The notes under the pieces were generated by a model. It searched no databases. It had not been told where the DNA came from and saw nothing but the letters and a program-made list of their open reading frames with translations. Positions 1 through 64,000 of a stretch of DNA of 64,000 bases are shown here, one piece after another (the stretch's first letter is position 1; each line of letters opens with the position of its first letter). The DNA is from Nitrospirota bacterium (GTDB lineage Bacteria > UBA2233). The stretch spans positions 1 through 64,000 of the forward strand of contig WOZJ01000066.1 in assembly GCA_011620345.1 (NCBI GenBank), written 5' to 3'. The position numbers and the translations under genes were made by a program.

Positions 1-259
1 CCTTGGAAGGGGAGTAAACCTTTCAACGCATCGATAGAATGGATCTAGAAGGGCTAGGTTTCTCGGAACGGTATTTTCTGGTTGTTAAGCGATTCTGCAA
101 GAAAAGGGCTTTACCGATTAATTCAGCGCAAAAAACTTGCTCAGCTATTCCTTGGTGAAGTGCCGGTGTAGCGCTTTGACCCATGGATCGGCCTTTGGGA
201 GGCTAATCAGACCCGCAACAAGCACCCCTTTCAGACTGAGCGATGGAGGCTTGAAGCGA

Positions 260-2296
260 ATGCAAGACGGCGTTTACCGTTCCGTATGCCCTTTGGATTG
301 TCCCGATGCCTGCGGCCTCATGGTGCGGGTGGAGGGGTGCCTAGTGACTCAGGTTAGAGGAGACCCGGATCATCCCTTCACCAAGGGGTTTATCTGCGCC
401 AAAATGGGCCACTACCCAGACTTGATCAATTCCCCCGCACGAATTTTGACCCCTTTGAAGCGTACTGGGCCCAAGGGCGCAGGACAGTTTGCCCCCATCA
501 CCTGGGAAGATGCCGTGAACGAGATTGTCACCCGCTGGGGCGGCATCATCACCACCCGTGGTGCCGAGGCCATCTTACCCTACTCTTATGGCGGGGTGAT
601 GGGGCTTGTACAGCGCAACGCCGGTCATCCCTTTTTCCACCGCCTGGGTGCTTCCCGCTTGAAGCGGACAATCTGCTCCCCCGCCAGTACTGCCGGCTGG
701 CAAATGGTCATGGGGAATAGCCTAGGGACCGACCCGGAGGCAGTGATTCATGCGGACCTGGTGGTCCTGTGGGGGATAGACGCCGTTGCCACAAACCTTC
801 ACTTCGCTTCCCGAGTACGGGATGCCCAGCGTCAAGGCGCACGTGTGGTCCTGGTCGAGGCCTACAAAAGCCGCACCGCCACCCTGGCCGACCAGTTGGT
901 GCTGGTGCGGCCCGGCACCGACACTGCCCTGGCCCTGGGGATGATGCACGTCCTGGCGGGCGAGGACTTGGTGGATACCGCCTTCATCGACCGACACGTA
1001 ATTGGTTTCCCGGAACTCAGGGCCAACGTTTTGCCCGCCTTCCCACCGTCGCGGGTGGAGGAACTGACCGGGGTGCCGGCGAAGACGATAAGGCAGCTCG
1101 CCCGGGATTACGGCCGCGCCCGGTCGCCCTTTATCCGCATCGGCCGTGGCCTCTCCCGACACGAACAGGGGGGCATGAGTGTGCGTGCGATTTCTTGCCT
1201 GCCTGCCCTGGTGGGGGCTTACGCAAGGGAAGGCGGCGGCGCCTTCCTGGGTACCGGTACCGGCATGGCCTTTGCCATGGATCGGGTTACCCGTCCTGAC
1301 CTGCTTGCTCGCCCCACGCGGGAAATCAACATGGTGCGGCTCGGTCGCGCCCTAACCGAAGCCATGGAGCCGCCGGTGCAGAGCCTTTATGTCTATCATT
1401 CCAACCCCGCCGCCGTGGTTCCAGAACAAAACCTTGTTCTGTCTGGATTAAGTCGTGAAGACCTTTTTACCGTAGTGCACGAGCGCTTCATGACCGATAC
1501 CGCTCGCTACGCCGACATCGTCTTGCCCGCCACATTCTCCGTGGAGCAGCACGACCTTTACGGCAGTTACGGTCACTTCTACGTGCAGCGGACCCGCCCG
1601 GTGGTGGCGCCGTCCGCCGCCGCCAAGAGCAACTGGCAAGCATTCACTCTCCTGGCCCGGGCCCTGGGTTGGAGCGAAGAGCCGTTCCTACGCTCCGAAG
1701 AGGAAATGGTCGACGAACTGCTGGCCCACGAAACGCCCTTCTTGGAAGGTATCGATAGGGAAGCCTTATCCCTTGGCCGGGCCGTACGTCTCAACACCGG
1801 GCACCTTAAGACGCCTCCGTTTCAGACCGCGTCGGGACGTATCGAAATGTACGTCGCAGATGACGCCAACCCCGGCCTGCCGGTATTGCCTGCATACCAG
1901 GCCAACCAAGACCCGGAATGGGAACGGCTTTATCCTTTTTGCTTGCTTACCACGCCGGCCAACTACCTGTTAAACTCAAGCTTCGCCCAGATGGCAACCC
2001 TGGGAGCCAGGGAAGGAGGGCCACGCGTCCTGCTCAACCCGGAGGACTGCCTAGCGCGGGGCTTCGCAGACGGGGAATACTTGGAGGTGTACAATCACCG
2101 GGGGTCTTGTCTCTTGCGGGCAGAGGCCGACGCCGCCGTCCCTCCTGGTGTAGCGGTGATTCCAGGGGTTTGGTGGCTCAAAGACCTTCTGGCAGGGCGC
2201 AACGTCAACAGCCTGGTGGGCGACGATCTTACCGACATGGGCGAAGGTAGTACCTTCTATGCCTATCGAGTCAATTTACGGAGGTTGCAGCCCTAA
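260..2296 (+). CDS. Molybdopterin-dependent oxidoreductase (DMSO reductase family)
   Basis: A 678-residue protein of the formate dehydrogenase / DMSO reductase superfamily. The N-terminus has a [4Fe-4S] motif with Cys10, Cys14, Cys18 and Cys46. Cys139 in the TICSPAS segment is the likely molybdenum ligand. The C-terminal part (about residues 560-675) has the usual pterin-binding beta-barrel features. There is no Tat signal, so the enzyme should be cytoplasmic. The ATG at 260 is preferred over an upstream ATG at 137 because GGAGG lies at 245-249 and the iron-sulfur motif then sits right at the N-terminus, as in the family. The substrate cannot be told, and no electron-transfer subunit lies next to it. 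Codon use (few AGG arginine codons, almost no CTCGAG) differs from the following genes and may mean separate ancestry. Confidence 0.85.
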   Translation: MQDGVYRSVCPLDCPDACGLMVRVEGCLVTQVRGDPDHPFTKGFICAKMGHYPDLINSPARILTPLKRTGPKGAGQFAPITWEDAVNEIVTRWGGIITTRGAEAILPYSYGGVMGLVQRNAGHPFFHRLGASRLKRTICSPASTAGWQMVMGNSLGTDPEAVIHADLVVLWGIDAVATNLHFASRVRDAQRQGARVVLVEAYKSRTATLADQLVLVRPGTDTALALGMMHVLAGEDLVDTAFIDRHVIGFPELRANVLPAFPPSRVEELTGVPAKTIRQLARDYGRARSPFIRIGRGLSRHEQGGMSVRAISCLPALVGAYAREGGGAFLGTGTGMAFAMDRVTRPDLLARPTREINMVRLGRALTEAMEPPVQSLYVYHSNPAAVVPEQNLVLSGLSREDLFTVVHERFMTDTARYADIVLPATFSVEQHDLYGSYGHFYVQRTRPVVAPSAAAKSNWQAFTLLARALGWSEEPFLRSEEEMVDELLAHETPFLEGIDREALSLGRAVRLNTGHLKTPPFQTASGRIEMYVADDANPGLPVLPAYQANQDPEWERLYPFCLLTTPANYLLNSSFAQMATLGAREGGPRVLLNPEDCLARGFADGEYLEVYNHRGSCLLRAEADAAVPPGVAVIPGVWWLKDLLAGRNVNSLVGDDLTDMGEGSTFYAYRVNLRRLQP

Positions 2297-2348
2297 TTTC
2301 GGGTTAAAACCAAACCTCTTCAACGATGGGACAAAAGAGGAGGCATGC

Positions 2349-4199
2349 ATGCTTAGGCTTACCAAAAGACCAGGTGGGCGCTACCTTGGAGAAGGGAGGG
2401 CAGCGTTTCTTGTATGGGCACCTTTTAAGGACGAGGTGCGCATCCGTATCGCTTCCCCTCAAGAGCGCTTGATCCCGCTTGAAAAAGACCAGTTCGGGTA
2501 TCATTTTGGAAAAGCCGAAGGTATAGCCCCCGGTAGCCTCTACATGGTTCAATTGGGCGATGGCGAAGAGTTTCCAGACATCGCAAGCATCAGCCAGCCT
2601 AAAGGGGTGCATGGCCCCTCCGAGGTGACAGACGAGGCGTTTTCCTGGACAGACCAATCCTGGAGGGGCTTGCCGCTCGAGGATTACGTCGTATACGAGC
2701 TCCACATCGGCACCTTCAGCAAAGAGGGCACGTTTGAAGGGGCCATTCCTTACCTTGCCGAACTAAAAGAGCTTGGAGTCAGCGCGATCGAGGTCATGCC
2801 AGTGGCCCAGTTTCCTGGCAAGCGAAACTGGGGCTACGACGGTGTGTTCCCGTTTGCCGCGCAGACGAGCTACGGCGGTCTAGCTGGCCTCAAAACGCTG
2901 GTCAACGCATGCCACAGTGCGGGTCTGGCGGTCATCTTGGACGTCATCTACAACCACTTAGGCCCGGAGGGCAACTTCTTCAAGGCCTTTGGGCCGTACT
3001 TTACCGACCGCTACGCGACCCCTTGGGGCGAGGCGATCAATTTTGACGGGGCTTATAGCTTCGGCGTTCGGGAATACTTCATCCAGAACGCGCTGTTTTG
3101 GCTGGATAATTGCCATATCGATGCCTTGAGGCTCGATGCGATCCATGCCATCCTCGACGCCTCCGCCGCCGAGCCTTTTTTGGCTGAGCTGTCCGATCGA
3201 GTTAATGAGCGCGCAAAAACGCTCGGCAGGCGTATTTATTTGATCGGCGAGACGTTTATGGATGACAACCGGGTTATCCGAAAAAGAGCGTTTGGCGGGT
3301 TAGGGCTGGATGCGCTATGGAACGACGACTTTCACCACGCCGCCCATGCGTACCTGACAAAAGAACGCGTTGGCTACTATGAGGATTATGGCGATCTTCA
3401 AGCCCTGAAAGCGACCATGAAGGATGCCTTCGTCTACCAAGGCCAATACTCGAGCTACTTCAAGCGTGCGCACGGGACGTCAAGCAAAGGCTTTAGCGGA
3501 AAACATTTCGTCGTGTTCTCACAAAACCACGACCAAGTAGGAAACCGCATGCTCGGCGAAAGGCTCGTTTCGCTTGCCGGGTTTGAAAAGGCGAAGCTTG
3601 CCGCCGCGTTCGCCGTCTTTTCCCCCTACGTGCCGCTTTTTTTCATGGGCGAAGAGTACGCCGAGAAAGCCCCATTCCTGTACTTTATCGACCATGAAGA
3701 CCCTAAGCTTATCGAAGCGGTGAGGAAAGGCAGAAAAGAGGAGTTTGCTTCGTTCGCTTGGCAAGGAGAGCCGCCGGACCCTTACGCCTTGGAGACGTTC
3801 GAAGCCTCGCGGTTGAACCACGCGCTCAAGCAAGAAGGCCCGCACAAGGCGATGCTTGCCTTTTACAAAGAGATCCTTGCCTTAAGGCGCCGCCTTCTAT
3901 TTCTTTCTACACTCGACAAGGAAGCGCAGGAGCTCGTCTTGTTCGAAAAAAGCCAGACGCTTTTTATTGCGAGGGGCAGCCAGCCTGACATGGGATACCT
4001 TATTTTTCATTTTGGTCAAGAACGCGCAAGCCTGCTGCTTCCATTTGCAAAGGGCGAGTATCAAAAGGCGCTCGATTCCGCAGAGCCCAAGTGGAACGGC
4101 CAAGGAAGCGGCCTTCCAGAGCGCTTCTGTTGCGAGGGCGAAACAGAGCTTTCCCTATCGCCCTTATCTGTCGCACTGTACGTTAGGCAATCCCCATGA
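2349..4199 (+). CDS. treZ: Malto-oligosyltrehalose trehalohydrolase
   Basis: A 616-residue GH13 enzyme that releases trehalose from the maltooligosyl-trehalose made by TreY. An N-terminal beta-sandwich (about residues 1-100) precedes the catalytic barrel. The barrel shows YDGVFPFAA near residue 163, DALRLDAIH near 258 with the nucleophile Asp, LIGETF near 298 with the acid/base Glu, and SQNHDQVGN near 390. The ATG at 2349 is chosen because AGAGGAGG at 2336-2343 fits it; an upstream ATG at 2259 would overlap the previous gene. Its stop overlaps the treY start by four bases (ATGA), so the two are translationally coupled. Length and motifs are normal for the family. Confidence 0.95.
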   Translation: MLRLTKRPGGRYLGEGRAAFLVWAPFKDEVRIRIASPQERLIPLEKDQFGYHFGKAEGIAPGSLYMVQLGDGEEFPDIASISQPKGVHGPSEVTDEAFSWTDQSWRGLPLEDYVVYELHIGTFSKEGTFEGAIPYLAELKELGVSAIEVMPVAQFPGKRNWGYDGVFPFAAQTSYGGLAGLKTLVNACHSAGLAVILDVIYNHLGPEGNFFKAFGPYFTDRYATPWGEAINFDGAYSFGVREYFIQNALFWLDNCHIDALRLDAIHAILDASAAEPFLAELSDRVNERAKTLGRRIYLIGETFMDDNRVIRKRAFGGLGLDALWNDDFHHAAHAYLTKERVGYYEDYGDLQALKATMKDAFVYQGQYSSYFKRAHGTSSKGFSGKHFVVFSQNHDQVGNRMLGERLVSLAGFEKAKLAAAFAVFSPYVPLFFMGEEYAEKAPFLYFIDHEDPKLIEAVRKGRKEEFASFAWQGEPPDPYALETFEASRLNHALKQEGPHKAMLAFYKEILALRRRLLFLSTLDKEAQELVLFEKSQTLFIARGSQPDMGYLIFHFGQERASLLLPFAKGEYQKALDSAEPKWNGQGSGLPERFCCEGETELSLSPLSVALYVRQSP

Positions 4200-7045
4200 A
4201 CGGGATCGTTTCCGCATACCGGCTTCAAGCGTTCAAGGACTTTCCTTTTGAGCGGGCCGAGGCGATCCTTCCTTACTTGAAAAAGCTTGGTATCTCCACG
4301 CTCTACCTCTCCCCCATCACGAAGGCAAGGGAGGGCTCGAACCACGGCTACGACGTCGTCGATCCTACGCAGGTTAACCCGGAGCTCGGAGGGCGGGATG
4401 GTTTCGAGCGCCTCTACCAGGCGGCCAAGGAGTTGGGGCTGAACATCTTGGTCGACATCGTCCCAAACCACATGGCTGTCAGCCTAGAGAACCCGTGGTG
4501 GATGGATATTCTAGAGCACGGGCCCTCTTCGCCCTACGCGCATTTTTTTGATATCGACTGGAACCCCTCTTTTGGCCCTGTCGAGAATCGGGTGCTCTTG
4601 CCGGTTTTAGGCATGCCGTTTGGCGAGGCTATCGAAAATGGAGAGCTCTCGGTAATTTTCGAAGCGGGGTCTTTTTGGCTGGAATACTCTGGCAACCGGC
4701 TTCCAATCGAGCCTAAGTCGTACGGCGCCATTTTAAATAAAGACCTTACATCCTTTAAAGATCGTTCCCAGCCCGACCCAGGGGCGTTTAAGGAGCTCAT
4801 GTCGATCCTCGATACCCTCGAAGAGCTTCCTTTGCATACGGACAAGGCGCAGACGGCCATTCAAAAGCGAAGAGCCCTTACTGCCGAGGTCAAGCAAAGG
4901 CTCTCAAGCCTCCATGAAACATCCCAGGCGTTCCAAGGATTCCTTCAAGAAGGCTTGGAACGCCTATCTGGCACCAAGAACGACCCGGAGAGCTTTCTTG
5001 AGCTTGAATCCCTCCTTTTAAAGCAGCCCTACCAGCTCGTTTTCTGGCAGGCGGGGCTTAAGGAGATCAACTTTAGGCGTTTTTTCGACGTCAACGAGCT
5101 CGTCGGGGTTTGCGTCGAAAAAGAGGACGTGCTCGTTGCAACCCATGCGCTGATCTTCGATTTGGCCGCCCAAGGAAAGATTGCAGGCGTTAGGATTGAC
5201 CATATTGACGGGCTTTTCGACCCCGAAGGGTACTTGAAAAGCCTCGTTTCTGGCCTCCAAGCAAGAGGGAACCCCTGCCCTATCGTGGTCGAAAAAATTC
5301 TTGCCCGTGGAGAGTGGCTGCCAGAGTCGTGGCCCGTCAGGGCCACGACGGGCTATGACTTCCTGAACGCAACGACTAGGCTCTTTGTTGACCCAGAGGG
5401 CAAACAGGCCCTAGAGGGCCTAAATGCCGATCTGAACCCAAAATCTCTACCCTTTCGTCAGGTCGTACAGAAAAGCAAGCGTTTGGTCATCGGAGCGTCT
5501 TTTCAAAGCGAGGTTACCGCGCTATGGTACCGGCTGTCGATTCTGGCTAAGGCCTACCGCTACGCCCTTGATTTGCCGCTTAGGGAGCTAAGAAAGCTTC
5601 TTGAAGAGGTAAGCGCCGAGCTTGACGTCTACCGTACCTACGTTCGCGACCCAAACCCCTCTAAAGAGGATAAAGAACGAATCTTCGAGGCAATCGAGAG
5701 GGCGAAGGGGCTTAACAAAACGCTCGAAGAAAGGGGCTTTCGCTTCCTAGGCGACCTTCTTACGCTGCAAATTCCAAAACACCTTGAAGAGAGCTACGGC
5801 AAGGATTGGCTTGCGTTTGTTATGAACTGGCAGCAGTTTAGCTCTCCTGTGATGGCCAAGGGCTACGAGGATACCGCGCTGTACAACTACCCCAGGCTTG
5901 TCTCGCTTAACGAGGTAGGCGGCGATCCAGAAAGGTTTGGGGATGACCCGCGGGCATTCCATGCCTTTATTCAGGATCGGGGTAAAAGCGCCCCTGGCAG
6001 CCTTTCGGCCAGCTCTACGCACGACACCAAGCGGAGCGAGGATGTGCGGGCTAGGATCAGCGTCCTTTCGGAGCTGCCCTCTGAGTTTCGCAGGCATGTC
6101 AAAGCATGGAGGCGGCTCTTGGCGCCCGCAAGAACGCGCGTTGGAAGAGAGTCCTACCCAGACCCGAATGCAGAGCTTTTGTTTTACCAAACTCTCCTCG
6201 GCGCCTGGCCGCTCGACAAATCAGAGCTTGAAGGGTTGCCAGACCGAATGGCGGCGTATATGCTCAAAACCGCCAAAGAGGCCAAGGCCAAAACGAGCTG
6301 GATCGAGCCGAACGAAGCTTACGAGCGCGCGCTCGAAGCGTTTGTCAGGAACGCACTCGACCAAAAAACTTCCGAGGGGTTCCTTAAGGCTTTTTTGGGT
6401 TTTCAACCAGCCGTTGCCTTCTATGGGGCGTTAAACGGCCTTTCTCAGGCCACGCTCAAGCTTATGGCCCCAGGGGTTCCAGATACCTACCAGGGCACGG
6501 AGCTCTGGGATTTCAGCCTAGTCGACCCGGACAACCGAAGGCCAGTAGATTACTGCAAGCGAAAAACCATGTTAGATGGGCTCCAAGTAAGGGCCGCCAA
6601 GGGGCTAGACGAGCTTTTAAGGGATTTGCTGGCCTCTTGGGAGGACGGGCGCGTCAAGCTTTACGTCACCTGGAGGCTTTTAACGCTCAGGCAGGAAAAT
6701 CCAGACCTGTTCCTTGAAGGGGATTACCTCCCACTCGAAGTTGTAGGCAAAAAAAAGGACCACGCCGTCGCGTTTCAAAGAAGGCTCAAGGACCGTTCCG
6801 TGATCGTCGTCATTCCAAGGCTTACGAGCGCGCTTACCAAACCGGGCATCTTTCCTTTAGGAAAGGCCGTCTGGGAAAAGACGACCCTCGAAATGCCTAA
6901 GGACTCTCCAAAGCGCTTTAGAAGCGTTTTTACCGCGCAAGATATCGAAAGTTCGCAAGGGAAGCTGCCTCTGGCAAACGTGTTTTCAGGCTTTCCCATC
7001 GGAGTCTTTCTTGGCAATGAGGCAAAGGAGGAAGAACGGGCATGA
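4196..7045 (+). CDS. treY: Malto-oligosyltrehalose synthase
   Basis: A 949-residue GH13 intramolecular transglucosidase that turns the reducing end of maltodextrins into a trehalosyl unit, the substrate of TreZ. The N-terminus has the family signature LYLSPITKA followed by SNHGYDVVDP. Catalytic-region motifs are GVRIDHIDGL near residue 334, VVEKILARGE near 364, STHDTKRSED near 606 and DTYQGTELWDF near 763. A large insert between the barrel elements is normal for TreY. It overlaps treZ and cutA by four bases each, so treZ-treY-cutA form one transcription unit. No glycogen-debranching gene is next to it. Confidence 0.95.
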   Translation: MNGIVSAYRLQAFKDFPFERAEAILPYLKKLGISTLYLSPITKAREGSNHGYDVVDPTQVNPELGGRDGFERLYQAAKELGLNILVDIVPNHMAVSLENPWWMDILEHGPSSPYAHFFDIDWNPSFGPVENRVLLPVLGMPFGEAIENGELSVIFEAGSFWLEYSGNRLPIEPKSYGAILNKDLTSFKDRSQPDPGAFKELMSILDTLEELPLHTDKAQTAIQKRRALTAEVKQRLSSLHETSQAFQGFLQEGLERLSGTKNDPESFLELESLLLKQPYQLVFWQAGLKEINFRRFFDVNELVGVCVEKEDVLVATHALIFDLAAQGKIAGVRIDHIDGLFDPEGYLKSLVSGLQARGNPCPIVVEKILARGEWLPESWPVRATTGYDFLNATTRLFVDPEGKQALEGLNADLNPKSLPFRQVVQKSKRLVIGASFQSEVTALWYRLSILAKAYRYALDLPLRELRKLLEEVSAELDVYRTYVRDPNPSKEDKERIFEAIERAKGLNKTLEERGFRFLGDLLTLQIPKHLEESYGKDWLAFVMNWQQFSSPVMAKGYEDTALYNYPRLVSLNEVGGDPERFGDDPRAFHAFIQDRGKSAPGSLSASSTHDTKRSEDVRARISVLSELPSEFRRHVKAWRRLLAPARTRVGRESYPDPNAELLFYQTLLGAWPLDKSELEGLPDRMAAYMLKTAKEAKAKTSWIEPNEAYERALEAFVRNALDQKTSEGFLKAFLGFQPAVAFYGALNGLSQATLKLMAPGVPDTYQGTELWDFSLVDPDNRRPVDYCKRKTMLDGLQVRAAKGLDELLRDLLASWEDGRVKLYVTWRLLTLRQENPDLFLEGDYLPLEVVGKKKDHAVAFQRRLKDRSVIVVIPRLTSALTKPGIFPLGKAVWEKTTLEMPKDSPKRFRSVFTAQDIESSQGKLPLANVFSGFPIGVFLGNEAKEEERA

Positions 7046-7377
7046 TGGAAACCCAAGGGGGCCTTTCGATCGTTCTTACGACGCTTCCTAGCCAAGAAGA
7101 CGCCCAAAAGATCGCCGAGACGCTCGTTAAGGAGCATCTCGTTGCCTGCGCAAGCTTTCTTGATGGCGTTTTTTCGGCCTACTTCTGGAATGACAACTTA
7201 GAAAAGGCCCTCGAGGTGCTTTTGTGGCTTAAAGTACCCGACAAAACGCTCGCTGCCGCCAAAGAAAGGCTTCAAGCCCTCCACCCCTACGAGGTACCGG
7301 AGATTCTTACGCTACGTGCCTTAGAAGTCAACCAAGCCTACCTTGCGTGGGCCATCAAAGCCACGAGGCAAGAATAA
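7042..7377 (+). CDS. cutA: Divalent cation tolerance protein CutA
   Basis: A 111-residue CutA1 protein, a small trimeric ferredoxin-like fold first linked to copper tolerance but of unsettled function. The N-terminus has VLTTLPSQEDAQKIAETLV, then LVACAS, and the C-terminal half has the invariant HPYEVPEI. AAAGGAGGAAG just upstream gives a strong ribosome binding site, and the start overlaps the treY stop. The linkage to trehalose synthesis is positional only. Its length is normal. Confidence 0.93.
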   Translation: MMETQGGLSIVLTTLPSQEDAQKIAETLVKEHLVACASFLDGVFSAYFWNDNLEKALEVLLWLKVPDKTLAAAKERLQALHPYEVPEILTLRALEVNQAYLAWAIKATRQE

Positions 7378-7537
7378 GCAGCGCGGCCTTTTGCTCGTTC
7401 AAAAGCATCGCCAAGCCTTAGGAGAGGGCGAGACTTCGTCTGAGGGGTCGGGCACTCGGCTTTGGCTGAATCGGTTTTCTTGGAAGTACTTGGACGGCGT
7501 TTTCTCGATCGGCCGGAAACCATAAAGGAAAGACAGT

Positions 7538-8767
7538 ATGGAAGCGAAAGAGCTAAAAGAACGGGTGGCCCGGTCCCAGAATTCCCTCATCGAGGCGCAA
7601 ATCAAACTTACCCAGACCAAGGCGATCGGGCCTGACAACGGGGGCGAGGGAGAGATGGACAGGGCAAGACTGATCAAAGGCTGGCTTGGGTTTGCCGATG
7701 CGCTAGAGGAGTATTTCGCGCCCGATTCGAGGGCCAAGGAGGGAGTTCGTCCGAACCTTTTGGCCCGCGTGTTTGGCAAGGACCGCTCCAGGGCGCTTTG
7801 GGTCGTCTCGCACCTCGATACCGTTCCCGAGGGCGATCTTGGGCTTTGGCGGAGCGATCCGTTCCAGGCTTACGTGAAGGACGGAAGCGTGTTCGGGAGA
7901 GGAGTTGAGGACAACCAGCAGGCGATCGTATGCAGCCTGTTTGCATCAAAGCTTATCCTAGACGCTGGCCTCCTTCCGGAAATGGACGTCAATTTGCTCT
8001 TTTTGGCCGACGAGGAGACGGGCAACGCTTACGGAATCGAATACCTTTTCAAGGAGCACGCGGCACTCTTTGGCCAAGACGACCTCTATGTCGTATCCGA
8101 CTGGGGATCCAACGAGGGCGATGTCATCGAGGTTGCCGAAAAGTCGCTGCTTTGGGTACGAGTGCTCGTAGAAGGAAGGCAAACGCACGCCTCCACGCCG
8201 CATCTTGGGAACAACGCTCACCGTGCCGGGGCGCATTTGCTCGTCAGCCTAGATCGTGCTCTGCATGCGCGCTTTCCTTTGGAAGACCCGATTTTCAGCC
8301 CGTCTACCTCGACGTTCGAGCCTACCAAGAAAGAGGCGAACGTGGGCAACGTGAACACCATCCCAGGAAGGGACGCGTTCTGCTTCGATTGTCGCGTCCT
8401 CCCGTCCGTGTCCTTGGAAGAGATTCTTGGCGTGTTCGAGGAGGAAAAAAGACGTGTCGAGCAGGCTTACGGCGTTTCTGCCGCCGTGGAAATTCTCCAG
8501 AGGGTAGACGCGCCAAAGCCCACGAGTTCGGAGGCTCCCGTGATTCTTGGCCTTTCGCGCGCCCTCGAGACGATGCTCGGGGTACACCCAAGGCTTGTGG
8601 GAATCGGCGGCGGGACGATTGCCGCGCCCCTTCGCAGGGTGGGGCTCCAAGCGGCCGTTTGGAGCAAGCTCGAAGGAACGGCCCACCAGCCGAACGAGTC
8701 GTGTCCGGTCGCGAACATGCTCGACACGACGGCAGTTCTTGCATACATGATGCTACAAAGACTCTAA
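7538..8767 (+). CDS. M20-family metallohydrolase (ArgE/DapE/ACY1-like)
   Basis: A 409-residue di-zinc amidohydrolase. Metal ligands visible are His92 in SHLDTVPEGD, Asp125 in GRGVEDNQQA, the acid pair in DEETGN near residue 160, an Asp in VSDWGS, and His383 in EGTAHQPNES. The dimerisation domain lies at about residues 205-320. Family members remove acyl or aminoacyl groups from amino acids or dipeptides. The sequence does not distinguish succinyl-diaminopimelate desuccinylase from acetylornithine deacetylase or a peptidase, so no symbol is given. AAAGGAAAG precedes the ATG. The 160 bases between cutA and this gene contain no recognisable gene. The 3' end overlaps the convergent phosphorylase gene by 15 bases. 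Confidence 0.88.
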   Translation: MEAKELKERVARSQNSLIEAQIKLTQTKAIGPDNGGEGEMDRARLIKGWLGFADALEEYFAPDSRAKEGVRPNLLARVFGKDRSRALWVVSHLDTVPEGDLGLWRSDPFQAYVKDGSVFGRGVEDNQQAIVCSLFASKLILDAGLLPEMDVNLLFLADEETGNAYGIEYLFKEHAALFGQDDLYVVSDWGSNEGDVIEVAEKSLLWVRVLVEGRQTHASTPHLGNNAHRAGAHLLVSLDRALHARFPLEDPIFSPSTSTFEPTKKEANVGNVNTIPGRDAFCFDCRVLPSVSLEEILGVFEEEKRRVEQAYGVSAAVEILQRVDAPKPTSSEAPVILGLSRALETMLGVHPRLVGIGGGTIAAPLRRVGLQAAVWSKLEGTAHQPNESCPVANMLDTTAVLAYMMLQRL

Positions 8768-9475
8768 CACGGCCTCAAGACATTTGGCTTCGGCCTTCTG
8801 GAAAGGCTCCGAGAAAAAGCCGATCTCATGGGTGGCCAGGTTGTCCGAAACGACCAAGGCTGCGGCCGAGTGAGCGTGAAAGGCGTGGCTCAAGGCAAAA
8901 AAGACGCTCGTGACCATGTCGACGCCAACGACGTTCCAGGCCTGCATTTGTGCGACAAACTCTGGCGTTTCCCTAAGGAAGGCATCGAGAGAGCATACAA
9001 GGCCGGCATGGAGCCCAAGACCCTTTTGGCCAAGCGCGCTTTCTGTGTCCGCTAAGAGCTTTGGGCAGGCCACGTAGGGGACCTCTTTTGACAGATATGC
9101 CTCGCTCGTGCCTTCCTTACTGATGGCGCCGGTAGCCAAGATGACGTCTCCGATGGAAACGTGCTCATCAAGCGCCCCGCAGCTTCCTACGCGAACGACG
9201 CGCCTTACGCCCAGCGCAAACGCCATTTCGAGCGCGAGCGCCGCCTGAGGGGCGAAAAGGCCTGACAATCCCACAATCCAGTCTCCTGCGGGCGCCTTTG
9301 CTTCGTAGAGCTCTACCCCTAAAAACGAAACGATCGGCCGGACCTCGCTTAGCCTCTCGAAGAGCACATCCAGCCGTTCTTTTTGACCCACGAACAGTGC
9401 TTTTGCCGGATAGGCCCTCTCAAAGTCGGCTCCGAAGGCCATAAGGAGCCCCTTTGCCGTAATGTGCGCATCCAT
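8753..9475 (-). CDS. Nucleoside phosphorylase (PNP/UDP family)
   Basis: A 240-residue member of the purine nucleoside / uridine phosphorylase and MTA/SAH nucleosidase fold. Supporting segments are VRVGSCGALDEHVSIGDVIL (the phosphate and ribose binding core), the later GVDMVTSVFFALSHAF (the ribose-contacting Glu/Asp-Met region appears as VDMVT), and VVSDNLATHEIGF near the C-terminus with the catalytic Asp. It may phosphorolyse uridine or inosine; the exact base cannot be told. It is transcribed divergently from the iron-sulfur gene at 9587 and shares its promoter region. Confidence 0.85.
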   Translation of the reverse strand: MDAHITAKGLLMAFGADFERAYPAKALFVGQKERLDVLFERLSEVRPIVSFLGVELYEAKAPAGDWIVGLSGLFAPQAALALEMAFALGVRRVVRVGSCGALDEHVSIGDVILATGAISKEGTSEAYLSKEVPYVACPKLLADTESALGQKGLGLHAGLVCSLDAFLRETPEFVAQMQAWNVVGVDMVTSVFFALSHAFHAHSAAALVVSDNLATHEIGFFSEPFQKAEAKCLEAVLESL

Positions 9476-9508
9476 GCCCTGGATCTCCTAGGGTTAGTTT
9501 TTCAAACC

Positions 9509-9536
9509 ATCATAGTCGAATGTTTGCTGCTTGCAA
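9509..9536 (-). promoter_or_regulatory. Sigma-70-type promoter for the nucleoside phosphorylase gene
   Basis: On the minus strand, TTGCAA (9536-9531) is followed after 16 bases by TATGAT (9514-9509). The expected start lies about 25 bases before the ATG at 9475. The -35 hexamer is its own reverse complement and is shared with the divergent promoter. Confidence 0.55.
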
Positions 9537-9559
9537 AGTTTACATCTAAAGCATATACT
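9531..9559 (+). promoter_or_regulatory. Sigma-70-type promoter for the iron-sulfur / radical SAM operon
   Basis: TTGCAA at 9531-9536 is followed after 17 bases by TATACT at 9554-9559. The region is AT-rich. The coding start is at 9587, giving a leader of about 20 bases. Confidence 0.6.
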
Positions 9560-9586
9560 GCTAAAAAAGTAAGCGGGAAAGAACCG

Positions 9587-10822
9587 ATGGCAAACGCATC
9601 TCCCGAGCGAGAGCTTTTTGAACTTTTGGAACTATGCCTGGATTGTCAAGTGTGTCAAGGAAAATGCGCCTTGTTCGATGTGTTGTTCGACGAGCCCAAC
9701 GGGATGGAACCGCTACTGCTTAGAATATCGCATCTTGCCTCTTTGTGCTCGCTCTGCGGGCGCTGCACGCTTGTTTGTCCCTACCAAAACGGCAAGCTTG
9801 GGACCAAAAGCCTGATTCGGCCAGTCCTTGCGCTCAAGGGGGCCGCACTTCGGGAAGAACAAAAGGGCCTTGGGCGCTCTTTGGAGCGGCTTTTCTGGAG
9901 AGAGCTCCCGTTGTTTCTCGATCTGGCCAGGCGATTCGGCTCGATTAGCGATGCCCTTCTATCTCGGCCTTTTTTGCGTGGGCTCCTTGGCCGAATGTTA
10001 GATCTTGACCCCAAGGCAAGCCTGCCCTCGTTCTCTAGGGCAAGCCGTTTCCAACGCAATCCGGGCCAACGGGGCCTCAAGCGGTCGTCCAAGCTCACCG
10101 GCCAAAAGTTTGTCGTGTTTGATTCGTGCCTGACGCGCGCCTTTTTCCCGGACGAAGCGCAAAAGGCATGCGCGTTGATCGAAGGGTTCGGCGGAGAGGC
10201 CACGCGGATCCAAAAAGGTTGTTGCGGCATGGTTGCCCTCGAGCGCGGGCTCGAGTCTTTTGCCAGGAAGCGCTACCAAAGGCCACTGCTGAAACGATTC
10301 CAAAGGGCAAAAGAAGGCGGGTTCCAGAAGGTCTTGTTCCTCGAGCCGACCTGCCTTTTCGCGCTTCTTGCTTTTCCGGAGGAGCTTCAAGCGTTCGGGA
10401 TAGAAAAAACCGACCTGCTTCTAGCATCGGATTTTCTTTCTCTGGTTGCTGGGAACGAACATCCATACGGAGATCCCCAATCAAAGGTCGTCTACCAGCC
10501 GCCGTGCAGCCATGACTCGCAGGTCGCATCAGGTTGGCTGAAAGGGGCCTTTGAATCCGGTTCGGTTCAAACCCTCGAGGGCACATGTTGCGGCATGCAG
10601 GGATCTTTGGGGTTTCGGAAAAGCGCAAGGGAAGACCGAGAGCGGTTTGCCAAACGTTTTTCACGGGAATTGCGGGCGCAGAAAAACGCTTTATGGGTCC
10701 ACGACTGTTCGCTTTGCTTGATCCTCGCCCGTTCGATCGGAGAACAAAAAAGCATGACCAGGCTGGACATTTTATGGGATCTTTATTCCAATTCAACGCA
10801 AACCAAGGAGGCAATCTCATGA
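9587..10822 (+). CDS. Iron-sulfur protein with two [4Fe-4S] motifs and two CCG domains (GlpC/HdrD-like)
   Basis: A 411-residue soluble protein. Two CxxCxxCxxxC ferredoxin motifs lie near residues 17-28 and 47-58. The C-terminal two thirds hold two CCG (cysteine-rich) domains: GCCGMVALE near residue 213, and PPCSHDS with GTCCGMQGSLG near residues 305-345. This is the layout of anaerobic glycerol-3-phosphate dehydrogenase subunit C, HdrD and LldE/GlcF-like electron-transfer subunits, where CCG domains bind iron-sulfur clusters and pass electrons to quinone or disulfide. No dehydrogenase subunit is adjacent. Instead its stop overlaps the next start (ATGA), coupling it to a B12/radical SAM protein. 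The ATG at 9587 is chosen because it sits just before the motifs and after a good promoter; an upstream ATG at 9383 would run through the promoter. Confidence 0.85.
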   Translation: MANASPERELFELLELCLDCQVCQGKCALFDVLFDEPNGMEPLLLRISHLASLCSLCGRCTLVCPYQNGKLGTKSLIRPVLALKGAALREEQKGLGRSLERLFWRELPLFLDLARRFGSISDALLSRPFLRGLLGRMLDLDPKASLPSFSRASRFQRNPGQRGLKRSSKLTGQKFVVFDSCLTRAFFPDEAQKACALIEGFGGEATRIQKGCCGMVALERGLESFARKRYQRPLLKRFQRAKEGGFQKVLFLEPTCLFALLAFPEELQAFGIEKTDLLLASDFLSLVAGNEHPYGDPQSKVVYQPPCSHDSQVASGWLKGAFESGSVQTLEGTCCGMQGSLGFRKSAREDRERFAKRFSRELRAQKNALWVHDCSLCLILARSIGEQKSMTRLDILWDLYSNSTQTKEAIS

Positions 10823-12264
10823 AGGTGTTGTTCTTGAACCCGCCTATGGGTAACTGGGTTACCTGGGGCAAGCATATCACCATCAACCCCCATTTAGCCC
10901 AGGTAGCCGCCTACGTGCGCGAAAATACACCCCTAGAGGTCGTAGCCCTCGATGCCAGGGTGGATGAGATGGATGCCGAAAGGACGCTCGAGGCGATCGC
11001 CAAGGAAAGGCCCGACGTCGTCTATCAGGGCAACGTGGTCGTTACGGCCGGCGGGGCGGCCACCGTGGCCAGGACAAACGCAATGTTCCAAAAGATCAAA
11101 GCACGCTTCCCGGGAATTTTGACCGTTGGTGGCGGTTTGATGTATTCGGCCATCCCCGTTGAAGCGCTCCAGAAGGTACCCTCGATAGATTTTTTGACCA
11201 TTGGGGAAACGGAAGAAACGCTTGCCGAGCTTTTGGAGGCCCTTCTGAAGGGCTCTCAAGGCTTTGGCGCAATCCGGGGGCTTGCCTGGAGGGAAGACGG
11301 TGAAGTCCGGCTGAACGCGCCCAGGCCGCTTATACGGGACCTCGATTCGCTGCCCATGCCCGCCTACGACTTGTTCCCGATGGAGCGTTACCGGGGGTTC
11401 TCCACGCTCGAGCACTTTTCCGAGGCGCTGACGTCTCGAGGGTGCATGGGAGGGTGCGGTTTTTGCTACGAATGGTGGCTTTACGACCCAAGAAGGCCCG
11501 AGGATTTCTTGAGCTACAGGTCACGCTCTGGCAAGAAGGTGGCCGAAGAGCTCGAGCTGCTCTCGAAAGAATACGGCATCCGTACCGTGAATTTTTTGGA
11601 TGACGATTTTAATGCATCCAGGGAAAAGATTGTCGAGCTCTCACAAGAGCTCATTAGGCGCAACATCAAGATAGACTGGTTCTTCATGGGAAGGGCGGGC
11701 AACTTTGTCAGGGATATGGACCTTGTTTCGCTGATGAAACAGGCAGGCTGCTATTTTGTCCTTATGGGTATCGAGGGCTCGCAAGACGAGGAGAGATTCC
11801 GGATGCTCAAGGGCACTTCCTTTGAACAGATCCGCCAGGCAGTCCAGGCGTTCCGGGCCCACGACATAGGGACGGTCGGTACGTTCATGGTAGGGTTCTG
11901 GGAAGACGACGAAGAGGCAATCAAAAGACGCGTCGAGACGATGGACATGGTTGACCCGGACGTTGCCGCGCTGCAGGTCCTCACGCCCGTCCCAGGATCG
12001 CCCGTATACAAGAAGGCGATGGCCAACGGGCTCATCGAGGTCACGGACTGGGAGCTTTGGGACATCCAGCATGCAATCATGCCGACCAAACACTTGACAC
12101 GAGAACGCTTGCGAGAGTTGGCCGCCTGGGCTCAGGCCGAGTTTTTCAAAAAGCCAGAGCGAATCGAAAGGCTTATGAACGCGAAGCACCCTTGCATCAA
12201 GGCTTCCTGCGCAACCTACATGGAAAACGCCGCCAGGTTTGCCCAGGATAAGGCCTACGTGTAG
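10819..12264 (+). CDS. B12-binding-domain radical SAM protein
   Basis: A 481-residue protein with an N-terminal cobalamin-binding Rossmann-like domain (about residues 1-135) and a radical SAM barrel (about 175-400). The cluster motif CMGGCGFC has CxxxCxxC spacing. Related proteins include BchE-type cyclases and B12-dependent methyltransferases; the substrate is unknown. There is no His in a DxHxxG motif, so the base-off B12 mode (as in class B methylases) is expected. AAGGAGG at 10805-10811 fixes the start. Coupling to the CCG-domain protein suggests that protein may supply electrons, but this is inference. A strong hairpin follows the stop. Confidence 0.87.
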   Translation: MKVLFLNPPMGNWVTWGKHITINPHLAQVAAYVRENTPLEVVALDARVDEMDAERTLEAIAKERPDVVYQGNVVVTAGGAATVARTNAMFQKIKARFPGILTVGGGLMYSAIPVEALQKVPSIDFLTIGETEETLAELLEALLKGSQGFGAIRGLAWREDGEVRLNAPRPLIRDLDSLPMPAYDLFPMERYRGFSTLEHFSEALTSRGCMGGCGFCYEWWLYDPRRPEDFLSYRSRSGKKVAEELELLSKEYGIRTVNFLDDDFNASREKIVELSQELIRRNIKIDWFFMGRAGNFVRDMDLVSLMKQAGCYFVLMGIEGSQDEERFRMLKGTSFEQIRQAVQAFRAHDIGTVGTFMVGFWEDDEEAIKRRVETMDMVDPDVAALQVLTPVPGSPVYKKAMANGLIEVTDWELWDIQHAIMPTKHLTRERLRELAAWAQAEFFKKPERIERLMNAKHPCIKASCATYMENAARFAQDKAYV

Positions 12265-12297
12265 AGCAGCATGCCAAGGCAAAAGCCTTGCAGCCTT

Positions 12298-12341
12298 AAA
12301 GGTCAACAGCCGGGGATACAACACCCCGGCTGTTGACCTTT
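12298..12341. terminator. Bidirectional hairpin between convergent genes
   Basis: A perfect 18-bp stem (12298-12315 pairs with 12324-12341) with an 8-base loop lies between the radical SAM gene and cyanase. AAA/TTT at the stem ends gives a short T-run in both directions. A smaller 6-bp hairpin (12275-12290) precedes it. Confidence 0.8.
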
Positions 12342-12348
12342 GTATGGG

Positions 12349-12786
12349 CTAGTAAGGGCTGTAGGGCAAGAATTTGGAATCGATAGTGACGATGGCCCGG
12401 TCTCCTTTCCGCTCAAAATGAACCTTCACGTCCACAGCGGAAAGAATGCCGTCCCCGAAGTTTTCGTAAGTCAGCTCTTTGATCGCCTCGCCGTAGAGGT
12501 CTACCAGTTCGTTTAGCCTGGCCATGAACGTATCGGTGGAACGGATAGGAATGGTCGAGAGGTATTCGGCAAGGCCCGTCTCGATCTCGAGCAGCGCTGC
12601 AAGCTTTTCGGCAGCCTCGAAGGGAAGGCGCTGCTGGCCGAATAGCGTTGAGACGAAGAATACGGGGTCGACCCCGATGTGCTCGGCGACGTCTTTGAAT
12701 TCCAGCCCCTTTTGGTCCATTTTGGACCGTACTACATCACGGACGTCGTCGATATAAACCTCTTCGGACGTGTGGTTTCCGTTCAT
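12349..12786 (-). CDS. cynS: Cyanase (cyanate hydratase)
   Basis: A 145-residue enzyme that converts cyanate and bicarbonate to carbamate and CO2, then ammonia. The N-terminal helical DNA-binding-like domain (about residues 10-78) includes LFGQQRLP. The C-terminal catalytic domain keeps all three active-site residues: Arg90 and Glu93 in ARLNEL, and Ser116 in FGDGILSAV. These correspond to Arg96, Glu99 and Ser122 of the E. coli enzyme. It is slightly shorter than the usual 150-156 residues. It lies 24 bases after the luciferase-like oxidoreductase gene on the same strand, with AAGGAGAA in front of the ATG, so the two are likely cotranscribed. No carbonic anhydrase or cyanate transporter gene is adjacent. 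Confidence 0.95.
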   Translation of the reverse strand: MNGNHTSEEVYIDDVRDVVRSKMDQKGLEFKDVAEHIGVDPVFFVSTLFGQQRLPFEAAEKLAALLEIETGLAEYLSTIPIRSTDTFMARLNELVDLYGEAIKELTYENFGDGILSAVDVKVHFERKGDRAIVTIDSKFLPYSPY

Positions 12787-12810
12787 TGCGAAATTCTCCT
12801 TACAGGTTCG

Positions 12811-13827
12811 TTAGCTTTGCAAGATAGCGGCGGCGCTTTTCCAGCGCTCTGGTTCTTGTGTGGGAAGGCTTGGCGTGTAAAAGCTTATCCTGTTCAGCAC
12901 GCCTTCGTACTTCGAGCGAACTTTATAGGCAACCTCTTCGAGAGCGCCTTGTTCTACCATCATCTCGACCAGCGCCCCGGGAAGCTGGGCAGGCATGGCG
13001 TCCCAATTGCCTTCGGCGGCAAGGCGGGTCAGCCTATCGCCAACATCCTCCCAGCCGTGGTGGGAAAGGACCCTCCTGTATGCCTTGGTCGATGCATAGA
13101 AAGAAATCTGCATCTTGGCGAATTCTAGCTGGGATCGAACCTCTTCTTTCGTATCTCCGATGGCGACGAACGCGGAGCTGGCAAGGGTGATCTCGTCAAT
13201 GCTACGGCCAGCCTTTTTGGCCCCCTCTTGGACCTCTGGCAGGACGAGTTCCTTGAGGAACGATACCGTATGCAACGGGTGGATGTGGAACCCGCCGCAG
13301 AGTTCTCCTGCCAGTTTGCATATGTAGGGGTTGACGCCGGCGACGTAGAGTGGGATGTTAGGGTGCTGAATCGGGCCCGGGTTGAAAAACGGGGTCATAA
13401 GCGTGAAGGTGTAAAACTCCCCTCGAAAATCGAGCGGATCGCCGTTCTGCCAGCACCCCCAAATCGCACGGAGCGCAAGGATCAATTCCCTCAACCTTGG
13501 CCCAGGCCTGTCCCAGGGGACGCTAAACCGCCTTTCGTTGTGGCCTTTGACCTGGGTGCCGAGCCCCAGGATAAACCGACCGTTCGAAAAGTTCGCCAGA
13601 TCCCATGCGGTGTAGGCGAGTACCATGGGCGAACGGACGAAAGCGATCGCAACCCCCGTCCCAAGCTCTAGCCTTTTGGTGTGCTCCGCGGCCAATACCA
13701 GCGGCAAAAAGGGCTCGTGGCTCGATTCGACGCTAAAGAGCCCGCTTATTCCTGCCTCTTCCGCAGTTTTGGCGAATACATCCGCCCCTTGAATGCCAAA
13801 GGGAGGAAGTCCAACGTCGAACTTCAT
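12811..13827 (-). CDS. Luciferase-like (LLM class) flavin/F420-dependent oxidoreductase
   Basis: A 338-residue TIM-barrel protein of the bacterial luciferase superfamily. Family segments are GISGLFSVESSHEPFLPL near the N-terminus, GTGVAIAFVRSPM, NFSNGRFILGLGTQVKGHNE (cofactor phosphate region) and YVAGVNPY. It resembles the group annotated as F420-dependent LLM oxidoreductases, but F420 and FMN users cannot be separated by eye, and no F420 biosynthesis gene is in the window. The ATG at 13827 is preferred over one at 13878 because AGGGGGT precedes it and the barrel begins at once. It is first in an operon with cynS. Confidence 0.87.
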   Translation of the reverse strand: MKFDVGLPPFGIQGADVFAKTAEEAGISGLFSVESSHEPFLPLVLAAEHTKRLELGTGVAIAFVRSPMVLAYTAWDLANFSNGRFILGLGTQVKGHNERRFSVPWDRPGPRLRELILALRAIWGCWQNGDPLDFRGEFYTFTLMTPFFNPGPIQHPNIPLYVAGVNPYICKLAGELCGGFHIHPLHTVSFLKELVLPEVQEGAKKAGRSIDEITLASSAFVAIGDTKEEVRSQLEFAKMQISFYASTKAYRRVLSHHGWEDVGDRLTRLAAEGNWDAMPAQLPGALVEMMVEQGALEEVAYKVRSKYEGVLNRISFYTPSLPTQEPERWKSAAAILQS

Positions 13828-13876
13828 CGAAACCCCCTGTTCGCTATTTGGTAGACCTCGCATTCCACGCCAAGCC

Positions 13877-13885
13877 ATTCTAGCA
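13877..13885 (-). promoter_or_regulatory. Possible extended -10 promoter for the LLM-cynS operon
   Basis: The minus strand reads TGCTAGAAT, an extended -10 (TGn plus TAGAAT), about 50 bases before the ATG at 13827. There is no good -35 hexamer. Confidence 0.4.
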
Positions 13886-13910
13886 CGTATGGAATCCGAT
13901 CCCCAGAGTT

Positions 13911-13938
13911 AAAAAAAAGCAACGCCGGGGCGTGCTTT
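13911..13938 (-). terminator. Intrinsic terminator of the MFS gene
   Basis: On the minus strand a 9-bp hairpin with one bulged base (AAAGCACGC, a CCCG loop, GCGTTGCTTT) runs into a tract of at least eight T. It sits about 95 bases after the MFS stop codon and upstream of the LLM promoter. Confidence 0.8.
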
Positions 13939-14031
13939 CGAGGTTCTGGCCGTATGAGTACAGATTGCCGCCGAATCAGGCTAACAGGGCCCAATGAGCC
14001 CCGCTAGCCAAGCAGCAAGCGCGAGCAGCGG

Positions 14032-15336
14032 CTAGGCTGCTCGAGGGGTTCGCCCCGCCCTCATTGGTTTCAGAGCAAACACGCTAAGGCTTACGAGCAG
14101 AAGAATCAGGCCGAACACCGAAAGTGTTTTGCCGACACCGATGGCGTCTAGCAGGTAGCCCGCGGTCAGCATACCGATGGGGGTCGCAGCCTGTGTGGTG
14201 GTGCTAAACGTCGTGAACACCCGGCCCAAAAGGCGCATAGGCGCCTGCGTTTGGAGGGTCGTTACGAACATGACGTTCATCGTCGTCGTACAGCTTCCCA
14301 TCATCATCGAGAGTACTAGCGCAAGCGATAGCGAGTGCAGATGCGTGAGCGAGATGAGCACAAGGCCAGCTATTCCTAGCGCCAACCCCATGGCCAGGCC
14401 CTCTTTAAGGTTCTTTCTCAGGTTTGCTAAAAGAAGCGAGGTCGCAAGCGCACCCGCGCCTAGCCCAGACATCATCAAACCCATCGCCTTCGGCCCAGCC
14501 TGCAGGATTCGCTCGGAGAAGACGGAGAACATCAAAGGAAGGGGGTTTAAAGAGAAGTTGTACACGAGCGCAACCGCCATAACGCCAAGGACCACCCGGT
14601 TGTCGAAGAACACGAAGCGCGCGCCCTCCTTAATGTCTTCGAAGACGCTCTGGCTGGAATCCCTTTCGCGTGCTTCCTTAGGAATCCGATCTTGAATCTT
14701 GAGCGGCAGGATGCAAAGCGCCGAGATCAAGAATGTGAGTCCGTCAATATAAAGGACGTTTTGAGCGCCTAGAATCGGGATCAAAACGCCCGAGATGGCA
14801 GGGCCCATCAGTACGCCCGTGTATGTAGTCGACTGGATGAGCGAATTGGCCTCGCGAAGGCGCTCTTTTTCGACAAGGAACGGGATTGAAGTGATCAGCG
14901 CAGGCCCGAACACGGTCGAGACGCAAGAAAACAAGAAGACGCTAAGGCATAGGGTTGGGAAGTTGAGCCATCCGACGTAATAAAGACTTGGAATGCCCAT
15001 CATAAGGACGAAACGGACAATGTCCGTTACAATCATCGTCTTCTTCCTGCTGTGTCGGTCTAAGTAGGCTCCAGCGACCATGCCCAGCGCAATGGCGGGC
15101 AACGTCTGAAGAATGCCTATCATGGCCATTTTAGCGGCTGATCCGGTCAATTCGTACACAAACCACAGCAAGGCCACACGGTTTAAGCCGTCCCCGATCT
15201 GGGAAATGACCTGGCCGAGCCACAGAGAGAAGAAGGGGGGGTTGAGGAGTAGAGGGCGCTTTTTGCCATCTTCTATGGTTTGCCGTCTTCGTGCGAGAGC
15301 GGGCTGATCGAGTAAGGGGGCCTTGGCCATCGCCAT
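14032..15336 (-). CDS. MFS exporter (EntS/MFS_3-like)
   Basis: A 434-residue major facilitator with about 12 hydrophobic segments from residue 30 to 425. The loop 2-3 signature is YLDRHSRKKTMI, the equivalent of GxxxDRxxRR. The N-terminus FFSLWLGQVISQIGDGL is typical of the enterobactin-exporter-like drug and siderophore efflux branch. The substrate is unknown. The ATG at 15336 follows AAGGAG by six bases and is preferred to a TTG seven codons upstream. A near-consensus sigma-54 promoter lies about 60 bases upstream, with dyad sites further out. The gene is followed by its own terminator, so it is a single-gene unit within the sigma-54 cluster. Confidence 0.88.
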   Translation of the reverse strand: MAMAKAPLLDQPALARRRQTIEDGKKRPLLLNPPFFSLWLGQVISQIGDGLNRVALLWFVYELTGSAAKMAMIGILQTLPAIALGMVAGAYLDRHSRKKTMIVTDIVRFVLMMGIPSLYYVGWLNFPTLCLSVFLFSCVSTVFGPALITSIPFLVEKERLREANSLIQSTTYTGVLMGPAISGVLIPILGAQNVLYIDGLTFLISALCILPLKIQDRIPKEARERDSSQSVFEDIKEGARFVFFDNRVVLGVMAVALVYNFSLNPLPLMFSVFSERILQAGPKAMGLMMSGLGAGALATSLLLANLRKNLKEGLAMGLALGIAGLVLISLTHLHSLSLALVLSMMMGSCTTTMNVMFVTTLQTQAPMRLLGRVFTTFSTTTQAATPIGMLTAGYLLDAIGVGKTLSVFGLILLLVSLSVFALKPMRAGRTPRAA

Positions 15337-15397
15337 GAAAATCTCCTTGATTGCCAATTTATTGAGATTATGTCCTGCTTCCTGTCTTTAAAAAAGA

Positions 15398-15413
15398 AGC
15401 AAATTTTATGCCA
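15398..15413 (-). promoter_or_regulatory. Sigma-54 (-24/-12) promoter for the MFS gene
   Basis: The minus strand reads TGGCAT, AAAAT, TTGCT, an exact match to the TGGCAY-N5-TTGCW consensus with the GG-N10-GC spacing and a preceding T. The transcription start should fall near 15388, giving a leader of about 50 bases to the ATG at 15336. Confidence 0.85.
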
Positions 15414-15463
15414 ATTTAGGAGAAGCATGACGATGCATAGCCTACGGCGCTTACCATGACGGC

Positions 15464-15480
15464 TGTATCGCCATGATGCA
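15464..15480. promoter_or_regulatory. Dyad site C, putative activator binding site upstream of the MFS sigma-54 promoter
   Basis: TGTATCG-CCA-TGATGCA differs by one base from the dyad TGNATCA-N3-TGATNCA found in sites A and B. It lies 51-67 bases upstream of the -24 element. Function is inferred from position and repetition. Confidence 0.6.
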
Positions 15481-15528
15481 CTCTTTTGCGATGGATGGCG
15501 CGTAGTAGGCTTGTAACCGGACAAAGGT

Positions 15529-15571
15529 CTAAGGCAGGGTATGCATCATTGTGATGCATACCCTGCCTTAG
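15529..15571 (-). terminator. Perfect 20-bp inverted repeat after the GT4 gene; also contains a dyad site
   Basis: Positions 15529-15548 pair perfectly with 15552-15571 around a 3-base loop, starting five bases after the GT4 stop codon. It can act as a terminator, although the T-run is poor (ACCTTTGT). Its centre is dyad site B, so it may have a second role as activator site. Confidence 0.65.
15542..15558. promoter_or_regulatory. Dyad site B, putative activator binding site
   Basis: TGCATCA-TTG-TGATGCA matches TGNATCA-N3-TGATNCA exactly. It lies 129-145 bases upstream of the MFS -24 element. Site A lies at nearly the same distance from the GT4 promoter. Confidence 0.6.
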
Positions 15572-15576
15572 TTAGT

Positions 15577-16635
15577 CTACAGAAGGGCCAGTTGAGGCTT
15601 TAGGCAGGCGCGGAAGGATTGGCGCACTTCTTGATAGAGGGCTTCATGTTCGTCGATAAAGCGGGTTGCGCTGAAACGTTCCCGTGCCCGTTCGGCACAT
15701 CTCACCCTGTCGAAGTCTGTCAGTTTCTGGCTTTTGATCAGCTCGGCCATTTCTTTGAGGTTCCGAACAACAAAGCCCGTAACGCCCTCCTCGACGAGTT
15801 CGCTCACGGAACCTTTTGGAAAAGCGATGACGGGCGTTCCGCAAAGCATGGACTCTATCATGACCAAACCGAACGGTTCGTCCCATTCTATCGGGAAGAG
15901 CGTTGCCTTGGCCTTCCTTAGGAGACCGACCTTTTCTTTGAAGTTTAAATCGCCCAAGTGCGTTACGTCGCCAAGTCTCATGAGAGGCTTAATTTCTTCT
16001 TTGAAGTAGGGTTCATCCACCCAATGGACCGGCCCCCCGATGCGGAGCGGAACTCCGGCCATGGCCGCCGCCCGTATCGCTGTATGGAGGCCCTTGACTT
16101 TCGTGATACGGCCAAGAAAGGCTACGTAGGCCTCAGGCTTGGAACTCGAAGAAAAGAGAGATATATCAAGGCCATGGTAGATAGTGCGGACGTTGGCGAG
16201 GGGGATTTCTTGGCTTTTTTGGTATTCGGAGATAGAGACGTAGTGCACGTCCGGGAAGTGGGTATAGAGGCTTGAAAGGGTTTCGTTTTTTACGTGATGG
16301 AGCGTGTAGATGCAGGGAATGTCCGGGAGGAACCGCGTAAAGGGAAGCGCGTTTGCTCCGTGCAGATGAACCAAGTCAAAATCACCCTCTCTTACAATAT
16401 CCGTGAACGCGAAGCTGTAGTGGTTAATTTCCCGGTGGACATCCGGAGGCCAGGTGCTCTCTTGATAAATATATCGCAAAAAACCGGAAGTCTTCGAATC
16501 TCCCGTGGCGTACAAATGAACTTCATGACCCTTATCGGTAAGTCCTTCGCAAAGGACATGCACGATCTGTTCGATTCCCCCGTACCGTTTTGGCGGAACG
16601 CTGACATGCGGGTTGCAAACCATGGCGATCTTCAT
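15577..16635 (-). CDS. Glycosyltransferase family 4 protein
   Basis: A 352-residue GT-B retaining glycosyltransferase. The N-terminal acceptor domain starts MKIAMVCNPHVSVPPKRYGG. The C-terminal nucleotide-sugar domain has AYVAFLGRITKVKGLHTAIR, PIEWDEPFGLVMIESMLCGT (the E-x7-E motif) and TPVIAFPKGSVSELV. Donor and acceptor are unknown. AGGAGC precedes the ATG at 16635; an earlier start at 16668 lacks a site. It is far from the LPS genes and has its own sigma-54 promoter, so it probably belongs with the MFS and small-protein genes rather than with core LPS synthesis. Confidence 0.88.
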   Translation of the reverse strand: MKIAMVCNPHVSVPPKRYGGIEQIVHVLCEGLTDKGHEVHLYATGDSKTSGFLRYIYQESTWPPDVHREINHYSFAFTDIVREGDFDLVHLHGANALPFTRFLPDIPCIYTLHHVKNETLSSLYTHFPDVHYVSISEYQKSQEIPLANVRTIYHGLDISLFSSSSKPEAYVAFLGRITKVKGLHTAIRAAAMAGVPLRIGGPVHWVDEPYFKEEIKPLMRLGDVTHLGDLNFKEKVGLLRKAKATLFPIEWDEPFGLVMIESMLCGTPVIAFPKGSVSELVEEGVTGFVVRNLKEMAELIKSQKLTDFDRVRCAERARERFSATRFIDEHEALYQEVRQSFRACLKPQLALL

Positions 16636-16721
16636 GAAACATGCTCCTGTTGTTGTGGTGTAAGGCACCCTAGGATGCTAACTAACTAACACACTTCGCC
16701 CTATCCTTATTCTTATAGCTA

Positions 16722-16737
16722 AGCAAAACTCATGCCA
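16722..16737 (-). promoter_or_regulatory. Sigma-54 (-24/-12) promoter for the GT4 gene
   Basis: The minus strand reads TGGCAT, GAGTT, TTGCT, an exact consensus match with GG-N10-GC spacing. It shares ATTGGCAT and TTTGCTT with the MFS promoter. The start should be near 16712, giving a leader of about 77 bases. Confidence 0.85.
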
Positions 16738-16779
16738 ATGCGTCCTTAAGGTTGTCCGGGGCAGCTCCATACTGCAATT

Positions 16780-16796
16780 CGTATGCTTTTGATACA
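16780..16796. promoter_or_regulatory. Degenerate dyad site E upstream of the GT4 promoter
   Basis: CGTATGC-TTT-TGATACA has one perfect half-site (TGATACA) and one poor one. It lies 43-59 bases upstream of the GT4 -24 element, similar to sites A and C at their promoters. Confidence 0.35.
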
Positions 16797-16868
16797 CAAA
16801 GACTAAGGCCGGCTATCCTCGTGCGGCCGGAAATCCGGAAGAATGCCCGCGGGGTGTTTGTGGCTGAA

Positions 16869-16885
16869 TGAATCAAAATGATTCA
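16869..16885. promoter_or_regulatory. Dyad site A, putative activator site between two divergent sigma-54 promoters
   Basis: TGAATCA-AAA-TGATTCA is a perfect 7-bp inverted repeat matching TGNATCA-N3-TGATNCA. It lies 53-69 bases upstream of the small-protein -24 element and 132-148 bases upstream of the GT4 -24 element. This is the usual place for an enhancer-binding protein. The 361 bases between the GT4 gene and the first small gene otherwise hold only the promoters, a GGCCGG direct repeat (16807 and 16825) and a CTAA microrepeat. Confidence 0.65.
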
Positions 16886-16937
16886 CTCGTATGCGTACAG
16901 CTGTTTGAAAAGCCTGTAGGGGTCCTTTTTTTGAGAG

Positions 16938-16953
16938 TGGCACCGATATTGCA
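16938..16953 (+). promoter_or_regulatory. Sigma-54 (-24/-12) promoter for the three-gene small-protein operon
   Basis: TGGCAC, CGATA, TTGCA matches the consensus TGGCAC-N5-TTGCW at every defined base, with GG at 16939-16940 and GC at 16951-16952. The start should be near 16964, about 17 bases before the ribosome binding site at 16981. Confidence 0.88.
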
Positions 16954-16996
16954 TCCGTTTGTTATTACGAAAAACTATACGGGAAGGAGGACTCGG

Positions 16997-17203
16997 GTGA
17001 GGCAAGCGTTATTTCTGAAGGCCCTCCGCGTCACGCTTTCCGGGCTCGGTGCCGGAGGGAAGAGCGCGAATGCATCGGTGGATCGCCTCATGGAGATGAG
17101 AAAACCTATCCAGAAGAGGGTTGCCCTCAAAGGTGAGACTCCCGTTTCTTGGAATGCATTCATTAGAAATTATCAGGAATTAAAGGAAGGAAAAAGGTTA
17201 TGA
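16997..17203 (+). CDS. Small basic protein of unknown function, first gene of the sigma-54 operon
   Basis: A 68-residue open frame that starts at GTG 16997, seven bases after the strong site GGAAGGAGG (16981-16989). It overlaps the next gene by four bases (ATGA at 17200). The longer frame back to ATG 16868 is rejected because it would start upstream of the promoter. The protein has no signal peptide or cysteine and is rich in Lys and Arg, with RKPIQKRVALKGETPVSW near the middle. I do not recognise a family. Reality is supported by the promoter, the ribosome binding site and the overlap, not by homology. Confidence 0.6.
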   Translation: MRQALFLKALRVTLSGLGAGGKSANASVDRLMEMRKPIQKRVALKGETPVSWNAFIRNYQELKEGKRL

Positions 17204-17565
17204 AACAATCGATCGTCGTTGGAAGCCTAGGAGTTGCCATGGTAGCTTTGGGCCTTGGGTTTGCACCACCCAGCAATGCTCAAGGATTGATGGATGGCCT
17301 TACGGGGCTGCTTGGGGCGCAGGCCCAAACCAGCACAACCGAGCCTACGGCTATGCCATCACCGTACCCGCTGCCGGAAAGTTTTTCGGACGGCGAAGAA
17401 GAATTGGCCGGAACCGCTCCCTTCGGTCCAGCGTTGGATACCGGCATGGCGACAACGCCCGATACTGGAACGCCGCAAGGAGCGACGGGCTCGAGCCCAG
17501 AGAGCCCAGAAGAAGGCATGACGCCACAACAGTTGCCGGCAATGCCCGTACAGCCAGGGTTCTAG
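17200..17565 (+). CDS. Secreted low-complexity protein of unknown function
   Basis: A 121-residue protein with a clear Sec signal peptide (MKQSIVVGSLGVAMVALGLG, cleavage likely after SNA near residue 27). The mature part is rich in Pro, Thr, Ser, Gly and acidic residues, has no cysteine and no predicted fold, and contains GLMDGLTGLLGAQAQ just after the cleavage site. AAGGAAGG precedes the ATG. It should be periplasmic, surface-associated or exported. It is the middle gene of three and probably acts with the cysteine-repeat protein that follows. No family is recognised. Confidence 0.7.
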   Translation: MKQSIVVGSLGVAMVALGLGFAPPSNAQGLMDGLTGLLGAQAQTSTTEPTAMPSPYPLPESFSDGEEELAGTAPFGPALDTGMATTPDTGTPQGATGSSPESPEEGMTPQQLPAMPVQPGF

Positions 17566-17600
17566 GATAGCCTGCAATCTAAAAAACAGGAGGGCTACCC

Positions 17601-17900
17601 ATGAAAAAGAAGCTAATATTTCCCGCCGCAACTCTTCAAGCGGTCATTTTGTTTGGAGTACCGGCGTTTGAGGCTCTTGCGCAAACGCCGGCGAACGAGC
17701 CCTCTATAGCTGCTTGCACTTCCTCAGGACTGTCTGAAGAACAGTGTCAGCAGTGTTTTTCTGCGGGGATGACGATGGAAGAGTGCCTTGCGCAGCAAGC
17801 GCAGCTACAGCCATCCGTGCTAGAGGATGCAGAAGAAGGGGCTGCGCCTGGCGGAGTTCCAGAGGCCCCAAGCGCACCGTCCCCATCCATGGGCTATTAG
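17601..17900 (+). CDS. Secreted small protein with a tandem C-x9-C repeat
   Basis: A 99-residue protein with a Sec signal peptide (cleavage likely after ALA near residue 27). The mature N-terminus has four cysteines in the pattern C-x9-C-x2-C-x9-C. These form two 13-residue repeats, CTSSGLSEEQCQQ and CFSAGMTMEECLA, which share C-x-S-x-G-(L/M)-(S/T)-x-E-x-C. This recalls the twin-CX9C alpha-hairpin of disulfide-bonded proteins, but the two-residue linker is much shorter. There is no CxxCH haem motif. The C-terminal 40 residues are Pro, Ala and Glu rich. CAGGAGGG precedes the ATG. It is the last gene of the operon, followed by a terminator. No family is recognised. Confidence 0.72.
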   Translation: MKKKLIFPAATLQAVILFGVPAFEALAQTPANEPSIAACTSSGLSEEQCQQCFSAGMTMEECLAQQAQLQPSVLEDAEEGAAPGGVPEAPSAPSPSMGY

Positions 17901-17925
17901 AGTTTTTTAAACCCAATAACCCATA

Positions 17926-17964
17926 CCCCCTCGGGCCTGCCAGCCCGAGGGGGTGTTTCATTTT
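17926..17964 (+). terminator. Intrinsic terminator of the small-protein operon
   Basis: An 11-bp GC-rich stem (17926-17936 with 17943-17953), a 6-base loop and the T-rich tail TGTTTCATTTT. It lies 26 bases after the last stop codon. Confidence 0.92.
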
Positions 17965-17995
17965 AACATGCAGCATGGACTGCGAAAAAAGAGAG

Positions 17996-18790
17996 CTACC
18001 GGCGCTTTAGCGTGGTTTGGTAGAGAAGCTCTCTTGAAATCTTATGTGCCGTATCCTGCAAGGAGGCGGCGAAGTGAGGAATCGTGCTCGAAGTGAGCTG
18101 GGCGCTCGTTCCAGTAAGCCCGATGGCCGCCTCGATTCGTTGGGAGCTGTTGAATAACGGAACGGCAAGACATACGACGCCCTCGCTTACCTCCTCTAAG
18201 TCGGTAGCGTATCCCCTCGATCGAACAAGCTCGAGTTCTTTGAGGAACCTGTCCTTTGATACGATCGTTTTCGGCGTAAGACGCTTGAATACATAGCCAT
18301 CAAGAAGGTCTTCCACCTCAACCCTTGGCAAAAACGCCGCGATGGCCTTTCCGACCGCGCTTGCGTGGGCTTCTACCCCTTTCCCTGCGTTCGTGTTGAC
18401 CCTGATGAGCGTCGGAGCCTCTGCTTTTTCAATGTACACCGCCTCTTTGCCTTCCAGAACTGCCAAATGGGCCGTAAGCCGGGTTTGTTTGGCCAAAACC
18501 CCCAAATGGGGCAAGACCACCTCGCGGATATCGAACCCGGAAAGCAGTCCTGTGGAAAGGCTAAGAAGCTTGAGTCCAAGGCTGTATCGGGCGCTCAGAG
18601 CGTCTTTTTTGATATAGCCGGTCTTTAGCAGCGTGGAGAGGATGTACGTTGCCGAACTTTTGGGAATCTTTAGCCGCCTTGTGAGTTCGGCGTGCGTCAT
18701 TCCCCCTTTTTTCCTGGAAAGCGCTTCCAGTACGGCAAGGGCTCGAAGGATCGCCCTCGAGGAGCCGAGTGTGTCTTTCGGCGATTGCAT
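17996..18790 (-). CDS. IclR-family transcriptional regulator
   Basis: A 264-residue regulator. The N-terminal winged helix-turn-helix (about residues 10-72) has GGMTHAELTRRLKIPKSSATY. The C-terminal GAF-like effector domain (about 80-250) has the family segments VEAHASAVGKAIAAFLP and LEEVSEGVVCLAVPLF. The usual short N-terminal arm for dimers is present. IclR proteins commonly control carbon catabolic genes, but the target here is unknown. It is separated from the small-protein operon by a terminator and is convergent with it, so it is not obviously part of the sigma-54 system. Confidence 0.9.
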   Translation of the reverse strand: MQSPKDTLGSSRAILRALAVLEALSRKKGGMTHAELTRRLKIPKSSATYILSTLLKTGYIKKDALSARYSLGLKLLSLSTGLLSGFDIREVVLPHLGVLAKQTRLTAHLAVLEGKEAVYIEKAEAPTLIRVNTNAGKGVEAHASAVGKAIAAFLPRVEVEDLLDGYVFKRLTPKTIVSKDRFLKELELVRSRGYATDLEEVSEGVVCLAVPLFNSSQRIEAAIGLTGTSAQLTSSTIPHFAASLQDTAHKISRELLYQTTLKRR

Positions 18791-18829
18791 GCTGGGTCTT
18801 TCAACGTTAAAAAGGCTTGCCTTGCGCGC

Positions 18830-19051
18830 CTACCCTTTGCACGTTCCGCAGCCTGTGGCGCTGCAACCAGAGCATGAAGCCCCGGACGACGCACTCCCTT
18901 GGATTCCGGACCCTTGGAAGGCGAAGACGGAAACCTTACGATCGAGCTCTACGCTTTGGCAGTACTTGCATGCAGGCGTCTCTTTCTTGTTCCTCAAAAA
19001 AAGTTCGAAGCTTTTCCCGCATGCAGCGCATGTATACTCGAAAATCGGCAT
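18830..19051 (-). CDS. FmdB-family zinc-ribbon protein
   Basis: A 73-residue protein that begins MPIFEYTCAACGKSFE, typical of the FmdB regulatory protein family. Zinc ligands are the CxxC pairs YTCAACG and ACKYCQS. The C-terminal tail is rich in Ser, Gly and Cys (CSGCSATGCGTC), common in the family and possibly a further metal site. GAAGGAG precedes the ATG at 19051; a TTG two codons upstream is rejected. The 175 bases before it towards malQ hold no gene that I can support. Confidence 0.88.
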   Translation of the reverse strand: MPIFEYTCAACGKSFELFLRNKKETPACKYCQSVELDRKVSVFAFQGSGIQGSASSGASCSGCSATGCGTCKG

Positions 19052-19226
19052 GGACAACTCCTTCAGTACTTTTTAGTCCTTATTTATAGCATAGCTCTTT
19101 GGCGTGGCTCGTGGAATCCTTCGGGGCAGGGCAATCGTGCTATGAAGGCTTGCAGGAGATGGGTTCAAAGCGGTAGTCGCCGTTAAGGGCTTCACGGAAC
19201 TTACGGAAGCGAAGGCTTTGTAACGC

Positions 19227-21332
19227 CTAGAGGTTCCGCCCTTCTTTTCTGAGGCCGGCCAGCTTTTTTAGCACCCCTAAAACCCTCGGGTCGGTTTTTA
19301 TCTGCTCGAGGCTCAAGGCGGCTTTCCTGCGCCAGTTGGGCCGTTCATCGCCCGTGCCCGGCATGTTCTGGAAGGCCCGCTCGAGCCAGAGGTCTTCTAG
19401 GTTGACCAACAGGATCCTGGCCTGGCTTTGAGCCAAGAATTTGAGTGCGGCCAAAAGGAACGTTTCAAGGCCATCTCCTTGCAAAAGCCCTCTGGCCTCC
19501 AGAAAATTCCTTAGGGATTGCGTGAGCCTTTGTCTCGATTCGAGCTCTTCGGGTGCTTTTTCTTTGGAGAGGTAGCCAAGTGCCACGCGCTCTTGGATGT
19601 CGAGCGCTTCGAGGAACGAAGCGAACGTGGGCATGTCGTGTGTGCCCAGGCTGGCTAGGGCATCCTCGATCGGGTCGGGCAGTGCGTGTTCGGGGTCGGG
19701 CCGGATTTCGGCCAGGAGGCAGTACATCCGCTGGAGGCCCGTTCGTTCCATAGCCTTACGCATGTACCCGGACACCGTGCCCAGGTCTTCGCCCACCAGC
19801 ATGGATTTTGCCCTGTGCGATTCGATCGCCAAAATGGGGTATAGCTCTTCGTAAGGGTAGCGGAGGTACATCCCATCTTTGGCCTCGAACCCAGATGGAA
19901 TCACGAAGAGCCGGTGCAAACCCATGACGTGGTCAAGCCTGAGCACGCCCGCGAGTTCGAGGTTTGTGCGAATCGTTTCGATGAAATCTAGATGGCCGAG
20001 CTCGCGGGTTTTTTCCGGGTGGGGCGGCATGAACCCCCAGTTCTGGCCGAGCATAAAGAACGTATCGGGGGGGGCCCCGATAGAAAGCCCCTCGACAAAG
20101 CACCCTTGGTAGGCCCAGGCATCGAACCCGTCCGGGTTGACGCCGACGGGAAGGTCTAGGTAAATCGCCCCGTTTTTGGCCTTTGTTTGCTCGCAAAGCG
20201 CCCTCAACTGACGGAATGCTTGCCACTGGGAGAAAAGATGGTAGCGAAATGCCTTGGGCGGGACATCCCCGGGGCAAAGCCTTCCTGATTTCATCCGCTC
20301 CGGCCATCGTCGAAAGCCTAGCCCCAATGCCTCGAGTGCAGCCATAAAAAGGGCGAACTCATTGGCCCTTGGGCGCTCCCTAAGGAACGTCTCGATGCCT
20401 GCTAAGTCGCCCCTTTGAAAGTATGCCTCGGCGAGCGGCTCCAAAACCGAGCGTTTGAGCGCCATGGCTCTTCTGTAGTCTACGAGAGGGTCTTCGTTTA
20501 GCGCTTGCACGCTCGCCCAGAAGGCCGGGTCTTGAAACCTCTTCATGGCCTCTTTGCTGGCGTTGAGCTCTTGGATTTGAGCGATATCGATGAAAGCTGG
20601 GTTCAAAAACTGCCGGCTTACGGGTGAGTAAGGGCTTGGGCTGAAAAGCGGCCCTTCGACAAAGCTCGATGTAAGGGGCAGCAACCCGATCACGTTTGCG
20701 CCGTGATCCATTGCAAATTGAACAAATTGCTCGAGGTCTCCAAAATCACCCACGCCCATGCTCTTTTTGGAATGGAGCGCGTACAGCGGGAGAAACAGCC
20801 CGAGCTCTCGCCACGCCTCGTGGACAAACGCCCTCTTTGGGCTGCAAAAAAGATGGGCGGTGTATTCTTGGTCGCCAAGCTCGAGCTTGAGTGTATGGTA
20901 GCCGGCTGAAAGCCTTAAGGGGAGCGTGATCGCATACAATGGAGGAGCGTAAGGAGTTTGCTCGGCACTAAGCGGCCTTAGGGCTTCATAGGAAAGCTCT
21001 ATCTTTCTTGATGCGCCCGTTTCTTCTTGGACCTCGAACACCAAGGATCCCTTGGGGAGGCCTTTGGGCAGCCGAATCCGGATGCGGACGGACTCGTTCT
21101 CCAAGCAGGGGATTCCGGGTTCCAAGGGGCGGCCCCATAAGGCTTCTTGCTTAGCTTTGAGAGCGTTCGGCACATCCTCGATGCGTTCCAGCCCTGACCC
21201 CAGCGCCTTGAGGGTGGCGAGGATCGCCTCTTGGGAGGGCTCACGCCATACTCTTTGGATGTCGTAGTAACCGATTTGAAGCCCCCAGGCAGCGGCGAGA
21301 CGTCTAAGCGGCCTTGGAATTGCTTGGTTCAT
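19227..21332 (-). CDS. malQ: 4-alpha-glucanotransferase (amylomaltase)
   Basis: A 701-residue GH77 enzyme that transfers maltodextrin segments between alpha-1,4-glucans and releases glucose. The N-terminal extension (about residues 1-170) resembles the long form of MalQ. The catalytic part has LYALHSKKSMGVGDFGDLEQ, LRLDHVMGLHRLF with the nucleophile Asp, LVGEDLGTVSGYM with the acid/base Glu, and SLGTHDMPTF. Its start overlaps the end of the TreS-maltokinase gene by four bases, so it is the downstream gene of that operon. Its products can feed TreY/TreZ or return maltose to TreS. Confidence 0.95.
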   Translation of the reverse strand: MNQAIPRPLRRLAAAWGLQIGYYDIQRVWREPSQEAILATLKALGSGLERIEDVPNALKAKQEALWGRPLEPGIPCLENESVRIRIRLPKGLPKGSLVFEVQEETGASRKIELSYEALRPLSAEQTPYAPPLYAITLPLRLSAGYHTLKLELGDQEYTAHLFCSPKRAFVHEAWRELGLFLPLYALHSKKSMGVGDFGDLEQFVQFAMDHGANVIGLLPLTSSFVEGPLFSPSPYSPVSRQFLNPAFIDIAQIQELNASKEAMKRFQDPAFWASVQALNEDPLVDYRRAMALKRSVLEPLAEAYFQRGDLAGIETFLRERPRANEFALFMAALEALGLGFRRWPERMKSGRLCPGDVPPKAFRYHLFSQWQAFRQLRALCEQTKAKNGAIYLDLPVGVNPDGFDAWAYQGCFVEGLSIGAPPDTFFMLGQNWGFMPPHPEKTRELGHLDFIETIRTNLELAGVLRLDHVMGLHRLFVIPSGFEAKDGMYLRYPYEELYPILAIESHRAKSMLVGEDLGTVSGYMRKAMERTGLQRMYCLLAEIRPDPEHALPDPIEDALASLGTHDMPTFASFLEALDIQERVALGYLSKEKAPEELESRQRLTQSLRNFLEARGLLQGDGLETFLLAALKFLAQSQARILLVNLEDLWLERAFQNMPGTGDERPNWRRKAALSLEQIKTDPRVLGVLKKLAGLRKEGRNL

Positions 21333-24300
21333 CCTTGGGGCTCCTGTTGCTTGAGGACCTCCAAAAGCCCGCTAAGGGGCACTCCAACCCAATCGGGACG
21401 GCTCATCAGCTCGTACTCGATCTCGTACAGCGCCTTTTCGACGAGGAAAAAATTGAGGAGCTCCCGAAGGACCCCTTGGTCTTCCGGGACAAGCCGGGTT
21501 TGCGAGGCTTCAAGGAGGTGAAAGTAGGAATCGAGAAAGGTTTTGGCGACCACGAAATACCAAACCATGGCCCACCCGCGGGTCTTTTCGATGTCCTCCG
21601 ACCTTAGCTCCGTAGGAATCCGGCCTCCGAGCCCAAAATGGACGGCGTAGTGAAAAGACCTGAGCATACCGGCCACGTCCCGCAAGCAGGAACGCTTGAG
21701 CCGCCTTTCGCCGAGCGGCCTTAAGGGTTCGCCCTCGAAATCGATGATAACGAAATCTTTGCCCGTGTAGAGCACCTGGCCTAAGTGGAAATCTCCGTGG
21801 ATGCGGATCCGCATGGCCTGCATTTTTTTAGTAAACAGCGGTTGGAAGCGCGCCTCGATCTTGGCTTTCATGGATAGCAGCCGTTCGGCCTGGAGTTTTT
21901 CTTCTTGTGGTAGGTTCTTGAGGGAGCCTTTTAAAAGATCAAACGTGCGGGCTGAAAGGCTTCTGAAGGCGTGGTAGACGCCTCTTTGGTAGACGAGTGT
22001 GAAGGGTTCCGGAATGAAGGCCGGGTTCTCCTTCTCTACGCTAAGCGCGGTATGAAGCTCCGCCGTCCTTTGGCCAAGCAGTCTCGCGGATTCAAGATAG
22101 GGGCCGATCACGCTGGGGACTTCCTCAGGGAGAGAGGCTATATCCAAAAAGAGGGGGTCCTTTGGCATTCCAAGCTCGCCGGGGGCGGTATCGGCGGCCA
22201 TGGCCCTCTCGAAGAACTGACCCAAGGAGTGGAGCGTATAGCTCCAGGCATCTCCTTGGTTGGGAACGTAATCGACAAGAACACCCACGGACCAAGGCTC
22301 TTCGCCTTTACCGCGCCGATACTCGAGCGAGCCCATCAAGGGCGGGGTTTTTGTGGGCATTCCTTTGCGCGTAAGAAAGCTCAAGACCTCGAGCTCTGGG
22401 TTGATCCCGTCTTCTACATGCCTGAAGAGCTTCAAAATCAGCTTGTCCCCGAACGCGGCGGAGGTGTTGCTCTGTTCGGCAGAAAGCACCCTTGGCTCCA
22501 AGCCGCCCGATACCTCCTCTTCGTAAAACTTCCTCAATGTCCCCATCGGGAGGGCGAGCAGATTTCCGCGCTTGCCTTTGAAGCGCCTGCGTTTGGCGAT
22601 TGCCTCGAGGAGGGAAGCGAGCACTTCTTTGAGCCCAGTGGCATCGCACAAAAGAAAGTCCTCTTTTGATCTTGTCTGGATCTTGGCCAGGACGGGGATT
22701 TTGGAGTTAGCCTCCTCGCCCGGAATGAGCCCAAGGGCCATCAGGTAAGTGTTCGGGGCTCCTTCGTTGAAATCAACCCGAAGGAGCGTAAGCCAGGTTA
22801 AAAAAGGCTCATGCCCCAAGGGGATCGTCTCGGTAAGGTTGACGCTACGGATTGTCCTTGCCTTGGCCGCAAACCACCGGCATGTTTTCAGGTAGTCAGG
22901 CAAAAGCTCTAAAAGCTTCGAAAGCGGCCTTGGTTTATCAAAGAGGTCGTCTGGGTTCCCCACGCCAATGACGGGGAAAGCGAAAAGCTTCGGGGCTACG
23001 CTAACGGCGGGTTCGGGTAGCTTTGCGGGCTCGAGCGTGAAGAAGTAAAAAGAATGAGGGCCTAACGTAAGCGCGTAGGGCTCTTGGGTGATTTCGGGGA
23101 ACTCCACCTTGCCGAACATCTCGACAGGCCTTCTTCCGATGCAATCCGACAAATCGAGCCTGCAGTACTGGACGAATCTGGAGAGGTTGGATACGACAAG
23201 CACCTGCTGGCCTTCGTAGCCTCTAAGAAATGCAAAAATCTTGCTGTTTTCCGGCCTTAAGAAGGTTATATCCCCCCGGCTGAACGCCTTGCAGCCCTTC
23301 CTTAGCGCGATTAGGCGTTTCGTGAACCAAAGAAGTGAACCCGGGTTCGCCTTCTGGGCCTCGACGTTGATCGTTTCATAGTGGTACTCGGGGTCCGTGA
23401 TGGGGGGCAGGTAGAGCCTCTGGGGATTGGCCTTCGAGAACCCCGCGTTCCTGTCAGGGCCCCATTGCATGGGGGTGCGTACGCCGTTCCTGTCGCCCAA
23501 GTAAATATTGTCGCCCATTCCAATCTCATCGCCATAGTAAAGGATGGGAGTGCCGGGCAACGAGAACAAAAGCGCGTTCATCAACTCGATCCTTCGTCGG
23601 TTGTTGCCAAGGAGCGGGGCAAGCCTGCGGCGTATTCCTAAGTTGATACGGGCCTGAGGGTCCTTGGCGTAAACCCTGTACATGTAATCGCGCTCCTCGT
23701 CCGTCACCATCTCGAGCGTGAGTTCGTCGTGGTTCCGTAAAAACAGTCCCCACTGGCAGGTTTCTGGAATCTGTGGAGTTTGCACGAGGATGTCCACGAT
23801 GGGAAATCGGTCTTCAGTGTATAGCGCCATGAAGAGCCTTGGCATCAAGGGAAAGTGGAATGCCATGTGGCATTCATCGCCGTCGCCAAAGTAGGCGACG
23901 GCGTCCTCCGGCCATTGGTTGGCCTCGGCCAAAAGCATTCGCGCGTGGAAGTGTTCGTCGATGTATCTCCTTAGCTCTTGCAAGAACGCGTGCGTCTCGG
24001 GGAGGTTCTCGCAGTTCGTCCCTTCGCGCTCGAAGAGATAGGGGACAGCATCCAGCCTCAACCCCGACACGCCCATGGCCAGCCAGAAATCCACCGCCTT
24101 GAGCATGGCAGCCCGGACGGCCGGGTTGTCGAAGTTTAAATCAGGCTGGTGGGAGTAGAACCGATGCCAGTAGTAGGCCCTGGCGATCGGGTCCCAAGCC
24201 CAGTTGGACGTCTCGAAGTCTTTGAAAATGATCCTTGCGTCCTTGTAAGGCTCGGCCGTCTCGCTCCATACGTAGAAGTTTCTCTTCCTAGAGGCCGGGC

Positions 24301-24691
24301 TCGCCCTGCGCGCTTGCTGGAACCAAGGGTGCTGGTCGGAGGTATGGTTTAAAACGAGCTCCGTGATGACCCGAATCCCCCTCTTCGTCGCCTCCTTCAT
24401 AAAATGCTCGAAGTCCTTGAGCGTCCCGTAGGAGGGATGAACCCCGGTATAATCCGCGATGTCGTAGCCGTCATCTTTCAATGGTGATGGGTAAAACGGC
24501 AAGAGCCAAACGGCGGTAACCCCCAGGTCTTCCAGGTAATCGAGCTTTTCGGCAAGCCCGCGGAAATCGCCGATCCCGTCGCCGTCGGAATCGTAAAAGG
24601 CGCGGACGTGCAATTCGTACAGGATGGCATCTTTGAACCATAAGGGGTCGTCGCCTTCGAGTACGCCTTGGAATTTACGTTTGACCGGCAT
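21329..24691 (-). CDS. treS: Trehalose synthase / maltokinase fusion protein
   Basis: A 1120-residue two-enzyme protein. Residues 1 to about 560 are TreS (GH13), which interconverts trehalose and maltose: YELHVRAFYDSDGDGIGDF, GLRLDAVPYL with the nucleophile Asp, LLAEANQWPED with the acid/base Glu, and RNHDELTLEM. Residues from about 590 to 1115 are a maltokinase (Pep2/Mak) with the aminoglycoside-kinase-like motif IRIHGDFHLGQVL and IIDFEGEPLRP. The fusion makes maltose 1-phosphate, the donor for GlgE in the alpha-glucan pathway. No glgE or glgB is in the window. Such fusions are known in many bacteria. It is coupled to malQ. Confidence 0.95.
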   Translation of the reverse strand: MPVKRKFQGVLEGDDPLWFKDAILYELHVRAFYDSDGDGIGDFRGLAEKLDYLEDLGVTAVWLLPFYPSPLKDDGYDIADYTGVHPSYGTLKDFEHFMKEATKRGIRVITELVLNHTSDQHPWFQQARRASPASRKRNFYVWSETAEPYKDARIIFKDFETSNWAWDPIARAYYWHRFYSHQPDLNFDNPAVRAAMLKAVDFWLAMGVSGLRLDAVPYLFEREGTNCENLPETHAFLQELRRYIDEHFHARMLLAEANQWPEDAVAYFGDGDECHMAFHFPLMPRLFMALYTEDRFPIVDILVQTPQIPETCQWGLFLRNHDELTLEMVTDEERDYMYRVYAKDPQARINLGIRRRLAPLLGNNRRRIELMNALLFSLPGTPILYYGDEIGMGDNIYLGDRNGVRTPMQWGPDRNAGFSKANPQRLYLPPITDPEYHYETINVEAQKANPGSLLWFTKRLIALRKGCKAFSRGDITFLRPENSKIFAFLRGYEGQQVLVVSNLSRFVQYCRLDLSDCIGRRPVEMFGKVEFPEITQEPYALTLGPHSFYFFTLEPAKLPEPAVSVAPKLFAFPVIGVGNPDDLFDKPRPLSKLLELLPDYLKTCRWFAAKARTIRSVNLTETIPLGHEPFLTWLTLLRVDFNEGAPNTYLMALGLIPGEEANSKIPVLAKIQTRSKEDFLLCDATGLKEVLASLLEAIAKRRRFKGKRGNLLALPMGTLRKFYEEEVSGGLEPRVLSAEQSNTSAAFGDKLILKLFRHVEDGINPELEVLSFLTRKGMPTKTPPLMGSLEYRRGKGEEPWSVGVLVDYVPNQGDAWSYTLHSLGQFFERAMAADTAPGELGMPKDPLFLDIASLPEEVPSVIGPYLESARLLGQRTAELHTALSVEKENPAFIPEPFTLVYQRGVYHAFRSLSARTFDLLKGSLKNLPQEEKLQAERLLSMKAKIEARFQPLFTKKMQAMRIRIHGDFHLGQVLYTGKDFVIIDFEGEPLRPLGERRLKRSCLRDVAGMLRSFHYAVHFGLGGRIPTELRSEDIEKTRGWAMVWYFVVAKTFLDSYFHLLEASQTRLVPEDQGVLRELLNFFLVEKALYEIEYELMSRPDWVGVPLSGLLEVLKQQEPQG

Positions 24692-24798
24692 GGTTCGCTC
24701 CTAATTCTGTGGCATCGTGTGGGGGGCCAGCGTGGCGCTCAAGGGCGGCTTTTTTGGAGAGCCCTTGCCCAAAATCAAAGAGTTGATCATGTGAAGAG

Positions 24799-24826
24799 TC
24801 TACAAAGCCAGAATACAGGGTGTCAA
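24799..24826 (-). promoter_or_regulatory. Possible promoter for treS-malQ
   Basis: The minus strand has a perfect -35 TTGACA (24826-24821) and, 16 bases on, a weak -10 TGTAGA (24804-24799). The leader would be about 100 bases. The 208-base gap to pyk holds no other clear element. Confidence 0.35.
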
Positions 24827-24899
24827 CCGAAAGGGTTTGCGCAATTTTTGGTCCTCAATTAAGCTTGGAGGAAATAACGCAACTCATCCAAGGGGGCGT

Positions 24900-26333
24900 A
24901 TGGAGATCAAGGCCTATCGACGGAAAACGAAGATCGTTTGCACGATCGGGCCGGGAAGCTCGAGTCAAAACATGGTTGAAAGGCTTCTCGATGCCGGGAT
25001 GGACTTAGCAAGGCTCAACCTTTCGCACGGAAGTCACGAAGAGCACGCAAAGACCATGCAGACGCTGCGCGAGACAGCGAAGGCGCGTCAGAAGAACTTG
25101 GCGATCCTTCTGGACCTGCCTGGGCCAAAGATCCGGACGGGGGACGTCAAAGACGACGGGGTTTTGCTCAAGGAAGGCGAGGCGTTCGTTTTGAAAACCG
25201 AGGATATGGTTGGCGACGAGAGGCGGGTTTCGGTAAGCCTAAAAACGCTCCCGGACGACGTCGAGCCCGGGGTTATGGTCCTTTTATCTGATGGGACGAT
25301 CCGGCTTTTGGTCGAACGGGTCGAAAAAAGGGAGATCTTTTGCAGGGTCGTGTCCGGAGGGGTCCTGCGATCTAGGCAAGGCATCAACGTTCCAGGCGTA
25401 AGGCTTTCTGTCGAGGCGCTGACCGAGGATGACGAGAAACACCTTGCGTTCGGCCTACGAGAGGGCGTCGATTTCGTGGCCATGTCGTTCGTTCGCGACC
25501 AAGGCGACATTCTAAAGCTTAAGCGCCTTATCGGGGAGCGGGGGAAAGACGTGCCCGTCGTGGCAAAGATCGAAAAGCACGAGGCCGCGGAGGCGATTTT
25601 TGGCATTCTCGAAGCGACGGACGCCGTAATGGTCGCAAGGGGAGACTTAGGCCTGGAGACCCCATTAGAACGTGTTCCCGTCCTTCAGAAGGCCATCATC
25701 CAGGCGGCGAATCACCTGGGCAAGCCCGTGATCGTGGCTACCCAAATGCTCGAATCGATGGTTCAATCCCCCATGCCAACCCGGGCGGAGGTTTCGGACG
25801 TGGCAAACGCCATCTTCGACGGGGCCGATGCGGTGATGCTCTCGGAAGAGACGGCCATCGGCCGTTACCCGGACTTGGCGGCCGCCATGATGGCCAAGAT
25901 TGCCCATGAGGTCGAGCGGGCGCTGCCCTACGAGTCGCTCCTTGCTGCACGCGAGCATTTTCAGCTTCCCCAGGTGGACGATGCGATCGCACACCAGGCA
26001 TGCCACGCGGCGCTGCAGTTGGGGGCTAAGGTGATCGTGGCCTACACCTCGACAGGCTCGACCGCAAGAAGGCTTGCAAAGTACCGCCCAAAGGCTCCCA
26101 TCCTGGCCATCACTCCATCCATGCAAACGGCCAGGGAGCTTTGCTTGAACTGGGGGGTTATTCCTTTCTTCGTCCCCGACCTTGGCCAGGTGGAAGAGGT
26201 CTTTACGATGGCGGAAGCGGTCTCGAAACAAACGGGCCTGGCCAACTCGGGCGATTTGATCGTCATTACGGCGGGCCTGCCTTGGAAGGTGCCAGGCAAC
26301 ACGAACCTCATCAAGGTGCAGCAGCTTGTTTGA
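24900..26333 (+). CDS. pyk: Pyruvate kinase
   Basis: A 477-residue glycolytic enzyme (phosphoenolpyruvate plus ADP to pyruvate plus ATP). Motifs in order are KIVCTIGPGS near the N-terminus, LNLSHGSHEEH, the catalytic lysine region VVAKIEKHEA near residue 220, the Mg/K binding signature MVARGDLGLETP near 245, and ATQMLESM. The C-terminal allosteric domain is present. The ATG at 24900 after AAGGGGG is preferred over one at 24837, because the conserved N-terminus begins within ten residues of it. It is a single-gene unit that ends in a bidirectional hairpin. Confidence 0.95.
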   Translation: MEIKAYRRKTKIVCTIGPGSSSQNMVERLLDAGMDLARLNLSHGSHEEHAKTMQTLRETAKARQKNLAILLDLPGPKIRTGDVKDDGVLLKEGEAFVLKTEDMVGDERRVSVSLKTLPDDVEPGVMVLLSDGTIRLLVERVEKREIFCRVVSGGVLRSRQGINVPGVRLSVEALTEDDEKHLAFGLREGVDFVAMSFVRDQGDILKLKRLIGERGKDVPVVAKIEKHEAAEAIFGILEATDAVMVARGDLGLETPLERVPVLQKAIIQAANHLGKPVIVATQMLESMVQSPMPTRAEVSDVANAIFDGADAVMLSEETAIGRYPDLAAAMMAKIAHEVERALPYESLLAAREHFQLPQVDDAIAHQACHAALQLGAKVIVAYTSTGSTARRLAKYRPKAPILAITPSMQTARELCLNWGVIPFFVPDLGQVEEVFTMAEAVSKQTGLANSGDLIVITAGLPWKVPGNTNLIKVQQLV

Positions 26334-26338
26334 AATAG

Positions 26339-26370
26339 AAGAGACCGTAACCCTAAGGTCACGGTCTCTT
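26339..26370. terminator. Bidirectional terminator between pyk and trxA
   Basis: AAGAGACCGT (26339-26348) pairs with ACGGTCTCTT (26361-26370), and an inner ACC/GGT pairing closes a CTAA loop. It lies between two convergent genes. Confidence 0.85.
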
Positions 26371-26392
26371 GATAAAGATGCCCGTAAATGTT

Positions 26393-26725
26393 TTAGGAGA
26401 GAACCTTCTGGATGACCTCCTCGATCTGAGCCTTGGGGACGGCACCCACGATTTGGTCGGCAACCTGGCCTTCTTTGAACAGAATCAGCGTAGGAATGCC
26501 CCGGATGCCGTACGTGGAAGGGGTTTTTGGGTTGTCGTCGACGTTCATCTTGGCCACTTTGAGCTTGCCCGTATGCTGGGCGGCCAGCTCTTCCACGATC
26601 GGCGAGACGATTCGGCAGGGGCCGCACCAAGGGGCCCAAAAATCCACGAGGACGGGTACGCTGTTTTCTTGGAGCACCTCTTTGTCGAACGTATCGTCGG
26701 TTAGTTCAATCGGAGCTTGCGCCAT
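26393..26725 (-). CDS. trxA: Thioredoxin
   Basis: A 110-residue thioredoxin, a general protein disulfide reductant in the cytoplasm. The redox centre WCGPC spans residues 33-37, preceded by VPVLVDFWAP. The cis-proline loop is RGIPTL. An upstream ATG at 26770 would add 15 residues outside the fold, and AGAGGG precedes the ATG at 26725, so the shorter start is used. It is divergent from gmhA. Confidence 0.96.
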   Translation of the reverse strand: MAQAPIELTDDTFDKEVLQENSVPVLVDFWAPWCGPCRIVSPIVEELAAQHTGKLKVAKMNVDDNPKTPSTYGIRGIPTLILFKEGQVADQIVGAVPKAQIEEVIQKVLS

Positions 26726-26746
26726 TCTTTGACCCTCTTGTATAGT
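26717..26746 (+). promoter_or_regulatory. Probable promoter for the gmhA operon
   Basis: TTGCGC at 26717-26722 and TATAGT at 26741-26746 are 18 bases apart. The start would be near 26753, with AGGAG at 26778-26782 before the TTG start codon. Confidence 0.45.
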
Positions 26747-26772
26747 TAAAGGTTCATGGGGGTACTTCAACT

Positions 26773-26802
26773 ATCCTAGGAGAACTCTTTGAGGGGTGTC
26801 AA
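26773..26802 (-). promoter_or_regulatory. Probable trxA promoter
   Basis: The minus strand has TTGACA (26802-26797) and TAGGAT (26778-26773) with an 18-base spacer. The -35 element lies inside the first codons of the divergent gmhA. Confidence 0.45.
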
Positions 26803-27385
26803 GCGAACGCCTACGGCGGAAGAGCTTTGTGCTGCGCTGAAAATGAGCGTCCTGGCAAAAGAGCGTTTCGTCGAAACACACGGAACGGCGCTTCTTGAGC
26901 TGGGCGGAGGGCTCGCAAACCGGCTGGCGGACGGGGCCAAGCTGTTGGTTGCGGGCAACGGGGGCTCGGCCTCGGACGCCCAGCACTTCGCCGCCGAGCT
27001 TGTCGGCAGGTTTTCTAAGCCGCGAGGGCCGCTTCCCTGCCTTGCGCTTCCTGCCAACATAGGGCTATTAACGGCGATCGGCAATGATTTCGGGTTTGAG
27101 CGGGTGTTCGAGCGCCAAATCGAGGCGTTTGGCCGTAAGGGGGACGCTTTCCTTGCGATCAGCACGTCTGGCAATTCTCCCAACGTCGTGCTGGCAGCGA
27201 AAAAAGCAAAAGAGCTCGGCCTGTTCGTTATCGGCCTGACGGGCTTTGGCGGCGGCTCGCTCAAAGAGCACGTCCACGTGCTGCTGGATCTACCCTTCGA
27301 GGCCGAAACCCCAAGGGTACAGGAAGCCCACATCTTCGCCCTCCATGCGCTTGCCTGGATCATCGAAGAATCGCTCGCCACTTAA
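26789..27385 (+). CDS. gmhA: Phosphoheptose isomerase
   Basis: A 198-residue SIS-domain enzyme that converts sedoheptulose 7-phosphate to D-glycero-D-manno-heptose 7-phosphate, the first step of ADP-heptose synthesis. Signatures are LVAGNGGSASDAQHFAAEL near residue 52, ISTSGNSPNVVLAA and the C-terminal VQEAHIFALHALAWIIE. The TTG start at 26789 is supported by TAGGAG six bases upstream; the next in-frame ATG (26843) would cut into the first helix. The remaining heptose genes lie in the LPS cluster from 49.7 kb. Confidence 0.94.
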   Translation: MRGVKRTPTAEELCAALKMSVLAKERFVETHGTALLELGGGLANRLADGAKLLVAGNGGSASDAQHFAAELVGRFSKPRGPLPCLALPANIGLLTAIGNDFGFERVFERQIEAFGRKGDAFLAISTSGNSPNVVLAAKKAKELGLFVIGLTGFGGGSLKEHVHVLLDLPFEAETPRVQEAHIFALHALAWIIEESLAT

Positions 27386-27389
27386 GCCC

Positions 27390-28331
27390 ATGCCCATCTT
27401 GCCGCTCGACCCAAGAAAGGTCCATACCCGGAGCATCTTCGAAAGGACCTCCAAGCTCAAAGAAGGCGAGATGGCCGCCACGTATGCCAGGGGCATGACG
27501 GTTTCGGATTTTTTTCAATGTCTGCCCGATCAGCTGAGCGCAAAGGGGTTGAAAGACCTGGCTTGCTCAATCCTCGAGGCCAAGAGGCGTGGGGCCCCCG
27601 TGCTTTTGGGGATCGGCGGCCACGTCATCAAGGTGGGCCTTGCCCCTCTCCTTTGTCAATGGCTCGATTCTGGGCTTGTGGACGCCATCTTAGTGAACGG
27701 ATCCGTAATCGTCCACGATACGGAGATGGCGCTAATGGGGGCAACCTCCGAAGAGGTTCAGGCCGAGCTCGAGGCTGGGCTGTTCGGTATGGGCGCGGAG
27801 ACAGCCGCTTTCGTCCACAGCGCCCTTTCTAGGCTCAAGGATCAAGACGTAGGGTTCGGAGAGGCCATCGGCGAAGGGCTCGTTACGCAAGCCCCCGCCC
27901 ATTGTGACCTAAGCCTTGTTGCGAGGGCCTACAGGCGGCATGTCCCCGTTTTCGTGGCGCTAGCCGTAGGGACGGACATCTTGCACATGCATCCTAGCTT
28001 CGACCCGGCGCTCGCGGCAAAAAAATCCTACCAGGATTTCCTTACGTTTGCCGCCTACGTGGCAAGGCTTGAAGGCGGCGTATACATGAACGTCGGCTCT
28101 GCCGTAATTCTTCCCGAGGTGTTTCTCAAGGCGCTCGCGTTGGCCAGGAACTTAGGCGCGGAAATCAAGCACATCACGACGGCCAACCTGGATTTCTTGG
28201 AGCACTACAGGCCTAGGATGAACGTCCTTTCGAGGCCGACTTCCCAAGGGGGGCAGGCGATCTCGATAAGGGGCGCGCACGAGCTCACGATTCCGCTGCT
28301 GACGGCCCTATTGATCGAGGGGCTGAAATGA
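27390..28331 (+). CDS. Conserved protein of unknown function, possibly deoxyhypusine synthase-like
   Basis: A 313-residue soluble protein. Conserved-looking segments are PVLLGIGGHVIKVGLAPLL (a glycine-rich, nucleotide-binding-like turn), ILVNGSVIVHDTEMAL, GATSEEVQAELEAGLFGMGA, and a C-terminal ISIRGAHELTIPLL. The NG-x4-HD and G-x-TSE-x-V pattern recalls the NAD-binding fold of deoxyhypusine synthase-like proteins, but the synthase lysine motif is not evident, so this is a weak guess. The start ATG 27390 follows the gmhA stop by four bases. Its stop overlaps the next start (ATGA at 28328). It may act in the same pathway as gmhA, but nothing in the sequence shows how. Confidence 0.6.
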   Translation: MPILPLDPRKVHTRSIFERTSKLKEGEMAATYARGMTVSDFFQCLPDQLSAKGLKDLACSILEAKRRGAPVLLGIGGHVIKVGLAPLLCQWLDSGLVDAILVNGSVIVHDTEMALMGATSEEVQAELEAGLFGMGAETAAFVHSALSRLKDQDVGFGEAIGEGLVTQAPAHCDLSLVARAYRRHVPVFVALAVGTDILHMHPSFDPALAAKKSYQDFLTFAAYVARLEGGVYMNVGSAVILPEVFLKALALARNLGAEIKHITTANLDFLEHYRPRMNVLSRPTSQGGQAISIRGAHELTIPLLTALLIEGLK

Positions 28332-29047
28332 CGAAGGGCCTTACTCGAGACGGCTTAATGGCGCTCTACCGGGCGATGACGGCGCACTTTGGACCAAGCG
28401 GCTGGTGGCCCGCGAACAGCCCGTTCGAGGTGATGGTCGGTGCGATCCTTACCCAAAACACGGCCTGGGCAAACGCGGCCAAGGCCATCGAGAACCTAAA
28501 GGCCAACGGGCTTCTTTCGCTAGAGGCAATCGAGCGCTCGAGCGAAGAAGGGCTTGCCCGCGTGATCCGCTCCTCGGGGGCCTTCAACCAGAAGGCCAAA
28601 AGGCTCAAAACCTTCGTTTCTTACCTGATCCAGCGCTTTGGCGGGAGCCTAGAGGAGATGAGGCAGGTAGAAACGGCGAAACTGCGAGAGGAACTGCTCA
28701 AAACCCACGGAATCGGGCCCGAGACGGCCGACACGATCTTGCTGTACGCCGTAGGCAAGCCCGTTTTTGTGATCGATGCCTACACCAAGCGAATCCTGGC
28801 CAACCATGGCCTCGTTACGCAGGATGTGCCATACGAAGCGCTCCGGGGGTGCTTCGAGTGCAACCTTGAGCCCGAAGTGGCACTCTTTCGGGAGTTCCAT
28901 GCCCAGATCGTCTTGACGGGCAAGCATTTTTGCAGGAAACGCCCGCTTTGCTTCTCTTGCCCCCTAGAGCCGTTCTTGGAGCAACGCAGGGCCGGCGTAG
29001 ACGAACCAGAAACAAGGAAGCAGACATGCCTTTCGTTGCCCTGTTGA
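28328..29047 (+). CDS. Endonuclease III-like DNA glycosylase (HhH-GPD family)
   Basis: A 239-residue HhH-GPD base-excision repair protein. The N-terminal segment FEVMVGAILTQNTAWANAAKAI is the family hallmark. The helix-hairpin-helix LLKTHGIGPETADTILLYA near residue 124 has Glu where endonuclease III has its lyase lysine (GVGRKTA), so it should be a monofunctional glycosylase. The catalytic Asp is in VIDAYTKRI near residue 147. The C-terminal cluster region has only three cysteines (C-x5-C-x2-C), so a normal [4Fe-4S] loop is doubtful. It resembles the 3-methyladenine glycosylase (MagIII-like) branch. The 3' end overlaps the next gene by 22 bases. Confidence 0.85.
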   Translation: MTKGLTRDGLMALYRAMTAHFGPSGWWPANSPFEVMVGAILTQNTAWANAAKAIENLKANGLLSLEAIERSSEEGLARVIRSSGAFNQKAKRLKTFVSYLIQRFGGSLEEMRQVETAKLREELLKTHGIGPETADTILLYAVGKPVFVIDAYTKRILANHGLVTQDVPYEALRGCFECNLEPEVALFREFHAQIVLTGKHFCRKRPLCFSCPLEPFLEQRRAGVDEPETRKQTCLSLPC

Positions 29048-29811
29048 GCGATTTCGGCTCGAAAGGGCCCTACGTTGGCCTCATGAAGGCCGAGGTGGTA
29101 AGGCGCGCCAAGGATGCATGCCTGATCGACATCACCCACGAGGTAAGCCCTTTTTGCATTCTCGAGGGGGCGTTCTTGCTGATGCGCGCAATGGAGTATT
29201 TCCCCCAAGGAACGGTGTTTTTGGCCGTTGTAGACCCAGGAGTCGGCACGCCAAGGCCCGCTTTGGTCCTCAAAGCCAACAAGAAGACCTTTATCGGACC
29301 GGACAACGGCCTGCTTGCCGGCGTGGCGCAAAAAGCCGGCTTGGAGGCGCTCTACGAAATCGATTTAGAGAAGCTCAAGGCCTACGGCCCCATTTCCAAC
29401 ACCTTCCACGGAAGGGACGTGTTTGCGAGGGTGGCGGGGCTTTTGTTGGCCGGGGAAGAGTCGTTCCTTACCCCCCGCAACGCCCCGCCCGAACCTTTGC
29501 CGGAGCTTTTCTGGATGGAAACCGAAGGAGGCATTGCGGGCAAGATCGCCCACATCGACCGTTTCGGTAACCTCGTTACGACGATCCCTTGGCCGTCCTC
29601 CGAAGACGAAGGCCGTTCTTTGGCCTGGGTCGTCCGGATGGGCGGCCATACCATAACTCAAAAGGTCGAAACCTACTTGCAAGGGAACGGGAGCTTTCCG
29701 TTCTTCTTGGAGTCCAGCTTCGGAACGCTCGAGATTGCCATGCGCGAGCGTTCCGCCAAGGATTTCTTGGGCGCGGACTTGGGCGAGGAGGTGACGCTTG
29801 CAAGCGCGTGA
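29026..29811 (+). CDS. SAM hydroxide adenosyltransferase (SAM-dependent chlorinase/fluorinase family)
   Basis: A 261-residue DUF62 enzyme expected to hydrolyse S-adenosylmethionine to adenosine and methionine. The proposed catalytic triad of the hydroxide-adding group is present as Asp70 (DPGVGT), Arg77 and His128 (TFHGRD), matching Asp68, Arg75 and His127 of the archaeal enzyme. The N-terminus VALLSDFGSKGPYVGLMKA and GPDNGLL are family signatures. It lacks features that would indicate a halogenase. The physiological purpose is not established for the family. AAGGAAG precedes the ATG at 29026. Confidence 0.88.
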   Translation: MPFVALLSDFGSKGPYVGLMKAEVVRRAKDACLIDITHEVSPFCILEGAFLLMRAMEYFPQGTVFLAVVDPGVGTPRPALVLKANKKTFIGPDNGLLAGVAQKAGLEALYEIDLEKLKAYGPISNTFHGRDVFARVAGLLLAGEESFLTPRNAPPEPLPELFWMETEGGIAGKIAHIDRFGNLVTTIPWPSSEDEGRSLAWVVRMGGHTITQKVETYLQGNGSFPFFLESSFGTLEIAMRERSAKDFLGADLGEEVTLASA

Positions 29812-30628
29812 GCGTACGCTAGCGCTTTCTTTGTTCGTGCTCACGCTTGTGACGACCACGCTCGCGGGGGCTATTCAGCAGGGCGTAAACCCTCTTTCCG
29901 ACCCAAAGGGGGTGCTAGCCGGACTTCCCTTTGCGATTACGCTCATGGCCATACTGGGCTGCCACGAGATGGGGCATTTCTTGGCCTCCAAATGGCACAG
30001 GGTGAGTACCTCGTACCCCATGTTCATCCCGGCCCCCACGCTTCTTGGGACCTTTGGGGCGTTCATCCGGATGCGTGGCATCCCCCCAAGCAGGTCTGCT
30101 CTCCTGGATATCGGCGCCGCCGGTCCTTTAAGCGGCCTTGCCGTCGCCTTGCCCATCTGGCTGGTCGAGCTTCATAAAGCCACCCCGCCCGCTTTGCTGG
30201 GCCGGCTTCCGGGGGGCTATGGAATCGAGCTGGGAAGCTCGCTTTTGGTTTGGATGACCTCACACAACGCCCATGGGTACTCGGGCGAGCTCGTCTTGAC
30301 GAGCGTCGGGTTTGCCGCATGGATCGGGTTCTTCGTGACCTGCCTGAACCTCTTGCCCATCGGCCAGCTAGACGGCGGCCATATCCTCTATGCGCTCCTT
30401 GGGGGACGCGCACGGAAGCTTAGCCTCGTGTTCTGGGCGGGTCTTATCGGATGCGGGATGTTTTGGGATGGATGGTTGGTTTGGGCGTTCTTGTTGGCGA
30501 TTCTTGGCATCCGTCACCCACAGAGCGTGTGGCTCGAGCAAAGCAGGCTTGGGACAGGACGCAAGCTTCTTGGCCTGTTTGTCCTTTTGGTGTTTGTCCT
30601 ATGCTTTGTCCCCGTACCCTTCCGTTAG
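29798..30628 (+). CDS. Site-2 protease family membrane metalloprotease (M50)
   Basis: A 276-residue integral membrane protein with about six hydrophobic segments. The zinc motif HEMGH is near residue 53, and the second motif NLLPIGQLDGGHIL near residue 187 supplies the third ligand. There is no PDZ domain, so it belongs to the compact soluble-domain-free group related to YdjP/FtsH-adjacent S2P proteins. The TTG start at 29798 is supported by GAGGAGGTG four bases upstream and overlaps the previous gene by 14 bases. It may cleave membrane-bound regulators; none is identifiable nearby. Confidence 0.87.
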   Translation: MQARERTLALSLFVLTLVTTTLAGAIQQGVNPLSDPKGVLAGLPFAITLMAILGCHEMGHFLASKWHRVSTSYPMFIPAPTLLGTFGAFIRMRGIPPSRSALLDIGAAGPLSGLAVALPIWLVELHKATPPALLGRLPGGYGIELGSSLLVWMTSHNAHGYSGELVLTSVGFAAWIGFFVTCLNLLPIGQLDGGHILYALLGGRARKLSLVFWAGLIGCGMFWDGWLVWAFLLAILGIRHPQSVWLEQSRLGTGRKLLGLFVLLVFVLCFVPVPFR

Positions 30629-31272
30629 GGCTCAAGCTCGCCAAGCTTAAGGCCGGCCTCTTGAAGCCTTTCGAAGAGCTCCGGTTGTTTCCCTCGGTCG
30701 ATCTCCACCCGAAACTTGTAACTTGGCCTTTTTGCCCCTTCGAGCCCTTCAACGGCAACGCTCAATACCTTGCCTCCAAGGCCCGAAACGGCCCCGAAGG
30801 CGGTGGCGAGCGCCTTGTGGCCTTCGTCCTCTTCGAGGAGGAACGTCGTCCCTTCTTTTAGCATCCCTAAAATGCCGATCAAAAGGAGCAAAAGGTCCGA
30901 ACGGGTGAGGATGCCCATGATTCTCCGGTCTTCGAGGACGACCAGCGCGCCAATCTTTTTGGTAAACATCAAATAAGCCGCCCGCTCTACGTCCGTATCC
31001 GGCCGGACGAACAAAGGCTCTTGCGTCATGACGTCTTTGACAAACACGAGGTTCTTGAAGTAAAAGTAGCGTTTTTCCTCGCCCATCCGGTTGGCCGGAA
31101 CGAGCGCTTGCCTTAGGTCTTTGTCCGAGATGATACCAATGAGGCGGTCCTGATCGTCGACGACTGGCAGGTGTCGGATGCCTTTTTTTCTTAGGATTTC
31201 GAAGGCCTCTTCGATGGGGAGGGCTGGCGTGACCGTAATGACGGGCGCCTTCATGATCTCTGAGACTTTCAT
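30625..31272 (-). CDS. CBS-domain protein with C-terminal ACT-like domain (AcuB-like)
   Basis: A 215-residue protein. Two CBS domains (about residues 1-60 and 75-130) include IRHLPVVDDQDRLIGIISD and IGALVVLEDRRIMGILTR. The region from about 140 looks like an ACT domain. Such proteins bind adenine nucleotides and are thought to sense energy state, but a target is not known. It converges on the site-2 protease gene with a four-base overlap. Confidence 0.87.
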   Translation of the reverse strand: MKVSEIMKAPVITVTPALPIEEAFEILRKKGIRHLPVVDDQDRLIGIISDKDLRQALVPANRMGEEKRYFYFKNLVFVKDVMTQEPLFVRPDTDVERAAYLMFTKKIGALVVLEDRRIMGILTRSDLLLLLIGILGMLKEGTTFLLEEDEGHKALATAFGAVSGLGGKVLSVAVEGLEGAKRPSYKFRVEIDRGKQPELFERLQEAGLKLGELEP

Positions 31273-31315
31273 GGCCTTTCACCACACATTAAGTAAAGAA
31301 TAAACTTTCATTCAT

Positions 31316-31345
31316 AGTATACGATAGGATGGCCTAAATCGGCAA
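31316..31345 (-). promoter_or_regulatory. Probable promoter for the CBS gene
   Basis: The minus strand has TTGCCG (31345-31340) and TATACT (31321-31316) with an 18-base spacer, about 45 bases before the ATG at 31272. Confidence 0.5.
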
Positions 31346-31353
31346 CATACAGG

Positions 31354-31382
31354 TTGACTTGAGGTTTAGCCGGGACTACCAT
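31354..31382 (+). promoter_or_regulatory. Probable promoter for ssb and the long plus-strand cluster
   Basis: TTGACT at 31354-31359 and TACCAT at 31377-31382 are 17 bases apart. The start would be near 31390, with ssb at 31427. It may serve many downstream genes because no gap over 33 bases follows. Confidence 0.55.
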
Positions 31383-31426
31383 TAGGAGATGGACGGAGAG
31401 CAAACCTTCAAAAGAGCGGGAAGCCC

Positions 31427-31915
31427 ATGGGAAGCCTGAATAAAGTTCTTTTGATCGGGCGGCTGGGCGCCGACCCGGAAATTCGTTATGCCCAGGACGG
31501 TAGCCCGATTGCGACGCTGCGCCTGGCCACCTCCGAGTTCGGGCCGAGCAAGGACGGTAGGCGCGAAGAGCGCACCGAATGGCACCGGGTTGTATGCTTC
31601 GGAAGGCTGGCCAAGGTCTGCGAAGATTACCTCCGGAAAGGCCGTCAAGCCTTTATCGAAGGCAGGATCCAAACCAGGCAGTGGGAATCTCCCCAAGGGA
31701 AACGCTTTATGACGGAGATCATCGCCTTGAACCTTCAGATGCTCGATTCCAGGACGGCTCACGAGGCCCCCAACGTTCAGCTTCCGGGCAAAGAAGGCCA
31801 GGAGGGGTCGTTTGCCGATTACGGGTTTGGGGCTCCAGTCGATGTCGATGAGCCGGCCACTAGCCTGGACAAGGGTTCGCCTTTGCAAAACCCGGATGAC
31901 GAGCTCCCCTTTTAA
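31427..31915 (+). CDS. ssb: Single-stranded DNA-binding protein
   Basis: A 162-residue SSB. The OB fold (about residues 1-105) opens with LNKVLLIGRLGADPEIRY and has RTEWHRVVCFGRLA. The C-terminal acidic tip DDELPF recruits repair and replication partners. The linker is short and rich in Gly and acidic residues. It begins the 33-gene plus-strand run and ends four bases before the polyprenyl synthase gene. Confidence 0.96.
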   Translation: MGSLNKVLLIGRLGADPEIRYAQDGSPIATLRLATSEFGPSKDGRREERTEWHRVVCFGRLAKVCEDYLRKGRQAFIEGRIQTRQWESPQGKRFMTEIIALNLQMLDSRTAHEAPNVQLPGKEGQEGSFADYGFGAPVDVDEPATSLDKGSPLQNPDDELPF

Positions 31916-31919
31916 GGGG

Positions 31920-32888
31920 ATGGATGCGCTCGCCCTTCCGATTCAGCACGACCTCGAGGCGTTGGAGGCGTGCCTTGATAGCCTGACGGAATCCAGGTTT
32001 CGGCAGGTTCCGGAGGTTAGCCGCTACCTCATTCATGCAGGGGGTAAGCGCATTCGGCCCGTGGCGTGTTTTCTGGCCTGCAGGCTGTTCGACCCGCCCC
32101 ATCCCGGGCGGATCCATGTGGCCGCCGCGATCGAGTTGCTGCACACGGCCACCCTTTTGCATGACGACATCGTCGATCAAGCGACGCTCAGGCGGGGAAG
32201 GCCCTCTGCCAACGCCCGGTTCGGAAACCAACTTACCGTCCTGGTTGGAGACTACCTGCTTTCAAGGGCGACGCTTACGCTGATAGGGCTCAAAAACTTT
32301 CCCACTCTTGAGGTGTTTGCCCAAACGGCAAAGGCGATGGCCGAAGGAGAGGTTCTCCAGCTTGGCTATCAAGGGCTATCCAATTTGAGCCCTAAGGGTT
32401 ATCTGACGCTGATTTTCAGAAAAACGGCCTCGCTTATGGGCACTTCTACCGGCGCCGCGGCCCTGTTGCACACCAGCGACCCCAAGGCCTTCAAGGCGCT
32501 GAAGGCTTACGGCGTGTACGTAGGATATGCCTTTCAGATCATGGACGACGTGCTCGATTACGTAGCCAGGAGCGACGGGTTTGGAAAGGAGCGTTTCAAG
32601 GACATCAAAGAAGGCAAGGTTACACTCCCGTTGCTCTTAGCGCTCAAAAAGGCGAAGGCCTCCGAGAGGCGATTTTTGGAAAATCTGCTTGCCGAGCGTG
32701 CCGTCCCGGATGGGGCCGAGCAGGACTTGCTCGATGTTTTAGAGCGTACGAAGAGCATCTCCAGGGCCAAGCGTACGGCCGAGGCGTTTATCGAGAAGGC
32801 GTCGGATGCGCTCCTTCCTTTCGAGGGCCATTCCGCGGTATCCTCTCTAAAGGCGCTCGGCCGGTTCGTGATCGAGCGTACGCGCTAA
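31920..32888 (+). CDS. ispB: Long-chain trans-polyprenyl diphosphate synthase
   Basis: A 322-residue prenyltransferase that extends farnesyl diphosphate with isopentenyl units, probably for the quinone side chain. It has both Asp-rich motifs, LLHDDIVDQ near residue 79 and QIMDDVLDY near residue 207, plus GGKRIRP near residue 39. Product length cannot be read from the sequence, so octaprenyl is an assumption and the symbol is tentative. The ATG at 31920 overlaps the ssb downstream AAGGGG site. Two other frames of the region are not coding. Confidence 0.9.
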   Translation: MDALALPIQHDLEALEACLDSLTESRFRQVPEVSRYLIHAGGKRIRPVACFLACRLFDPPHPGRIHVAAAIELLHTATLLHDDIVDQATLRRGRPSANARFGNQLTVLVGDYLLSRATLTLIGLKNFPTLEVFAQTAKAMAEGEVLQLGYQGLSNLSPKGYLTLIFRKTASLMGTSTGAAALLHTSDPKAFKALKAYGVYVGYAFQIMDDVLDYVARSDGFGKERFKDIKEGKVTLPLLLALKKAKASERRFLENLLAERAVPDGAEQDLLDVLERTKSISRAKRTAEAFIEKASDALLPFEGHSAVSSLKALGRFVIERTR

Positions 32889-32913
32889 TAGCAGGCGAAT
32901 TTAGGATAGAACA

Positions 32914-34407
32914 ATGGGGACAATGGAACAGACAGACCAAGTAGTCTCCAGGCTAAGCAAGCTTGAGGCGTTCAAGGAGCGTTTCGGGTTTGACTATCCT
33001 TCAGGGCCCAAGCCTGAAAGGACTGCCCGCCAGGCAGCCCTTTTTGCCCTCGAGCACGAGCAAGAGCTCAAAGAAAACCCGAGAGCCTTCGAACACGAGG
33101 TGTTTTCGTTGGCGGGCCGAATTCTTGGGATGCGCAGGTTCGGCAAGGCCGCCTTTTTCCACCTCCAGGACCAATCGGGCAAGTTACAAGCCTTCATCGA
33201 GTTTTCGGGCGTTGAGCCCGAAACGTTCGAGAAGTTCAAACTGCTCGATATCGGGGATATTGTCTGGGTCTTGGGCCCCCTTTTTTTTACTCGTACGGGA
33301 GAAATTACGCTTCGAGTATCGAAGGTTGAGCTGCTTTCCAAGGCGCTTCATCCGCTGCCCGAGAAATGGCACGGTCTTCAGGACAAAGAGCTACGGCTTC
33401 GAAAGCGCTACTTAGATTTCATCATCAACAACGATGCCAAGGAGAGGGTACGGAAGCGTGCCCAGGCGCTTAGCTACCTCCGGGAATTCATGAACTCTAG
33501 GGGATTCCTGGAGGTCCAGACGCCTATTTTCCATCCGATCCCCGGCGGAGCCGCCGCAAAGCCCTTTGAAACCCACCACAACGCCTTGGACAAGGACCTG
33601 TATTTGCGGGTGGCCCCGGAGCTTTACCTGAAGCGCATGCTTGTGGGCGGGTTTGAGAGGATCTACGAGCTAGGGCCCTGTTTTCGGAACGAGGGGCTTT
33701 CAACAGAGCACAACCCAGAGTTCACGATGCTCGAGAGCTACCAGGCCTACGCCACGTTTGAGGACGCGATGGAGCTTTTGGAGGCGCTGTTGCCTGGGCT
33801 GGCAAAAAGTCTTGGGCTAAGCCAAGAAGTCGTCTGGCAAGGGGAAACAGTAAGGCTCGAAGCACCCTTTCGGCGCCTTGCTTTCCACGATGCGCTCAAA
33901 ACGGCAACGGGCCTGGACCAAAAGAGCCTTGAAAGCAAGGAAGCTCTCCTTAGGCTTATCAAAGAGCGGCTTGAGGCCAACGTGCCACAAGACTCTTCTG
34001 TGGTTGCCTTGCAGGTGGAGCTTTTTGAGGAGCTTGTCGAGCCAACCTTGACCCAGCCTACGTTCGTTACGCACTTTCCTGTCGAGGTATCCCCGCTTGC
34101 CAAACGCTCCAAAGAAAACCCGATGCTGACAGACCGCTTCGAGCTGTATTTGTTCGGCAAGGAGATCGCCAACGCCTTTAGTGAGTTGAACGACCCTGTA
34201 GACCAAAGAGGACGTTTCCAAAAAGAGATGCAAAAACGGGATCTGGGCGACGAGGAAGCGCTTTATCTAGACGAAGATTTCCTCCATGCGCTCGAGTTCG
34301 GCATGCCTCCGGCTGCCGGGCTTGGCGTAGGGATCGATAGGCTCGTAATGCTCCTTACGGACACCCCTAGCATTCGTGACGTCATCGCATTCCCTACCCT
34401 AAGGTAA
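32914..34407 (+). CDS. lysS: Lysyl-tRNA synthetase, class II
   Basis: A 497-residue synthetase. The N-terminal anticodon-binding OB fold (about residues 60-165) has GRILGMRRFGKAAFFHLQD. The class II core has motif 2 (GPCFRNEGLSTEHNPEFT near residue 255) and motif 3 (AAGLGVGIDRLVMLL near residue 470), ending in the usual IRDVIAFP. Length is normal. It precedes the lolC gene by 12 bases, a frequent neighbour pairing in deltaproteobacteria-like genomes. Confidence 0.97.
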   Translation: MGTMEQTDQVVSRLSKLEAFKERFGFDYPSGPKPERTARQAALFALEHEQELKENPRAFEHEVFSLAGRILGMRRFGKAAFFHLQDQSGKLQAFIEFSGVEPETFEKFKLLDIGDIVWVLGPLFFTRTGEITLRVSKVELLSKALHPLPEKWHGLQDKELRLRKRYLDFIINNDAKERVRKRAQALSYLREFMNSRGFLEVQTPIFHPIPGGAAAKPFETHHNALDKDLYLRVAPELYLKRMLVGGFERIYELGPCFRNEGLSTEHNPEFTMLESYQAYATFEDAMELLEALLPGLAKSLGLSQEVVWQGETVRLEAPFRRLAFHDALKTATGLDQKSLESKEALLRLIKERLEANVPQDSSVVALQVELFEELVEPTLTQPTFVTHFPVEVSPLAKRSKENPMLTDRFELYLFGKEIANAFSELNDPVDQRGRFQKEMQKRDLGDEEALYLDEDFLHALEFGMPPAAGLGVGIDRLVMLLTDTPSIRDVIAFPTLR

Positions 34408-34419
34408 AGACCCCGCACG

Positions 34420-35670
34420 ATGCCGCTTACACTCCTGATGGGCCTAAGGCACCTAAGGGCCCGTCGTCACCAGGCGTTTATCTCGTTCATCACGACCGTT
34501 TCCATCGCGGGGATTGCGATCGGTGTAATGGCCATGATCGTCGTTCTTGCCGTGATGACGGGGTTCGAGGAGGACCTAAAAGAGAAGATTTTAGGCTTCA
34601 ACGCGCACGTTCTAGTCCAGACGCCAGGGCCAAGTACGGTAGACCCTGCCGCGGCATTGTCGAAACTTGCTCAAGTCAAGGGCGTTACGTTTGCCGCCCC
34701 GTTTGTCCTTAGCCAGGTGATGGTCAGGGGAGGCGGGGAGAACGTCTCGGGCGTCGTGCTCAAAGGCATGGACCCAAAAGACTTAAAAAGGCTGCCCTCG
34801 CTCCAAAAAGCCCTCGCAGGCGGGGGAGTCGAAGGGCTCGAACCCGTGGGCGGCCCCCCTGGAGTGCTTCTCGGGAAGGAGCTTGCAGGCCAGCTAGGCG
34901 TGCTTCCGGGAGACGAGGTGGAGCTAATCTCTCCTTTTGGAACCCCCACGCCGATGGGGATGGTTCCAAAGGTGCGGAAATTCCGTGTTGCGGGCGTTTT
35001 TGGACTCGGGCTCTACGAGGTGGATGCCGCTGTCGTGCTGGCGGGGCTTAAAACGGCCCAGGGCTTTTTGGACATGCAAGGCGAAATGACGGGTATCGAG
35101 CTCCGCATTTCCGATATTTACAGGGCACGAACGATCGCGCGGCAAGTCCAGGAGACGCTCGGGTTTCCCTACCTCGTCCGGGACTGGATGGACATGAACC
35201 AAGGCATTCTAAGGGCGCTAAGGGTGGAAAAAACGGCGATGTTCGTCATTCTCATGCTGATCGTTCTTGTCGCTGCCTTCGACATCGTGACGACGCTCGT
35301 GATGGTGGTTATGGAAAAGCGCAAGGATATCGCGATTCTCAAGGTGATGGGGGCAAGAGACGGCCAAATTCTGGGAGTGTTTATCTTCCAGGGGTTCGTG
35401 ATCGGCCTAGCGGGTATTCTCTTGGGCGTAGCGGCCGGTATCTTGCTCGCGATGAACGTCGAGGTAGTCGTCCGGTTCTTTGAGCGCGTCTTTTCGCTCG
35501 AGCTGTTTCCCAAGGAGATCTACTCGCTCGATCGTTTTCCTTCGAAGCTGGAGGTAGGGGACATGCTCCGGGTATGCGCCATGACGGCGCTGGCTTGCCT
35601 TGCGGCAACGCTTTACCCTGCGCTTATGGCTCTTAAGGTCGAGCCGACCGAGATTCTCAGGTATGAATAG
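34420..35670 (+). CDS. lolC: Lipoprotein-releasing ABC transporter permease (LolC/LolE type)
   Basis: A 416-residue inner-membrane permease with one N-terminal membrane helix (about residues 20-45), a large periplasmic MacB-like domain (about 46-265) and three C-terminal helices. The N-terminus MGLRHLRARRHQAFISFITT is typical. With LolD it extracts lipoproteins for the outer membrane. Only one permease gene is present, so the transporter is probably a homodimer of this protein. The stop overlaps lolD by eight bases. Confidence 0.93.
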   Translation: MPLTLLMGLRHLRARRHQAFISFITTVSIAGIAIGVMAMIVVLAVMTGFEEDLKEKILGFNAHVLVQTPGPSTVDPAAALSKLAQVKGVTFAAPFVLSQVMVRGGGENVSGVVLKGMDPKDLKRLPSLQKALAGGGVEGLEPVGGPPGVLLGKELAGQLGVLPGDEVELISPFGTPTPMGMVPKVRKFRVAGVFGLGLYEVDAAVVLAGLKTAQGFLDMQGEMTGIELRISDIYRARTIARQVQETLGFPYLVRDWMDMNQGILRALRVEKTAMFVILMLIVLVAAFDIVTTLVMVVMEKRKDIAILKVMGARDGQILGVFIFQGFVIGLAGILLGVAAGILLAMNVEVVVRFFERVFSLELFPKEIYSLDRFPSKLEVGDMLRVCAMTALACLAATLYPALMALKVEPTEILRYE

Positions 35671-36358
35671 CGAGGAAACCCCCCGCTTCCTTTCGGTTGA
35701 GGGCTTGAGCAAACGCTTCAAAACGCCCGCAGGCGAGGTGAAGGTTCTAGAAGACGTCAGCTTTGAGGTGCAAAGGGGCGAGGCGCTGGCGATCGTCGGA
35801 CCTTCGGGCGCGGGGAAGACCACGCTCTTGCATATCCTGGGGACTATTGAAAACCCAAGCGTGGGTCGTGTAAGATTTGGAGGTCTTGACCCTTTTTGCT
35901 TGAGCAGGAAGGCGCTCGCGCGGTTCCGGAATACGCGGATAGGGTTCGTGTTCCAAATGCACCACCTACTGCCGGAGTTTAGCGCCTTGGAGAACGTCAT
36001 GATGCCGGCAGTCATTCAAGGAATGCCGGATAAAAGGGCAAGGCAGCGTGCGATGGAGCTTCTTTCGGAAGTAGGAATTGGACACAGGGCACGCCACAGG
36101 CCGGGCGAGCTCTCTGGCGGGGAGGCACAAAGGGTGGCGATTGCCAGGGCTATCGTCAACGCGCCCGACCTCGTTTTGGCCGATGAGCCGACGGGCTCGT
36201 TGGACGAGGAAACGGGCGGGCGGGTTTTTGATCTTCTTTTGGGGCTCAACCGTGACAAGAACATGACGCTCGTCGTCGTGACGCACAACCATGAGTTTTG
36301 GGGCTTGATGGATCGTTGCCTTAAGCTAAGCCAAGGGAGAATCCGTGAAGAGGTCTAG
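35663..36358 (+). CDS. lolD: Lipoprotein-releasing ABC transporter ATP-binding protein
   Basis: A 231-residue ABC ATPase. It has Walker A GPSGAGKTT near residue 47, the signature LSGGEAQRVAIARA near 150, and Walker B DLVLADEPTG near 170. It powers the LolC-type permease encoded just upstream. The ATG at 35663 is preferred over 35600, which would lie wholly in the permease frame. The bamA start overlaps its 3' end by 14 bases. Confidence 0.95.
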   Translation: MNSEETPRFLSVEGLSKRFKTPAGEVKVLEDVSFEVQRGEALAIVGPSGAGKTTLLHILGTIENPSVGRVRFGGLDPFCLSRKALARFRNTRIGFVFQMHHLLPEFSALENVMMPAVIQGMPDKRARQRAMELLSEVGIGHRARHRPGELSGGEAQRVAIARAIVNAPDLVLADEPTGSLDEETGGRVFDLLLGLNRDKNMTLVVVTHNHEFWGLMDRCLKLSQGRIREEV

Positions 36359-38705
36359 GCCTTGGACGCTCGGGCTTGTTTTGGGATGGCTGGGTTGTTT
36401 GGTTGTCCTGCCTTTGGGGGGCGCGCTGGATACGCTTGCCGAGCAGACGCCGCTCGAGGGCGAGCCGATTCAGGAGGTTCGGGTCGAAGGCAACCAGCGG
36501 ATTGACGCCGCGGCCATCCTAGAGAACCTGGAGACGAAGACCAAAGGGCAGCTTCGGTCGTCTTCGATCGATCAGGACATCCGTTCGATCTATGCCATGG
36601 GGTACTTTGACGACGTTCGGGTCTACACAGAAGCCGCACCCCAGGGCGTACGGGTGACGTTCCAGGTCAAAGAACGACCCATGATCCTATCCATCCGCTT
36701 TGAGGGCAACAAGAAGCTCAAAGAGGACAAACTTAAAGAAGCCCTTCTCGTGAAAGAGCACACGATCCTTGACCCCGCCAAGGTTCAAGAGGGCATTACG
36801 GCGATTCGAAAGCGTTACCGGGAAGAGGGTTACTTCTTCGCGACGGTGAGCTCCAGGATTGAACCCAAAGAGGGCAACACGGCCGATGTCGTGTACAAAA
36901 TCAACGAGAACAAGGCCGTGAAGGTCGTCGAGATCACGTTCCAAGGCAACGAGCACTTTAAGGAAAAAGAGCTGAAATCTGCGCTGGCCATCAAGGAGAA
37001 AGGGTTTTTTTCTTGGATTACGAGCTCGGGCAAATTTACGGAGGAGATGCTTGAGACCGAACCCATGCGCTTGAGCAGCTTTTACATGGACCACGGGTTC
37101 ATTAACGTTCAAGTGAGCCGTCCCGAAGTCAAGCTTACCGAAGAAGGCGTAACACTGCATTTTAGCGTTCGGGAGGGGGATCGCTACAATGTGGGCAGTC
37201 TCGACATTGAAGGAGACCTGATCGAGCCCAAAGAAAAACTGATGTCCCTTCTGACGCTCAAAACGGGGAACGTGTTCTCGGCCTCCGAACTCAGAGCCAA
37301 CATTGCCAAGCTTTCGGATGCCTACGCAGACAAGGGCTACGCTTACGTCAACGTTGACCCGGGTACCCAAGTGGACGACCAAAACAAGCTTGTTCATGTT
37401 CGCTTTATCATCGACAAGGGCAACCTCGTCCAAATCCGGCGGATCGACATCACGGGCAACTCCAAGACCCTAGACAAGGTCATAAGGAGGGAGCTCAAGG
37501 TTGAGGAAGGCGATACCTATTCGCGTTCTTTGATCGAACGGTCCCGTGAACGGGTCAACTTCTTAGGCTTTTTTGATGACGTGAAGGTCGCGACGAAGCG
37601 TGTCGACGAGACCCACTCCGACGTCGATGTCCAGGTAAAGGAGGGGCAGACGGGGACGATTTCCGCGGGCGCAGGCTATTCGAGCTACGATAAAATGGTG
37701 TTCCAAGGGCAGGTCACCGAGCGTAACTTCAGGGGACGGGGAGAAATCCTTTCGTTCGCTACGGCGATCGGCTCTAGACGCGAAGAGTTTGATATTGGTT
37801 TTACCGAACCCTATTTTCTCGACACGAACTTGTCGCTCGGCGTCAACCTATTCATCAACGAGCGTGAGTTTGATGAGTATGGAAGAAGGGACATGGGGGG
37901 GTCTGTCCGGGTTGGGATGCCGGTCGGTGAGTACACGCGGATCGGGCTCGGCTATACCTACCAAGACGTCAAGATTTCGGACATCCCGTACTTTTTCGGG
38001 CGCTACCTGGTCGATTCTGGTATTCGGGACTGGGGGGACCAGTACCGGACGAAAGTCGACCAGCCGGACAAGTCCTCTACGAGCTCCGTAGCGTTTACGA
38101 TCTCCCGAAACACTACCGACCATCCGATCGATCCCACAAGGGGCAACGTCCAAGGGGTGGCGATCGAGTACGCGGGAGATTTTATGGGCGGAACGAACGA
38201 TTTTGTCCGCTACATGGGGCAGAGCGCTTGGTTTTGGCCTACGTTCATCAAAAACGTGGTCTTCTCGCTCAGGGGTCAGATGGGCTTCATCCAGTCGAAC
38301 TCGGACGATCCTTTACCCTACTATGAACGATTCTGGGCGGGCGGGATTGACACGCTTAGGGGATTCGACTATAGGGCCGTTTCTCCTAGGGACAGGGCCG
38401 GCCACAACGTGCATATCGGGGGCGATAAGCTGCTCGTGTTCAACGCAGAGGTCATTTTCCCCTTGATCAAGCGGATGGGGATCAAGGGGGTAGTGTTTGG
38501 AGACGCGGGGAACGTGTATTCCTACGGCAACAGCTTCGACCCCGGCAACATGCGCAAGGATGTGGGGTTCGGAATTCGGTGGCGATCGCCTCTTGGGCCG
38601 TTGCGCGTGGAGATCGGCTTCCCGATCGACAAGCGTTACTCGAACGACGACTCGTTCAAGGTCAACTTCTCGATGGGCGCCCCGTACAGAGGGTTCGGGT
38701 TTTAA
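36345..38705 (+). CDS. bamA: Outer membrane protein assembly factor BamA
   Basis: A 786-residue Omp85 protein. A signal peptide at the N-terminus (GLVLGWLGCLVVLPLGGALD) is followed by five POTRA domains (about residues 40-420) and a 16-strand barrel to the end. The barrel has the loop 6 motif region RFWAGGIDTLRGFDYRAVSP near residue 665, with the RGF signature. It inserts beta-barrel proteins in the outer membrane. The GTG start at 36345 follows AAGGGAGA. skp follows, as in many bacteria. Confidence 0.96.
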   Translation: MKRSRPWTLGLVLGWLGCLVVLPLGGALDTLAEQTPLEGEPIQEVRVEGNQRIDAAAILENLETKTKGQLRSSSIDQDIRSIYAMGYFDDVRVYTEAAPQGVRVTFQVKERPMILSIRFEGNKKLKEDKLKEALLVKEHTILDPAKVQEGITAIRKRYREEGYFFATVSSRIEPKEGNTADVVYKINENKAVKVVEITFQGNEHFKEKELKSALAIKEKGFFSWITSSGKFTEEMLETEPMRLSSFYMDHGFINVQVSRPEVKLTEEGVTLHFSVREGDRYNVGSLDIEGDLIEPKEKLMSLLTLKTGNVFSASELRANIAKLSDAYADKGYAYVNVDPGTQVDDQNKLVHVRFIIDKGNLVQIRRIDITGNSKTLDKVIRRELKVEEGDTYSRSLIERSRERVNFLGFFDDVKVATKRVDETHSDVDVQVKEGQTGTISAGAGYSSYDKMVFQGQVTERNFRGRGEILSFATAIGSRREEFDIGFTEPYFLDTNLSLGVNLFINEREFDEYGRRDMGGSVRVGMPVGEYTRIGLGYTYQDVKISDIPYFFGRYLVDSGIRDWGDQYRTKVDQPDKSSTSSVAFTISRNTTDHPIDPTRGNVQGVAIEYAGDFMGGTNDFVRYMGQSAWFWPTFIKNVVFSLRGQMGFIQSNSDDPLPYYERFWAGGIDTLRGFDYRAVSPRDRAGHNVHIGGDKLLVFNAEVIFPLIKRMGIKGVVFGDAGNVYSYGNSFDPGNMRKDVGFGIRWRSPLGPLRVEIGFPIDKRYSNDDSFKVNFSMGAPYRGFGF

Positions 38706-38732
38706 CATTTCAAACGCGATGAAGGTGGTTCC

Positions 38733-39278
38733 ATGAAAGCCAGAAGGCTCGAAGGTCGAGTGTTTGTTTTTTTGATGATGCTGGTGTTCCTGTCGGCAGG
38801 ACTTTTTCCTAAGGGCGCATCGGCCAAGGAGGTCCGTATCGGCGTGGTGGACCTGCAAAAAGCGCTCAACGAATCTACAAGAGGGGCGCAGGCGAGGGCC
38901 ACATTCTCAAAGAGGGCTACCGAGCTCCAAAAACAGATTGAGCAGCGGCAAAAGGAGCTCGAGACGATGAAAAACGAGCTGGCCAGCAAAGCGAGCGTCC
39001 TTTCTGAAAAGGCGCGTGCGGAGAAAGAGCGGGTTTACCAAGAAAAACTCAAGGATTTTCAGCGGTTCTACAGGGATGCTCAGGACGAACTCCGGAGTAA
39101 GGATCAGGAGCTTACGAGCGGGCTTTTAAGGGAGATTCAGTCGATCATCGCCTCGATCGGGCAAAAGGGCGGGTACAGCGTGATCCTTGAGAGGGGGGAA
39201 AGTTCTGTTCTTTTTGCGGACAAAGAGGTCGACATCACGCAGGCAGTCATCGACGCCTTTAACAAGTCTCCCAAATAA
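38733..39278 (+). CDS. skp: Periplasmic chaperone Skp/OmpH family
   Basis: A 181-residue exported protein. A signal peptide ends near ASAK (about residue 31), followed by VRIGVVDLQKALNESTRGAQA. The middle (about residues 60-140) is a long charged coiled coil (EQRQKELETMKNELASKA) that forms the grasping arms of the trimer. It holds unfolded outer-membrane proteins for BamA, encoded just upstream. GAAGGTGG precedes the ATG. Confidence 0.92.
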   Translation: MKARRLEGRVFVFLMMLVFLSAGLFPKGASAKEVRIGVVDLQKALNESTRGAQARATFSKRATELQKQIEQRQKELETMKNELASKASVLSEKARAEKERVYQEKLKDFQRFYRDAQDELRSKDQELTSGLLREIQSIIASIGQKGGYSVILERGESSVLFADKEVDITQAVIDAFNKSPK

Positions 39279-39281
39279 AGC

Positions 39282-40367
39282 ATGCCCGAACAAGCCCGGC
39301 CTATCCTAGCCCATGACCTGGCAAGGAGCCTAGGCGGAGTATACCAGGGGCCGGAAGGACTTGTGCTGAGTGGGGTTGCAACGCTCGAGGAGGCTTCGAA
39401 AGAAGACCTATCGTTTCTGACGAACGCAAAGTACATAGGCCTTGCGAAGGAATCCAAGACGGGCTGCCTGTTGATTGCGCCCGAGCATAGGGATACCTTT
39501 GAAGGTCCGAAGATCGTCGTTCAAACACCCTATCTTGCGCTTGCGAGGGCTGTCAGGCTGTTTTATCCAGGCCAGGAGTCCGAAGCCGGCGTGTCTTCGC
39601 TGGCCTTTGTTCATCCTAAGGCTTGGGTGGCGCCGAGCGCCTCTGTCGGGCCGTTTTGTGTCATCGAAGAAGGGGCCAGGGTTCTCGAGAGGGCCAGGCT
39701 CGTGGCTCAGGTCTTTGTGGGCCGGAACGTTATCGTTGGGAAGGCATGCCTAATCTATCCGCACGTGAGCCTTTTGGATGGGACGATTCTGGGTGACAGG
39801 GTGATCGTCCAGGCGGGCTGCGTCGTCGGCTCGGACGGGTTTGGGTTTGCCTTTGACCCGGATTCCAAGGCCTACGAGAAGATTCCGCAGGTAGGACACG
39901 TCGAGGTCGGGCCTGATGCCGAGCTTGGTGCATGCACCACGATTGACAGGGCGTTTATGGGTAGGACGTTGATCGGAGAGGGGACGAAAGTGGACAACCT
40001 CGTGCAGGTTGGCCACAACGTTCAAATAGGGAAACACTGCATATTGGTATCCCAGGTAGGCATCTCTGGCTCGACCAAGATCGGCGATCACGTAACGCTT
40101 GCGGGTCAGGTGGGCGTGGTGGGCCATATCCGTATCGAGGAAGGTGTCGTCGTGGGCGCTGGTTCCGGGGTGCATGGCGACCTCAAGGCCCACAGGACCT
40201 ACTGGGGGTTCCCGGCCGTAGAATACAAACGGGCGCTCGTGCGCCACGGTGCCCTCGAGCGGCTGCCGGAGCTGCGGAAACGGGTCTTTTCGCTCAAGCA
40301 GCGCCTGGAGGCGCTCGAAAGGAGGCTTGAAGAGGGTGGGTGCGGACATTCAGAAGATCCTGGCTAG
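39282..40367 (+). CDS. lpxD: UDP-3-O-acylglucosamine N-acyltransferase
   Basis: A 361-residue acyltransferase for the third step of lipid A synthesis. An N-terminal uridine-binding domain (about residues 1-105) precedes a left-handed beta-helix of hexapeptide repeats. The catalytic-histidine region VQVGHNVQIGKHCILVSQ is near residue 244. A C-terminal helix ends in EALERRLEEGG. It starts four bases after skp and overlaps fabZ by 32 bases. If GnnA/GnnB act as proposed, its substrate carries a 3-amide in place of the 3-ester. Confidence 0.95.
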   Translation: MPEQARPILAHDLARSLGGVYQGPEGLVLSGVATLEEASKEDLSFLTNAKYIGLAKESKTGCLLIAPEHRDTFEGPKIVVQTPYLALARAVRLFYPGQESEAGVSSLAFVHPKAWVAPSASVGPFCVIEEGARVLERARLVAQVFVGRNVIVGKACLIYPHVSLLDGTILGDRVIVQAGCVVGSDGFGFAFDPDSKAYEKIPQVGHVEVGPDAELGACTTIDRAFMGRTLIGEGTKVDNLVQVGHNVQIGKHCILVSQVGISGSTKIGDHVTLAGQVGVVGHIRIEEGVVVGAGSGVHGDLKAHRTYWGFPAVEYKRALVRHGALERLPELRKRVFSLKQRLEALERRLEEGGCGHSEDPG

Positions 40368-40770
40368 GCTTCCCCATCGTTACCCCTTCCTGTTGGTTGA
40401 CAAGGTTCTAAAGATAGACAAAGATGGCGTCGTGGCATTGAAATGCGTAACGATCAACGAGCCCTACTTTGTCGGCCATTTTGAAGATTATCCCGTCATG
40501 CCTGGGGTACTGATCCTAGAGGCCGCAGCGCAGGCGGGCGCGTACTTTCTGCTTGAGACGATCGAAACGAAGCCCGACGAGATCGTGTATTTGGCCGGCG
40601 TGGACGGAGTAAGGTTCAGAAGGCCCGTGAGGCCTGGCGACCGGCTGATTTTGACTCTTAAGGTGCTCGCTCACAAAAGGAAGGTATTTAAGATGTATGC
40701 TCAAGTGAGCTGCGAAAATGAACGCGTCATGGAGGGGAAGCTGACGGCGGTTTTAGGGAAGAAGGGCTGA
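40336..40770 (+). CDS. fabZ: 3-hydroxyacyl-ACP dehydratase FabZ
   Basis: A 144-residue hot-dog-fold dehydratase. It has LPHRYPFLLVDKVL near the N-terminus, then the catalytic FVGHFEDYPVMPGVLILEAA with His near residue 48 and Glu near residue 62. It dehydrates 3-hydroxyacyl-ACP in fatty acid synthesis and competes with LpxA/LpxD for it. The GTG at 40336 is chosen because AGGAGG lies ten bases upstream (40320-40325). A TTG at 40327 is too close to that site, and the longer frame lies within lpxD. Confidence 0.94.
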   Translation: MGADIQKILARLPHRYPFLLVDKVLKIDKDGVVALKCVTINEPYFVGHFEDYPVMPGVLILEAAAQAGAYFLLETIETKPDEIVYLAGVDGVRFRRPVRPGDRLILTLKVLAHKRKVFKMYAQVSCENERVMEGKLTAVLGKKG

Positions 40771-40773
40771 GGT

Positions 40774-41559
40774 ATGGGGATTCATCCGAGTGCCGTTGTT
40801 GCCGAGGGGGCCAGGGTTGCAGAAGATGCCAGCGTTGGACCCTACTGTTGCGTAGGGCCCAACGTCGTGCTTGAGAGAGGCGTGCGGCTCGTAAGCCACG
40901 TCGTAATCGAGGGCGCGGCCCGAATCGGCGAAGGCACCGTCGTCTACCCGTTCGCTACGATCGGCCTGCCACCGCAGGATCTAAAATACCAAGGGGAAGA
41001 AACGGCCGTCGAGATCGGGAAGAACAACACGATTCGAGAGTGCGTGACAATCCACCGGGGAACGGGTGCTGGAGGGGTGACAAAGTTAGGAGACGGTGGC
41101 TTGATCATGGTAGGGGCGCATATCGCGCACGACTGCCGGGTCGGCAACGGGACGATTCTCGCGAACGTCGTCACGCTTGCAGGCCACGTCGATATTGGAG
41201 ACCACGTCATCTTGGGAGGCCAGGTGGGCGTCCATCAGTTTGTCCGCGTGGGCGCGTACGCCATGATCGGGGCAGGCTCGATGGTTTCGCAGGACATCGT
41301 CCCGTTTTCCTTGGCCGTAGGAGATCGCTGCAAGCTCAAGGGGTTGAACCTCGTGGGCCTGAAACGAAGAGGGTTTTCTCCCAAAGAGATTCGCGCGCTC
41401 GAGCGGGTCTTTTATGCCTTGTTTCTTTCTAAGCGGCCTCTTAAAGAAGCCCTTCGTGAGCTAGAAGAGAGCCCGGATGTTGTCGAAACCCCCAGTGTTC
41501 AGCGGCTCGTTCGGTTTGTCCAGGACTCCAAACGAGGGATAGCCCGTGTACGGGATTGA
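40774..41559 (+). CDS. lpxA: Acyl-ACP--UDP-N-acetylglucosamine O-acyltransferase
   Basis: A 261-residue left-handed beta-helix acyltransferase, first enzyme of lipid A synthesis. It starts GIHPSAVVAEGARVAEDASV, and the catalytic pair His116/His119 is in GAHIAHDCRVGNGT. The C-terminal helical part is present. With GnnA/GnnB encoded nearby, the true acceptor may be UDP-GlcNAc3N, giving an N-linked chain at position 3. It overlaps lpxI by 14 bases. Confidence 0.95.
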   Translation: MGIHPSAVVAEGARVAEDASVGPYCCVGPNVVLERGVRLVSHVVIEGAARIGEGTVVYPFATIGLPPQDLKYQGEETAVEIGKNNTIRECVTIHRGTGAGGVTKLGDGGLIMVGAHIAHDCRVGNGTILANVVTLAGHVDIGDHVILGGQVGVHQFVRVGAYAMIGAGSMVSQDIVPFSLAVGDRCKLKGLNLVGLKRRGFSPKEIRALERVFYALFLSKRPLKEALRELEESPDVVETPSVQRLVRFVQDSKRGIARVRD

Positions 41560-42376
41560 GACGGAAGTGCTCGGAGTGATCGCCGGGAACGGCCCTTTGC
41601 CCGGCATCGTGTTAAAAAACTTGAAAGCCAAGGGTTTGAGGCTTTTCGTAGCCGCACATGTAGGCGAAACGCCTCAAGAGGCCGTTGCGTTGGCCGATGC
41701 CGCATGCTGGGTCAAGCCCGGACAGCTAGGCACGTTGCTTGATTTCTTCAATGCGCACGGCGTTCATCAGGCGTTGTTTGCGGGGGGCATGAAGAAGGCT
41801 GCGCTCGTTCGTACGTTCGAGCCGGACAAGGATGCGCTCGAGTTCATCGAAACCCTTCCCAACCTTCACGACGACACGATTTTGCGGGCTTTGGCCGTTT
41901 GGCTCGAACAAAAAGGCGTGCACGTGCTCGATACAAGGCTAGGGATGGGGGGCCTTTTGGGCCCAGAAGGGGTCCTCACGAAATTGGGGCCGAGCCTCAA
42001 GCACCAAAAGGACATTGCGCTTGGGATTCAAGCGGCAAGGGCGCTTGGTGGGCTGGACATCGGCCAGGCCGTAGTCGTGGAGGACCAGCTCGTGCTGGCG
42101 CTAGAGGCGATCGAGGGAACGGATGCGATGATCCAAAGGGCCGGAGCCTTCAGCAAGGGGGACGGTGTCTTGGCCAAGGCAAAAAAGCCCTCCCAGGACC
42201 CTAGGTTTGATTTGCCCTCCATAGGGCCGGGAACGATTGCGAACATGGCGAAGGCAGGGCTGAAGGTGCTTGCCTTTGAGGCGGGATGGACGGTCTTGTT
42301 CGAGCAAGAAAGGCTTATTGCGGAGGCGGATGCCTTAGGGATGGTCGTTGTAGGGGTGGGGCCGAATGGAAGTTAG
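41546..42376 (+). CDS. lpxI: UDP-2,3-diacylglucosamine pyrophosphatase LpxI
   Basis: A 276-residue DUF1009 protein that cleaves UDP-2,3-diacyl-sugar to the 1-phosphate, doing the job of LpxH in enteric bacteria. It has GVIAGNGPLPGIVLKNLK near the N-terminus, DDTILRALA in the middle, and the C-terminal-domain segments GLDIGQAVVVEDQLVLALEA and LPSIGPGTIANMAKAGLKV. The GTG start at 41546 overlaps lpxA. The gene order lpxD-fabZ-lpxA-lpxI is typical of LpxI users. Confidence 0.93.
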   Translation: MYGIETEVLGVIAGNGPLPGIVLKNLKAKGLRLFVAAHVGETPQEAVALADAACWVKPGQLGTLLDFFNAHGVHQALFAGGMKKAALVRTFEPDKDALEFIETLPNLHDDTILRALAVWLEQKGVHVLDTRLGMGGLLGPEGVLTKLGPSLKHQKDIALGIQAARALGGLDIGQAVVVEDQLVLALEAIEGTDAMIQRAGAFSKGDGVLAKAKKPSQDPRFDLPSIGPGTIANMAKAGLKVLAFEAGWTVLFEQERLIAEADALGMVVVGVGPNGS

Positions 42377-43340
42377 GCCTTCTGGCGCCGCCCCGTTGAG
42401 GGCGGGGGTCGTCGGGCTCGGCTACCTAGGAAGCTTCCACGCCAAGAAGTACGTCCAGCTTGGCATGGAAGGTCTTGTGGATTTAAGGTTCCTCGTTGAC
42501 ACGAAGAAAGAAGCCTTCGACTCCAAGGGATGGCCCGGATCCGTCCGCTTTTCGGATAGGCTCGAGGACATGATCGGGCAAGTAGACGTTGCAAGCGTTG
42601 CGACGCCGACACTGGCGCATTTCGAGGTCGCGAAAACGTTGCTCGAGCACGGAATCCACGTGCTTATCGAAAAACCCGTTACCAAAAGCATCGAGGAGGC
42701 CTTAGAGCTCGAGCGCCTGGCCAAGGCCAAGGGCCTTGTCGTCGCAATAGGGCATATCGAGCGGTTCAACGGGGCCATCGTCGCCGTTCGAGATAGGGTG
42801 TCCGGCCCTAGGTTTATCGAGTCCTTAAGGCTTTCGCCCTTCCAGGTGCGCGGGACGGACGTAGACGTGTTGATGGACCTGATGATCCATGACCTCGATT
42901 TGTTGGGGCTGTTCGTTCAAGAGCCTTTGGAAAGCCTGGAAGCGATAGGCGTGCCCGTCCTTAGCCAAAATATCGACATCGCCAACGTTCGGCTTCGGTT
43001 TGGCTCGGGGCTTATCACCCAGTTAACGGCAAGCCGTGTTTCTCGAGAGCGTCACCGAAAAATGCGCATCTTCACCCCGGACGGGTATTATTCGATCGAT
43101 TTCTTGAACCAGAGCGTCGAGATCATCGAGCGCGGGAGGCTCGAGACGACGCACGAAATACGGGCGGAACAGCTCTTGTTTCCCAAAACGGACGCGCTTT
43201 TGGCGGAAATCGAAGATTTTCTGCTGGCGGTTCTTCAAAAAAGCCCCCCAAGGGCGACGATCGAGGACGCTACCCGGACGCTCAAGCTGGTGCAAGCAAT
43301 CCAATCCTACCTCGAAAACCATCCTACCTTTCCCGTATGA
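42366..43340 (+). CDS. gnnA: Gfo/Idh/MocA oxidoreductase, probable GnnA
   Basis: A 324-residue NAD-dependent sugar oxidoreductase. The Rossmann motif GVVGLGYLGSFHAKKY is at the N-terminus and the family lysine is in VLIEKPVTKS. In organisms with 2,3-diamino lipid A, GnnA oxidises the 3-OH of UDP-GlcNAc so that GnnB can transaminate it. The same order, lpxA, gnnA, gnnB, lpxB, is known from Acidithiobacillus ferrooxidans. Here only lpxI is inserted. It overlaps gnnB by four bases. The assignment rests on family plus context. Confidence 0.8.
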   Translation: MEVRPSGAAPLRAGVVGLGYLGSFHAKKYVQLGMEGLVDLRFLVDTKKEAFDSKGWPGSVRFSDRLEDMIGQVDVASVATPTLAHFEVAKTLLEHGIHVLIEKPVTKSIEEALELERLAKAKGLVVAIGHIERFNGAIVAVRDRVSGPRFIESLRLSPFQVRGTDVDVLMDLMIHDLDLLGLFVQEPLESLEAIGVPVLSQNIDIANVRLRFGSGLITQLTASRVSRERHRKMRIFTPDGYYSIDFLNQSVEIIERGRLETTHEIRAEQLLFPKTDALLAEIEDFLLAVLQKSPPRATIEDATRTLKLVQAIQSYLENHPTFPV

Positions 43341-44446
43341 ACGCACAGAAGACGCTTACATTGTTCGACGTCCAGGGCTCCTGGCGTCCGCTCGTCAACA
43401 AGGCAAAAGCCCGTATCGAAACGATCCTGCAAGAGGGCCGGTTTGTGCTCGGCCCATTTACCCAAGAGCTCGAGGAGGGGTTTGCTCGCTCGCTGGACGT
43501 AGGTCATGCAAGCGCCGTCAGCTCCGGAACCAGCGGGCTGTACTTAGCGCTCAAGGCGCTCGATATCGGCCCAGGAGACGAGGTCATCACAACCCCCATG
43601 AGCTTCATCGCGACCGTCCACGCGATCCTTTTGGCCGGTGCCAGGCCCGTGCTGGCCGACATTGACCCGAAGCACTTCGGCCTTAGCCCCGAGACCATCG
43701 CCCCAAAGATCACTCAAAGAACCCGAGCGGTCATCTTGGTTCACCTGTTCGGCAATCCCGCTCCGGCCGAGGAAATTGTGGAGCTTCTTGCCCCAAAAGG
43801 AATCGCACTCATCGAGGACGCCTGCCAAGCCTTCGGGGCCAAGCGAAACGGTAAAAGCCTCGGTTCGATCGGGACGCTGGGCGTGTTCAGCTTCTACCCG
43901 ACGAAGAACTTGGGAGGGGCCGGAGACGGGGGGATGGTTGTAACTTCCGACGAGATTCTTCATTCGCGCATCCGAAGCTTGAAGCTGCACGGGGAGGCGG
44001 CCGAGAGGAGCTTTGGGGCGTTGGGAATCAACGGAAGAATGGACGAAATTCAGGCCGCGCTCATCCTTCTTCGCTTGGAAGAGTTCGAAAGCGAAGCAAA
44101 AAAAAGGGTAACGCTAGGAAGGTTATACCGAGAAATGCTCGAAGGTCTCGTTGGCTTGCAAACGCCGATAGAAGGGGCCGAGCCGCTCTGGCACCTTTTT
44201 AGCGTGCGGCTCCAAGAAAGAGAGCGCATTCGGGATGCGCTTGCCCTCCGGGGCATCCAAACGGGCGTGTACTACCCCTTGCCTTTCCACAAGGTTCCGC
44301 ACTTGATGCCCTATTTTCCGGATGAGAGGCTTGAGACGGCAGAGGCGCTCGCAAGTTCCGTCCTCCAAATTCCCCTTCATCCGGGGATGGAGGAGGCCGA
44401 TGCCGTATTTGCAGCGAGCGCGCTCCTGGCTACGCTTCGTTCATGA
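43337..44446 (+). CDS. gnnB: DegT/DnrJ/EryC1 aminotransferase, probable GnnB
   Basis: A 369-residue PLP-dependent sugar aminotransferase. It shows SSGTSGLYLALKALDIGPGD, VILVHLFGNP, LIEDACQAFGA (the PLP-contacting Asp) and the Schiff-base lysine in SFYPTKNLGG near residue 190. GnnB uses glutamate to convert the 3-keto sugar from GnnA to UDP-GlcNAc3N, the precursor of 2,3-diamino lipid A. It lies between gnnA and lpxB, overlapping each by four bases. A role in a different amino sugar is possible but unlikely given the neighbours. Confidence 0.82.
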   Translation: MNAQKTLTLFDVQGSWRPLVNKAKARIETILQEGRFVLGPFTQELEEGFARSLDVGHASAVSSGTSGLYLALKALDIGPGDEVITTPMSFIATVHAILLAGARPVLADIDPKHFGLSPETIAPKITQRTRAVILVHLFGNPAPAEEIVELLAPKGIALIEDACQAFGAKRNGKSLGSIGTLGVFSFYPTKNLGGAGDGGMVVTSDEILHSRIRSLKLHGEAAERSFGALGINGRMDEIQAALILLRLEEFESEAKKRVTLGRLYREMLEGLVGLQTPIEGAEPLWHLFSVRLQERERIRDALALRGIQTGVYYPLPFHKVPHLMPYFPDERLETAEALASSVLQIPLHPGMEEADAVFAASALLATLRS

Positions 44447-45570
44447 GCGCCGTTCTCGTTTGCGCCGGAGAGCCATCCTCCGACGCCCACGCCGCGGGAG
44501 TGATCGAACGAGTGCTTGCCAAAAGGCCCGGGCTGAACGTCGTGGGCGTCGGAGGGCGGGGGCTTAAGGCGGTTTGTGATGGCCCGATTTTGGATAACGC
44601 CCCGCTCGCCCATACCGGGCTGACCGAGGTGATCGTGCACCTTCCGGACGCCATTCGGCTTCTAAGGGGGGTTAAAAAGCTTGCTTTGGCCTACAAGCCA
44701 AGCTTTGCCCTGCTCGTGGACACACCGGACTTTAACATGCGATTGCTAAAGCCCCTTAAGCGCATTGGCGTTCCAATCGTCTACTTCATCGCTCCTCAAG
44801 CCTGGGCATGGCGAAAGGGGCGTGCAAGGACGCTAGCAAAGACGATTGATCGGTTGTTCGTCATTTTCCCCTTCGAAGAAGATTTTTTTTCACAATTAGG
44901 GGTCGAAACGCGCTACGTCGGCCACCCTGCGCCCTTAAGGCTCGAAGGCCTCCCAAGAAAAGAAGAAATCCTAGCTCGGTTGGGGTTAAACGGCGATACG
45001 CCGGTCGTGGCGCTCCTTCCTGGTTCGCGGTATAATGAGCTAAGAAAGCACTGGCCATTGTTCGCAGAGTCATTCCAGGCGCTAAAGCGCGCTTTTCCGA
45101 AGATTCAAGGGGTTTTGGCGCTTGCTCCGGGTATCGAGCGCTCCAGGCTCGAGGCCATAAGGCCGGTACCTTACGGGGTTGTGACGAGCAAGGCCGGGTC
45201 GGGAGAGGTTCTGAAGGCGGCGACGCTTGCCTTGATGAGCTCGGGTACGGTTACGCTCGAAGCCGGACTTCTTGAGTTGCCCGGTGTGATCGTGTACCGC
45301 ATGTCTGGCCTGACATACCGGATTGCCAGATCGCTCGTTTCAACGGAGCATATCGGTATGGCCAACATTCTTTTGGGAGAACGGGTGTTGCCCGAACTTA
45401 TCCAGCACGAGGCGAGCCCGAATCGTGTCGTGGGGGAGCTTGCAAAATTTCTAGGGGATGCCGAGCGTATGGCGCAAACGAAGGCAAAGCTCTCACGGCT
45501 TAAGGACATCTTAGGCGTCAAGGACGCCTACGGCCACGTGGCCCAAAACCTTCTCGAGGCCTACCTATGA
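44443..45570 (+). CDS. lpxB: Lipid-A-disaccharide synthase
   Basis: A 375-residue GT19 glycosyltransferase that joins UDP-2,3-diacyl-sugar to the 1-phosphate from LpxI. Signatures are GEPSSDAHAAGVIE near residue 7, DTPDFNMRLLK, FIAPQAWAWRKGRA near residue 112 and LLPGSRYNELRKHWPLFAES near residue 190. Length is normal. It is coupled to gnnB and msbA by four-base overlaps. Confidence 0.95.
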   Translation: MSAVLVCAGEPSSDAHAAGVIERVLAKRPGLNVVGVGGRGLKAVCDGPILDNAPLAHTGLTEVIVHLPDAIRLLRGVKKLALAYKPSFALLVDTPDFNMRLLKPLKRIGVPIVYFIAPQAWAWRKGRARTLAKTIDRLFVIFPFEEDFFSQLGVETRYVGHPAPLRLEGLPRKEEILARLGLNGDTPVVALLPGSRYNELRKHWPLFAESFQALKRAFPKIQGVLALAPGIERSRLEAIRPVPYGVVTSKAGSGEVLKAATLALMSSGTVTLEAGLLELPGVIVYRMSGLTYRIARSLVSTEHIGMANILLGERVLPELIQHEASPNRVVGELAKFLGDAERMAQTKAKLSRLKDILGVKDAYGHVAQNLLEAYL

Positions 45571-47315
45571 GCCCATCGAGCACGAAGCAGGATTTTTTCA
45601 AACTGCTGAACTATGTCAAGCCCTATAAGCTCAGGCTTCTAGGGGCGCTCCTTTGCATGGTTGTCGTCGGGGGGCTAACATCGGCGTCTGCTTTCATCGT
45701 TAAACCCACGTTCGACAACATCTTCTTGAACCGGGATGCATTCATGCTGAAGCTTATCCCGCTGTTGATCGTCGGAATTTTCGCATTTAAGGGGGTCTTC
45801 TTCTACTTCAACCAGTACCTGACTGGCTACGTCGGCCACAAGATCATGATGGACATAAGGAGCGACCTGATCACCAAGCTCCTTAGCCTCTCGGCATCGT
45901 TTTTCCAGCGTGACCAGTCGGGCGTTATGATCTCCCGGGTGACCAACGACGTCAATTTGCTCAAAGATACCGTATCCGTCGTGCTTACCAGGATCGTCAA
46001 GGACAGCTTTACCGTGGTGGGGCTGCTTTTTGTAGCGCTCTACAGGGATCCAATGCTTTCGCTTATCTCGTTTACCGTGTTCCCGGCGTTTGTGTTTCCG
46101 ATCGTCCAGTTTGGCAGGCGATTGAAGAGGGTGTCCCACCAAAGCCAGTATACGATCGGAGAAATCACCTCCTTTTTGCAAGAAATGCTCCTTAGCTACC
46201 CCGTCATTGCGGCATTCAGGCTTGAAGAGGTACAAAAGGCGAGGTTCAAGCAGAAAAATGAGCGCCTCTTCAAGCTGGCCCTCAAGCAAATCCGGATCTC
46301 TGGCATCTCCACGCCGATCGTGGAGGTCGTAGCGGCCACGGGAATCGCCTTTACTGTCGCCTACGGCGGCTATGTAGTCTTCAAGGGGGAGAGCACGCCG
46401 GGCAACTTCTTCTCGTTCATTGCGGCCGTTGCGATGATGTACGACCCCTTCAAGAAGCTCTCGGACGTGAACAACGTCATCCAGCAAGGCCTTGCGGCGG
46501 CAAACCGCATCTTTTCCGTTCTTGACGAGAAGCCAGACATCCAAGACGCCCCAGGCGCGGCGGCGCTCGAAACCTTTCAGGACGGGATCGAGCTCGAGAA
46601 CGTATGGTTCTCTTACCAAGGGCCTGAGGGGCCGTTTGCCCTTCGGGGGGTCAGCCTGGCAATCCCGAAAGGGGCGGTTACGGCGATCGTAGGCGAGTCC
46701 GGAGCCGGCAAGTCCAGCCTAATAAGCCTTCTTCTCAGGTTTTGGGACCCTACCAAGGGCCGTATTCTTCTTGACGGGCATGATTTGCGAAGCATTACGC
46801 TCGCCTCGCTCCGCGACAAGTTTGCCATCGTTACGCAGCATACAATGCTGTTCGACGACACGATAATCAACAACATCCGCTACGGGAGACTAGGTGCATC
46901 GGACGAGGAGATTGAGCGGGCGGCCAAGGCGGCCTTTGCGCACGAGTTTATCCAGAAGCTCCCTGGAGGCTACCAAACGAATTTGGGCGAGCTAGGCATG
47001 AAGCTCTCGGGCGGCCAGCGACAAAGGATCGCGATTGCAAGGGCCCTCCTCAAAGACGCCCCCATCCTCATCCTGGACGAGGCGATGTCCTCGCTCGACG
47101 CGGAATCCGAGCACTCCATTCAGCTTGCGATGAAGAACCTGATGGCCGGCCGGACGACCATCGTCATTGCCCACAGGCTCTCGACTGTAAAGAATGCCAA
47201 AGCGATCGTGGTAATGGAGCAGGGCCGGATTATCGAGATGGGCAACCATGAATCGCTCCTTGCAAAGGAGGAGCGTTACGCCAGGCTCTTCAAGCTCCAA
47301 CTTCTTGGCACCTGA
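45567..47315 (+). CDS. msbA: Lipid A flippase, ABC exporter MsbA
   Basis: A 582-residue half-transporter with six membrane helices (about residues 20-310) and a nucleotide-binding domain. It has Walker A VGESGAGKSS near residue 378, the signature KLSGGQRQRIAIARALL near 482 and Walker B ILILDEAMSSLD near 503. It moves lipid A-core across the inner membrane. Position between lpxB and waaA supports MsbA over other exporters of the same family. Confidence 0.93.
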   Translation: MSPSSTKQDFFKLLNYVKPYKLRLLGALLCMVVVGGLTSASAFIVKPTFDNIFLNRDAFMLKLIPLLIVGIFAFKGVFFYFNQYLTGYVGHKIMMDIRSDLITKLLSLSASFFQRDQSGVMISRVTNDVNLLKDTVSVVLTRIVKDSFTVVGLLFVALYRDPMLSLISFTVFPAFVFPIVQFGRRLKRVSHQSQYTIGEITSFLQEMLLSYPVIAAFRLEEVQKARFKQKNERLFKLALKQIRISGISTPIVEVVAATGIAFTVAYGGYVVFKGESTPGNFFSFIAAVAMMYDPFKKLSDVNNVIQQGLAAANRIFSVLDEKPDIQDAPGAAALETFQDGIELENVWFSYQGPEGPFALRGVSLAIPKGAVTAIVGESGAGKSSLISLLLRFWDPTKGRILLDGHDLRSITLASLRDKFAIVTQHTMLFDDTIINNIRYGRLGASDEEIERAAKAAFAHEFIQKLPGGYQTNLGELGMKLSGGQRQRIAIARALLKDAPILILDEAMSSLDAESEHSIQLAMKNLMAGRTTIVIAHRLSTVKNAKAIVVMEQGRIIEMGNHESLLAKEERYARLFKLQLLGT

Positions 47316-47334
47316 CCGAAGGGGACAAAGTTCC

Positions 47335-48705
47335 TTGCAGCGCGTATTCGAGTGGGCCTGGCTTTCGCTCTACACGCTCTTCGGCTTGATGTTCTACGCG
47401 ATGTACGCTCCTTGGCTTCTTTTGAGGCATACCGTGGTGGGTCATGCGAAGGCCCAGATGTCCAACGGGTTTTTGTTTAGGCTAGGCCTGGTTCCAGGCG
47501 CTATCGGGAAGGTTGAATCGCCCGTTTGGTTCCATGCCGTTTCCGTCGGCGAAATGTTGACGATTGTCCCGCTAATCAAGGCTTTTCGATCTAGGCATCC
47601 AGGCATCCCTGCCCTCGTGACCACCGTGACCGAGGCCGGACAAAGGGCCGCAATCCAGGCGCTTGAGGGTACGGGTTGCATCGTGGCCTACTTCCCGTTG
47701 GACGTGCTGCCCGTTGTTTCCCGTGTCCTTTCCAGGGTCAACCCGAGGCTTTTTGTGTTTAGTGAAAACGAGATCTGGCCGGCGTTTCTGTTCGTGCTCG
47801 AGAAAAGGGGCGTTCCGGCCGTTATGGTCAACGGCCGGGTATCCGAGAGGTCCCTTAGGCGGTTTTCAAGGGTTCCTTTGTTTCGGCATGCGTTCAAGAG
47901 GGTAAGCGTGTTCTCTCTCCAGTCGAGGAAAGATTACGACAGGCTCGTCGGTTTTGGCATTGACCCTTCGAGGCTGCGGTTCTTCGGAAATCTAAAAGTG
48001 GACAGGGCGCTTCTTGCGGCCGCCCAGCTTCTTACACCTCCAGAGGTCTTTTCGTTGAAAGCGTGGAAGGCCAAGAAGGGGGGACTCTGGATCGTCGGCG
48101 GTTCGACCCACAAAGGGGAAGAAGAGGCCCTTCTGCGCGCCCTTGGGGTGCTTTTGGACGCCGGAGTCCAAGCCACGCTTCTCTTGGCGCCAAGGCACTT
48201 AGAGCGGCTCGCTTCGATAGAGTCTCTTTTGAAAGAAAAGCGTGCAAGATACACCCGTTTAGGCACGATTGGAGATACAGAACGTTTCGACAAGGATGTT
48301 GTGCTCATCGACAGGATGGGTACGTTATTTTCTGTGTACAGCTTGGCGGACGTCGCCTTCGTTGGTGGCTCGCTCGTTCCAAAAGGCGGGCATAACATCC
48401 TGGAGCCTCTGATGCTTGGCGTTCCGGTGCTGTTTGGAGAGCACACGGAGAACATCGGCGAGCTCGCCCAGGGTGTCTTAGAGCTTGGCCTCGGCAAGAG
48501 GCTCAAGGATACATCGGCGCTCGAAGAAGAGCTTTTGTCTTTGGCAAGACGGCCGGAATCGCTCAAGGAGGCGGCCAGCCGATGCAGGGCGTTCATCTTG
48601 GAGCACAAAGGGGCGCTGGAAGCAACGGCCGAGCTCCTTTTTGAGCTTGTACATGAGGCCGGTGGAGTGCGCATCAAGCCCGGGTCTTCTTTGGATGTTC
48701 GCTAG
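47335..48705 (+). CDS. waaA: 3-deoxy-D-manno-octulosonic acid transferase
   Basis: A 456-residue GT30 enzyme that adds Kdo to lipid IVA. An N-terminal membrane anchor (LYTLFGLMFYAMYAPWLLL) precedes the catalytic domain with WFHAVSVGEMLT, FSENEIWPAF near residue 142 and GNLKVDRAL near 220. GGHNILEPLMLGVPVLFG is near the C-terminus. The number of Kdo residues added is not readable. The TTG at 47335, ten bases after AAGGGG, is preferred. An ATG at 47248 would overlap msbA by 68 bases and add a hydrophilic tail before the anchor. Confidence 0.92.
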   Translation: MQRVFEWAWLSLYTLFGLMFYAMYAPWLLLRHTVVGHAKAQMSNGFLFRLGLVPGAIGKVESPVWFHAVSVGEMLTIVPLIKAFRSRHPGIPALVTTVTEAGQRAAIQALEGTGCIVAYFPLDVLPVVSRVLSRVNPRLFVFSENEIWPAFLFVLEKRGVPAVMVNGRVSERSLRRFSRVPLFRHAFKRVSVFSLQSRKDYDRLVGFGIDPSRLRFFGNLKVDRALLAAAQLLTPPEVFSLKAWKAKKGGLWIVGGSTHKGEEEALLRALGVLLDAGVQATLLLAPRHLERLASIESLLKEKRARYTRLGTIGDTERFDKDVVLIDRMGTLFSVYSLADVAFVGGSLVPKGGHNILEPLMLGVPVLFGEHTENIGELAQGVLELGLGKRLKDTSALEEELLSLARRPESLKEAASRCRAFILEHKGALEATAELLFELVHEAGGVRIKPGSSLDVR

Positions 48706-49726
48706 GCCTCTTTTTGGAATGCTGGGGCTCGGGCTGGAAAAGGCGTATTTTAGCGCGGGGATTTTAAGGCGCGCGTTCATCCACACAAAGCGCGTGGACG
48801 CATGCGTCCTTAGCGTGGGCAATCTCGTGTTCGGAGGCTCGGGCAAGACTCCGCTCGTAGGATTTCTTGCAAGGGCTCTCAAGGAGCGGGGAGAGGCCGT
48901 AGGGGTCGTTCTCAAGGGCTATAAAGGAAAACGGAGCCGAGACCCGCTGATCGTATCGGACGGCAAAAACCTCCTTGCAAGAGTTGCGGAATCGGGGGAT
49001 GAGGCCTTTGCGCTCGCTTTGAGTCTCCCCGGCGTGCCTGTTGTGGTGGGAAAAAACAGGTTTCAAGCCGCGCTTGTCCTGACAGAGCGCTTTTTACCCG
49101 GGTGGGTGCTTTTAGACGACGGCTTCTCTCAACCCTACCTTGCAAAAGACCTCGAGCTTGTCTTGTTGACCGGAGAGGAGTTTGACAGAAGGCTTGCCGG
49201 AATAGGAGTTAAGTCTCTCCTTCGGGAGCCGATTGGGGCGCTCAAGCGGGCGAATGCGTTGATCGTGCCGGAGTGCCTTCCCCCCAAAGGACAGGAGGCG
49301 ATCGAAGCTTTTGTTGCCAACGAGGGTGTTGCCGCGCCCATTCTTCGACTCGTTCGCTCCCCTAGGGCGCTTTTGGACCTAGTCACGGGAAAGGAGCTGC
49401 CCTTGGATGTCGTTGAGGGCAAAAAAATTGTCGGGCTGGCGGGGATCGCAAGGCCAGAGCGATTTTTTCGCCTCCTAGATGGGTTATACGGTCCTATCGC
49501 TGGACGGTTGGCCTTCGAAGACCACGCACCGTATACTGCAAATAGGGTTCGGGGTCTGATGGAAGCCGTCAAAGGGGCGAGCGTGGTTTGTACGTTCAAA
49601 GATTACGTAAAGCTCGTGGCGTTCCGTGCCTCTTTTTCGGAAAAGGACGTGCTCGCCTTGATGGAAGACGTTCGGCTTGAGCCTAGAGAAACGCTCGAGC
49701 GGCTGCTCTTTGGGGGGGGTGAGTGA
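48695..49726 (+). CDS. lpxK: Tetraacyldisaccharide 4'-kinase
   Basis: A 343-residue P-loop kinase that phosphorylates the 4' position of the lipid A disaccharide. It has VGNLVFGGSGKTPLVGFLA near residue 41 and VLKGYKGKRSRD near residue 75, where the usual motif is RGYGGK. The motif usually written DDGFQH appears as LLDDGFSQPYLAKDLELVLL, a notable divergence. The start ATG 48695 gives the usual N-terminal helix; an alternative ATG is at 48653. It overlaps waaA by 11 bases and gmhB by four. Confidence 0.87.
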   Translation: MFARPLFGMLGLGLEKAYFSAGILRRAFIHTKRVDACVLSVGNLVFGGSGKTPLVGFLARALKERGEAVGVVLKGYKGKRSRDPLIVSDGKNLLARVAESGDEAFALALSLPGVPVVVGKNRFQAALVLTERFLPGWVLLDDGFSQPYLAKDLELVLLTGEEFDRRLAGIGVKSLLREPIGALKRANALIVPECLPPKGQEAIEAFVANEGVAAPILRLVRSPRALLDLVTGKELPLDVVEGKKIVGLAGIARPERFFRLLDGLYGPIAGRLAFEDHAPYTANRVRGLMEAVKGASVVCTFKDYVKLVAFRASFSEKDVLALMEDVRLEPRETLERLLFGGGE

Positions 49727-50283
49727 ATCATCCCGCGGTGTTCCTGGATCGTGACGGGACGCTGTCCGAAGAGATTGGCTACATGACAGACCCAAGCAAG
49801 CTTGTGCTTATCCAAGGTGCGGCAGAGGCGCTTAAGCGACTGGCCGATGCAGGGTTTAGGCTGGTCGTCGTAACGAACCAGTCTGGGGTATCGAGGGGCT
49901 ACTTTGGGCTAAAGGATCTCCTTTTGGCCAACGAGCGCCTTGAGAGGCTTTTTTTTGAGCATGGCGTCGCGCTCGATGGGATCTATGCCTGTCCGCATGT
50001 CCCTGCGTTTGGTTGTTCGTGCAGAAAGCCCATGCCCGCGCTCTTGATAGAGGCGGCCATAGAGCACGGGCTCGATCTTCGAAGGAGTTTTGTCGTGGGC
50101 GATAAGCTTACCGACGTAGAGCTTGGAAAGCGCCTTGCGATCCCCTCCGTTCTTCTTTTGACAGGGTTTGGAAGGGCTGAGCTCGTCAAAATGCAAACGG
50201 ACGGCCCGATACGCTTCAAGCCAGACCTGGTGGCGGCCGATATCCTCGAGGCAAGCAAGTGGATCTTGAGCCGAGGCATTTAG
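49723..50283 (+). CDS. gmhB: D-glycero-D-manno-heptose 1,7-bisphosphate phosphatase
   Basis: A 186-residue HAD-superfamily phosphatase. The nucleophile motif is VFLDRDGTLSEE at the N-terminus, followed by VVTNQSGVSRGYF. The zinc loop CPHVPAFGCSCRKP near residue 87 and the acidic motif VVGDKLTDVELG are typical of GmhB and its relatives. It removes the 7-phosphate in ADP-heptose synthesis. The GTG start overlaps lpxK. It is followed by two further heptose genes. Confidence 0.93.
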   Translation: MNHPAVFLDRDGTLSEEIGYMTDPSKLVLIQGAAEALKRLADAGFRLVVVTNQSGVSRGYFGLKDLLLANERLERLFFEHGVALDGIYACPHVPAFGCSCRKPMPALLIEAAIEHGLDLRRSFVVGDKLTDVELGKRLAIPSVLLLTGFGRAELVKMQTDGPIRFKPDLVAADILEASKWILSRGI

Positions 50284-51287
50284 AAGAGTGCCTTTTAGCC
50301 GTTCGCCGGTTTAGCTCACTCAGGTTAGCCGTCGTGGGCGACCTGGTGGTGGACGAGCACGTCTACGGCCAGACCTCTAGGGTCTCCAGGGAGGCGCCCG
50401 TTTTGATCCTGAAGGAAACGAAGCGTTTGCTTGCCGCAGGCGGAGCAGGCAACGCCTTCCTCAACGCCAAGGAGCTAGGGGCGTCGGCAAAGCTGTTTGG
50501 GGCGGTAGGGGCCGATTGGGAGGCTAAAGCGCTCGTTGAGTCGTTTGCGGGGAAGGGGTTTGAAGTGGACGGGATCGTCTCTTGCCAGTCCTACCTTACC
50601 CCTCGCCTTACGAGAATCTGGGCAGGGTCACACCATACGAGCCATCAGCAGGTCATCCGTCTGGATCGGGAAGGACAGGAGCATATCGATCGTGCCGCAT
50701 TCGATGCGCTTCTAGAGGCCCTTTGCAAGGATTTTGAGAAGGGCTTCGATGGCGTTCTTCTCTCGGATTACGCAAGGGGCTCGATCCCAAAGGCTTGGAG
50801 GGGGGACCTTATTTCTTTGTTGATAAAAGCCAAGGTCCCAGTGTTCGTCGATGCCAGAAAGGCGTTTACGGAATACAAAGGGGCATCCTATTTCTTACCT
50901 TCCGAGTCGGAAGTCGAGGAGTGCTTAGGGGTCAGGCTAAACAGCGACCCTGCCGCCATCGAGCAGGCGGGGTTTACGCTGCTCCGAGCGCTAGGCAAAA
51001 AGACCAAGGCGCTCGTCATGACGCTTGGGTCGATGGGAATGGCCGTCTTCGAGCCCGGAAACAAAGCGGTTTTCCTAAAGGCCGTCGGGGCGACAGAGGT
51101 GACCGACGTGACTGGGGCCGGCGATACGGTGACGGCCGTGTTTTCCCTGGCGTGCTTGGCGGGGTTAGCCCCCGTGAAGGCCGCCATTCTGGCCAATATC
51201 GCGGGCGGGATCGTGGTGATGAAGCGCGGATGCGCCCAAGTTACCCAAGAGGAGCTCGCCCAAGGGATGATCCATGCGTTTGCCTAG
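50259..51287 (+). CDS. PfkB-family kinase related to HldE1 (second, divergent copy)
   Basis: A 342-residue carbohydrate kinase. It resembles the N-terminal domain of HldE: VVGDLVVDEHVYGQTSRVSREAPV, GGAGNAFLNAKELG, VLLSDYARGSIP and the catalytic VTDVTGAGDTVTA. It differs from the closer HldE1 match at 56085 at several conserved points (EHVYG for DRYxxG, SHHTSHQQVIRLD for NQQLxRxD). It lies between gmhB and the cytidylyl/adenylyltransferase gene, which suggests it also acts on heptose 7-phosphate or a related sugar. The GTG start at 50259 overlaps gmhB by 25 bases. Confidence 0.82.
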   Translation: MDLEPRHLEECLLAVRRFSSLRLAVVGDLVVDEHVYGQTSRVSREAPVLILKETKRLLAAGGAGNAFLNAKELGASAKLFGAVGADWEAKALVESFAGKGFEVDGIVSCQSYLTPRLTRIWAGSHHTSHQQVIRLDREGQEHIDRAAFDALLEALCKDFEKGFDGVLLSDYARGSIPKAWRGDLISLLIKAKVPVFVDARKAFTEYKGASYFLPSESEVEECLGVRLNSDPAAIEQAGFTLLRALGKKTKALVMTLGSMGMAVFEPGNKAVFLKAVGATEVTDVTGAGDTVTAVFSLACLAGLAPVKAAILANIAGGIVVMKRGCAQVTQEELAQGMIHAFA

Positions 51288-51765
51288 CGCGCCCATCGTT
51301 TCGTTGGATGAGCTCAAGGCCCTGCTTGAAGGCCTTAACCCAAGGCCTAAGACCGTCCTTACGAACGGCGTGTTCGATATTCTGCATGCGGGACATGCAA
51401 GCTACCTGGAGGCCGCCTCGAACCTCGGCGACATCCTGATCGTCGCCTTGAACGATGATGCCTCTGCTTTGGCGCTCAAAGGAAAGGATAGGCCCGTGCT
51501 CAAGCTTGAAGACCGTCTACGGCTCGTTGCATCTTTTCGGTGGGTCGATTACGTGACTTGGTTTTCCGAGCTCAAACTGGATCGTGTCCTTGAGGCGCTT
51601 AGGCCGGATATCCATGCCAAAGGAGTGGATTACGGAGGGACCGGCGTTCCTGAGGCCCGCCTTGCCAAGTCTTTAGGGGTTCAAGTGGCGCTTGTAGGAG
51701 AGCCAAAGAGGCTATCCACAACGGGCTTGATTGCGCATATTCGAAATACCGACCAAACGTCTTGA
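51274..51765 (+). CDS. hldC: Heptose 1-phosphate adenylyltransferase (HldE C-terminal domain as a separate protein)
   Basis: A 163-residue nucleotidyltransferase. TVLTNGVFDILHAGHASYLE has the HxGH motif, followed by LIVALNDDASALALKGKDRP. It transfers AMP from ATP to heptose 1-phosphate to make ADP-heptose. E. coli has it fused to the kinase as HldE, whereas here the two are separate genes. It overlaps the kinase gene by 14 bases. HldD, the last epimerase, is not in the window. Confidence 0.92.
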   Translation: MRLPSAPIVSLDELKALLEGLNPRPKTVLTNGVFDILHAGHASYLEAASNLGDILIVALNDDASALALKGKDRPVLKLEDRLRLVASFRWVDYVTWFSELKLDRVLEALRPDIHAKGVDYGGTGVPEARLAKSLGVQVALVGEPKRLSTTGLIAHIRNTDQTS

Positions 51766-51775
51766 AAGGGAACCC

Positions 51776-51955
51776 ATGGGAATCCAAAAAGACCTTCTCG
51801 AGATCCTTGCATGTCCCAAATGCAAAGGAGGGCTGACGCTCACCCCGCAAGAAGACGGGTTTATTTGCGAGGCTTGTCAAATTCTCTACCCGATCGAAGA
51901 CGACATTCCAGTCTTGCTCGAAGAAGAGGCAAAGCCCCTTAAGAAAACGAGCTGA
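51776..51955 (+). CDS. Trm112-family zinc-ribbon protein (YcaR/UPF0434-like)
   Basis: A 59-residue protein. Zinc ligands are CPKC near residue 14 and CEAC near residue 35, in LLEILACPKCKGGLTL and FICEACQILYPI. Family members commonly sit next to lpxK in many Gram-negatives and may act as methyltransferase partners; the exact role is unknown. AAAGGG precedes the ATG at 51776, and an upstream ATG at 51731 is rejected because it is in the end of hldC. Confidence 0.9.
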   Translation: MGIQKDLLEILACPKCKGGLTLTPQEDGFICEACQILYPIEDDIPVLLEEEAKPLKKTS

Positions 51956-51966
51956 TTCGCCTCGTC

Positions 51967-53004
51967 ATGGAGCGCCTGCTCTTTCTCGATACGGCCTACT
52001 TGGGGGATTGTCTTCTTAGTCTGCCGCTCCTCGAGGCGTTGGCCCAATCTGGGAAAAACTTCGAAATCGGGGTGGTCACCACTCCTTTGGCCCAAGACCT
52101 GTTTGCGCGAAGGCCTGGCGTTGTAGAGGTGTTTGTCTGGGACAAAAGGAAGGACAAAACCCCTTGGGGGCTCTACAAGACGGCCAAAAGGCTCGAGGGC
52201 TTCGGGGCGGCCCTTGCCGTATCTGCCCATAAATCGGCACGCTCTGCCGTATTGCTCGCGCTTGCCAGGGTGCCTTTACGCGTGGGGTTCTCTACGGCCA
52301 AGCTTTCTTTCCTCTACCATGCGCTGGTGCCAGAGGATACGACCCTGCCTGTGGTAAAAAGAAAGCTTCGGCTCCTTTCGGCGCTCGGGCTGCCGGTGCC
52401 CGAAAGGTGCGTTCCCTTGAGCGATCCTGGCGTTGACCCGGCACAGAAGGCGCGCGTGCAGGCGATGCTGGTCCAAGTGTTCGGCTATTTGCCCTTCGAG
52501 CTCGTGGGCCTGGCGCCGGGTTCCGTCTGGCAGACAAAACGCTGGCCGGCGGGGCACTTCATCGAGCTCATCAAGATGTTCAAAGTACGGCTCGGGATGG
52601 AGTGTGTCCTCATTGGAGGACAGGAAGATCGCACGATTGCCAGGGAAATCCAAAAGGGCCTTCCTTTTCCATTGGCGGACTTTACAGGAAGGACTACGAT
52701 CGCCGACCTGTTTGCAGCGATACAAGCCTTAAAACTGCTCGTTAGCAATGATTCCGCCCCGATGCACGTTGCATTCCTGTTAGGCGTCCCGGTCGTAGGA
52801 ATATTTGGCCCGACAACCGCGCGGTTTGGGTTCGTCCCGTTCGGAGAAAACACGCGCGTGGCCGAAATCGAGCTGTCTTGCAGGCCGTGCGCGCGCCACG
52901 GCGGAAGGCACTGCCCAAAGGGGCACTTTCTTTGCATGCGTGGGCTTGACCCTGAGAAGGTGTTTGAGATGGGTGGTTCGCTCCTTGCCCGTCCCAGGCA
53001 GTGA
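51967..53004 (+). CDS. waaF: LPS heptosyltransferase II
   Basis: A 345-residue GT9 enzyme that transfers heptose from ADP-heptose to the LPS inner core. It starts LLFLDTAYLGDCLLSLPLLE. The C-terminal donor-binding domain has LAPGSVWQTKRWPAGHFIEL near residue 183 and SNDSAPMHVAFLLGVPVVGI near residue 260, then FGPTTA. WaaC and WaaQ are alternative GT9 types; the CRPCARHGGRHCPKGH segment fits WaaF best. Confidence 0.88.
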   Translation: MERLLFLDTAYLGDCLLSLPLLEALAQSGKNFEIGVVTTPLAQDLFARRPGVVEVFVWDKRKDKTPWGLYKTAKRLEGFGAALAVSAHKSARSAVLLALARVPLRVGFSTAKLSFLYHALVPEDTTLPVVKRKLRLLSALGLPVPERCVPLSDPGVDPAQKARVQAMLVQVFGYLPFELVGLAPGSVWQTKRWPAGHFIELIKMFKVRLGMECVLIGGQEDRTIAREIQKGLPFPLADFTGRTTIADLFAAIQALKLLVSNDSAPMHVAFLLGVPVVGIFGPTTARFGFVPFGENTRVAEIELSCRPCARHGGRHCPKGHFLCMRGLDPEKVFEMGGSLLARPRQ

Positions 53005-53025
53005 TCGGTAAAAGGGCTTAGCCGG

Positions 53026-53823
53026 ATGGTCCAAGGGGTTTCATTGATCATCATTACGCGAAACGAAGAGGCCAACATCGAGGCCTGCTTAAAAAGCGCC
53101 GGTTTTGCGAGCGAAACGATCGTCGTGGATGCCCTAAGCGAGGATGCGACGGCAGAAATCGCGGGAAGGCTTGGAGCCAGGGTGGTTTCGCAACCCTGGA
53201 TGGGTTATGCCTATGCCAAGAGCCTGGCGCTAGATTTGGCGGCCGGTCCCTGGGTCTTGAGCCTCGATGCCGACGAGCGCGTCAGCAGTGCGCTCAAAGA
53301 GGAGATACTTAAGGTGTTCGAGCGGCCCATGCCCGGCGTAGCGGGCTATTTTATCCCTAGGCGCAGCCTTTTTTTGGGCCGGTGGATGAGAGCATCGGGC
53401 TTTTGGCCCGATTACCAGCTTAGGCTCTTTTTGAAGGCTAAGGCCCGCTTTGAAGACGTTCCCGTGCACGAGTCCGCCGTAATCGAGGGGAAAACGGCAA
53501 GGCTTTTTTCGCCGATCGAGCACTTTGCCTACGCCTCGCTCGATATGTACTTCGAAAAAATGCTCCGGTATGCAAGGCTATCATCGGGGATGATCGCCAA
53601 AAAAAAGAAGAAAGTCGGGATGGGCTCGGTCTTTGGCCATGGATTGGCCATGTTCCTTAAACGCTACCTCTTGAAGCGGGGTTTCCTGGACGGCCAGCAA
53701 GGGTTTGCGGTAGCGCTCCTTAGCGCCTTCCACGAATCTGCCAAGTACCTCTACGCTTGGGAAAAGCAAAAGAACCGCTGCGAGAATCATCCGGACGCCT
53801 TGCCAAAGCGTTTCTTACAGTGA
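53026..53823 (+). CDS. Family 2 glycosyltransferase (WaaE/LgtF-like)
   Basis: A 265-residue GT-A inverting transferase. The N-terminus VSLIIITRNEEANIEACLKS is typical, and the metal-binding DxD is in SLDADERVS near residue 86. WPDYQLRLFL and VHESAVIEG mark the WaaE/LgtF group, which adds beta-1,4-glucose to core heptose I. The C-terminal part has MYFEKMLRYARLS and a membrane-associated helix. Placement after waaF supports core assembly. Confidence 0.87.
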   Translation: MVQGVSLIIITRNEEANIEACLKSAGFASETIVVDALSEDATAEIAGRLGARVVSQPWMGYAYAKSLALDLAAGPWVLSLDADERVSSALKEEILKVFERPMPGVAGYFIPRRSLFLGRWMRASGFWPDYQLRLFLKAKARFEDVPVHESAVIEGKTARLFSPIEHFAYASLDMYFEKMLRYARLSSGMIAKKKKKVGMGSVFGHGLAMFLKRYLLKRGFLDGQQGFAVALLSAFHESAKYLYAWEKQKNRCENHPDALPKRFLQ

Positions 53824-53836
53824 AAGGAAAAAACGG

Positions 53837-54976
53837 TTGCAGAAGGATGAATCGAGGCTTAGGGTGATCCATATAGGCTCTTCCTTTGCCAAAGGCGGGC
53901 TTGAACGTTTCCCGGTACGTCTTGCTAAGGCCCAAGCGCGCCTAGGGGTTGAAACAAGCGTGCTGACGCACAAAGAGGCCTACATCTACCAATGTGCAAG
54001 AAAGTTGGGCGTCGATGTGTTCGGGGCGGAATCGAGAGCCCAGATGTTTTCCTGGCTTTGGCGCCAAAGAAAGCATGATGGCCCAACGGTGCTCCAGGTC
54101 AATGCCAACAAGGACCTTCCGATGGCCGTTCTAGCCAAGCGGTTCTTCGCAAAAGACAAGGTCAGGCTTATCTACAGGCGGGGAACCAGGGCAATGAAAC
54201 CAAAAACCGACCCCTACCACAGGCTGCTCTTTCGCGAGGTTGACTTGTTCATCGTCGTTTCGAGGTTCATTCATGACAACACGCTTCAAACCTACAAGGT
54301 TCCAGAGTCTCGCGTGCTATGCATCCATAACGGTGTGGATCCTGATTTTTTCGGAACAAAATCTGAGGGGAAGGCCTCTCTGCGTCAAGAGCTTGGCATT
54401 CCTGAAGAGGCGTTTGTCTTCGGCCAGGTTGCCAATTACGGGACTGGCAAATGCCCCGATGTATTCTTGAAGGGCGCGGAGCGGTTGGTCCTTCAGCAAG
54501 CCCAGGCCCTCCCGGTGTTTTTTTTGCTGGCCGGAGACGGGCCCCAGGACTACAGGCGTGAGCTCGATCGTCTCGCTAAAGACTTAAAGGTCTCCCCTTA
54601 CGTACGCTTTCTTGACTATCAAGAAGACTTAAGGCGTCTGTACGACGCCATTGATTGCGTGGTGCTTTGCTCGAGGGCCGAGCCCTTTGGCAACGTCCTT
54701 TTGGAGGCCATGTCCCTTAAGAAGCCCATCATTGCGGCAAGGAGCGGGGGGAACCCCGAAATCGTCGAAGAAGGGGTTACTGGGCTTCTCTTCGATCCTT
54801 TCGATGTTGAGGCCCTTGCCGAAGCGATGCGGCGCCTTCTTGAGGAAGAAGGCCATGCCCAGAGGTTTGGCGAGGCCGGTTTTCGGCGCTACTTGGAGCA
54901 TTTTAGGATGGATTCCTGTACGCGCTCTTATCTTGAGGCCTACAAAAGGCTCTTTCAAAAAGAGCCGTATCTTTAG
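53837..54976 (+). CDS. GT4 glycosyltransferase, LPS core (first of a tandem pair)
   Basis: A 379-residue GT-B retaining transferase. Near the N-terminus is VIHIGSSFAKGGLERFPVRL, and the C-terminal domain has FVFGQVANYGTGKCPDVFL and AEPFGNVLLEAMSLKKP (the E-x7-E motif). It is clearly paralogous to the next gene. The TTG start at 53837 follows AAAGGAAAA. The sugar donor is unknown; it likely acts on the LPS core or O-antigen anchor. Confidence 0.87.
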   Translation: MQKDESRLRVIHIGSSFAKGGLERFPVRLAKAQARLGVETSVLTHKEAYIYQCARKLGVDVFGAESRAQMFSWLWRQRKHDGPTVLQVNANKDLPMAVLAKRFFAKDKVRLIYRRGTRAMKPKTDPYHRLLFREVDLFIVVSRFIHDNTLQTYKVPESRVLCIHNGVDPDFFGTKSEGKASLRQELGIPEEAFVFGQVANYGTGKCPDVFLKGAERLVLQQAQALPVFFLLAGDGPQDYRRELDRLAKDLKVSPYVRFLDYQEDLRRLYDAIDCVVLCSRAEPFGNVLLEAMSLKKPIIAARSGGNPEIVEEGVTGLLFDPFDVEALAEAMRRLLEEEGHAQRFGEAGFRRYLEHFRMDSCTRSYLEAYKRLFQKEPYL

Positions 54977-54985
54977 GAGTTCAAA

Positions 54986-56104
54986 ATGAGATCCAACGAG
55001 ACCCCCAAAGTATTCCACGTCCTTAGTTCTGTATCCAAGGGGGGGATGGAGCTTTTTCCCGTGATGCTGGCCAAAGCCCAGATTGCCTCCAAGATACATG
55101 CGAGCCTCGTGGCCCATGAATCCGGGTTTGTCCTTAAGCACGCCAGAGAATCTCACGTGCCCGTCTTTGACATTAAAGGCCAGGGCTCGCTCTTTAAGCG
55201 GCTTTTTGAGCTCTCAGGCCCATGCACGGTGTTCCATGTCCACTACCCCAAGGATCTCTTTGTCGCATCGCTCGTAAGGCGACTTAAGCCCCAAGTTCGG
55301 CTTGTGTTCACCAAACACAGCGCCTCCAAGGGAACAAAGACGGACCCTTACCACAGGTTTTTGGTTTCCTCGATCGATGCCTTCGTGGCGAACTCTCGGT
55401 TCCTTGCCCAAAACTCCGCCGCGGTTTATGGGATCCCTGAAGAACGCATCCCGGTCGTGTATTACGGATTAGACGAAGGAAGAATTCCTAAAAGGCCTGA
55501 CGAGGCCAGGGTGGCCTTTCGCGCCAAGCATGCCATTCCTCAAGAGGCGTTTGTGTTCGGGCTCGTCGCGCAGTACTCTAGGTCCAAATGTCAAGATGTT
55601 TTTCTCAAGGCCATCGCCCTTTTGCTTTCTTCGCTTCCCAAAGGCCGTCCCCTTCCCCACTTCCTCATGGCCGGACCCGAGGCCGATGCGGGCTTCTTGG
55701 ACGAACTCAAGGCGCTCGCGGCCTCCTTGGGGATCCAGGACCAAGTTCGCTTCCTGGACTTTCAGCCCAACGTGGGCCCGGTGTTTGCCTCGCTCGATTG
55801 CCTTGTGTTGCCGAGCAAAGAGGAGGCGTTCGGAATCGTGCTCTTGGAGGCGATGGCGCTCGGAAAGCCTTGCATCGTCACCCGGGCGGGCGGTGCGATC
55901 GAGGCCGTCGAGGATGGTAAGGCAGGCCTCTGGGTGGAGCCCATGGACAAGAAAGGCCTGGCGGGGGCGATGCTTCGCTTGCTTCAAGAACCAAAGCTTT
56001 CAGAAAGCCTGGGCGCTTTTGCTACACTATGGGTACGCGAACGTTTCTCGATGGCACGCTGCGTTGAGGAGTATCAAAGGGTATATGAAAACCTCTTTGC
56101 CTGA
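54986..56104 (+). CDS. GT4 glycosyltransferase, LPS core (second of a tandem pair)
   Basis: A 372-residue GT-B retaining transferase. It shares VFHVLSSVSKGGMELFPVML, LVFTKHSASKGTKTDPYHRF and KEEAFGIVLLEAMALGKP with its neighbour at 53837. TDPYHRF/TDPYHRL is identical in both apart from the last residue, a likely sign of tandem duplication. TAGGAG precedes the ATG. Donor and acceptor are unknown. It overlaps the following kinase gene by 20 bases. Confidence 0.87.
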   Translation: MRSNETPKVFHVLSSVSKGGMELFPVMLAKAQIASKIHASLVAHESGFVLKHARESHVPVFDIKGQGSLFKRLFELSGPCTVFHVHYPKDLFVASLVRRLKPQVRLVFTKHSASKGTKTDPYHRFLVSSIDAFVANSRFLAQNSAAVYGIPEERIPVVYYGLDEGRIPKRPDEARVAFRAKHAIPQEAFVFGLVAQYSRSKCQDVFLKAIALLLSSLPKGRPLPHFLMAGPEADAGFLDELKALAASLGIQDQVRFLDFQPNVGPVFASLDCLVLPSKEEAFGIVLLEAMALGKPCIVTRAGGAIEAVEDGKAGLWVEPMDKKGLAGAMLRLLQEPKLSESLGAFATLWVRERFSMARCVEEYQRVYENLFA

Positions 56105-57164
56105 TCAGGCTAATGATGGTTCGGCTCAGACGAAGGCCGAAGCGCTCAAGGAGCGGCTTCGGGCGATCGCCCGCGGTCTGGGGCGCGCGAGCGTCTTGGT
56201 TGTCGGCGATGTCATGCTCGACCGCTACCTGATGGGTGCAATCCAACGGATCTCGCCGGAAGCGCCCGTTCCCATCCTGGAGGTTGGACAGGAGACGCTC
56301 AAGCTTGGCGGAGCGGGCAACGTGGCCAAGAACATCCGCAGCCTTGGCGGAAACGTGCGCGTCTTCGGCATTATCGGCCAGGACGAAACGGGCGTCCGGC
56401 TTAAAGAGCTGGCCTCTTCGCTCGGGATCGACCCGGAAGGGTTGATTTTTGAGCCAGGCCGGCCGACTACGCTCAAAACCAGGCTGATCGCCCACAACCA
56501 ACAGCTCGTCCGGTTCGACATCGAGACCAGGAGACCGATCGCGAAGCGCGCGGAGGAAAGGCTCAAAGGTCTTGTCGAAAAGGCGCTTCGCTCGGCGGAC
56601 GCGGTGGTCCTATCGGATTACCGCAAAGGGACCCTGACACTCAAGATTTGCAGGTTTGTGCTGGAAATGGCCAAGGTTTTTGGTGTTCCCGTGTTCGTTG
56701 ACCCCAAGCTAAGGTCGCCCGCGTTTTACAAAGGGGCGTTTTGCATTACCCCCAACATCAAGGAGGCCCTCGAGCTTGCGAGGGTAGCGCCAGGCTTGAA
56801 CGGGACGCAACGCTCGCTCGAGCTTGCGGGCAGAGGGCTTCTTAAGAGGTTTGCCTGCGAGTATGCGCTCGTGACCCGCTCGGAGGAGGGCATGAGCCTT
56901 TTTTCCAAGGAGGGGGGCCATTACCATATCCCCACGCAAGCAAGGGCGGTGCACGACGTAACGGGTGCGGGCGATACGGCCGTGGCCACGCTTGCCTTGA
57001 GCGTAGCCGCCGGCGCCGGCATGCTCGAAGCGACGCTCATGGCCAACCTAGCCGCCGGGGCCGTGGTCGGCAAGCTAGGGACGGAAGCGGTATCCCTTGA
57101 GGAATTGGCCGGGTTGATCGAAGGGGGGCGCTTCTTGGACGACGCCCCCTCGGTGATATTTTAA
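56085..57164 (+). CDS. hldA: D-glycero-beta-D-manno-heptose-7-phosphate kinase
   Basis: A 359-residue PfkB kinase that phosphorylates position 1 of heptose 7-phosphate. It matches the HldE N-terminal domain closely: VVGDVMLDRYLMGAIQRISP, GGAGNVAKNIRSLGG, HNQQLVRFDIE, VVLSDYRKGTL and VHDVTGAGDTAVA. The symbol hldA is used because no nucleotidyltransferase domain is attached. It is the better match of two copies (the other at 50259). The ATG at 56085 is inside the end of the preceding gene. Confidence 0.9.
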   Translation: MKTSLPDQANDGSAQTKAEALKERLRAIARGLGRASVLVVGDVMLDRYLMGAIQRISPEAPVPILEVGQETLKLGGAGNVAKNIRSLGGNVRVFGIIGQDETGVRLKELASSLGIDPEGLIFEPGRPTTLKTRLIAHNQQLVRFDIETRRPIAKRAEERLKGLVEKALRSADAVVLSDYRKGTLTLKICRFVLEMAKVFGVPVFVDPKLRSPAFYKGAFCITPNIKEALELARVAPGLNGTQRSLELAGRGLLKRFACEYALVTRSEEGMSLFSKEGGHYHIPTQARAVHDVTGAGDTAVATLALSVAAGAGMLEATLMANLAAGAVVGKLGTEAVSLEELAGLIEGGRFLDDAPSVIF

Positions 57165-57173
57165 GTAGGATTT

Positions 57174-58037
57174 ATGGCCTGGCATTCGATGACCGGCTTC
57201 GGGACAGCCTTTAAGAATCTTCCTCGGGGGAGGCTTGCGATTTCCTTGAAATCCCTCAACCTCAAAGGCTTGAGCGTGGTGTGTAGGGGGAATGTCCGCG
57301 ACCTTGGCTTAGAGGCCGAGCTGGAGAAGCGCATCCGGCAAAAGATCCTCCGTGGCCGTGTCGAAGTGGAGATTATCGAAGAGCGATTGGGGGTGCTTGG
57401 GAATTTCGATGAAGAAAGGCTAAAAGAGCTGCATGCCGGCTTGGAACCCCTTTCTTTCAAGCTTGGGCTTCCGTTGGCGCTGTCGCTGGCCGAGTTGCTT
57501 ACGTTTGGCATTAAGTCTGCGCAAGCCGACGGCAAGGGATTTTTTTCCAAGGAAGAGGTCATGGATGTGTTTGAGCGGGCGCTCGAAGCGCTCGTTGCCT
57601 CCCAACAGGCCGAGGGCCGTTCGCTTCTAAACGAGATAGGCCCAGCGCTCGAGGACATTCGATCCAGGCTGGAAGGCATCCTCAGGCTTTACGAAGCCGG
57701 CAGGGAGCATCTTGCCAAACAGCTTGTCCAGAAAATTCAAGAGCTCTTACGACCGGACGTTTCAAGAAACGAAATGCTGACCTTGGCGCTCGGCTACGTA
57801 GACCGCCATGCGATCGAAGAGGAGCTAGCCCGCGCTAAGGCTCACACCCTGCGAATCGCCCAAATCCTTCAATCGGAAAGCTCCCAGGGCTTGGCGCTGG
57901 GCTTTTTTTGTCAAGAGCTTTTGAGGGAGGCAAACACGATGGCTGCAAAGTCTGTATCGGCCGAGATCACCGAGCATGTTGTGGCCATAAAGTGTCGAAT
58001 CGAACAGATAAAGGAGCAGGCCCAAAACCTGGCCTAA
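57174..58037 (+). CDS. yicC: YicC-family endoribonuclease-like protein
   Basis: A 287-residue protein. It starts MAWHSMTGFGTAF (the family signature SMTGFG) and ends LLREANTMAAKSVSAEITEH followed by KCRIEQIKEQAQN, as in YicC/YloC. E. coli YicC is reported to be an endoribonuclease. The order yicC-gmk-rpoZ is widely conserved. The usual DUF370 (RemA/ExtA) gene that sits between them in many bacteria is missing here. Confidence 0.93.
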   Translation: MAWHSMTGFGTAFKNLPRGRLAISLKSLNLKGLSVVCRGNVRDLGLEAELEKRIRQKILRGRVEVEIIEERLGVLGNFDEERLKELHAGLEPLSFKLGLPLALSLAELLTFGIKSAQADGKGFFSKEEVMDVFERALEALVASQQAEGRSLLNEIGPALEDIRSRLEGILRLYEAGREHLAKQLVQKIQELLRPDVSRNEMLTLALGYVDRHAIEEELARAKAHTLRIAQILQSESSQGLALGFFCQELLREANTMAAKSVSAEITEHVVAIKCRIEQIKEQAQNLA

Positions 58038-58047
58038 GGAGGTATCG

Positions 58048-58677
58048 ATGCTGTTTGTCCTGTCCGGCCCTTCGGGAACGGGAAAGACCACGCTCTGCAG
58101 AATGCTGACCCAAGCCTGCCCAAAAGAGTTCTGGTTCTCTGTTTCCCATACGACCCGCCCGAGACGGCATATGGAGGAAGACGGGAAAGACTACCATTTT
58201 GCTTCCGAAGAGGCATTCCAGGACATGATCGCCAAGGACGCGTTCCTCGAATGGGCGAAAGTTTACGACGCTTACTACGGGACAGCCTTGTTTCCGGTGG
58301 AAGAAGCCCTGGAAAGGGGCTATAATGTTTTATTGGATATCGACGTACAAGGGGGCCTGGCCGTAAAAAAGGGGCGTGATGATGTTACGCTTATTTTTAT
58401 CGTGCCTCCCTCGCTTGCAGCGCTCGAAGCAAGGCTCAAGGGCCGTGGTCGGGACGAGCCGGATGCGCTACGCAAGCGGCTTCAGGCCGTGATGGGCGAG
58501 ATAGAGCGGGCCTTTGCCGCGTATGAGTACATCGTCGTGAACGACGAGCTTGGAAAGGCCCTTCAAGACGTGCTCGCCATCACTCAAAGCGCCCCGCTTA
58601 AGCTCAACAAGCGCAAGCAGGCCGTTTTAGAGGGCTTTCGGCAAGAGTGGGACCAAAAACAACCACGCTTAAAATAA
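58048..58677 (+). CDS. gmk: Guanylate kinase
   Basis: A 209-residue kinase that makes GDP from GMP. P-loop LSGPSGTGKTTL at residues 6-17, GMP-binding SVSHTTRPRR near 33, then DGKDYHFAS and FLEWAKVYDAYYGT near 71, and LLDIDVQGGLAVK near 96. AAGGAGG precedes the ATG. It lies before rpoZ and spoT, a nucleotide-stress linkage. Confidence 0.96.
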   Translation: MLFVLSGPSGTGKTTLCRMLTQACPKEFWFSVSHTTRPRRHMEEDGKDYHFASEEAFQDMIAKDAFLEWAKVYDAYYGTALFPVEEALERGYNVLLDIDVQGGLAVKKGRDDVTLIFIVPPSLAALEARLKGRGRDEPDALRKRLQAVMGEIERAFAAYEYIVVNDELGKALQDVLAITQSAPLKLNKRKQAVLEGFRQEWDQKQPRLK

Positions 58678-58696
58678 TTAAGACGAGGCAAAACCT

Positions 58697-58885
58697 ATGG
58701 CCCGTATTACCGTTGAGGATTGTTTGGCGAGAGAGCCTTCGATCTACGCGCTCGTCCACCTTACGATCAGGCGCGCAAGGCAGCTTCAAGAGGGCGATAC
58801 GAGCGTCGTTCCTTCCCCTCACAAGCCGGTTGTTACCGCCTTGAGGGAGATCGCGGCAGGAAAGGTTCGTTTTCGTACCGCGTAA
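58697..58885 (+). CDS. rpoZ: DNA-directed RNA polymerase omega subunit
   Basis: A 62-residue subunit that begins ARITVEDCLAREPSIYALV, and continues with RRARQLQEGD. It aids RNA polymerase assembly and forms part of a ppGpp site in proteobacteria. It is short compared with the E. coli protein (91) but normal for many other lineages. The usual N-R-F in the second helix is replaced by SIYALVHLTIRRA. It lies between gmk and spoT. Confidence 0.93.
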   Translation: MARITVEDCLAREPSIYALVHLTIRRARQLQEGDTSVVPSPHKPVVTALREIAAGKVRFRTA

Positions 58886-58903
58886 GGTTCGAAAGTTTTC
58901 GCC

Positions 58904-61087
58904 ATGGTCCGCCTAGACGACATTATCGAATTGGCCAAGGCCAACAGCAAATCGATCGACGTCGACTTGATCAGGAAGGCTTACGTCTTCTCGGCCAAGG
59001 TGCACAGGAACCAACTCAGACTTTCGGGTGAACCCTACCTAGTCCATCCGCTGGACGTGGCCTATATCTTGGCGCACTTGCGTGGCGATGCCGCGACGAT
59101 TGCAGCGGGTCTTCTTCACGACACGGTCGAGGACACGCTCACTACGCTAAGCGAAGTGGAGACGATCTTCGGCGAGGATGTCGCCCATCTCGTGGACGGC
59201 GTGACGAAACTTTCCAAAATCTCCTTTTCATCAAAGCAGCAAGGCCAGCTCGAGAGCCTAAGAAAGCTGGTCCTTGCCATGGCCAAGGATATCCGGGTCG
59301 TGCTCATCAAGCTGGCCGATAGGCTGCACAACATGAGGACGCTGGGTTTTCTTCCCGGGGAGCGTCAATTGGCCATTGCACAGGAGACGCTCGACATCTA
59401 CGCGCCTCTTGCGAACCGGCTCGGGATTTATTGGGTCAAGGCCGAGCTTGAAGATTTGGCTCTACGCTACCTGGACCCGGAGGCTTACTACGAGTTGGCC
59501 ATGCAGGTCGGCAAAAAGCGTGGAGAGCGGGAGGAGTATATCGCCAAGGTGTGCAAGGTCTTGAAGGATGAACTGACCAAGAACGGCATTCTTTGCGAGG
59601 TGATGGGGAGGCCCAAGCATTTCTACTCGATTTACAACAAGATGACCGCGAGGAATGTAGGGTTCGACCAGGTTTACGACGCGTTTGCCTTCAGGGTGAT
59701 CGTCCCGACGATCAAAGATTGCTACGCGGCAATCGGGATCACCCACGCCATGTGGAAGCCTATACCCGGCCGGTTCAAAGACTACATCGCGTTCCCGAAG
59801 GCCAACGGATACCAATCGCTCCACACCACCGTGTTCGGCCCCGAAAAAGACCGGATCGAGATCCAGGTTCGGACTGAGCAGATGCACCAGGTCGCGGAGG
59901 AAGGGATCGCCGCACACTGGCAGTACAAAGAGGGTCAGCCAGAGCTTGCCGAAGAAGAGCGCAGGCAGTTTACCTGGCTTCGTCAAACGCTCGAGAACTA
60001 CCAAGACTTAAAAGACCCGGCCGATTTTTTGGAGAACCTAAAGTTAGACCTCTTCCCGGAAGAGGTCTACGTATTCACGCCCAAAGGGGACATCAAAGAA
60101 TTGCCCAAAGGCGCTTGCCCGATCGATTTCGCGTTTGCCGTCCATACCGAGGTAGGCATGCATTGCATCGGGGCAAAGGTAGACGGCCGGCTCGTTCCTT
60201 TGGACTATCCCCTCAAAAACGGCGACGTCGTCGACATCATGACCTCCACGCACGCCCACCCGAGCAGGGACTGGCTTACCTACGTAAAAACCTCCAAGGC
60301 GAAGTCCAAGGTCAAGGCGTTCGTAAACCTCCAGCAGCTTGCCCGTCAGGCGGGCCTAGGAAGGGAAATTCTCGAAAAAGAGATGCGAAAGCTTGGGTTT
60401 GCCTTGAGCCTGCTTTCCAACTCGGACGTGATCGAACAGGTTCTTTCGTCGTTTCGCATCAAGGAGCTCGATACGCTGTTCGCCCAAATTGCCCAAGGCA
60501 ATGTCTCCGTCCGGGCCGTGATCGAGAAGATCGCGGAGATCAAGAAGCTGGAGATCGCGCCTTCCAAAGAAGAGGGAGTCCAAGGCAGACAAAGCCCCGT
60601 CGTAAAGCCTTCGTTGAGGCAAGGCTCTCCTGTGAGGGTTGACGGGATCGACAACGTCCTGGTTCGTTTTGGGAGTTGCTGCGGGCCCGTCGTGGGCGAT
60701 ACGATCGTCGGGTTTGTCACGCGAGGCCGCGGGGTTACGATTCACGCGCACGATTGTTCAAGGATTGCCGGCGCCGACCCCTCCAGGCTGATTCAGGCGA
60801 ACTGGAGCCTTGCCGGGCCGCTCAGGACGTCCGTTGAGGTCCGAGTGACTTCCAAGGACAAGCAAGGCCTTTTGGCCGAAATCTCCAAAACGATCTCGCT
60901 TGCCAAGGTGAACATCTCCAAGGCCCAAGTCTACACCACCCCACAAAAGGTTGCGGTCCAGCATTTTACGCTGGACGTCGAAAGCCTAGATCAGCTCAAC
61001 CGCGTTCTAGAGGCCATCCGCCAGGTAAAAGGAGTGATTGAGGTCGAGCGTCTCAAGCGTGGATACGCCCAGGCGCTGAACCGATGA
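58904..61087 (+). CDS. spoT: Bifunctional (p)ppGpp synthetase/hydrolase (Rel/SpoT)
   Basis: A 727-residue stringent-response enzyme. The N-terminal HD hydrolase domain is intact (LLHDTVEDTLTT near residue 70). The synthetase domain has RPKHFYSIYNKM near 233, RFKDYIAFPKANGYQSLHTT near 288 with the RxKD form of bifunctional enzymes, and EEGIAAHWQYKEG. TGS (VFTPKGDIKELPKGACPIDF near residue 388) and a C-terminal ACT domain follow. It therefore both makes and degrades ppGpp. It overlaps the ggt start by four bases. Confidence 0.95.
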   Translation: MVRLDDIIELAKANSKSIDVDLIRKAYVFSAKVHRNQLRLSGEPYLVHPLDVAYILAHLRGDAATIAAGLLHDTVEDTLTTLSEVETIFGEDVAHLVDGVTKLSKISFSSKQQGQLESLRKLVLAMAKDIRVVLIKLADRLHNMRTLGFLPGERQLAIAQETLDIYAPLANRLGIYWVKAELEDLALRYLDPEAYYELAMQVGKKRGEREEYIAKVCKVLKDELTKNGILCEVMGRPKHFYSIYNKMTARNVGFDQVYDAFAFRVIVPTIKDCYAAIGITHAMWKPIPGRFKDYIAFPKANGYQSLHTTVFGPEKDRIEIQVRTEQMHQVAEEGIAAHWQYKEGQPELAEEERRQFTWLRQTLENYQDLKDPADFLENLKLDLFPEEVYVFTPKGDIKELPKGACPIDFAFAVHTEVGMHCIGAKVDGRLVPLDYPLKNGDVVDIMTSTHAHPSRDWLTYVKTSKAKSKVKAFVNLQQLARQAGLGREILEKEMRKLGFALSLLSNSDVIEQVLSSFRIKELDTLFAQIAQGNVSVRAVIEKIAEIKKLEIAPSKEEGVQGRQSPVVKPSLRQGSPVRVDGIDNVLVRFGSCCGPVVGDTIVGFVTRGRGVTIHAHDCSRIAGADPSRLIQANWSLAGPLRTSVEVRVTSKDKQGLLAEISKTISLAKVNISKAQVYTTPQKVAVQHFTLDVESLDQLNRVLEAIRQVKGVIEVERLKRGYAQALNR

Positions 61088-62817
61088 GCGTCGCGTGGCG
61101 CAAGGCGTTTCTCGCTCCTGTATCGGCGTTTTTTCTGACCTGGATGCTTGCCTTGAGCTCAGCCAACGCCCAAGCCCCGGAGGATCCCGCCAACAAGGAG
61201 GCGGTGGCCTGCGGGGCGATGGTGGCCAGCTCTCATTCCTTGGCTACCCAAGCCGGGCTCGAAATTCTCAAGGCCGGCGGGAACGCCTTTGACGCGGCCG
61301 TAGCCGTCCAGTTTGCGTTGAACGTCGTCGAGCCGATGATGTCTGGCATCGGCGGCGGAGCTTTTTTTCTTGCCTACGAGGCAAAAACGAGGAAGGTGTT
61401 CGTGATCGATGCCAGAGAGCTTGCCCCGAAGAGCGCCCTTCCTCGCATGTTCTTGGATAAGGCAAAAAAACCCATTCCGTTTGCAACGCGCCATACATTG
61501 GGGACCGCCGTGGGCGTTCCCGGGACACTCAAAGGCCTTGCCCTGCTGCACTCCAAGCTTGGCTCCATGCCATGGGCCGAACTGCTTACCCCCGCCCTTA
61601 GGCTTAGCCAAGAAGGCTTTGCAGCGGGAAGGACTCTAGGCAGGTATGCTGCGCTGTCGCGGGAGAAGGTCTGCTCCAAAGAGGCGGGCGGGGTCTTTTG
61701 CCCGGGCGATAGCCCCCTGAAGGCCGGAGGCTGGCTCGTTTTGCCCGCGCTCACCAAGACGCTCGAGGCCATCCAACGAAAGAAAGACGCCGCCCTTTAC
61801 GAAGGCGAAATCGCTCGTGCGATCGTGGAGGCCGTACAAGCGAAGGGCGGAAGCATGACTCTAGAAGACTTAAAGGCATATAAACCAGAGGTTCGGCCCC
61901 CTTTGTGGGGGCGCTACAGGAATTACAGGGTTGCAAGCGTCGGCCCCCCGGGGGGCGGGCTTGCCGTCCTCGAGGCGCTCGGCATCTTGGAGGGCACGGA
62001 TTTTCATGCAACACCCATCCGCTCGGCCAAAAAATATCACCTGCTTTTGGAGGCGATGCGTCTCGTGTTCGCCGACCGCTCCGCTTTCATGGGCGACCCT
62101 GCCTTTGTCGATGTGCCCGTGCGTGGGCTTTTGGACGAGAATTACCTTGCCGGCCGGCGTGCTTTGATCCGTATGGACAAAGCAAACGACAACGTGCATC
62201 CCGGAAAGCCTGCGTATTTTGGCGAGACAACCCACTTCGTCGTGGCTGACGCGTGCGGCAACATCGCTTGCGTGACGTCTACGATCGAACAGCCGTTTGG
62301 GTCTGGAATTTACCTGAAGGAGCACGGCTTTTTCTTGAATAACGAGCTGACCGACTTCGATGCCACACCGGGAGGTCCCAACGAGCCAGGGCCATTTAAG
62401 CGCCCGATGAGCGCGATGGCCCCGACGCTTGTGCTTGAGCGCGGCGTTCCCGTCTTGGCGCTCGGTTCCCCCGGCGGGCCGACGATTATCGCGAGCGTCC
62501 TTCAGGTACTCATCCATCGGCTCGATTACGGGCTCGGGCTCAAAGATGCGATCGAGGAGCCAAGGGTGTTCACTAGCGCCTACCCGTCGTTTGCCTATGA
62601 AAGAGGGGTTCCCAAGGACGCGATGGAAAGACTCCGTGCTCTCGGCCATGCCCCAAACCCACTCCCTACGGAGATCGGAAACGTCCAGGCGATTGAGCGC
62701 GACCCAAAATGGCATCGCTATACCGGGGCTTGCGATTCTACGCGCGAGGGCATGGCCGCAGGGCTCTCGAGACTTGACGATGCCCTTCCGGACGCCAAAG
62801 AAAGAAGGGGGCGTTGA
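61084..62817 (+). CDS. ggt: Gamma-glutamyltransferase
   Basis: A 577-residue Ntn-hydrolase precursor with a Sec signal peptide ending in NAQ near residue 30. Self-cleavage should occur before Thr382 in GETTHFVVAD, which becomes the nucleophile. Other signatures are ILKAGGNAFDAAVAVQFAL, SGIGGGAFFLAYEA and LGSPGGPTIIASVLQVLIH. It cleaves gamma-glutamyl bonds such as that of glutathione in the periplasm. The adjacency to spoT is probably incidental. Confidence 0.95.
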   Translation: MSVAWRKAFLAPVSAFFLTWMLALSSANAQAPEDPANKEAVACGAMVASSHSLATQAGLEILKAGGNAFDAAVAVQFALNVVEPMMSGIGGGAFFLAYEAKTRKVFVIDARELAPKSALPRMFLDKAKKPIPFATRHTLGTAVGVPGTLKGLALLHSKLGSMPWAELLTPALRLSQEGFAAGRTLGRYAALSREKVCSKEAGGVFCPGDSPLKAGGWLVLPALTKTLEAIQRKKDAALYEGEIARAIVEAVQAKGGSMTLEDLKAYKPEVRPPLWGRYRNYRVASVGPPGGGLAVLEALGILEGTDFHATPIRSAKKYHLLLEAMRLVFADRSAFMGDPAFVDVPVRGLLDENYLAGRRALIRMDKANDNVHPGKPAYFGETTHFVVADACGNIACVTSTIEQPFGSGIYLKEHGFFLNNELTDFDATPGGPNEPGPFKRPMSAMAPTLVLERGVPVLALGSPGGPTIIASVLQVLIHRLDYGLGLKDAIEEPRVFTSAYPSFAYERGVPKDAMERLRALGHAPNPLPTEIGNVQAIERDPKWHRYTGACDSTREGMAAGLSRLDDALPDAKERRGR

Positions 62818-62850
62818 AAATGACTCTAAGATCGTCTAAGCTTCCCTCGT

Positions 62851-63729
62851 ATGGCGCTTAGAGGGTCGCTCGAGGAAATGTCGTTTGGTGAATTGCTCGG
62901 CTGGATCTCCCTGGCTGGAAGGACGGGGACGCTTGTCGTTCGCGAAGGAAAGGCCGAAAAGCTCTTCACGTTCGAAAAGAAGCGCCTGATCGCCGCCACT
63001 TCCAACCTTGAGTGGGAACGTCTTGGTTCAATTCTGGTTCGAAAGAGGCTTGCCGACCCTCCAAGGCTCAAAGAAGCGCTCGCGTCCTCCGGCAAGCGGG
63101 GGGTGCGGCTAGGCAAGGCGCTGGTGGACCTCGGGGTGCTCAGCGGAGAAGAGCTCTACTACCTTTTGATTCTCCAGGCGGACACGGTTGTTTTCGATAT
63201 GTTCTTTTGGGAAACAGGACGTTTTGTGTTTTATTCAGAGATCAAAGCGTTCGAGCACCTGCACGACCTCCCCTTTACCCTAGACTATCTTCTGCTTGAA
63301 GGTGCCAGAAGGATGGACGAGGCTTTGGTGATCCGCAGCATGCTACCCTCTCCGTTTGTTACATTTCGAGTCGATCCCGCTCGTGTCGCCGATGATCCCT
63401 TCAAGCGGCGCATTCTCCTTGCTGCCAAGGAAGGGCTTTCGTTGGTCGAGATGATGGTTTCGATACCTCAGGCGGAGTTCTCCGTCCTAAGGGCCGCGTT
63501 TGAGCTCTTTAAAGAAGGAGCGGTTGTTCCCGGGCCGGAAAAAACGTTAGCCAACCTCCGAGACCCCCAGTTTTTCCTGGAGTTTTTAGAGCACGGCTGC
63601 AACGTGTGGAGGGCCAAGCGCCCCGAAGCGCCTTTCTTAAGGCCTCAAGAGGGGGGAGAGGTTCCGGACGACATCAAGCGCTACCAAAATTACTACGCAA
63701 GGCTTGCCTTAGAAGGGGCCAACGACTAA
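62851..63729 (+). CDS. DUF4388-domain protein
   Basis: A 292-residue soluble protein. The N-terminal DUF4388 domain (about residues 1-100) has LRGSLEEMSFGELLGWISLA and GTLVVREGKAEKLFTFEKKR, a domain often found in gliding, polarity and signalling proteins of deltaproteobacteria. The remaining 190 residues, including FWETGRFVFYSEIKAFEHL, have no feature I recognise. AAGGAGG follows its stop and serves the next gene. The cellular role is unknown. Confidence 0.82.
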   Translation: MALRGSLEEMSFGELLGWISLAGRTGTLVVREGKAEKLFTFEKKRLIAATSNLEWERLGSILVRKRLADPPRLKEALASSGKRGVRLGKALVDLGVLSGEELYYLLILQADTVVFDMFFWETGRFVFYSEIKAFEHLHDLPFTLDYLLLEGARRMDEALVIRSMLPSPFVTFRVDPARVADDPFKRRILLAAKEGLSLVEMMVSIPQAEFSVLRAAFELFKEGAVVPGPEKTLANLRDPQFFLEFLEHGCNVWRAKRPEAPFLRPQEGGEVPDDIKRYQNYYARLALEGAND

Positions 63730-63738
63730 GGAGGTCGC

Positions 63739-64000
63739 ATGCGGAAAAAGGGCAAAGAGATTGTTTTTGGGGTGCTATTTCTTGTTGTGTTTGGGGTCCG
63801 GGCCTTCGGGATGCAAACGCTTGGCCTCGAGACGACCCCCGTCTCTGTCCCATGGCCGACGTACGTGGGCTACTTAAACCAGGACGTCCAGAATGAGCAG
63901 GGTGCCTACTGGGGGTTTGTATGGCTTAGCCGGGTCTATTCCGATCCTGACCTTAGGCCCTCGATCGACCCAAACTTCGACCCTAATTTCCAAATGGTCG
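63739..64000 (+). CDS. Membrane-anchored or secreted protein of unknown function, 3' end outside the window
   Basis: At least 87 codons, open to the window edge. ATG 63739 follows AAGGAGG by four bases. The N-terminus is a signal-like helix, MRKKGKEIVFGVLFLVVFGV, followed by a polar region with many Pro, Asp and Asn (PSIDPNFDPNFQ near the edge). The frame continues the plus-strand cluster. No domain can be recognised in the visible part. Confidence 0.65.
   Translation, partial: MRKKGKEIVFGVLFLVVFGVRAFGMQTLGLETTPVSVPWPTYVGYLNQDVQNEQGAYWGFVWLSRVYSDPDLRPSIDPNFDPNFQMV

Follow-up and report, generated by a model that had tools for sequence, protein, structure and literature searches.

Three sigma-54 promoters within 1.6 kb

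Between positions 15398 and 16953, three near-consensus -24/-12 elements stand in front of an MFS exporter, a GT4 glycosyltransferase and an operon of small proteins. The question is whether these elements are sigma-54 promoters and, if so, whether the three units are controlled together. The window, meaning the whole stretch of DNA analysed, is the first 64 kb of an 83-kb contig (C68) in a genome (G000) of 1.80 Mb, 72 contigs and 96.8% completeness. The genomes drawn as relatives number 59 – one is a sister species of the same genus (G001), and the rest share the domain at closest. Genome-wide motif counts come from pattern searches.

Each element is found letter for letter at the position and on the strand given in the sequence-only reading, and each is an exact match to TGGCAY-N5-TTGCW, with GG at -24 and GC at -12 separated by 10 bases:

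15398–15413, minus strand: -24/-12 element of the MFS gene, TGGCATAAAATTTGCT; predicted start at ca. 15388
16722–16737, minus strand: -24/-12 element of the GT4 gene, TGGCATGAGTTTTGCT; predicted start at ca. 16712
16938–16953, plus strand: -24/-12 element of the ORF1-3 operon, TGGCACCGATATTGCA; predicted start at ca. 16964

All three are intergenic and point toward a start codon that a ribosome binding site precedes: an ATG at 15336 for the MFS gene, an ATG at 16635 for the GT4 gene and a GTG at 16997 for ORF1, with predicted 5’ untranslated regions of ca. 52, 77 and 33 nt, respectively.

There are no other exact matches in the 64-kb window. Three further sites have one mismatch (16602, 33424 and 52921), and every one is within an ORF, in agreement with the earlier remark that no comparable element was spotted in the other gaps inspected. 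Under a first-order (dinucleotide) Markov model of the window, 0.087 exact matches are expected per 64 kb, and none of 300 simulations had three within 1.6 kb. Across the 1.8-Mb genome there are 11 exact matches, compared to 2 for the reversed pattern. The earlier reading of the three elements as near-consensus sigma-54 promoters is supported by these patterns.

RpoN, enhancer-binding proteins and other sigma-54 sites

Absence of rpoN had been named beforehand as the observation that would count against this reading; an intact RpoN of 460 aa is encoded on contig C60, with the box ARRTIAKYR and a PF04552 match at E 2.4e-50. Enhancer-binding proteins (EBPs, PF00158) are also present, with GAFTGA-type loops – six matches are strong, one (C34) is weaker, and the meaning of three more weak matches is doubtful. 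The regulator had been expected to act from elsewhere, and the distribution of PF00158 fits: there is no such activator on C68, and there are several on other contigs of this 97% complete genome.

The three promoters had also been said to define a small regulon. This holds to the extent that a palindrome, described below, is common to just these promoters, but they are not the only sigma-54 promoters of the genome. Exact sites also precede nifB (C14), lpxC (C55) and a gene for a 54-aa protein (C72), and all three sites are conserved in the sister species; the nif and lpxC names come from reading the protein sequences. Regulation of nif genes by sigma-54 is established, which makes the nifB site a positive control. 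Conserved in the sister species, the nifB and lpxC sites together are an internal positive control for the motif.

Several of these sites are of interest in themselves. In this 1.8-Mb genome, NifB, NifH and NifDKEN-like proteins are encoded in what appears to be a nif cluster (L033, C14 2300–12946; sister L091, G001 C17), and the exact sigma-54 site of its nifB promoter has the same sequence in the sister species. The site upstream of the lpxC-like gene is likewise identical in both species (L029, C55:23250; L096, G001 C58), which suggests sigma-54 control of lipid A synthesis. The 54-aa protein (MPETTKAIAFHQDARP...) has the same C-terminal ending in both species, and its sigma-54 site is conserved (L032, C72:15170; L095, G001 C54:80745). 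On C16 (L023, 8239–12362), an exact site precedes the gene of a Lys-rich small protein with AAKGKKKEKK repeats and an apparent signal peptide. Genes for a histidine kinase and for an EBP truncated by the contig end come next; this is a second small-exported-protein locus with a sigma-54 site. In the sister genome, an exact site lies ca. 100 bp upstream of a nuoA-like gene (L092, G001 C34:1655), with no exact counterpart in G000.

A shared palindrome upstream of the three promoters

The upstream regions of the three promoters have in common the palindrome TGNATCA-N3-TGATNCA, a pattern derived post hoc from the copies at 15542 and 16869:

15542–15558: candidate enhancer (UAS) 1, TGCATCA-TTG-TGATGCA, perfect; centre at -163 from the MFS start
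15464–15480: candidate enhancer (UAS) 2, TGTATCG-CCA-TGATGCA, one mismatch; centre at -85 from the MFS start
16869–16885: candidate enhancer (UAS) 3, TGAATCA-AAA-TGATTCA, perfect; centre at -166 from the GT4 start and -87 from the ORF1 start
16780–16796: weak candidate enhancer, CGTATGC-TTT-TGATACA, three mismatches, alone within chance; -77 from the GT4 start and -176 from the ORF1 start
15529–15571: perfect inverted repeat with 20-bp arms and a 3-nt loop, 3’ of the GT4 gene; its core is UAS 1; z ca. -8.7

UAS 3 lies between the divergent GT4 and ORF1 promoters. The centres are at matching distances from the predicted starts of different promoters (-163 and -166, -85 and -87), and EBP sites commonly lie at such distances (PMC4641369). 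Simulations of the two gaps that fixed neither spacer nor sequence gave equally matched palindromes in both of them in 5 of 200,000 cases, and the probability of a further copy as good as that at 15464 in the MFS gap is 7e-4. A shared candidate enhancer is thus well supported statistically.

With up to one mismatch, the pattern occurs at six places in the genome – three in the gaps described here and three in coding DNA (at a dnaA-like start on C4, on C66, and at 78.3 kb of C68). The C4 match (C4:4084) was considered as a regulatory site and rejected as coding, since it overlaps the dnaA-like start in both species. None of six other exact sigma-54 sites has a copy within two mismatches. This restriction to one locus points to a single dedicated EBP. 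No copy of the palindrome lies at any of the EBP genes to mark one of them as the cognate activator.

The inverted repeat around UAS 1 has a predicted stability of ca. -37 kcal/mol on either strand, with no T tract on either side. It may protect or end the GT4 RNA, though it lacks the T tract. The copies at 16869 and 15464 are outside long hairpins.

Genes of the three units

The genes downstream of the three elements are as follows:

14032–15336, minus strand: MFS exporter, 434 aa, MFS_3/MFS_1 families
15577–16635, minus strand: GT4 glycosyltransferase, 352 aa, similar to glucosylsucrose synthase
16997–17203, plus strand: ORF1, 68 aa, GTG start, no family
17200–17565, plus strand: ORF2, 121 aa, acidic and Pro-rich, apparent signal peptide (by inspection), no family
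17601–17900, plus strand: ORF3, 99 aa, apparent signal peptide (by inspection) followed by four Cys, no family
17923–17956, plus strand: strong terminator hairpin of the ORF1-3 operon

The families nearest to the MFS protein are the H+ antiporter 2A0121 and EntS, and it scores under the curated NCBIfam cutoffs (237 against 319.6 bits for TIGR00900, 121.8 against 324 bits for EntS).

The glycosyltransferase had been assigned to GT4, and it can be placed more precisely, as glucosylsucrose-synthase-like. Among solved GT4 structures, the cyanobacterial glucosylsucrose synthase TeGSS (tll1591, PDB 7fg9) is by far the best match (E 2.4e-63, 38% identity over 299 aligned residues), and tetrahydrobiopterin glucosyltransferases are the next best. 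The residues by which TeGSS holds UDP and performs catalysis, Tyr18, Arg179 and Lys184 (PMC9909042), are kept, as are Trp254 and the E-x7-E motif. In contrast, seven of the listed acceptor-site residues differ – Trp10 is replaced by His, and six more differ at the acceptor rim. The GT4 protein is probably a retaining, UDP-glucose-using enzyme, and because of these differences its acceptor is probably another one. TeGSS is not known to be under sigma-54 control.

Relatives of the GT4 protein in Acidobacteria adjoin GDE-type glucosidases, and one Paraburkholderia relative is near a GH65 enzyme. The window itself is rich in alpha-glucan genes, with alpha-amylase-family genes at 2259–7045 and 21329–24691 and a GH77 gene at 19227–21332. 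The enzymes encoded at 2259–7045 and 19227–24691, near the cluster, are of alpha-glucan or trehalose type, and a TreT-like protein, named by reading, is encoded elsewhere, on C50 (L102). The enzymes near the cluster and those adjoining the GT4 relatives hint at glucoside or stress-solute metabolism of the kind seen in salt-stressed cyanobacteria. The promoter arrangement is not shared with the 51 GT4 relatives scanned in other genomes, because the sole exact site near upstream, in Mucilaginibacter (L046), is inside the preceding ORF.

The small-protein operon consists of three ORFs and a terminator, with ORF1 and ORF2 overlapping by ATGA. In Pfam, NCBIfam and PHROGs, all three proteins stay below every cutoff, and none has a relative in the compared loci. 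ORF2 and ORF3 appear to be secreted, as judged from their N-termini.

The sister genome and the question of lateral transfer

The cluster is missing from the sister assembly. Strain-specific acquisition was considered as the reason and rejected in favor of an assembly gap, because the sister contig breaks off within the LLM gene, at window position 13532, and the 20 kb tested beyond that point, core-looking genes included, are also missing. Therefore, neither conservation nor loss of the cluster in the sister species can be claimed. GC content is lower at 15–17 kb (0.50–0.51, against ca. 0.56), which by itself does not show transfer.

No ortholog of the C16 EBP or of the C30 EBP is present in the sister assembly. 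This would fit a locus-specific regulator, but the gap argument applies here too, and the promoter adjacent to the C16 EBP has no palindrome; these candidates were set aside.

Proposed mechanism and alternatives

We consider it likely that the three units form one co-regulated sigma-54 set under a single, palindrome-bound EBP. In this model, a stimulus would activate one EBP, encoded elsewhere, which would bind TGNATCA-N3-TGATNCA at -163 and -85 for the MFS gene, -166 for the GT4 gene and -87 for ORF1. The copy at 16869–16885 would serve both divergent promoters, perhaps aided by the weak site at -77/-176. EBPs in general act by DNA looping and ATP hydrolysis; by these means the bound protein would reach RpoN RNA polymerase at the -24/-12 promoters and open them, so that the MFS exporter, the GT4 glycosyltransferase and ORF1-2-3 would be driven together. 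Exporter, glycosyltransferase and small proteins would then be expressed together, with tight gating, on a specific stimulus only. To judge from gene content, the set probably yields a glycosylated small molecule or a surface glycan made by the GT4 enzyme, an export function of the MFS protein, and small exported proteins. A more specific version can be put forward only tentatively – that a dedicated EBP with an undescribed operator controls this locus and no other, in a lineage for which the compared genomes include one close relative, and that an unrecognised glucoside or surface glycan is made and exported here, along with small exported proteins that form a new family.

The sigma-54 promoters could be genuine and the palindromes could have a separate role, as sites for an ordinary repressor or activator or, at UAS 1, as part of a hairpin of the GT4 RNA, with the units answering to different EBPs. 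The position of UAS 1 in a hairpin with 20-bp arms directly 3’ of the GT4 gene favors this, as does the presence of several EBPs, none tied to the palindrome; but the other two copies are not in long hairpins, and the paired distances fall in the range usual for EBP sites (PMC4641369), and we regard separate roles as unlikely. The promoters themselves could also be doubted. Exact matches can be due to chance, because two to four of the others in the genome are intragenic, and at least one of the three here could be of that kind, with the genes using sigma-70 promoters that the consensus scan missed. Such an explanation is quite improbable: the three elements are all in gaps and correctly oriented, the consensus scan gave no more sigma-70-like sites in the region than expected by chance, and if the other 8 exact matches in 1.8 Mb are taken as the genome’s rate, the probability of a triple within 1.6 kb anywhere is ca. 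6e-5.

The locus could instead belong to the known PEP-CTERM/PrsK-PrsR regulon, whose genes for secreted proteins and exopolysaccharide are controlled by a sigma-54 response regulator. In that system, a 17-nt motif, sometimes repeated, lies ca. 63 nt upstream of the sigma-54 motif, and the secreted-protein targets are near glycosyltransferases (Haft et al. 2006, PMC1569441). The layout here is alike in kind, with a repeated 17-nt candidate enhancer before a sigma-54 element, apparently secreted proteins, and glycosyltransferases nearby. However, the published enhancer ends in TTTACA and differs from the palindrome (PMC1569441), and two defining features of the system were not found. Sequences and family scans gave no PEP-CTERM segment at the C-terminus of ORF2 or ORF3, and none of the five EBPs scanned (all but those on C55 and C34) was above the TIGR02915 (PrsR) cutoff, the best scoring 409 against 502.6 bits. 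Membership in this regulon is already contradicted and hardly credible. In kind, the single-EBP model fits the general pattern of sigma-54 systems that control genes for export and for the cell exterior (Francke et al. 2011, PMC3162934; the Desulfovibrio vulgaris regulome, PMC4641369). It shares with them TGGCAY-N5-TTGCW promoters, rpoN, EBPs, upstream palindromes, and genes for transport and glycosyl transfer among the targets. Unlike in those systems, the palindrome and the small proteins here were matched to nothing described.

Significance

The principle of sigma-54 control over export and exterior genes is already established, with sigma-54 described as a controller of exterior functions (PMC3162934). 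What is new is the candidate enhancer TGNATCA-N3-TGATNCA, apparently shared by three neighboring sigma-54 promoters. Promoters, candidate enhancers and targets together would make a compact, testable sigma-54 regulon of ca. 4 kb, in a host with no relative beyond its own genus closer than domain level among the 59 genomes. With the palindrome as a lead, the cognate EBP could be sought among six or seven candidates. A link to one inducible response would narrow down what the TeGSS-like enzyme and the unclassified small exported proteins do.
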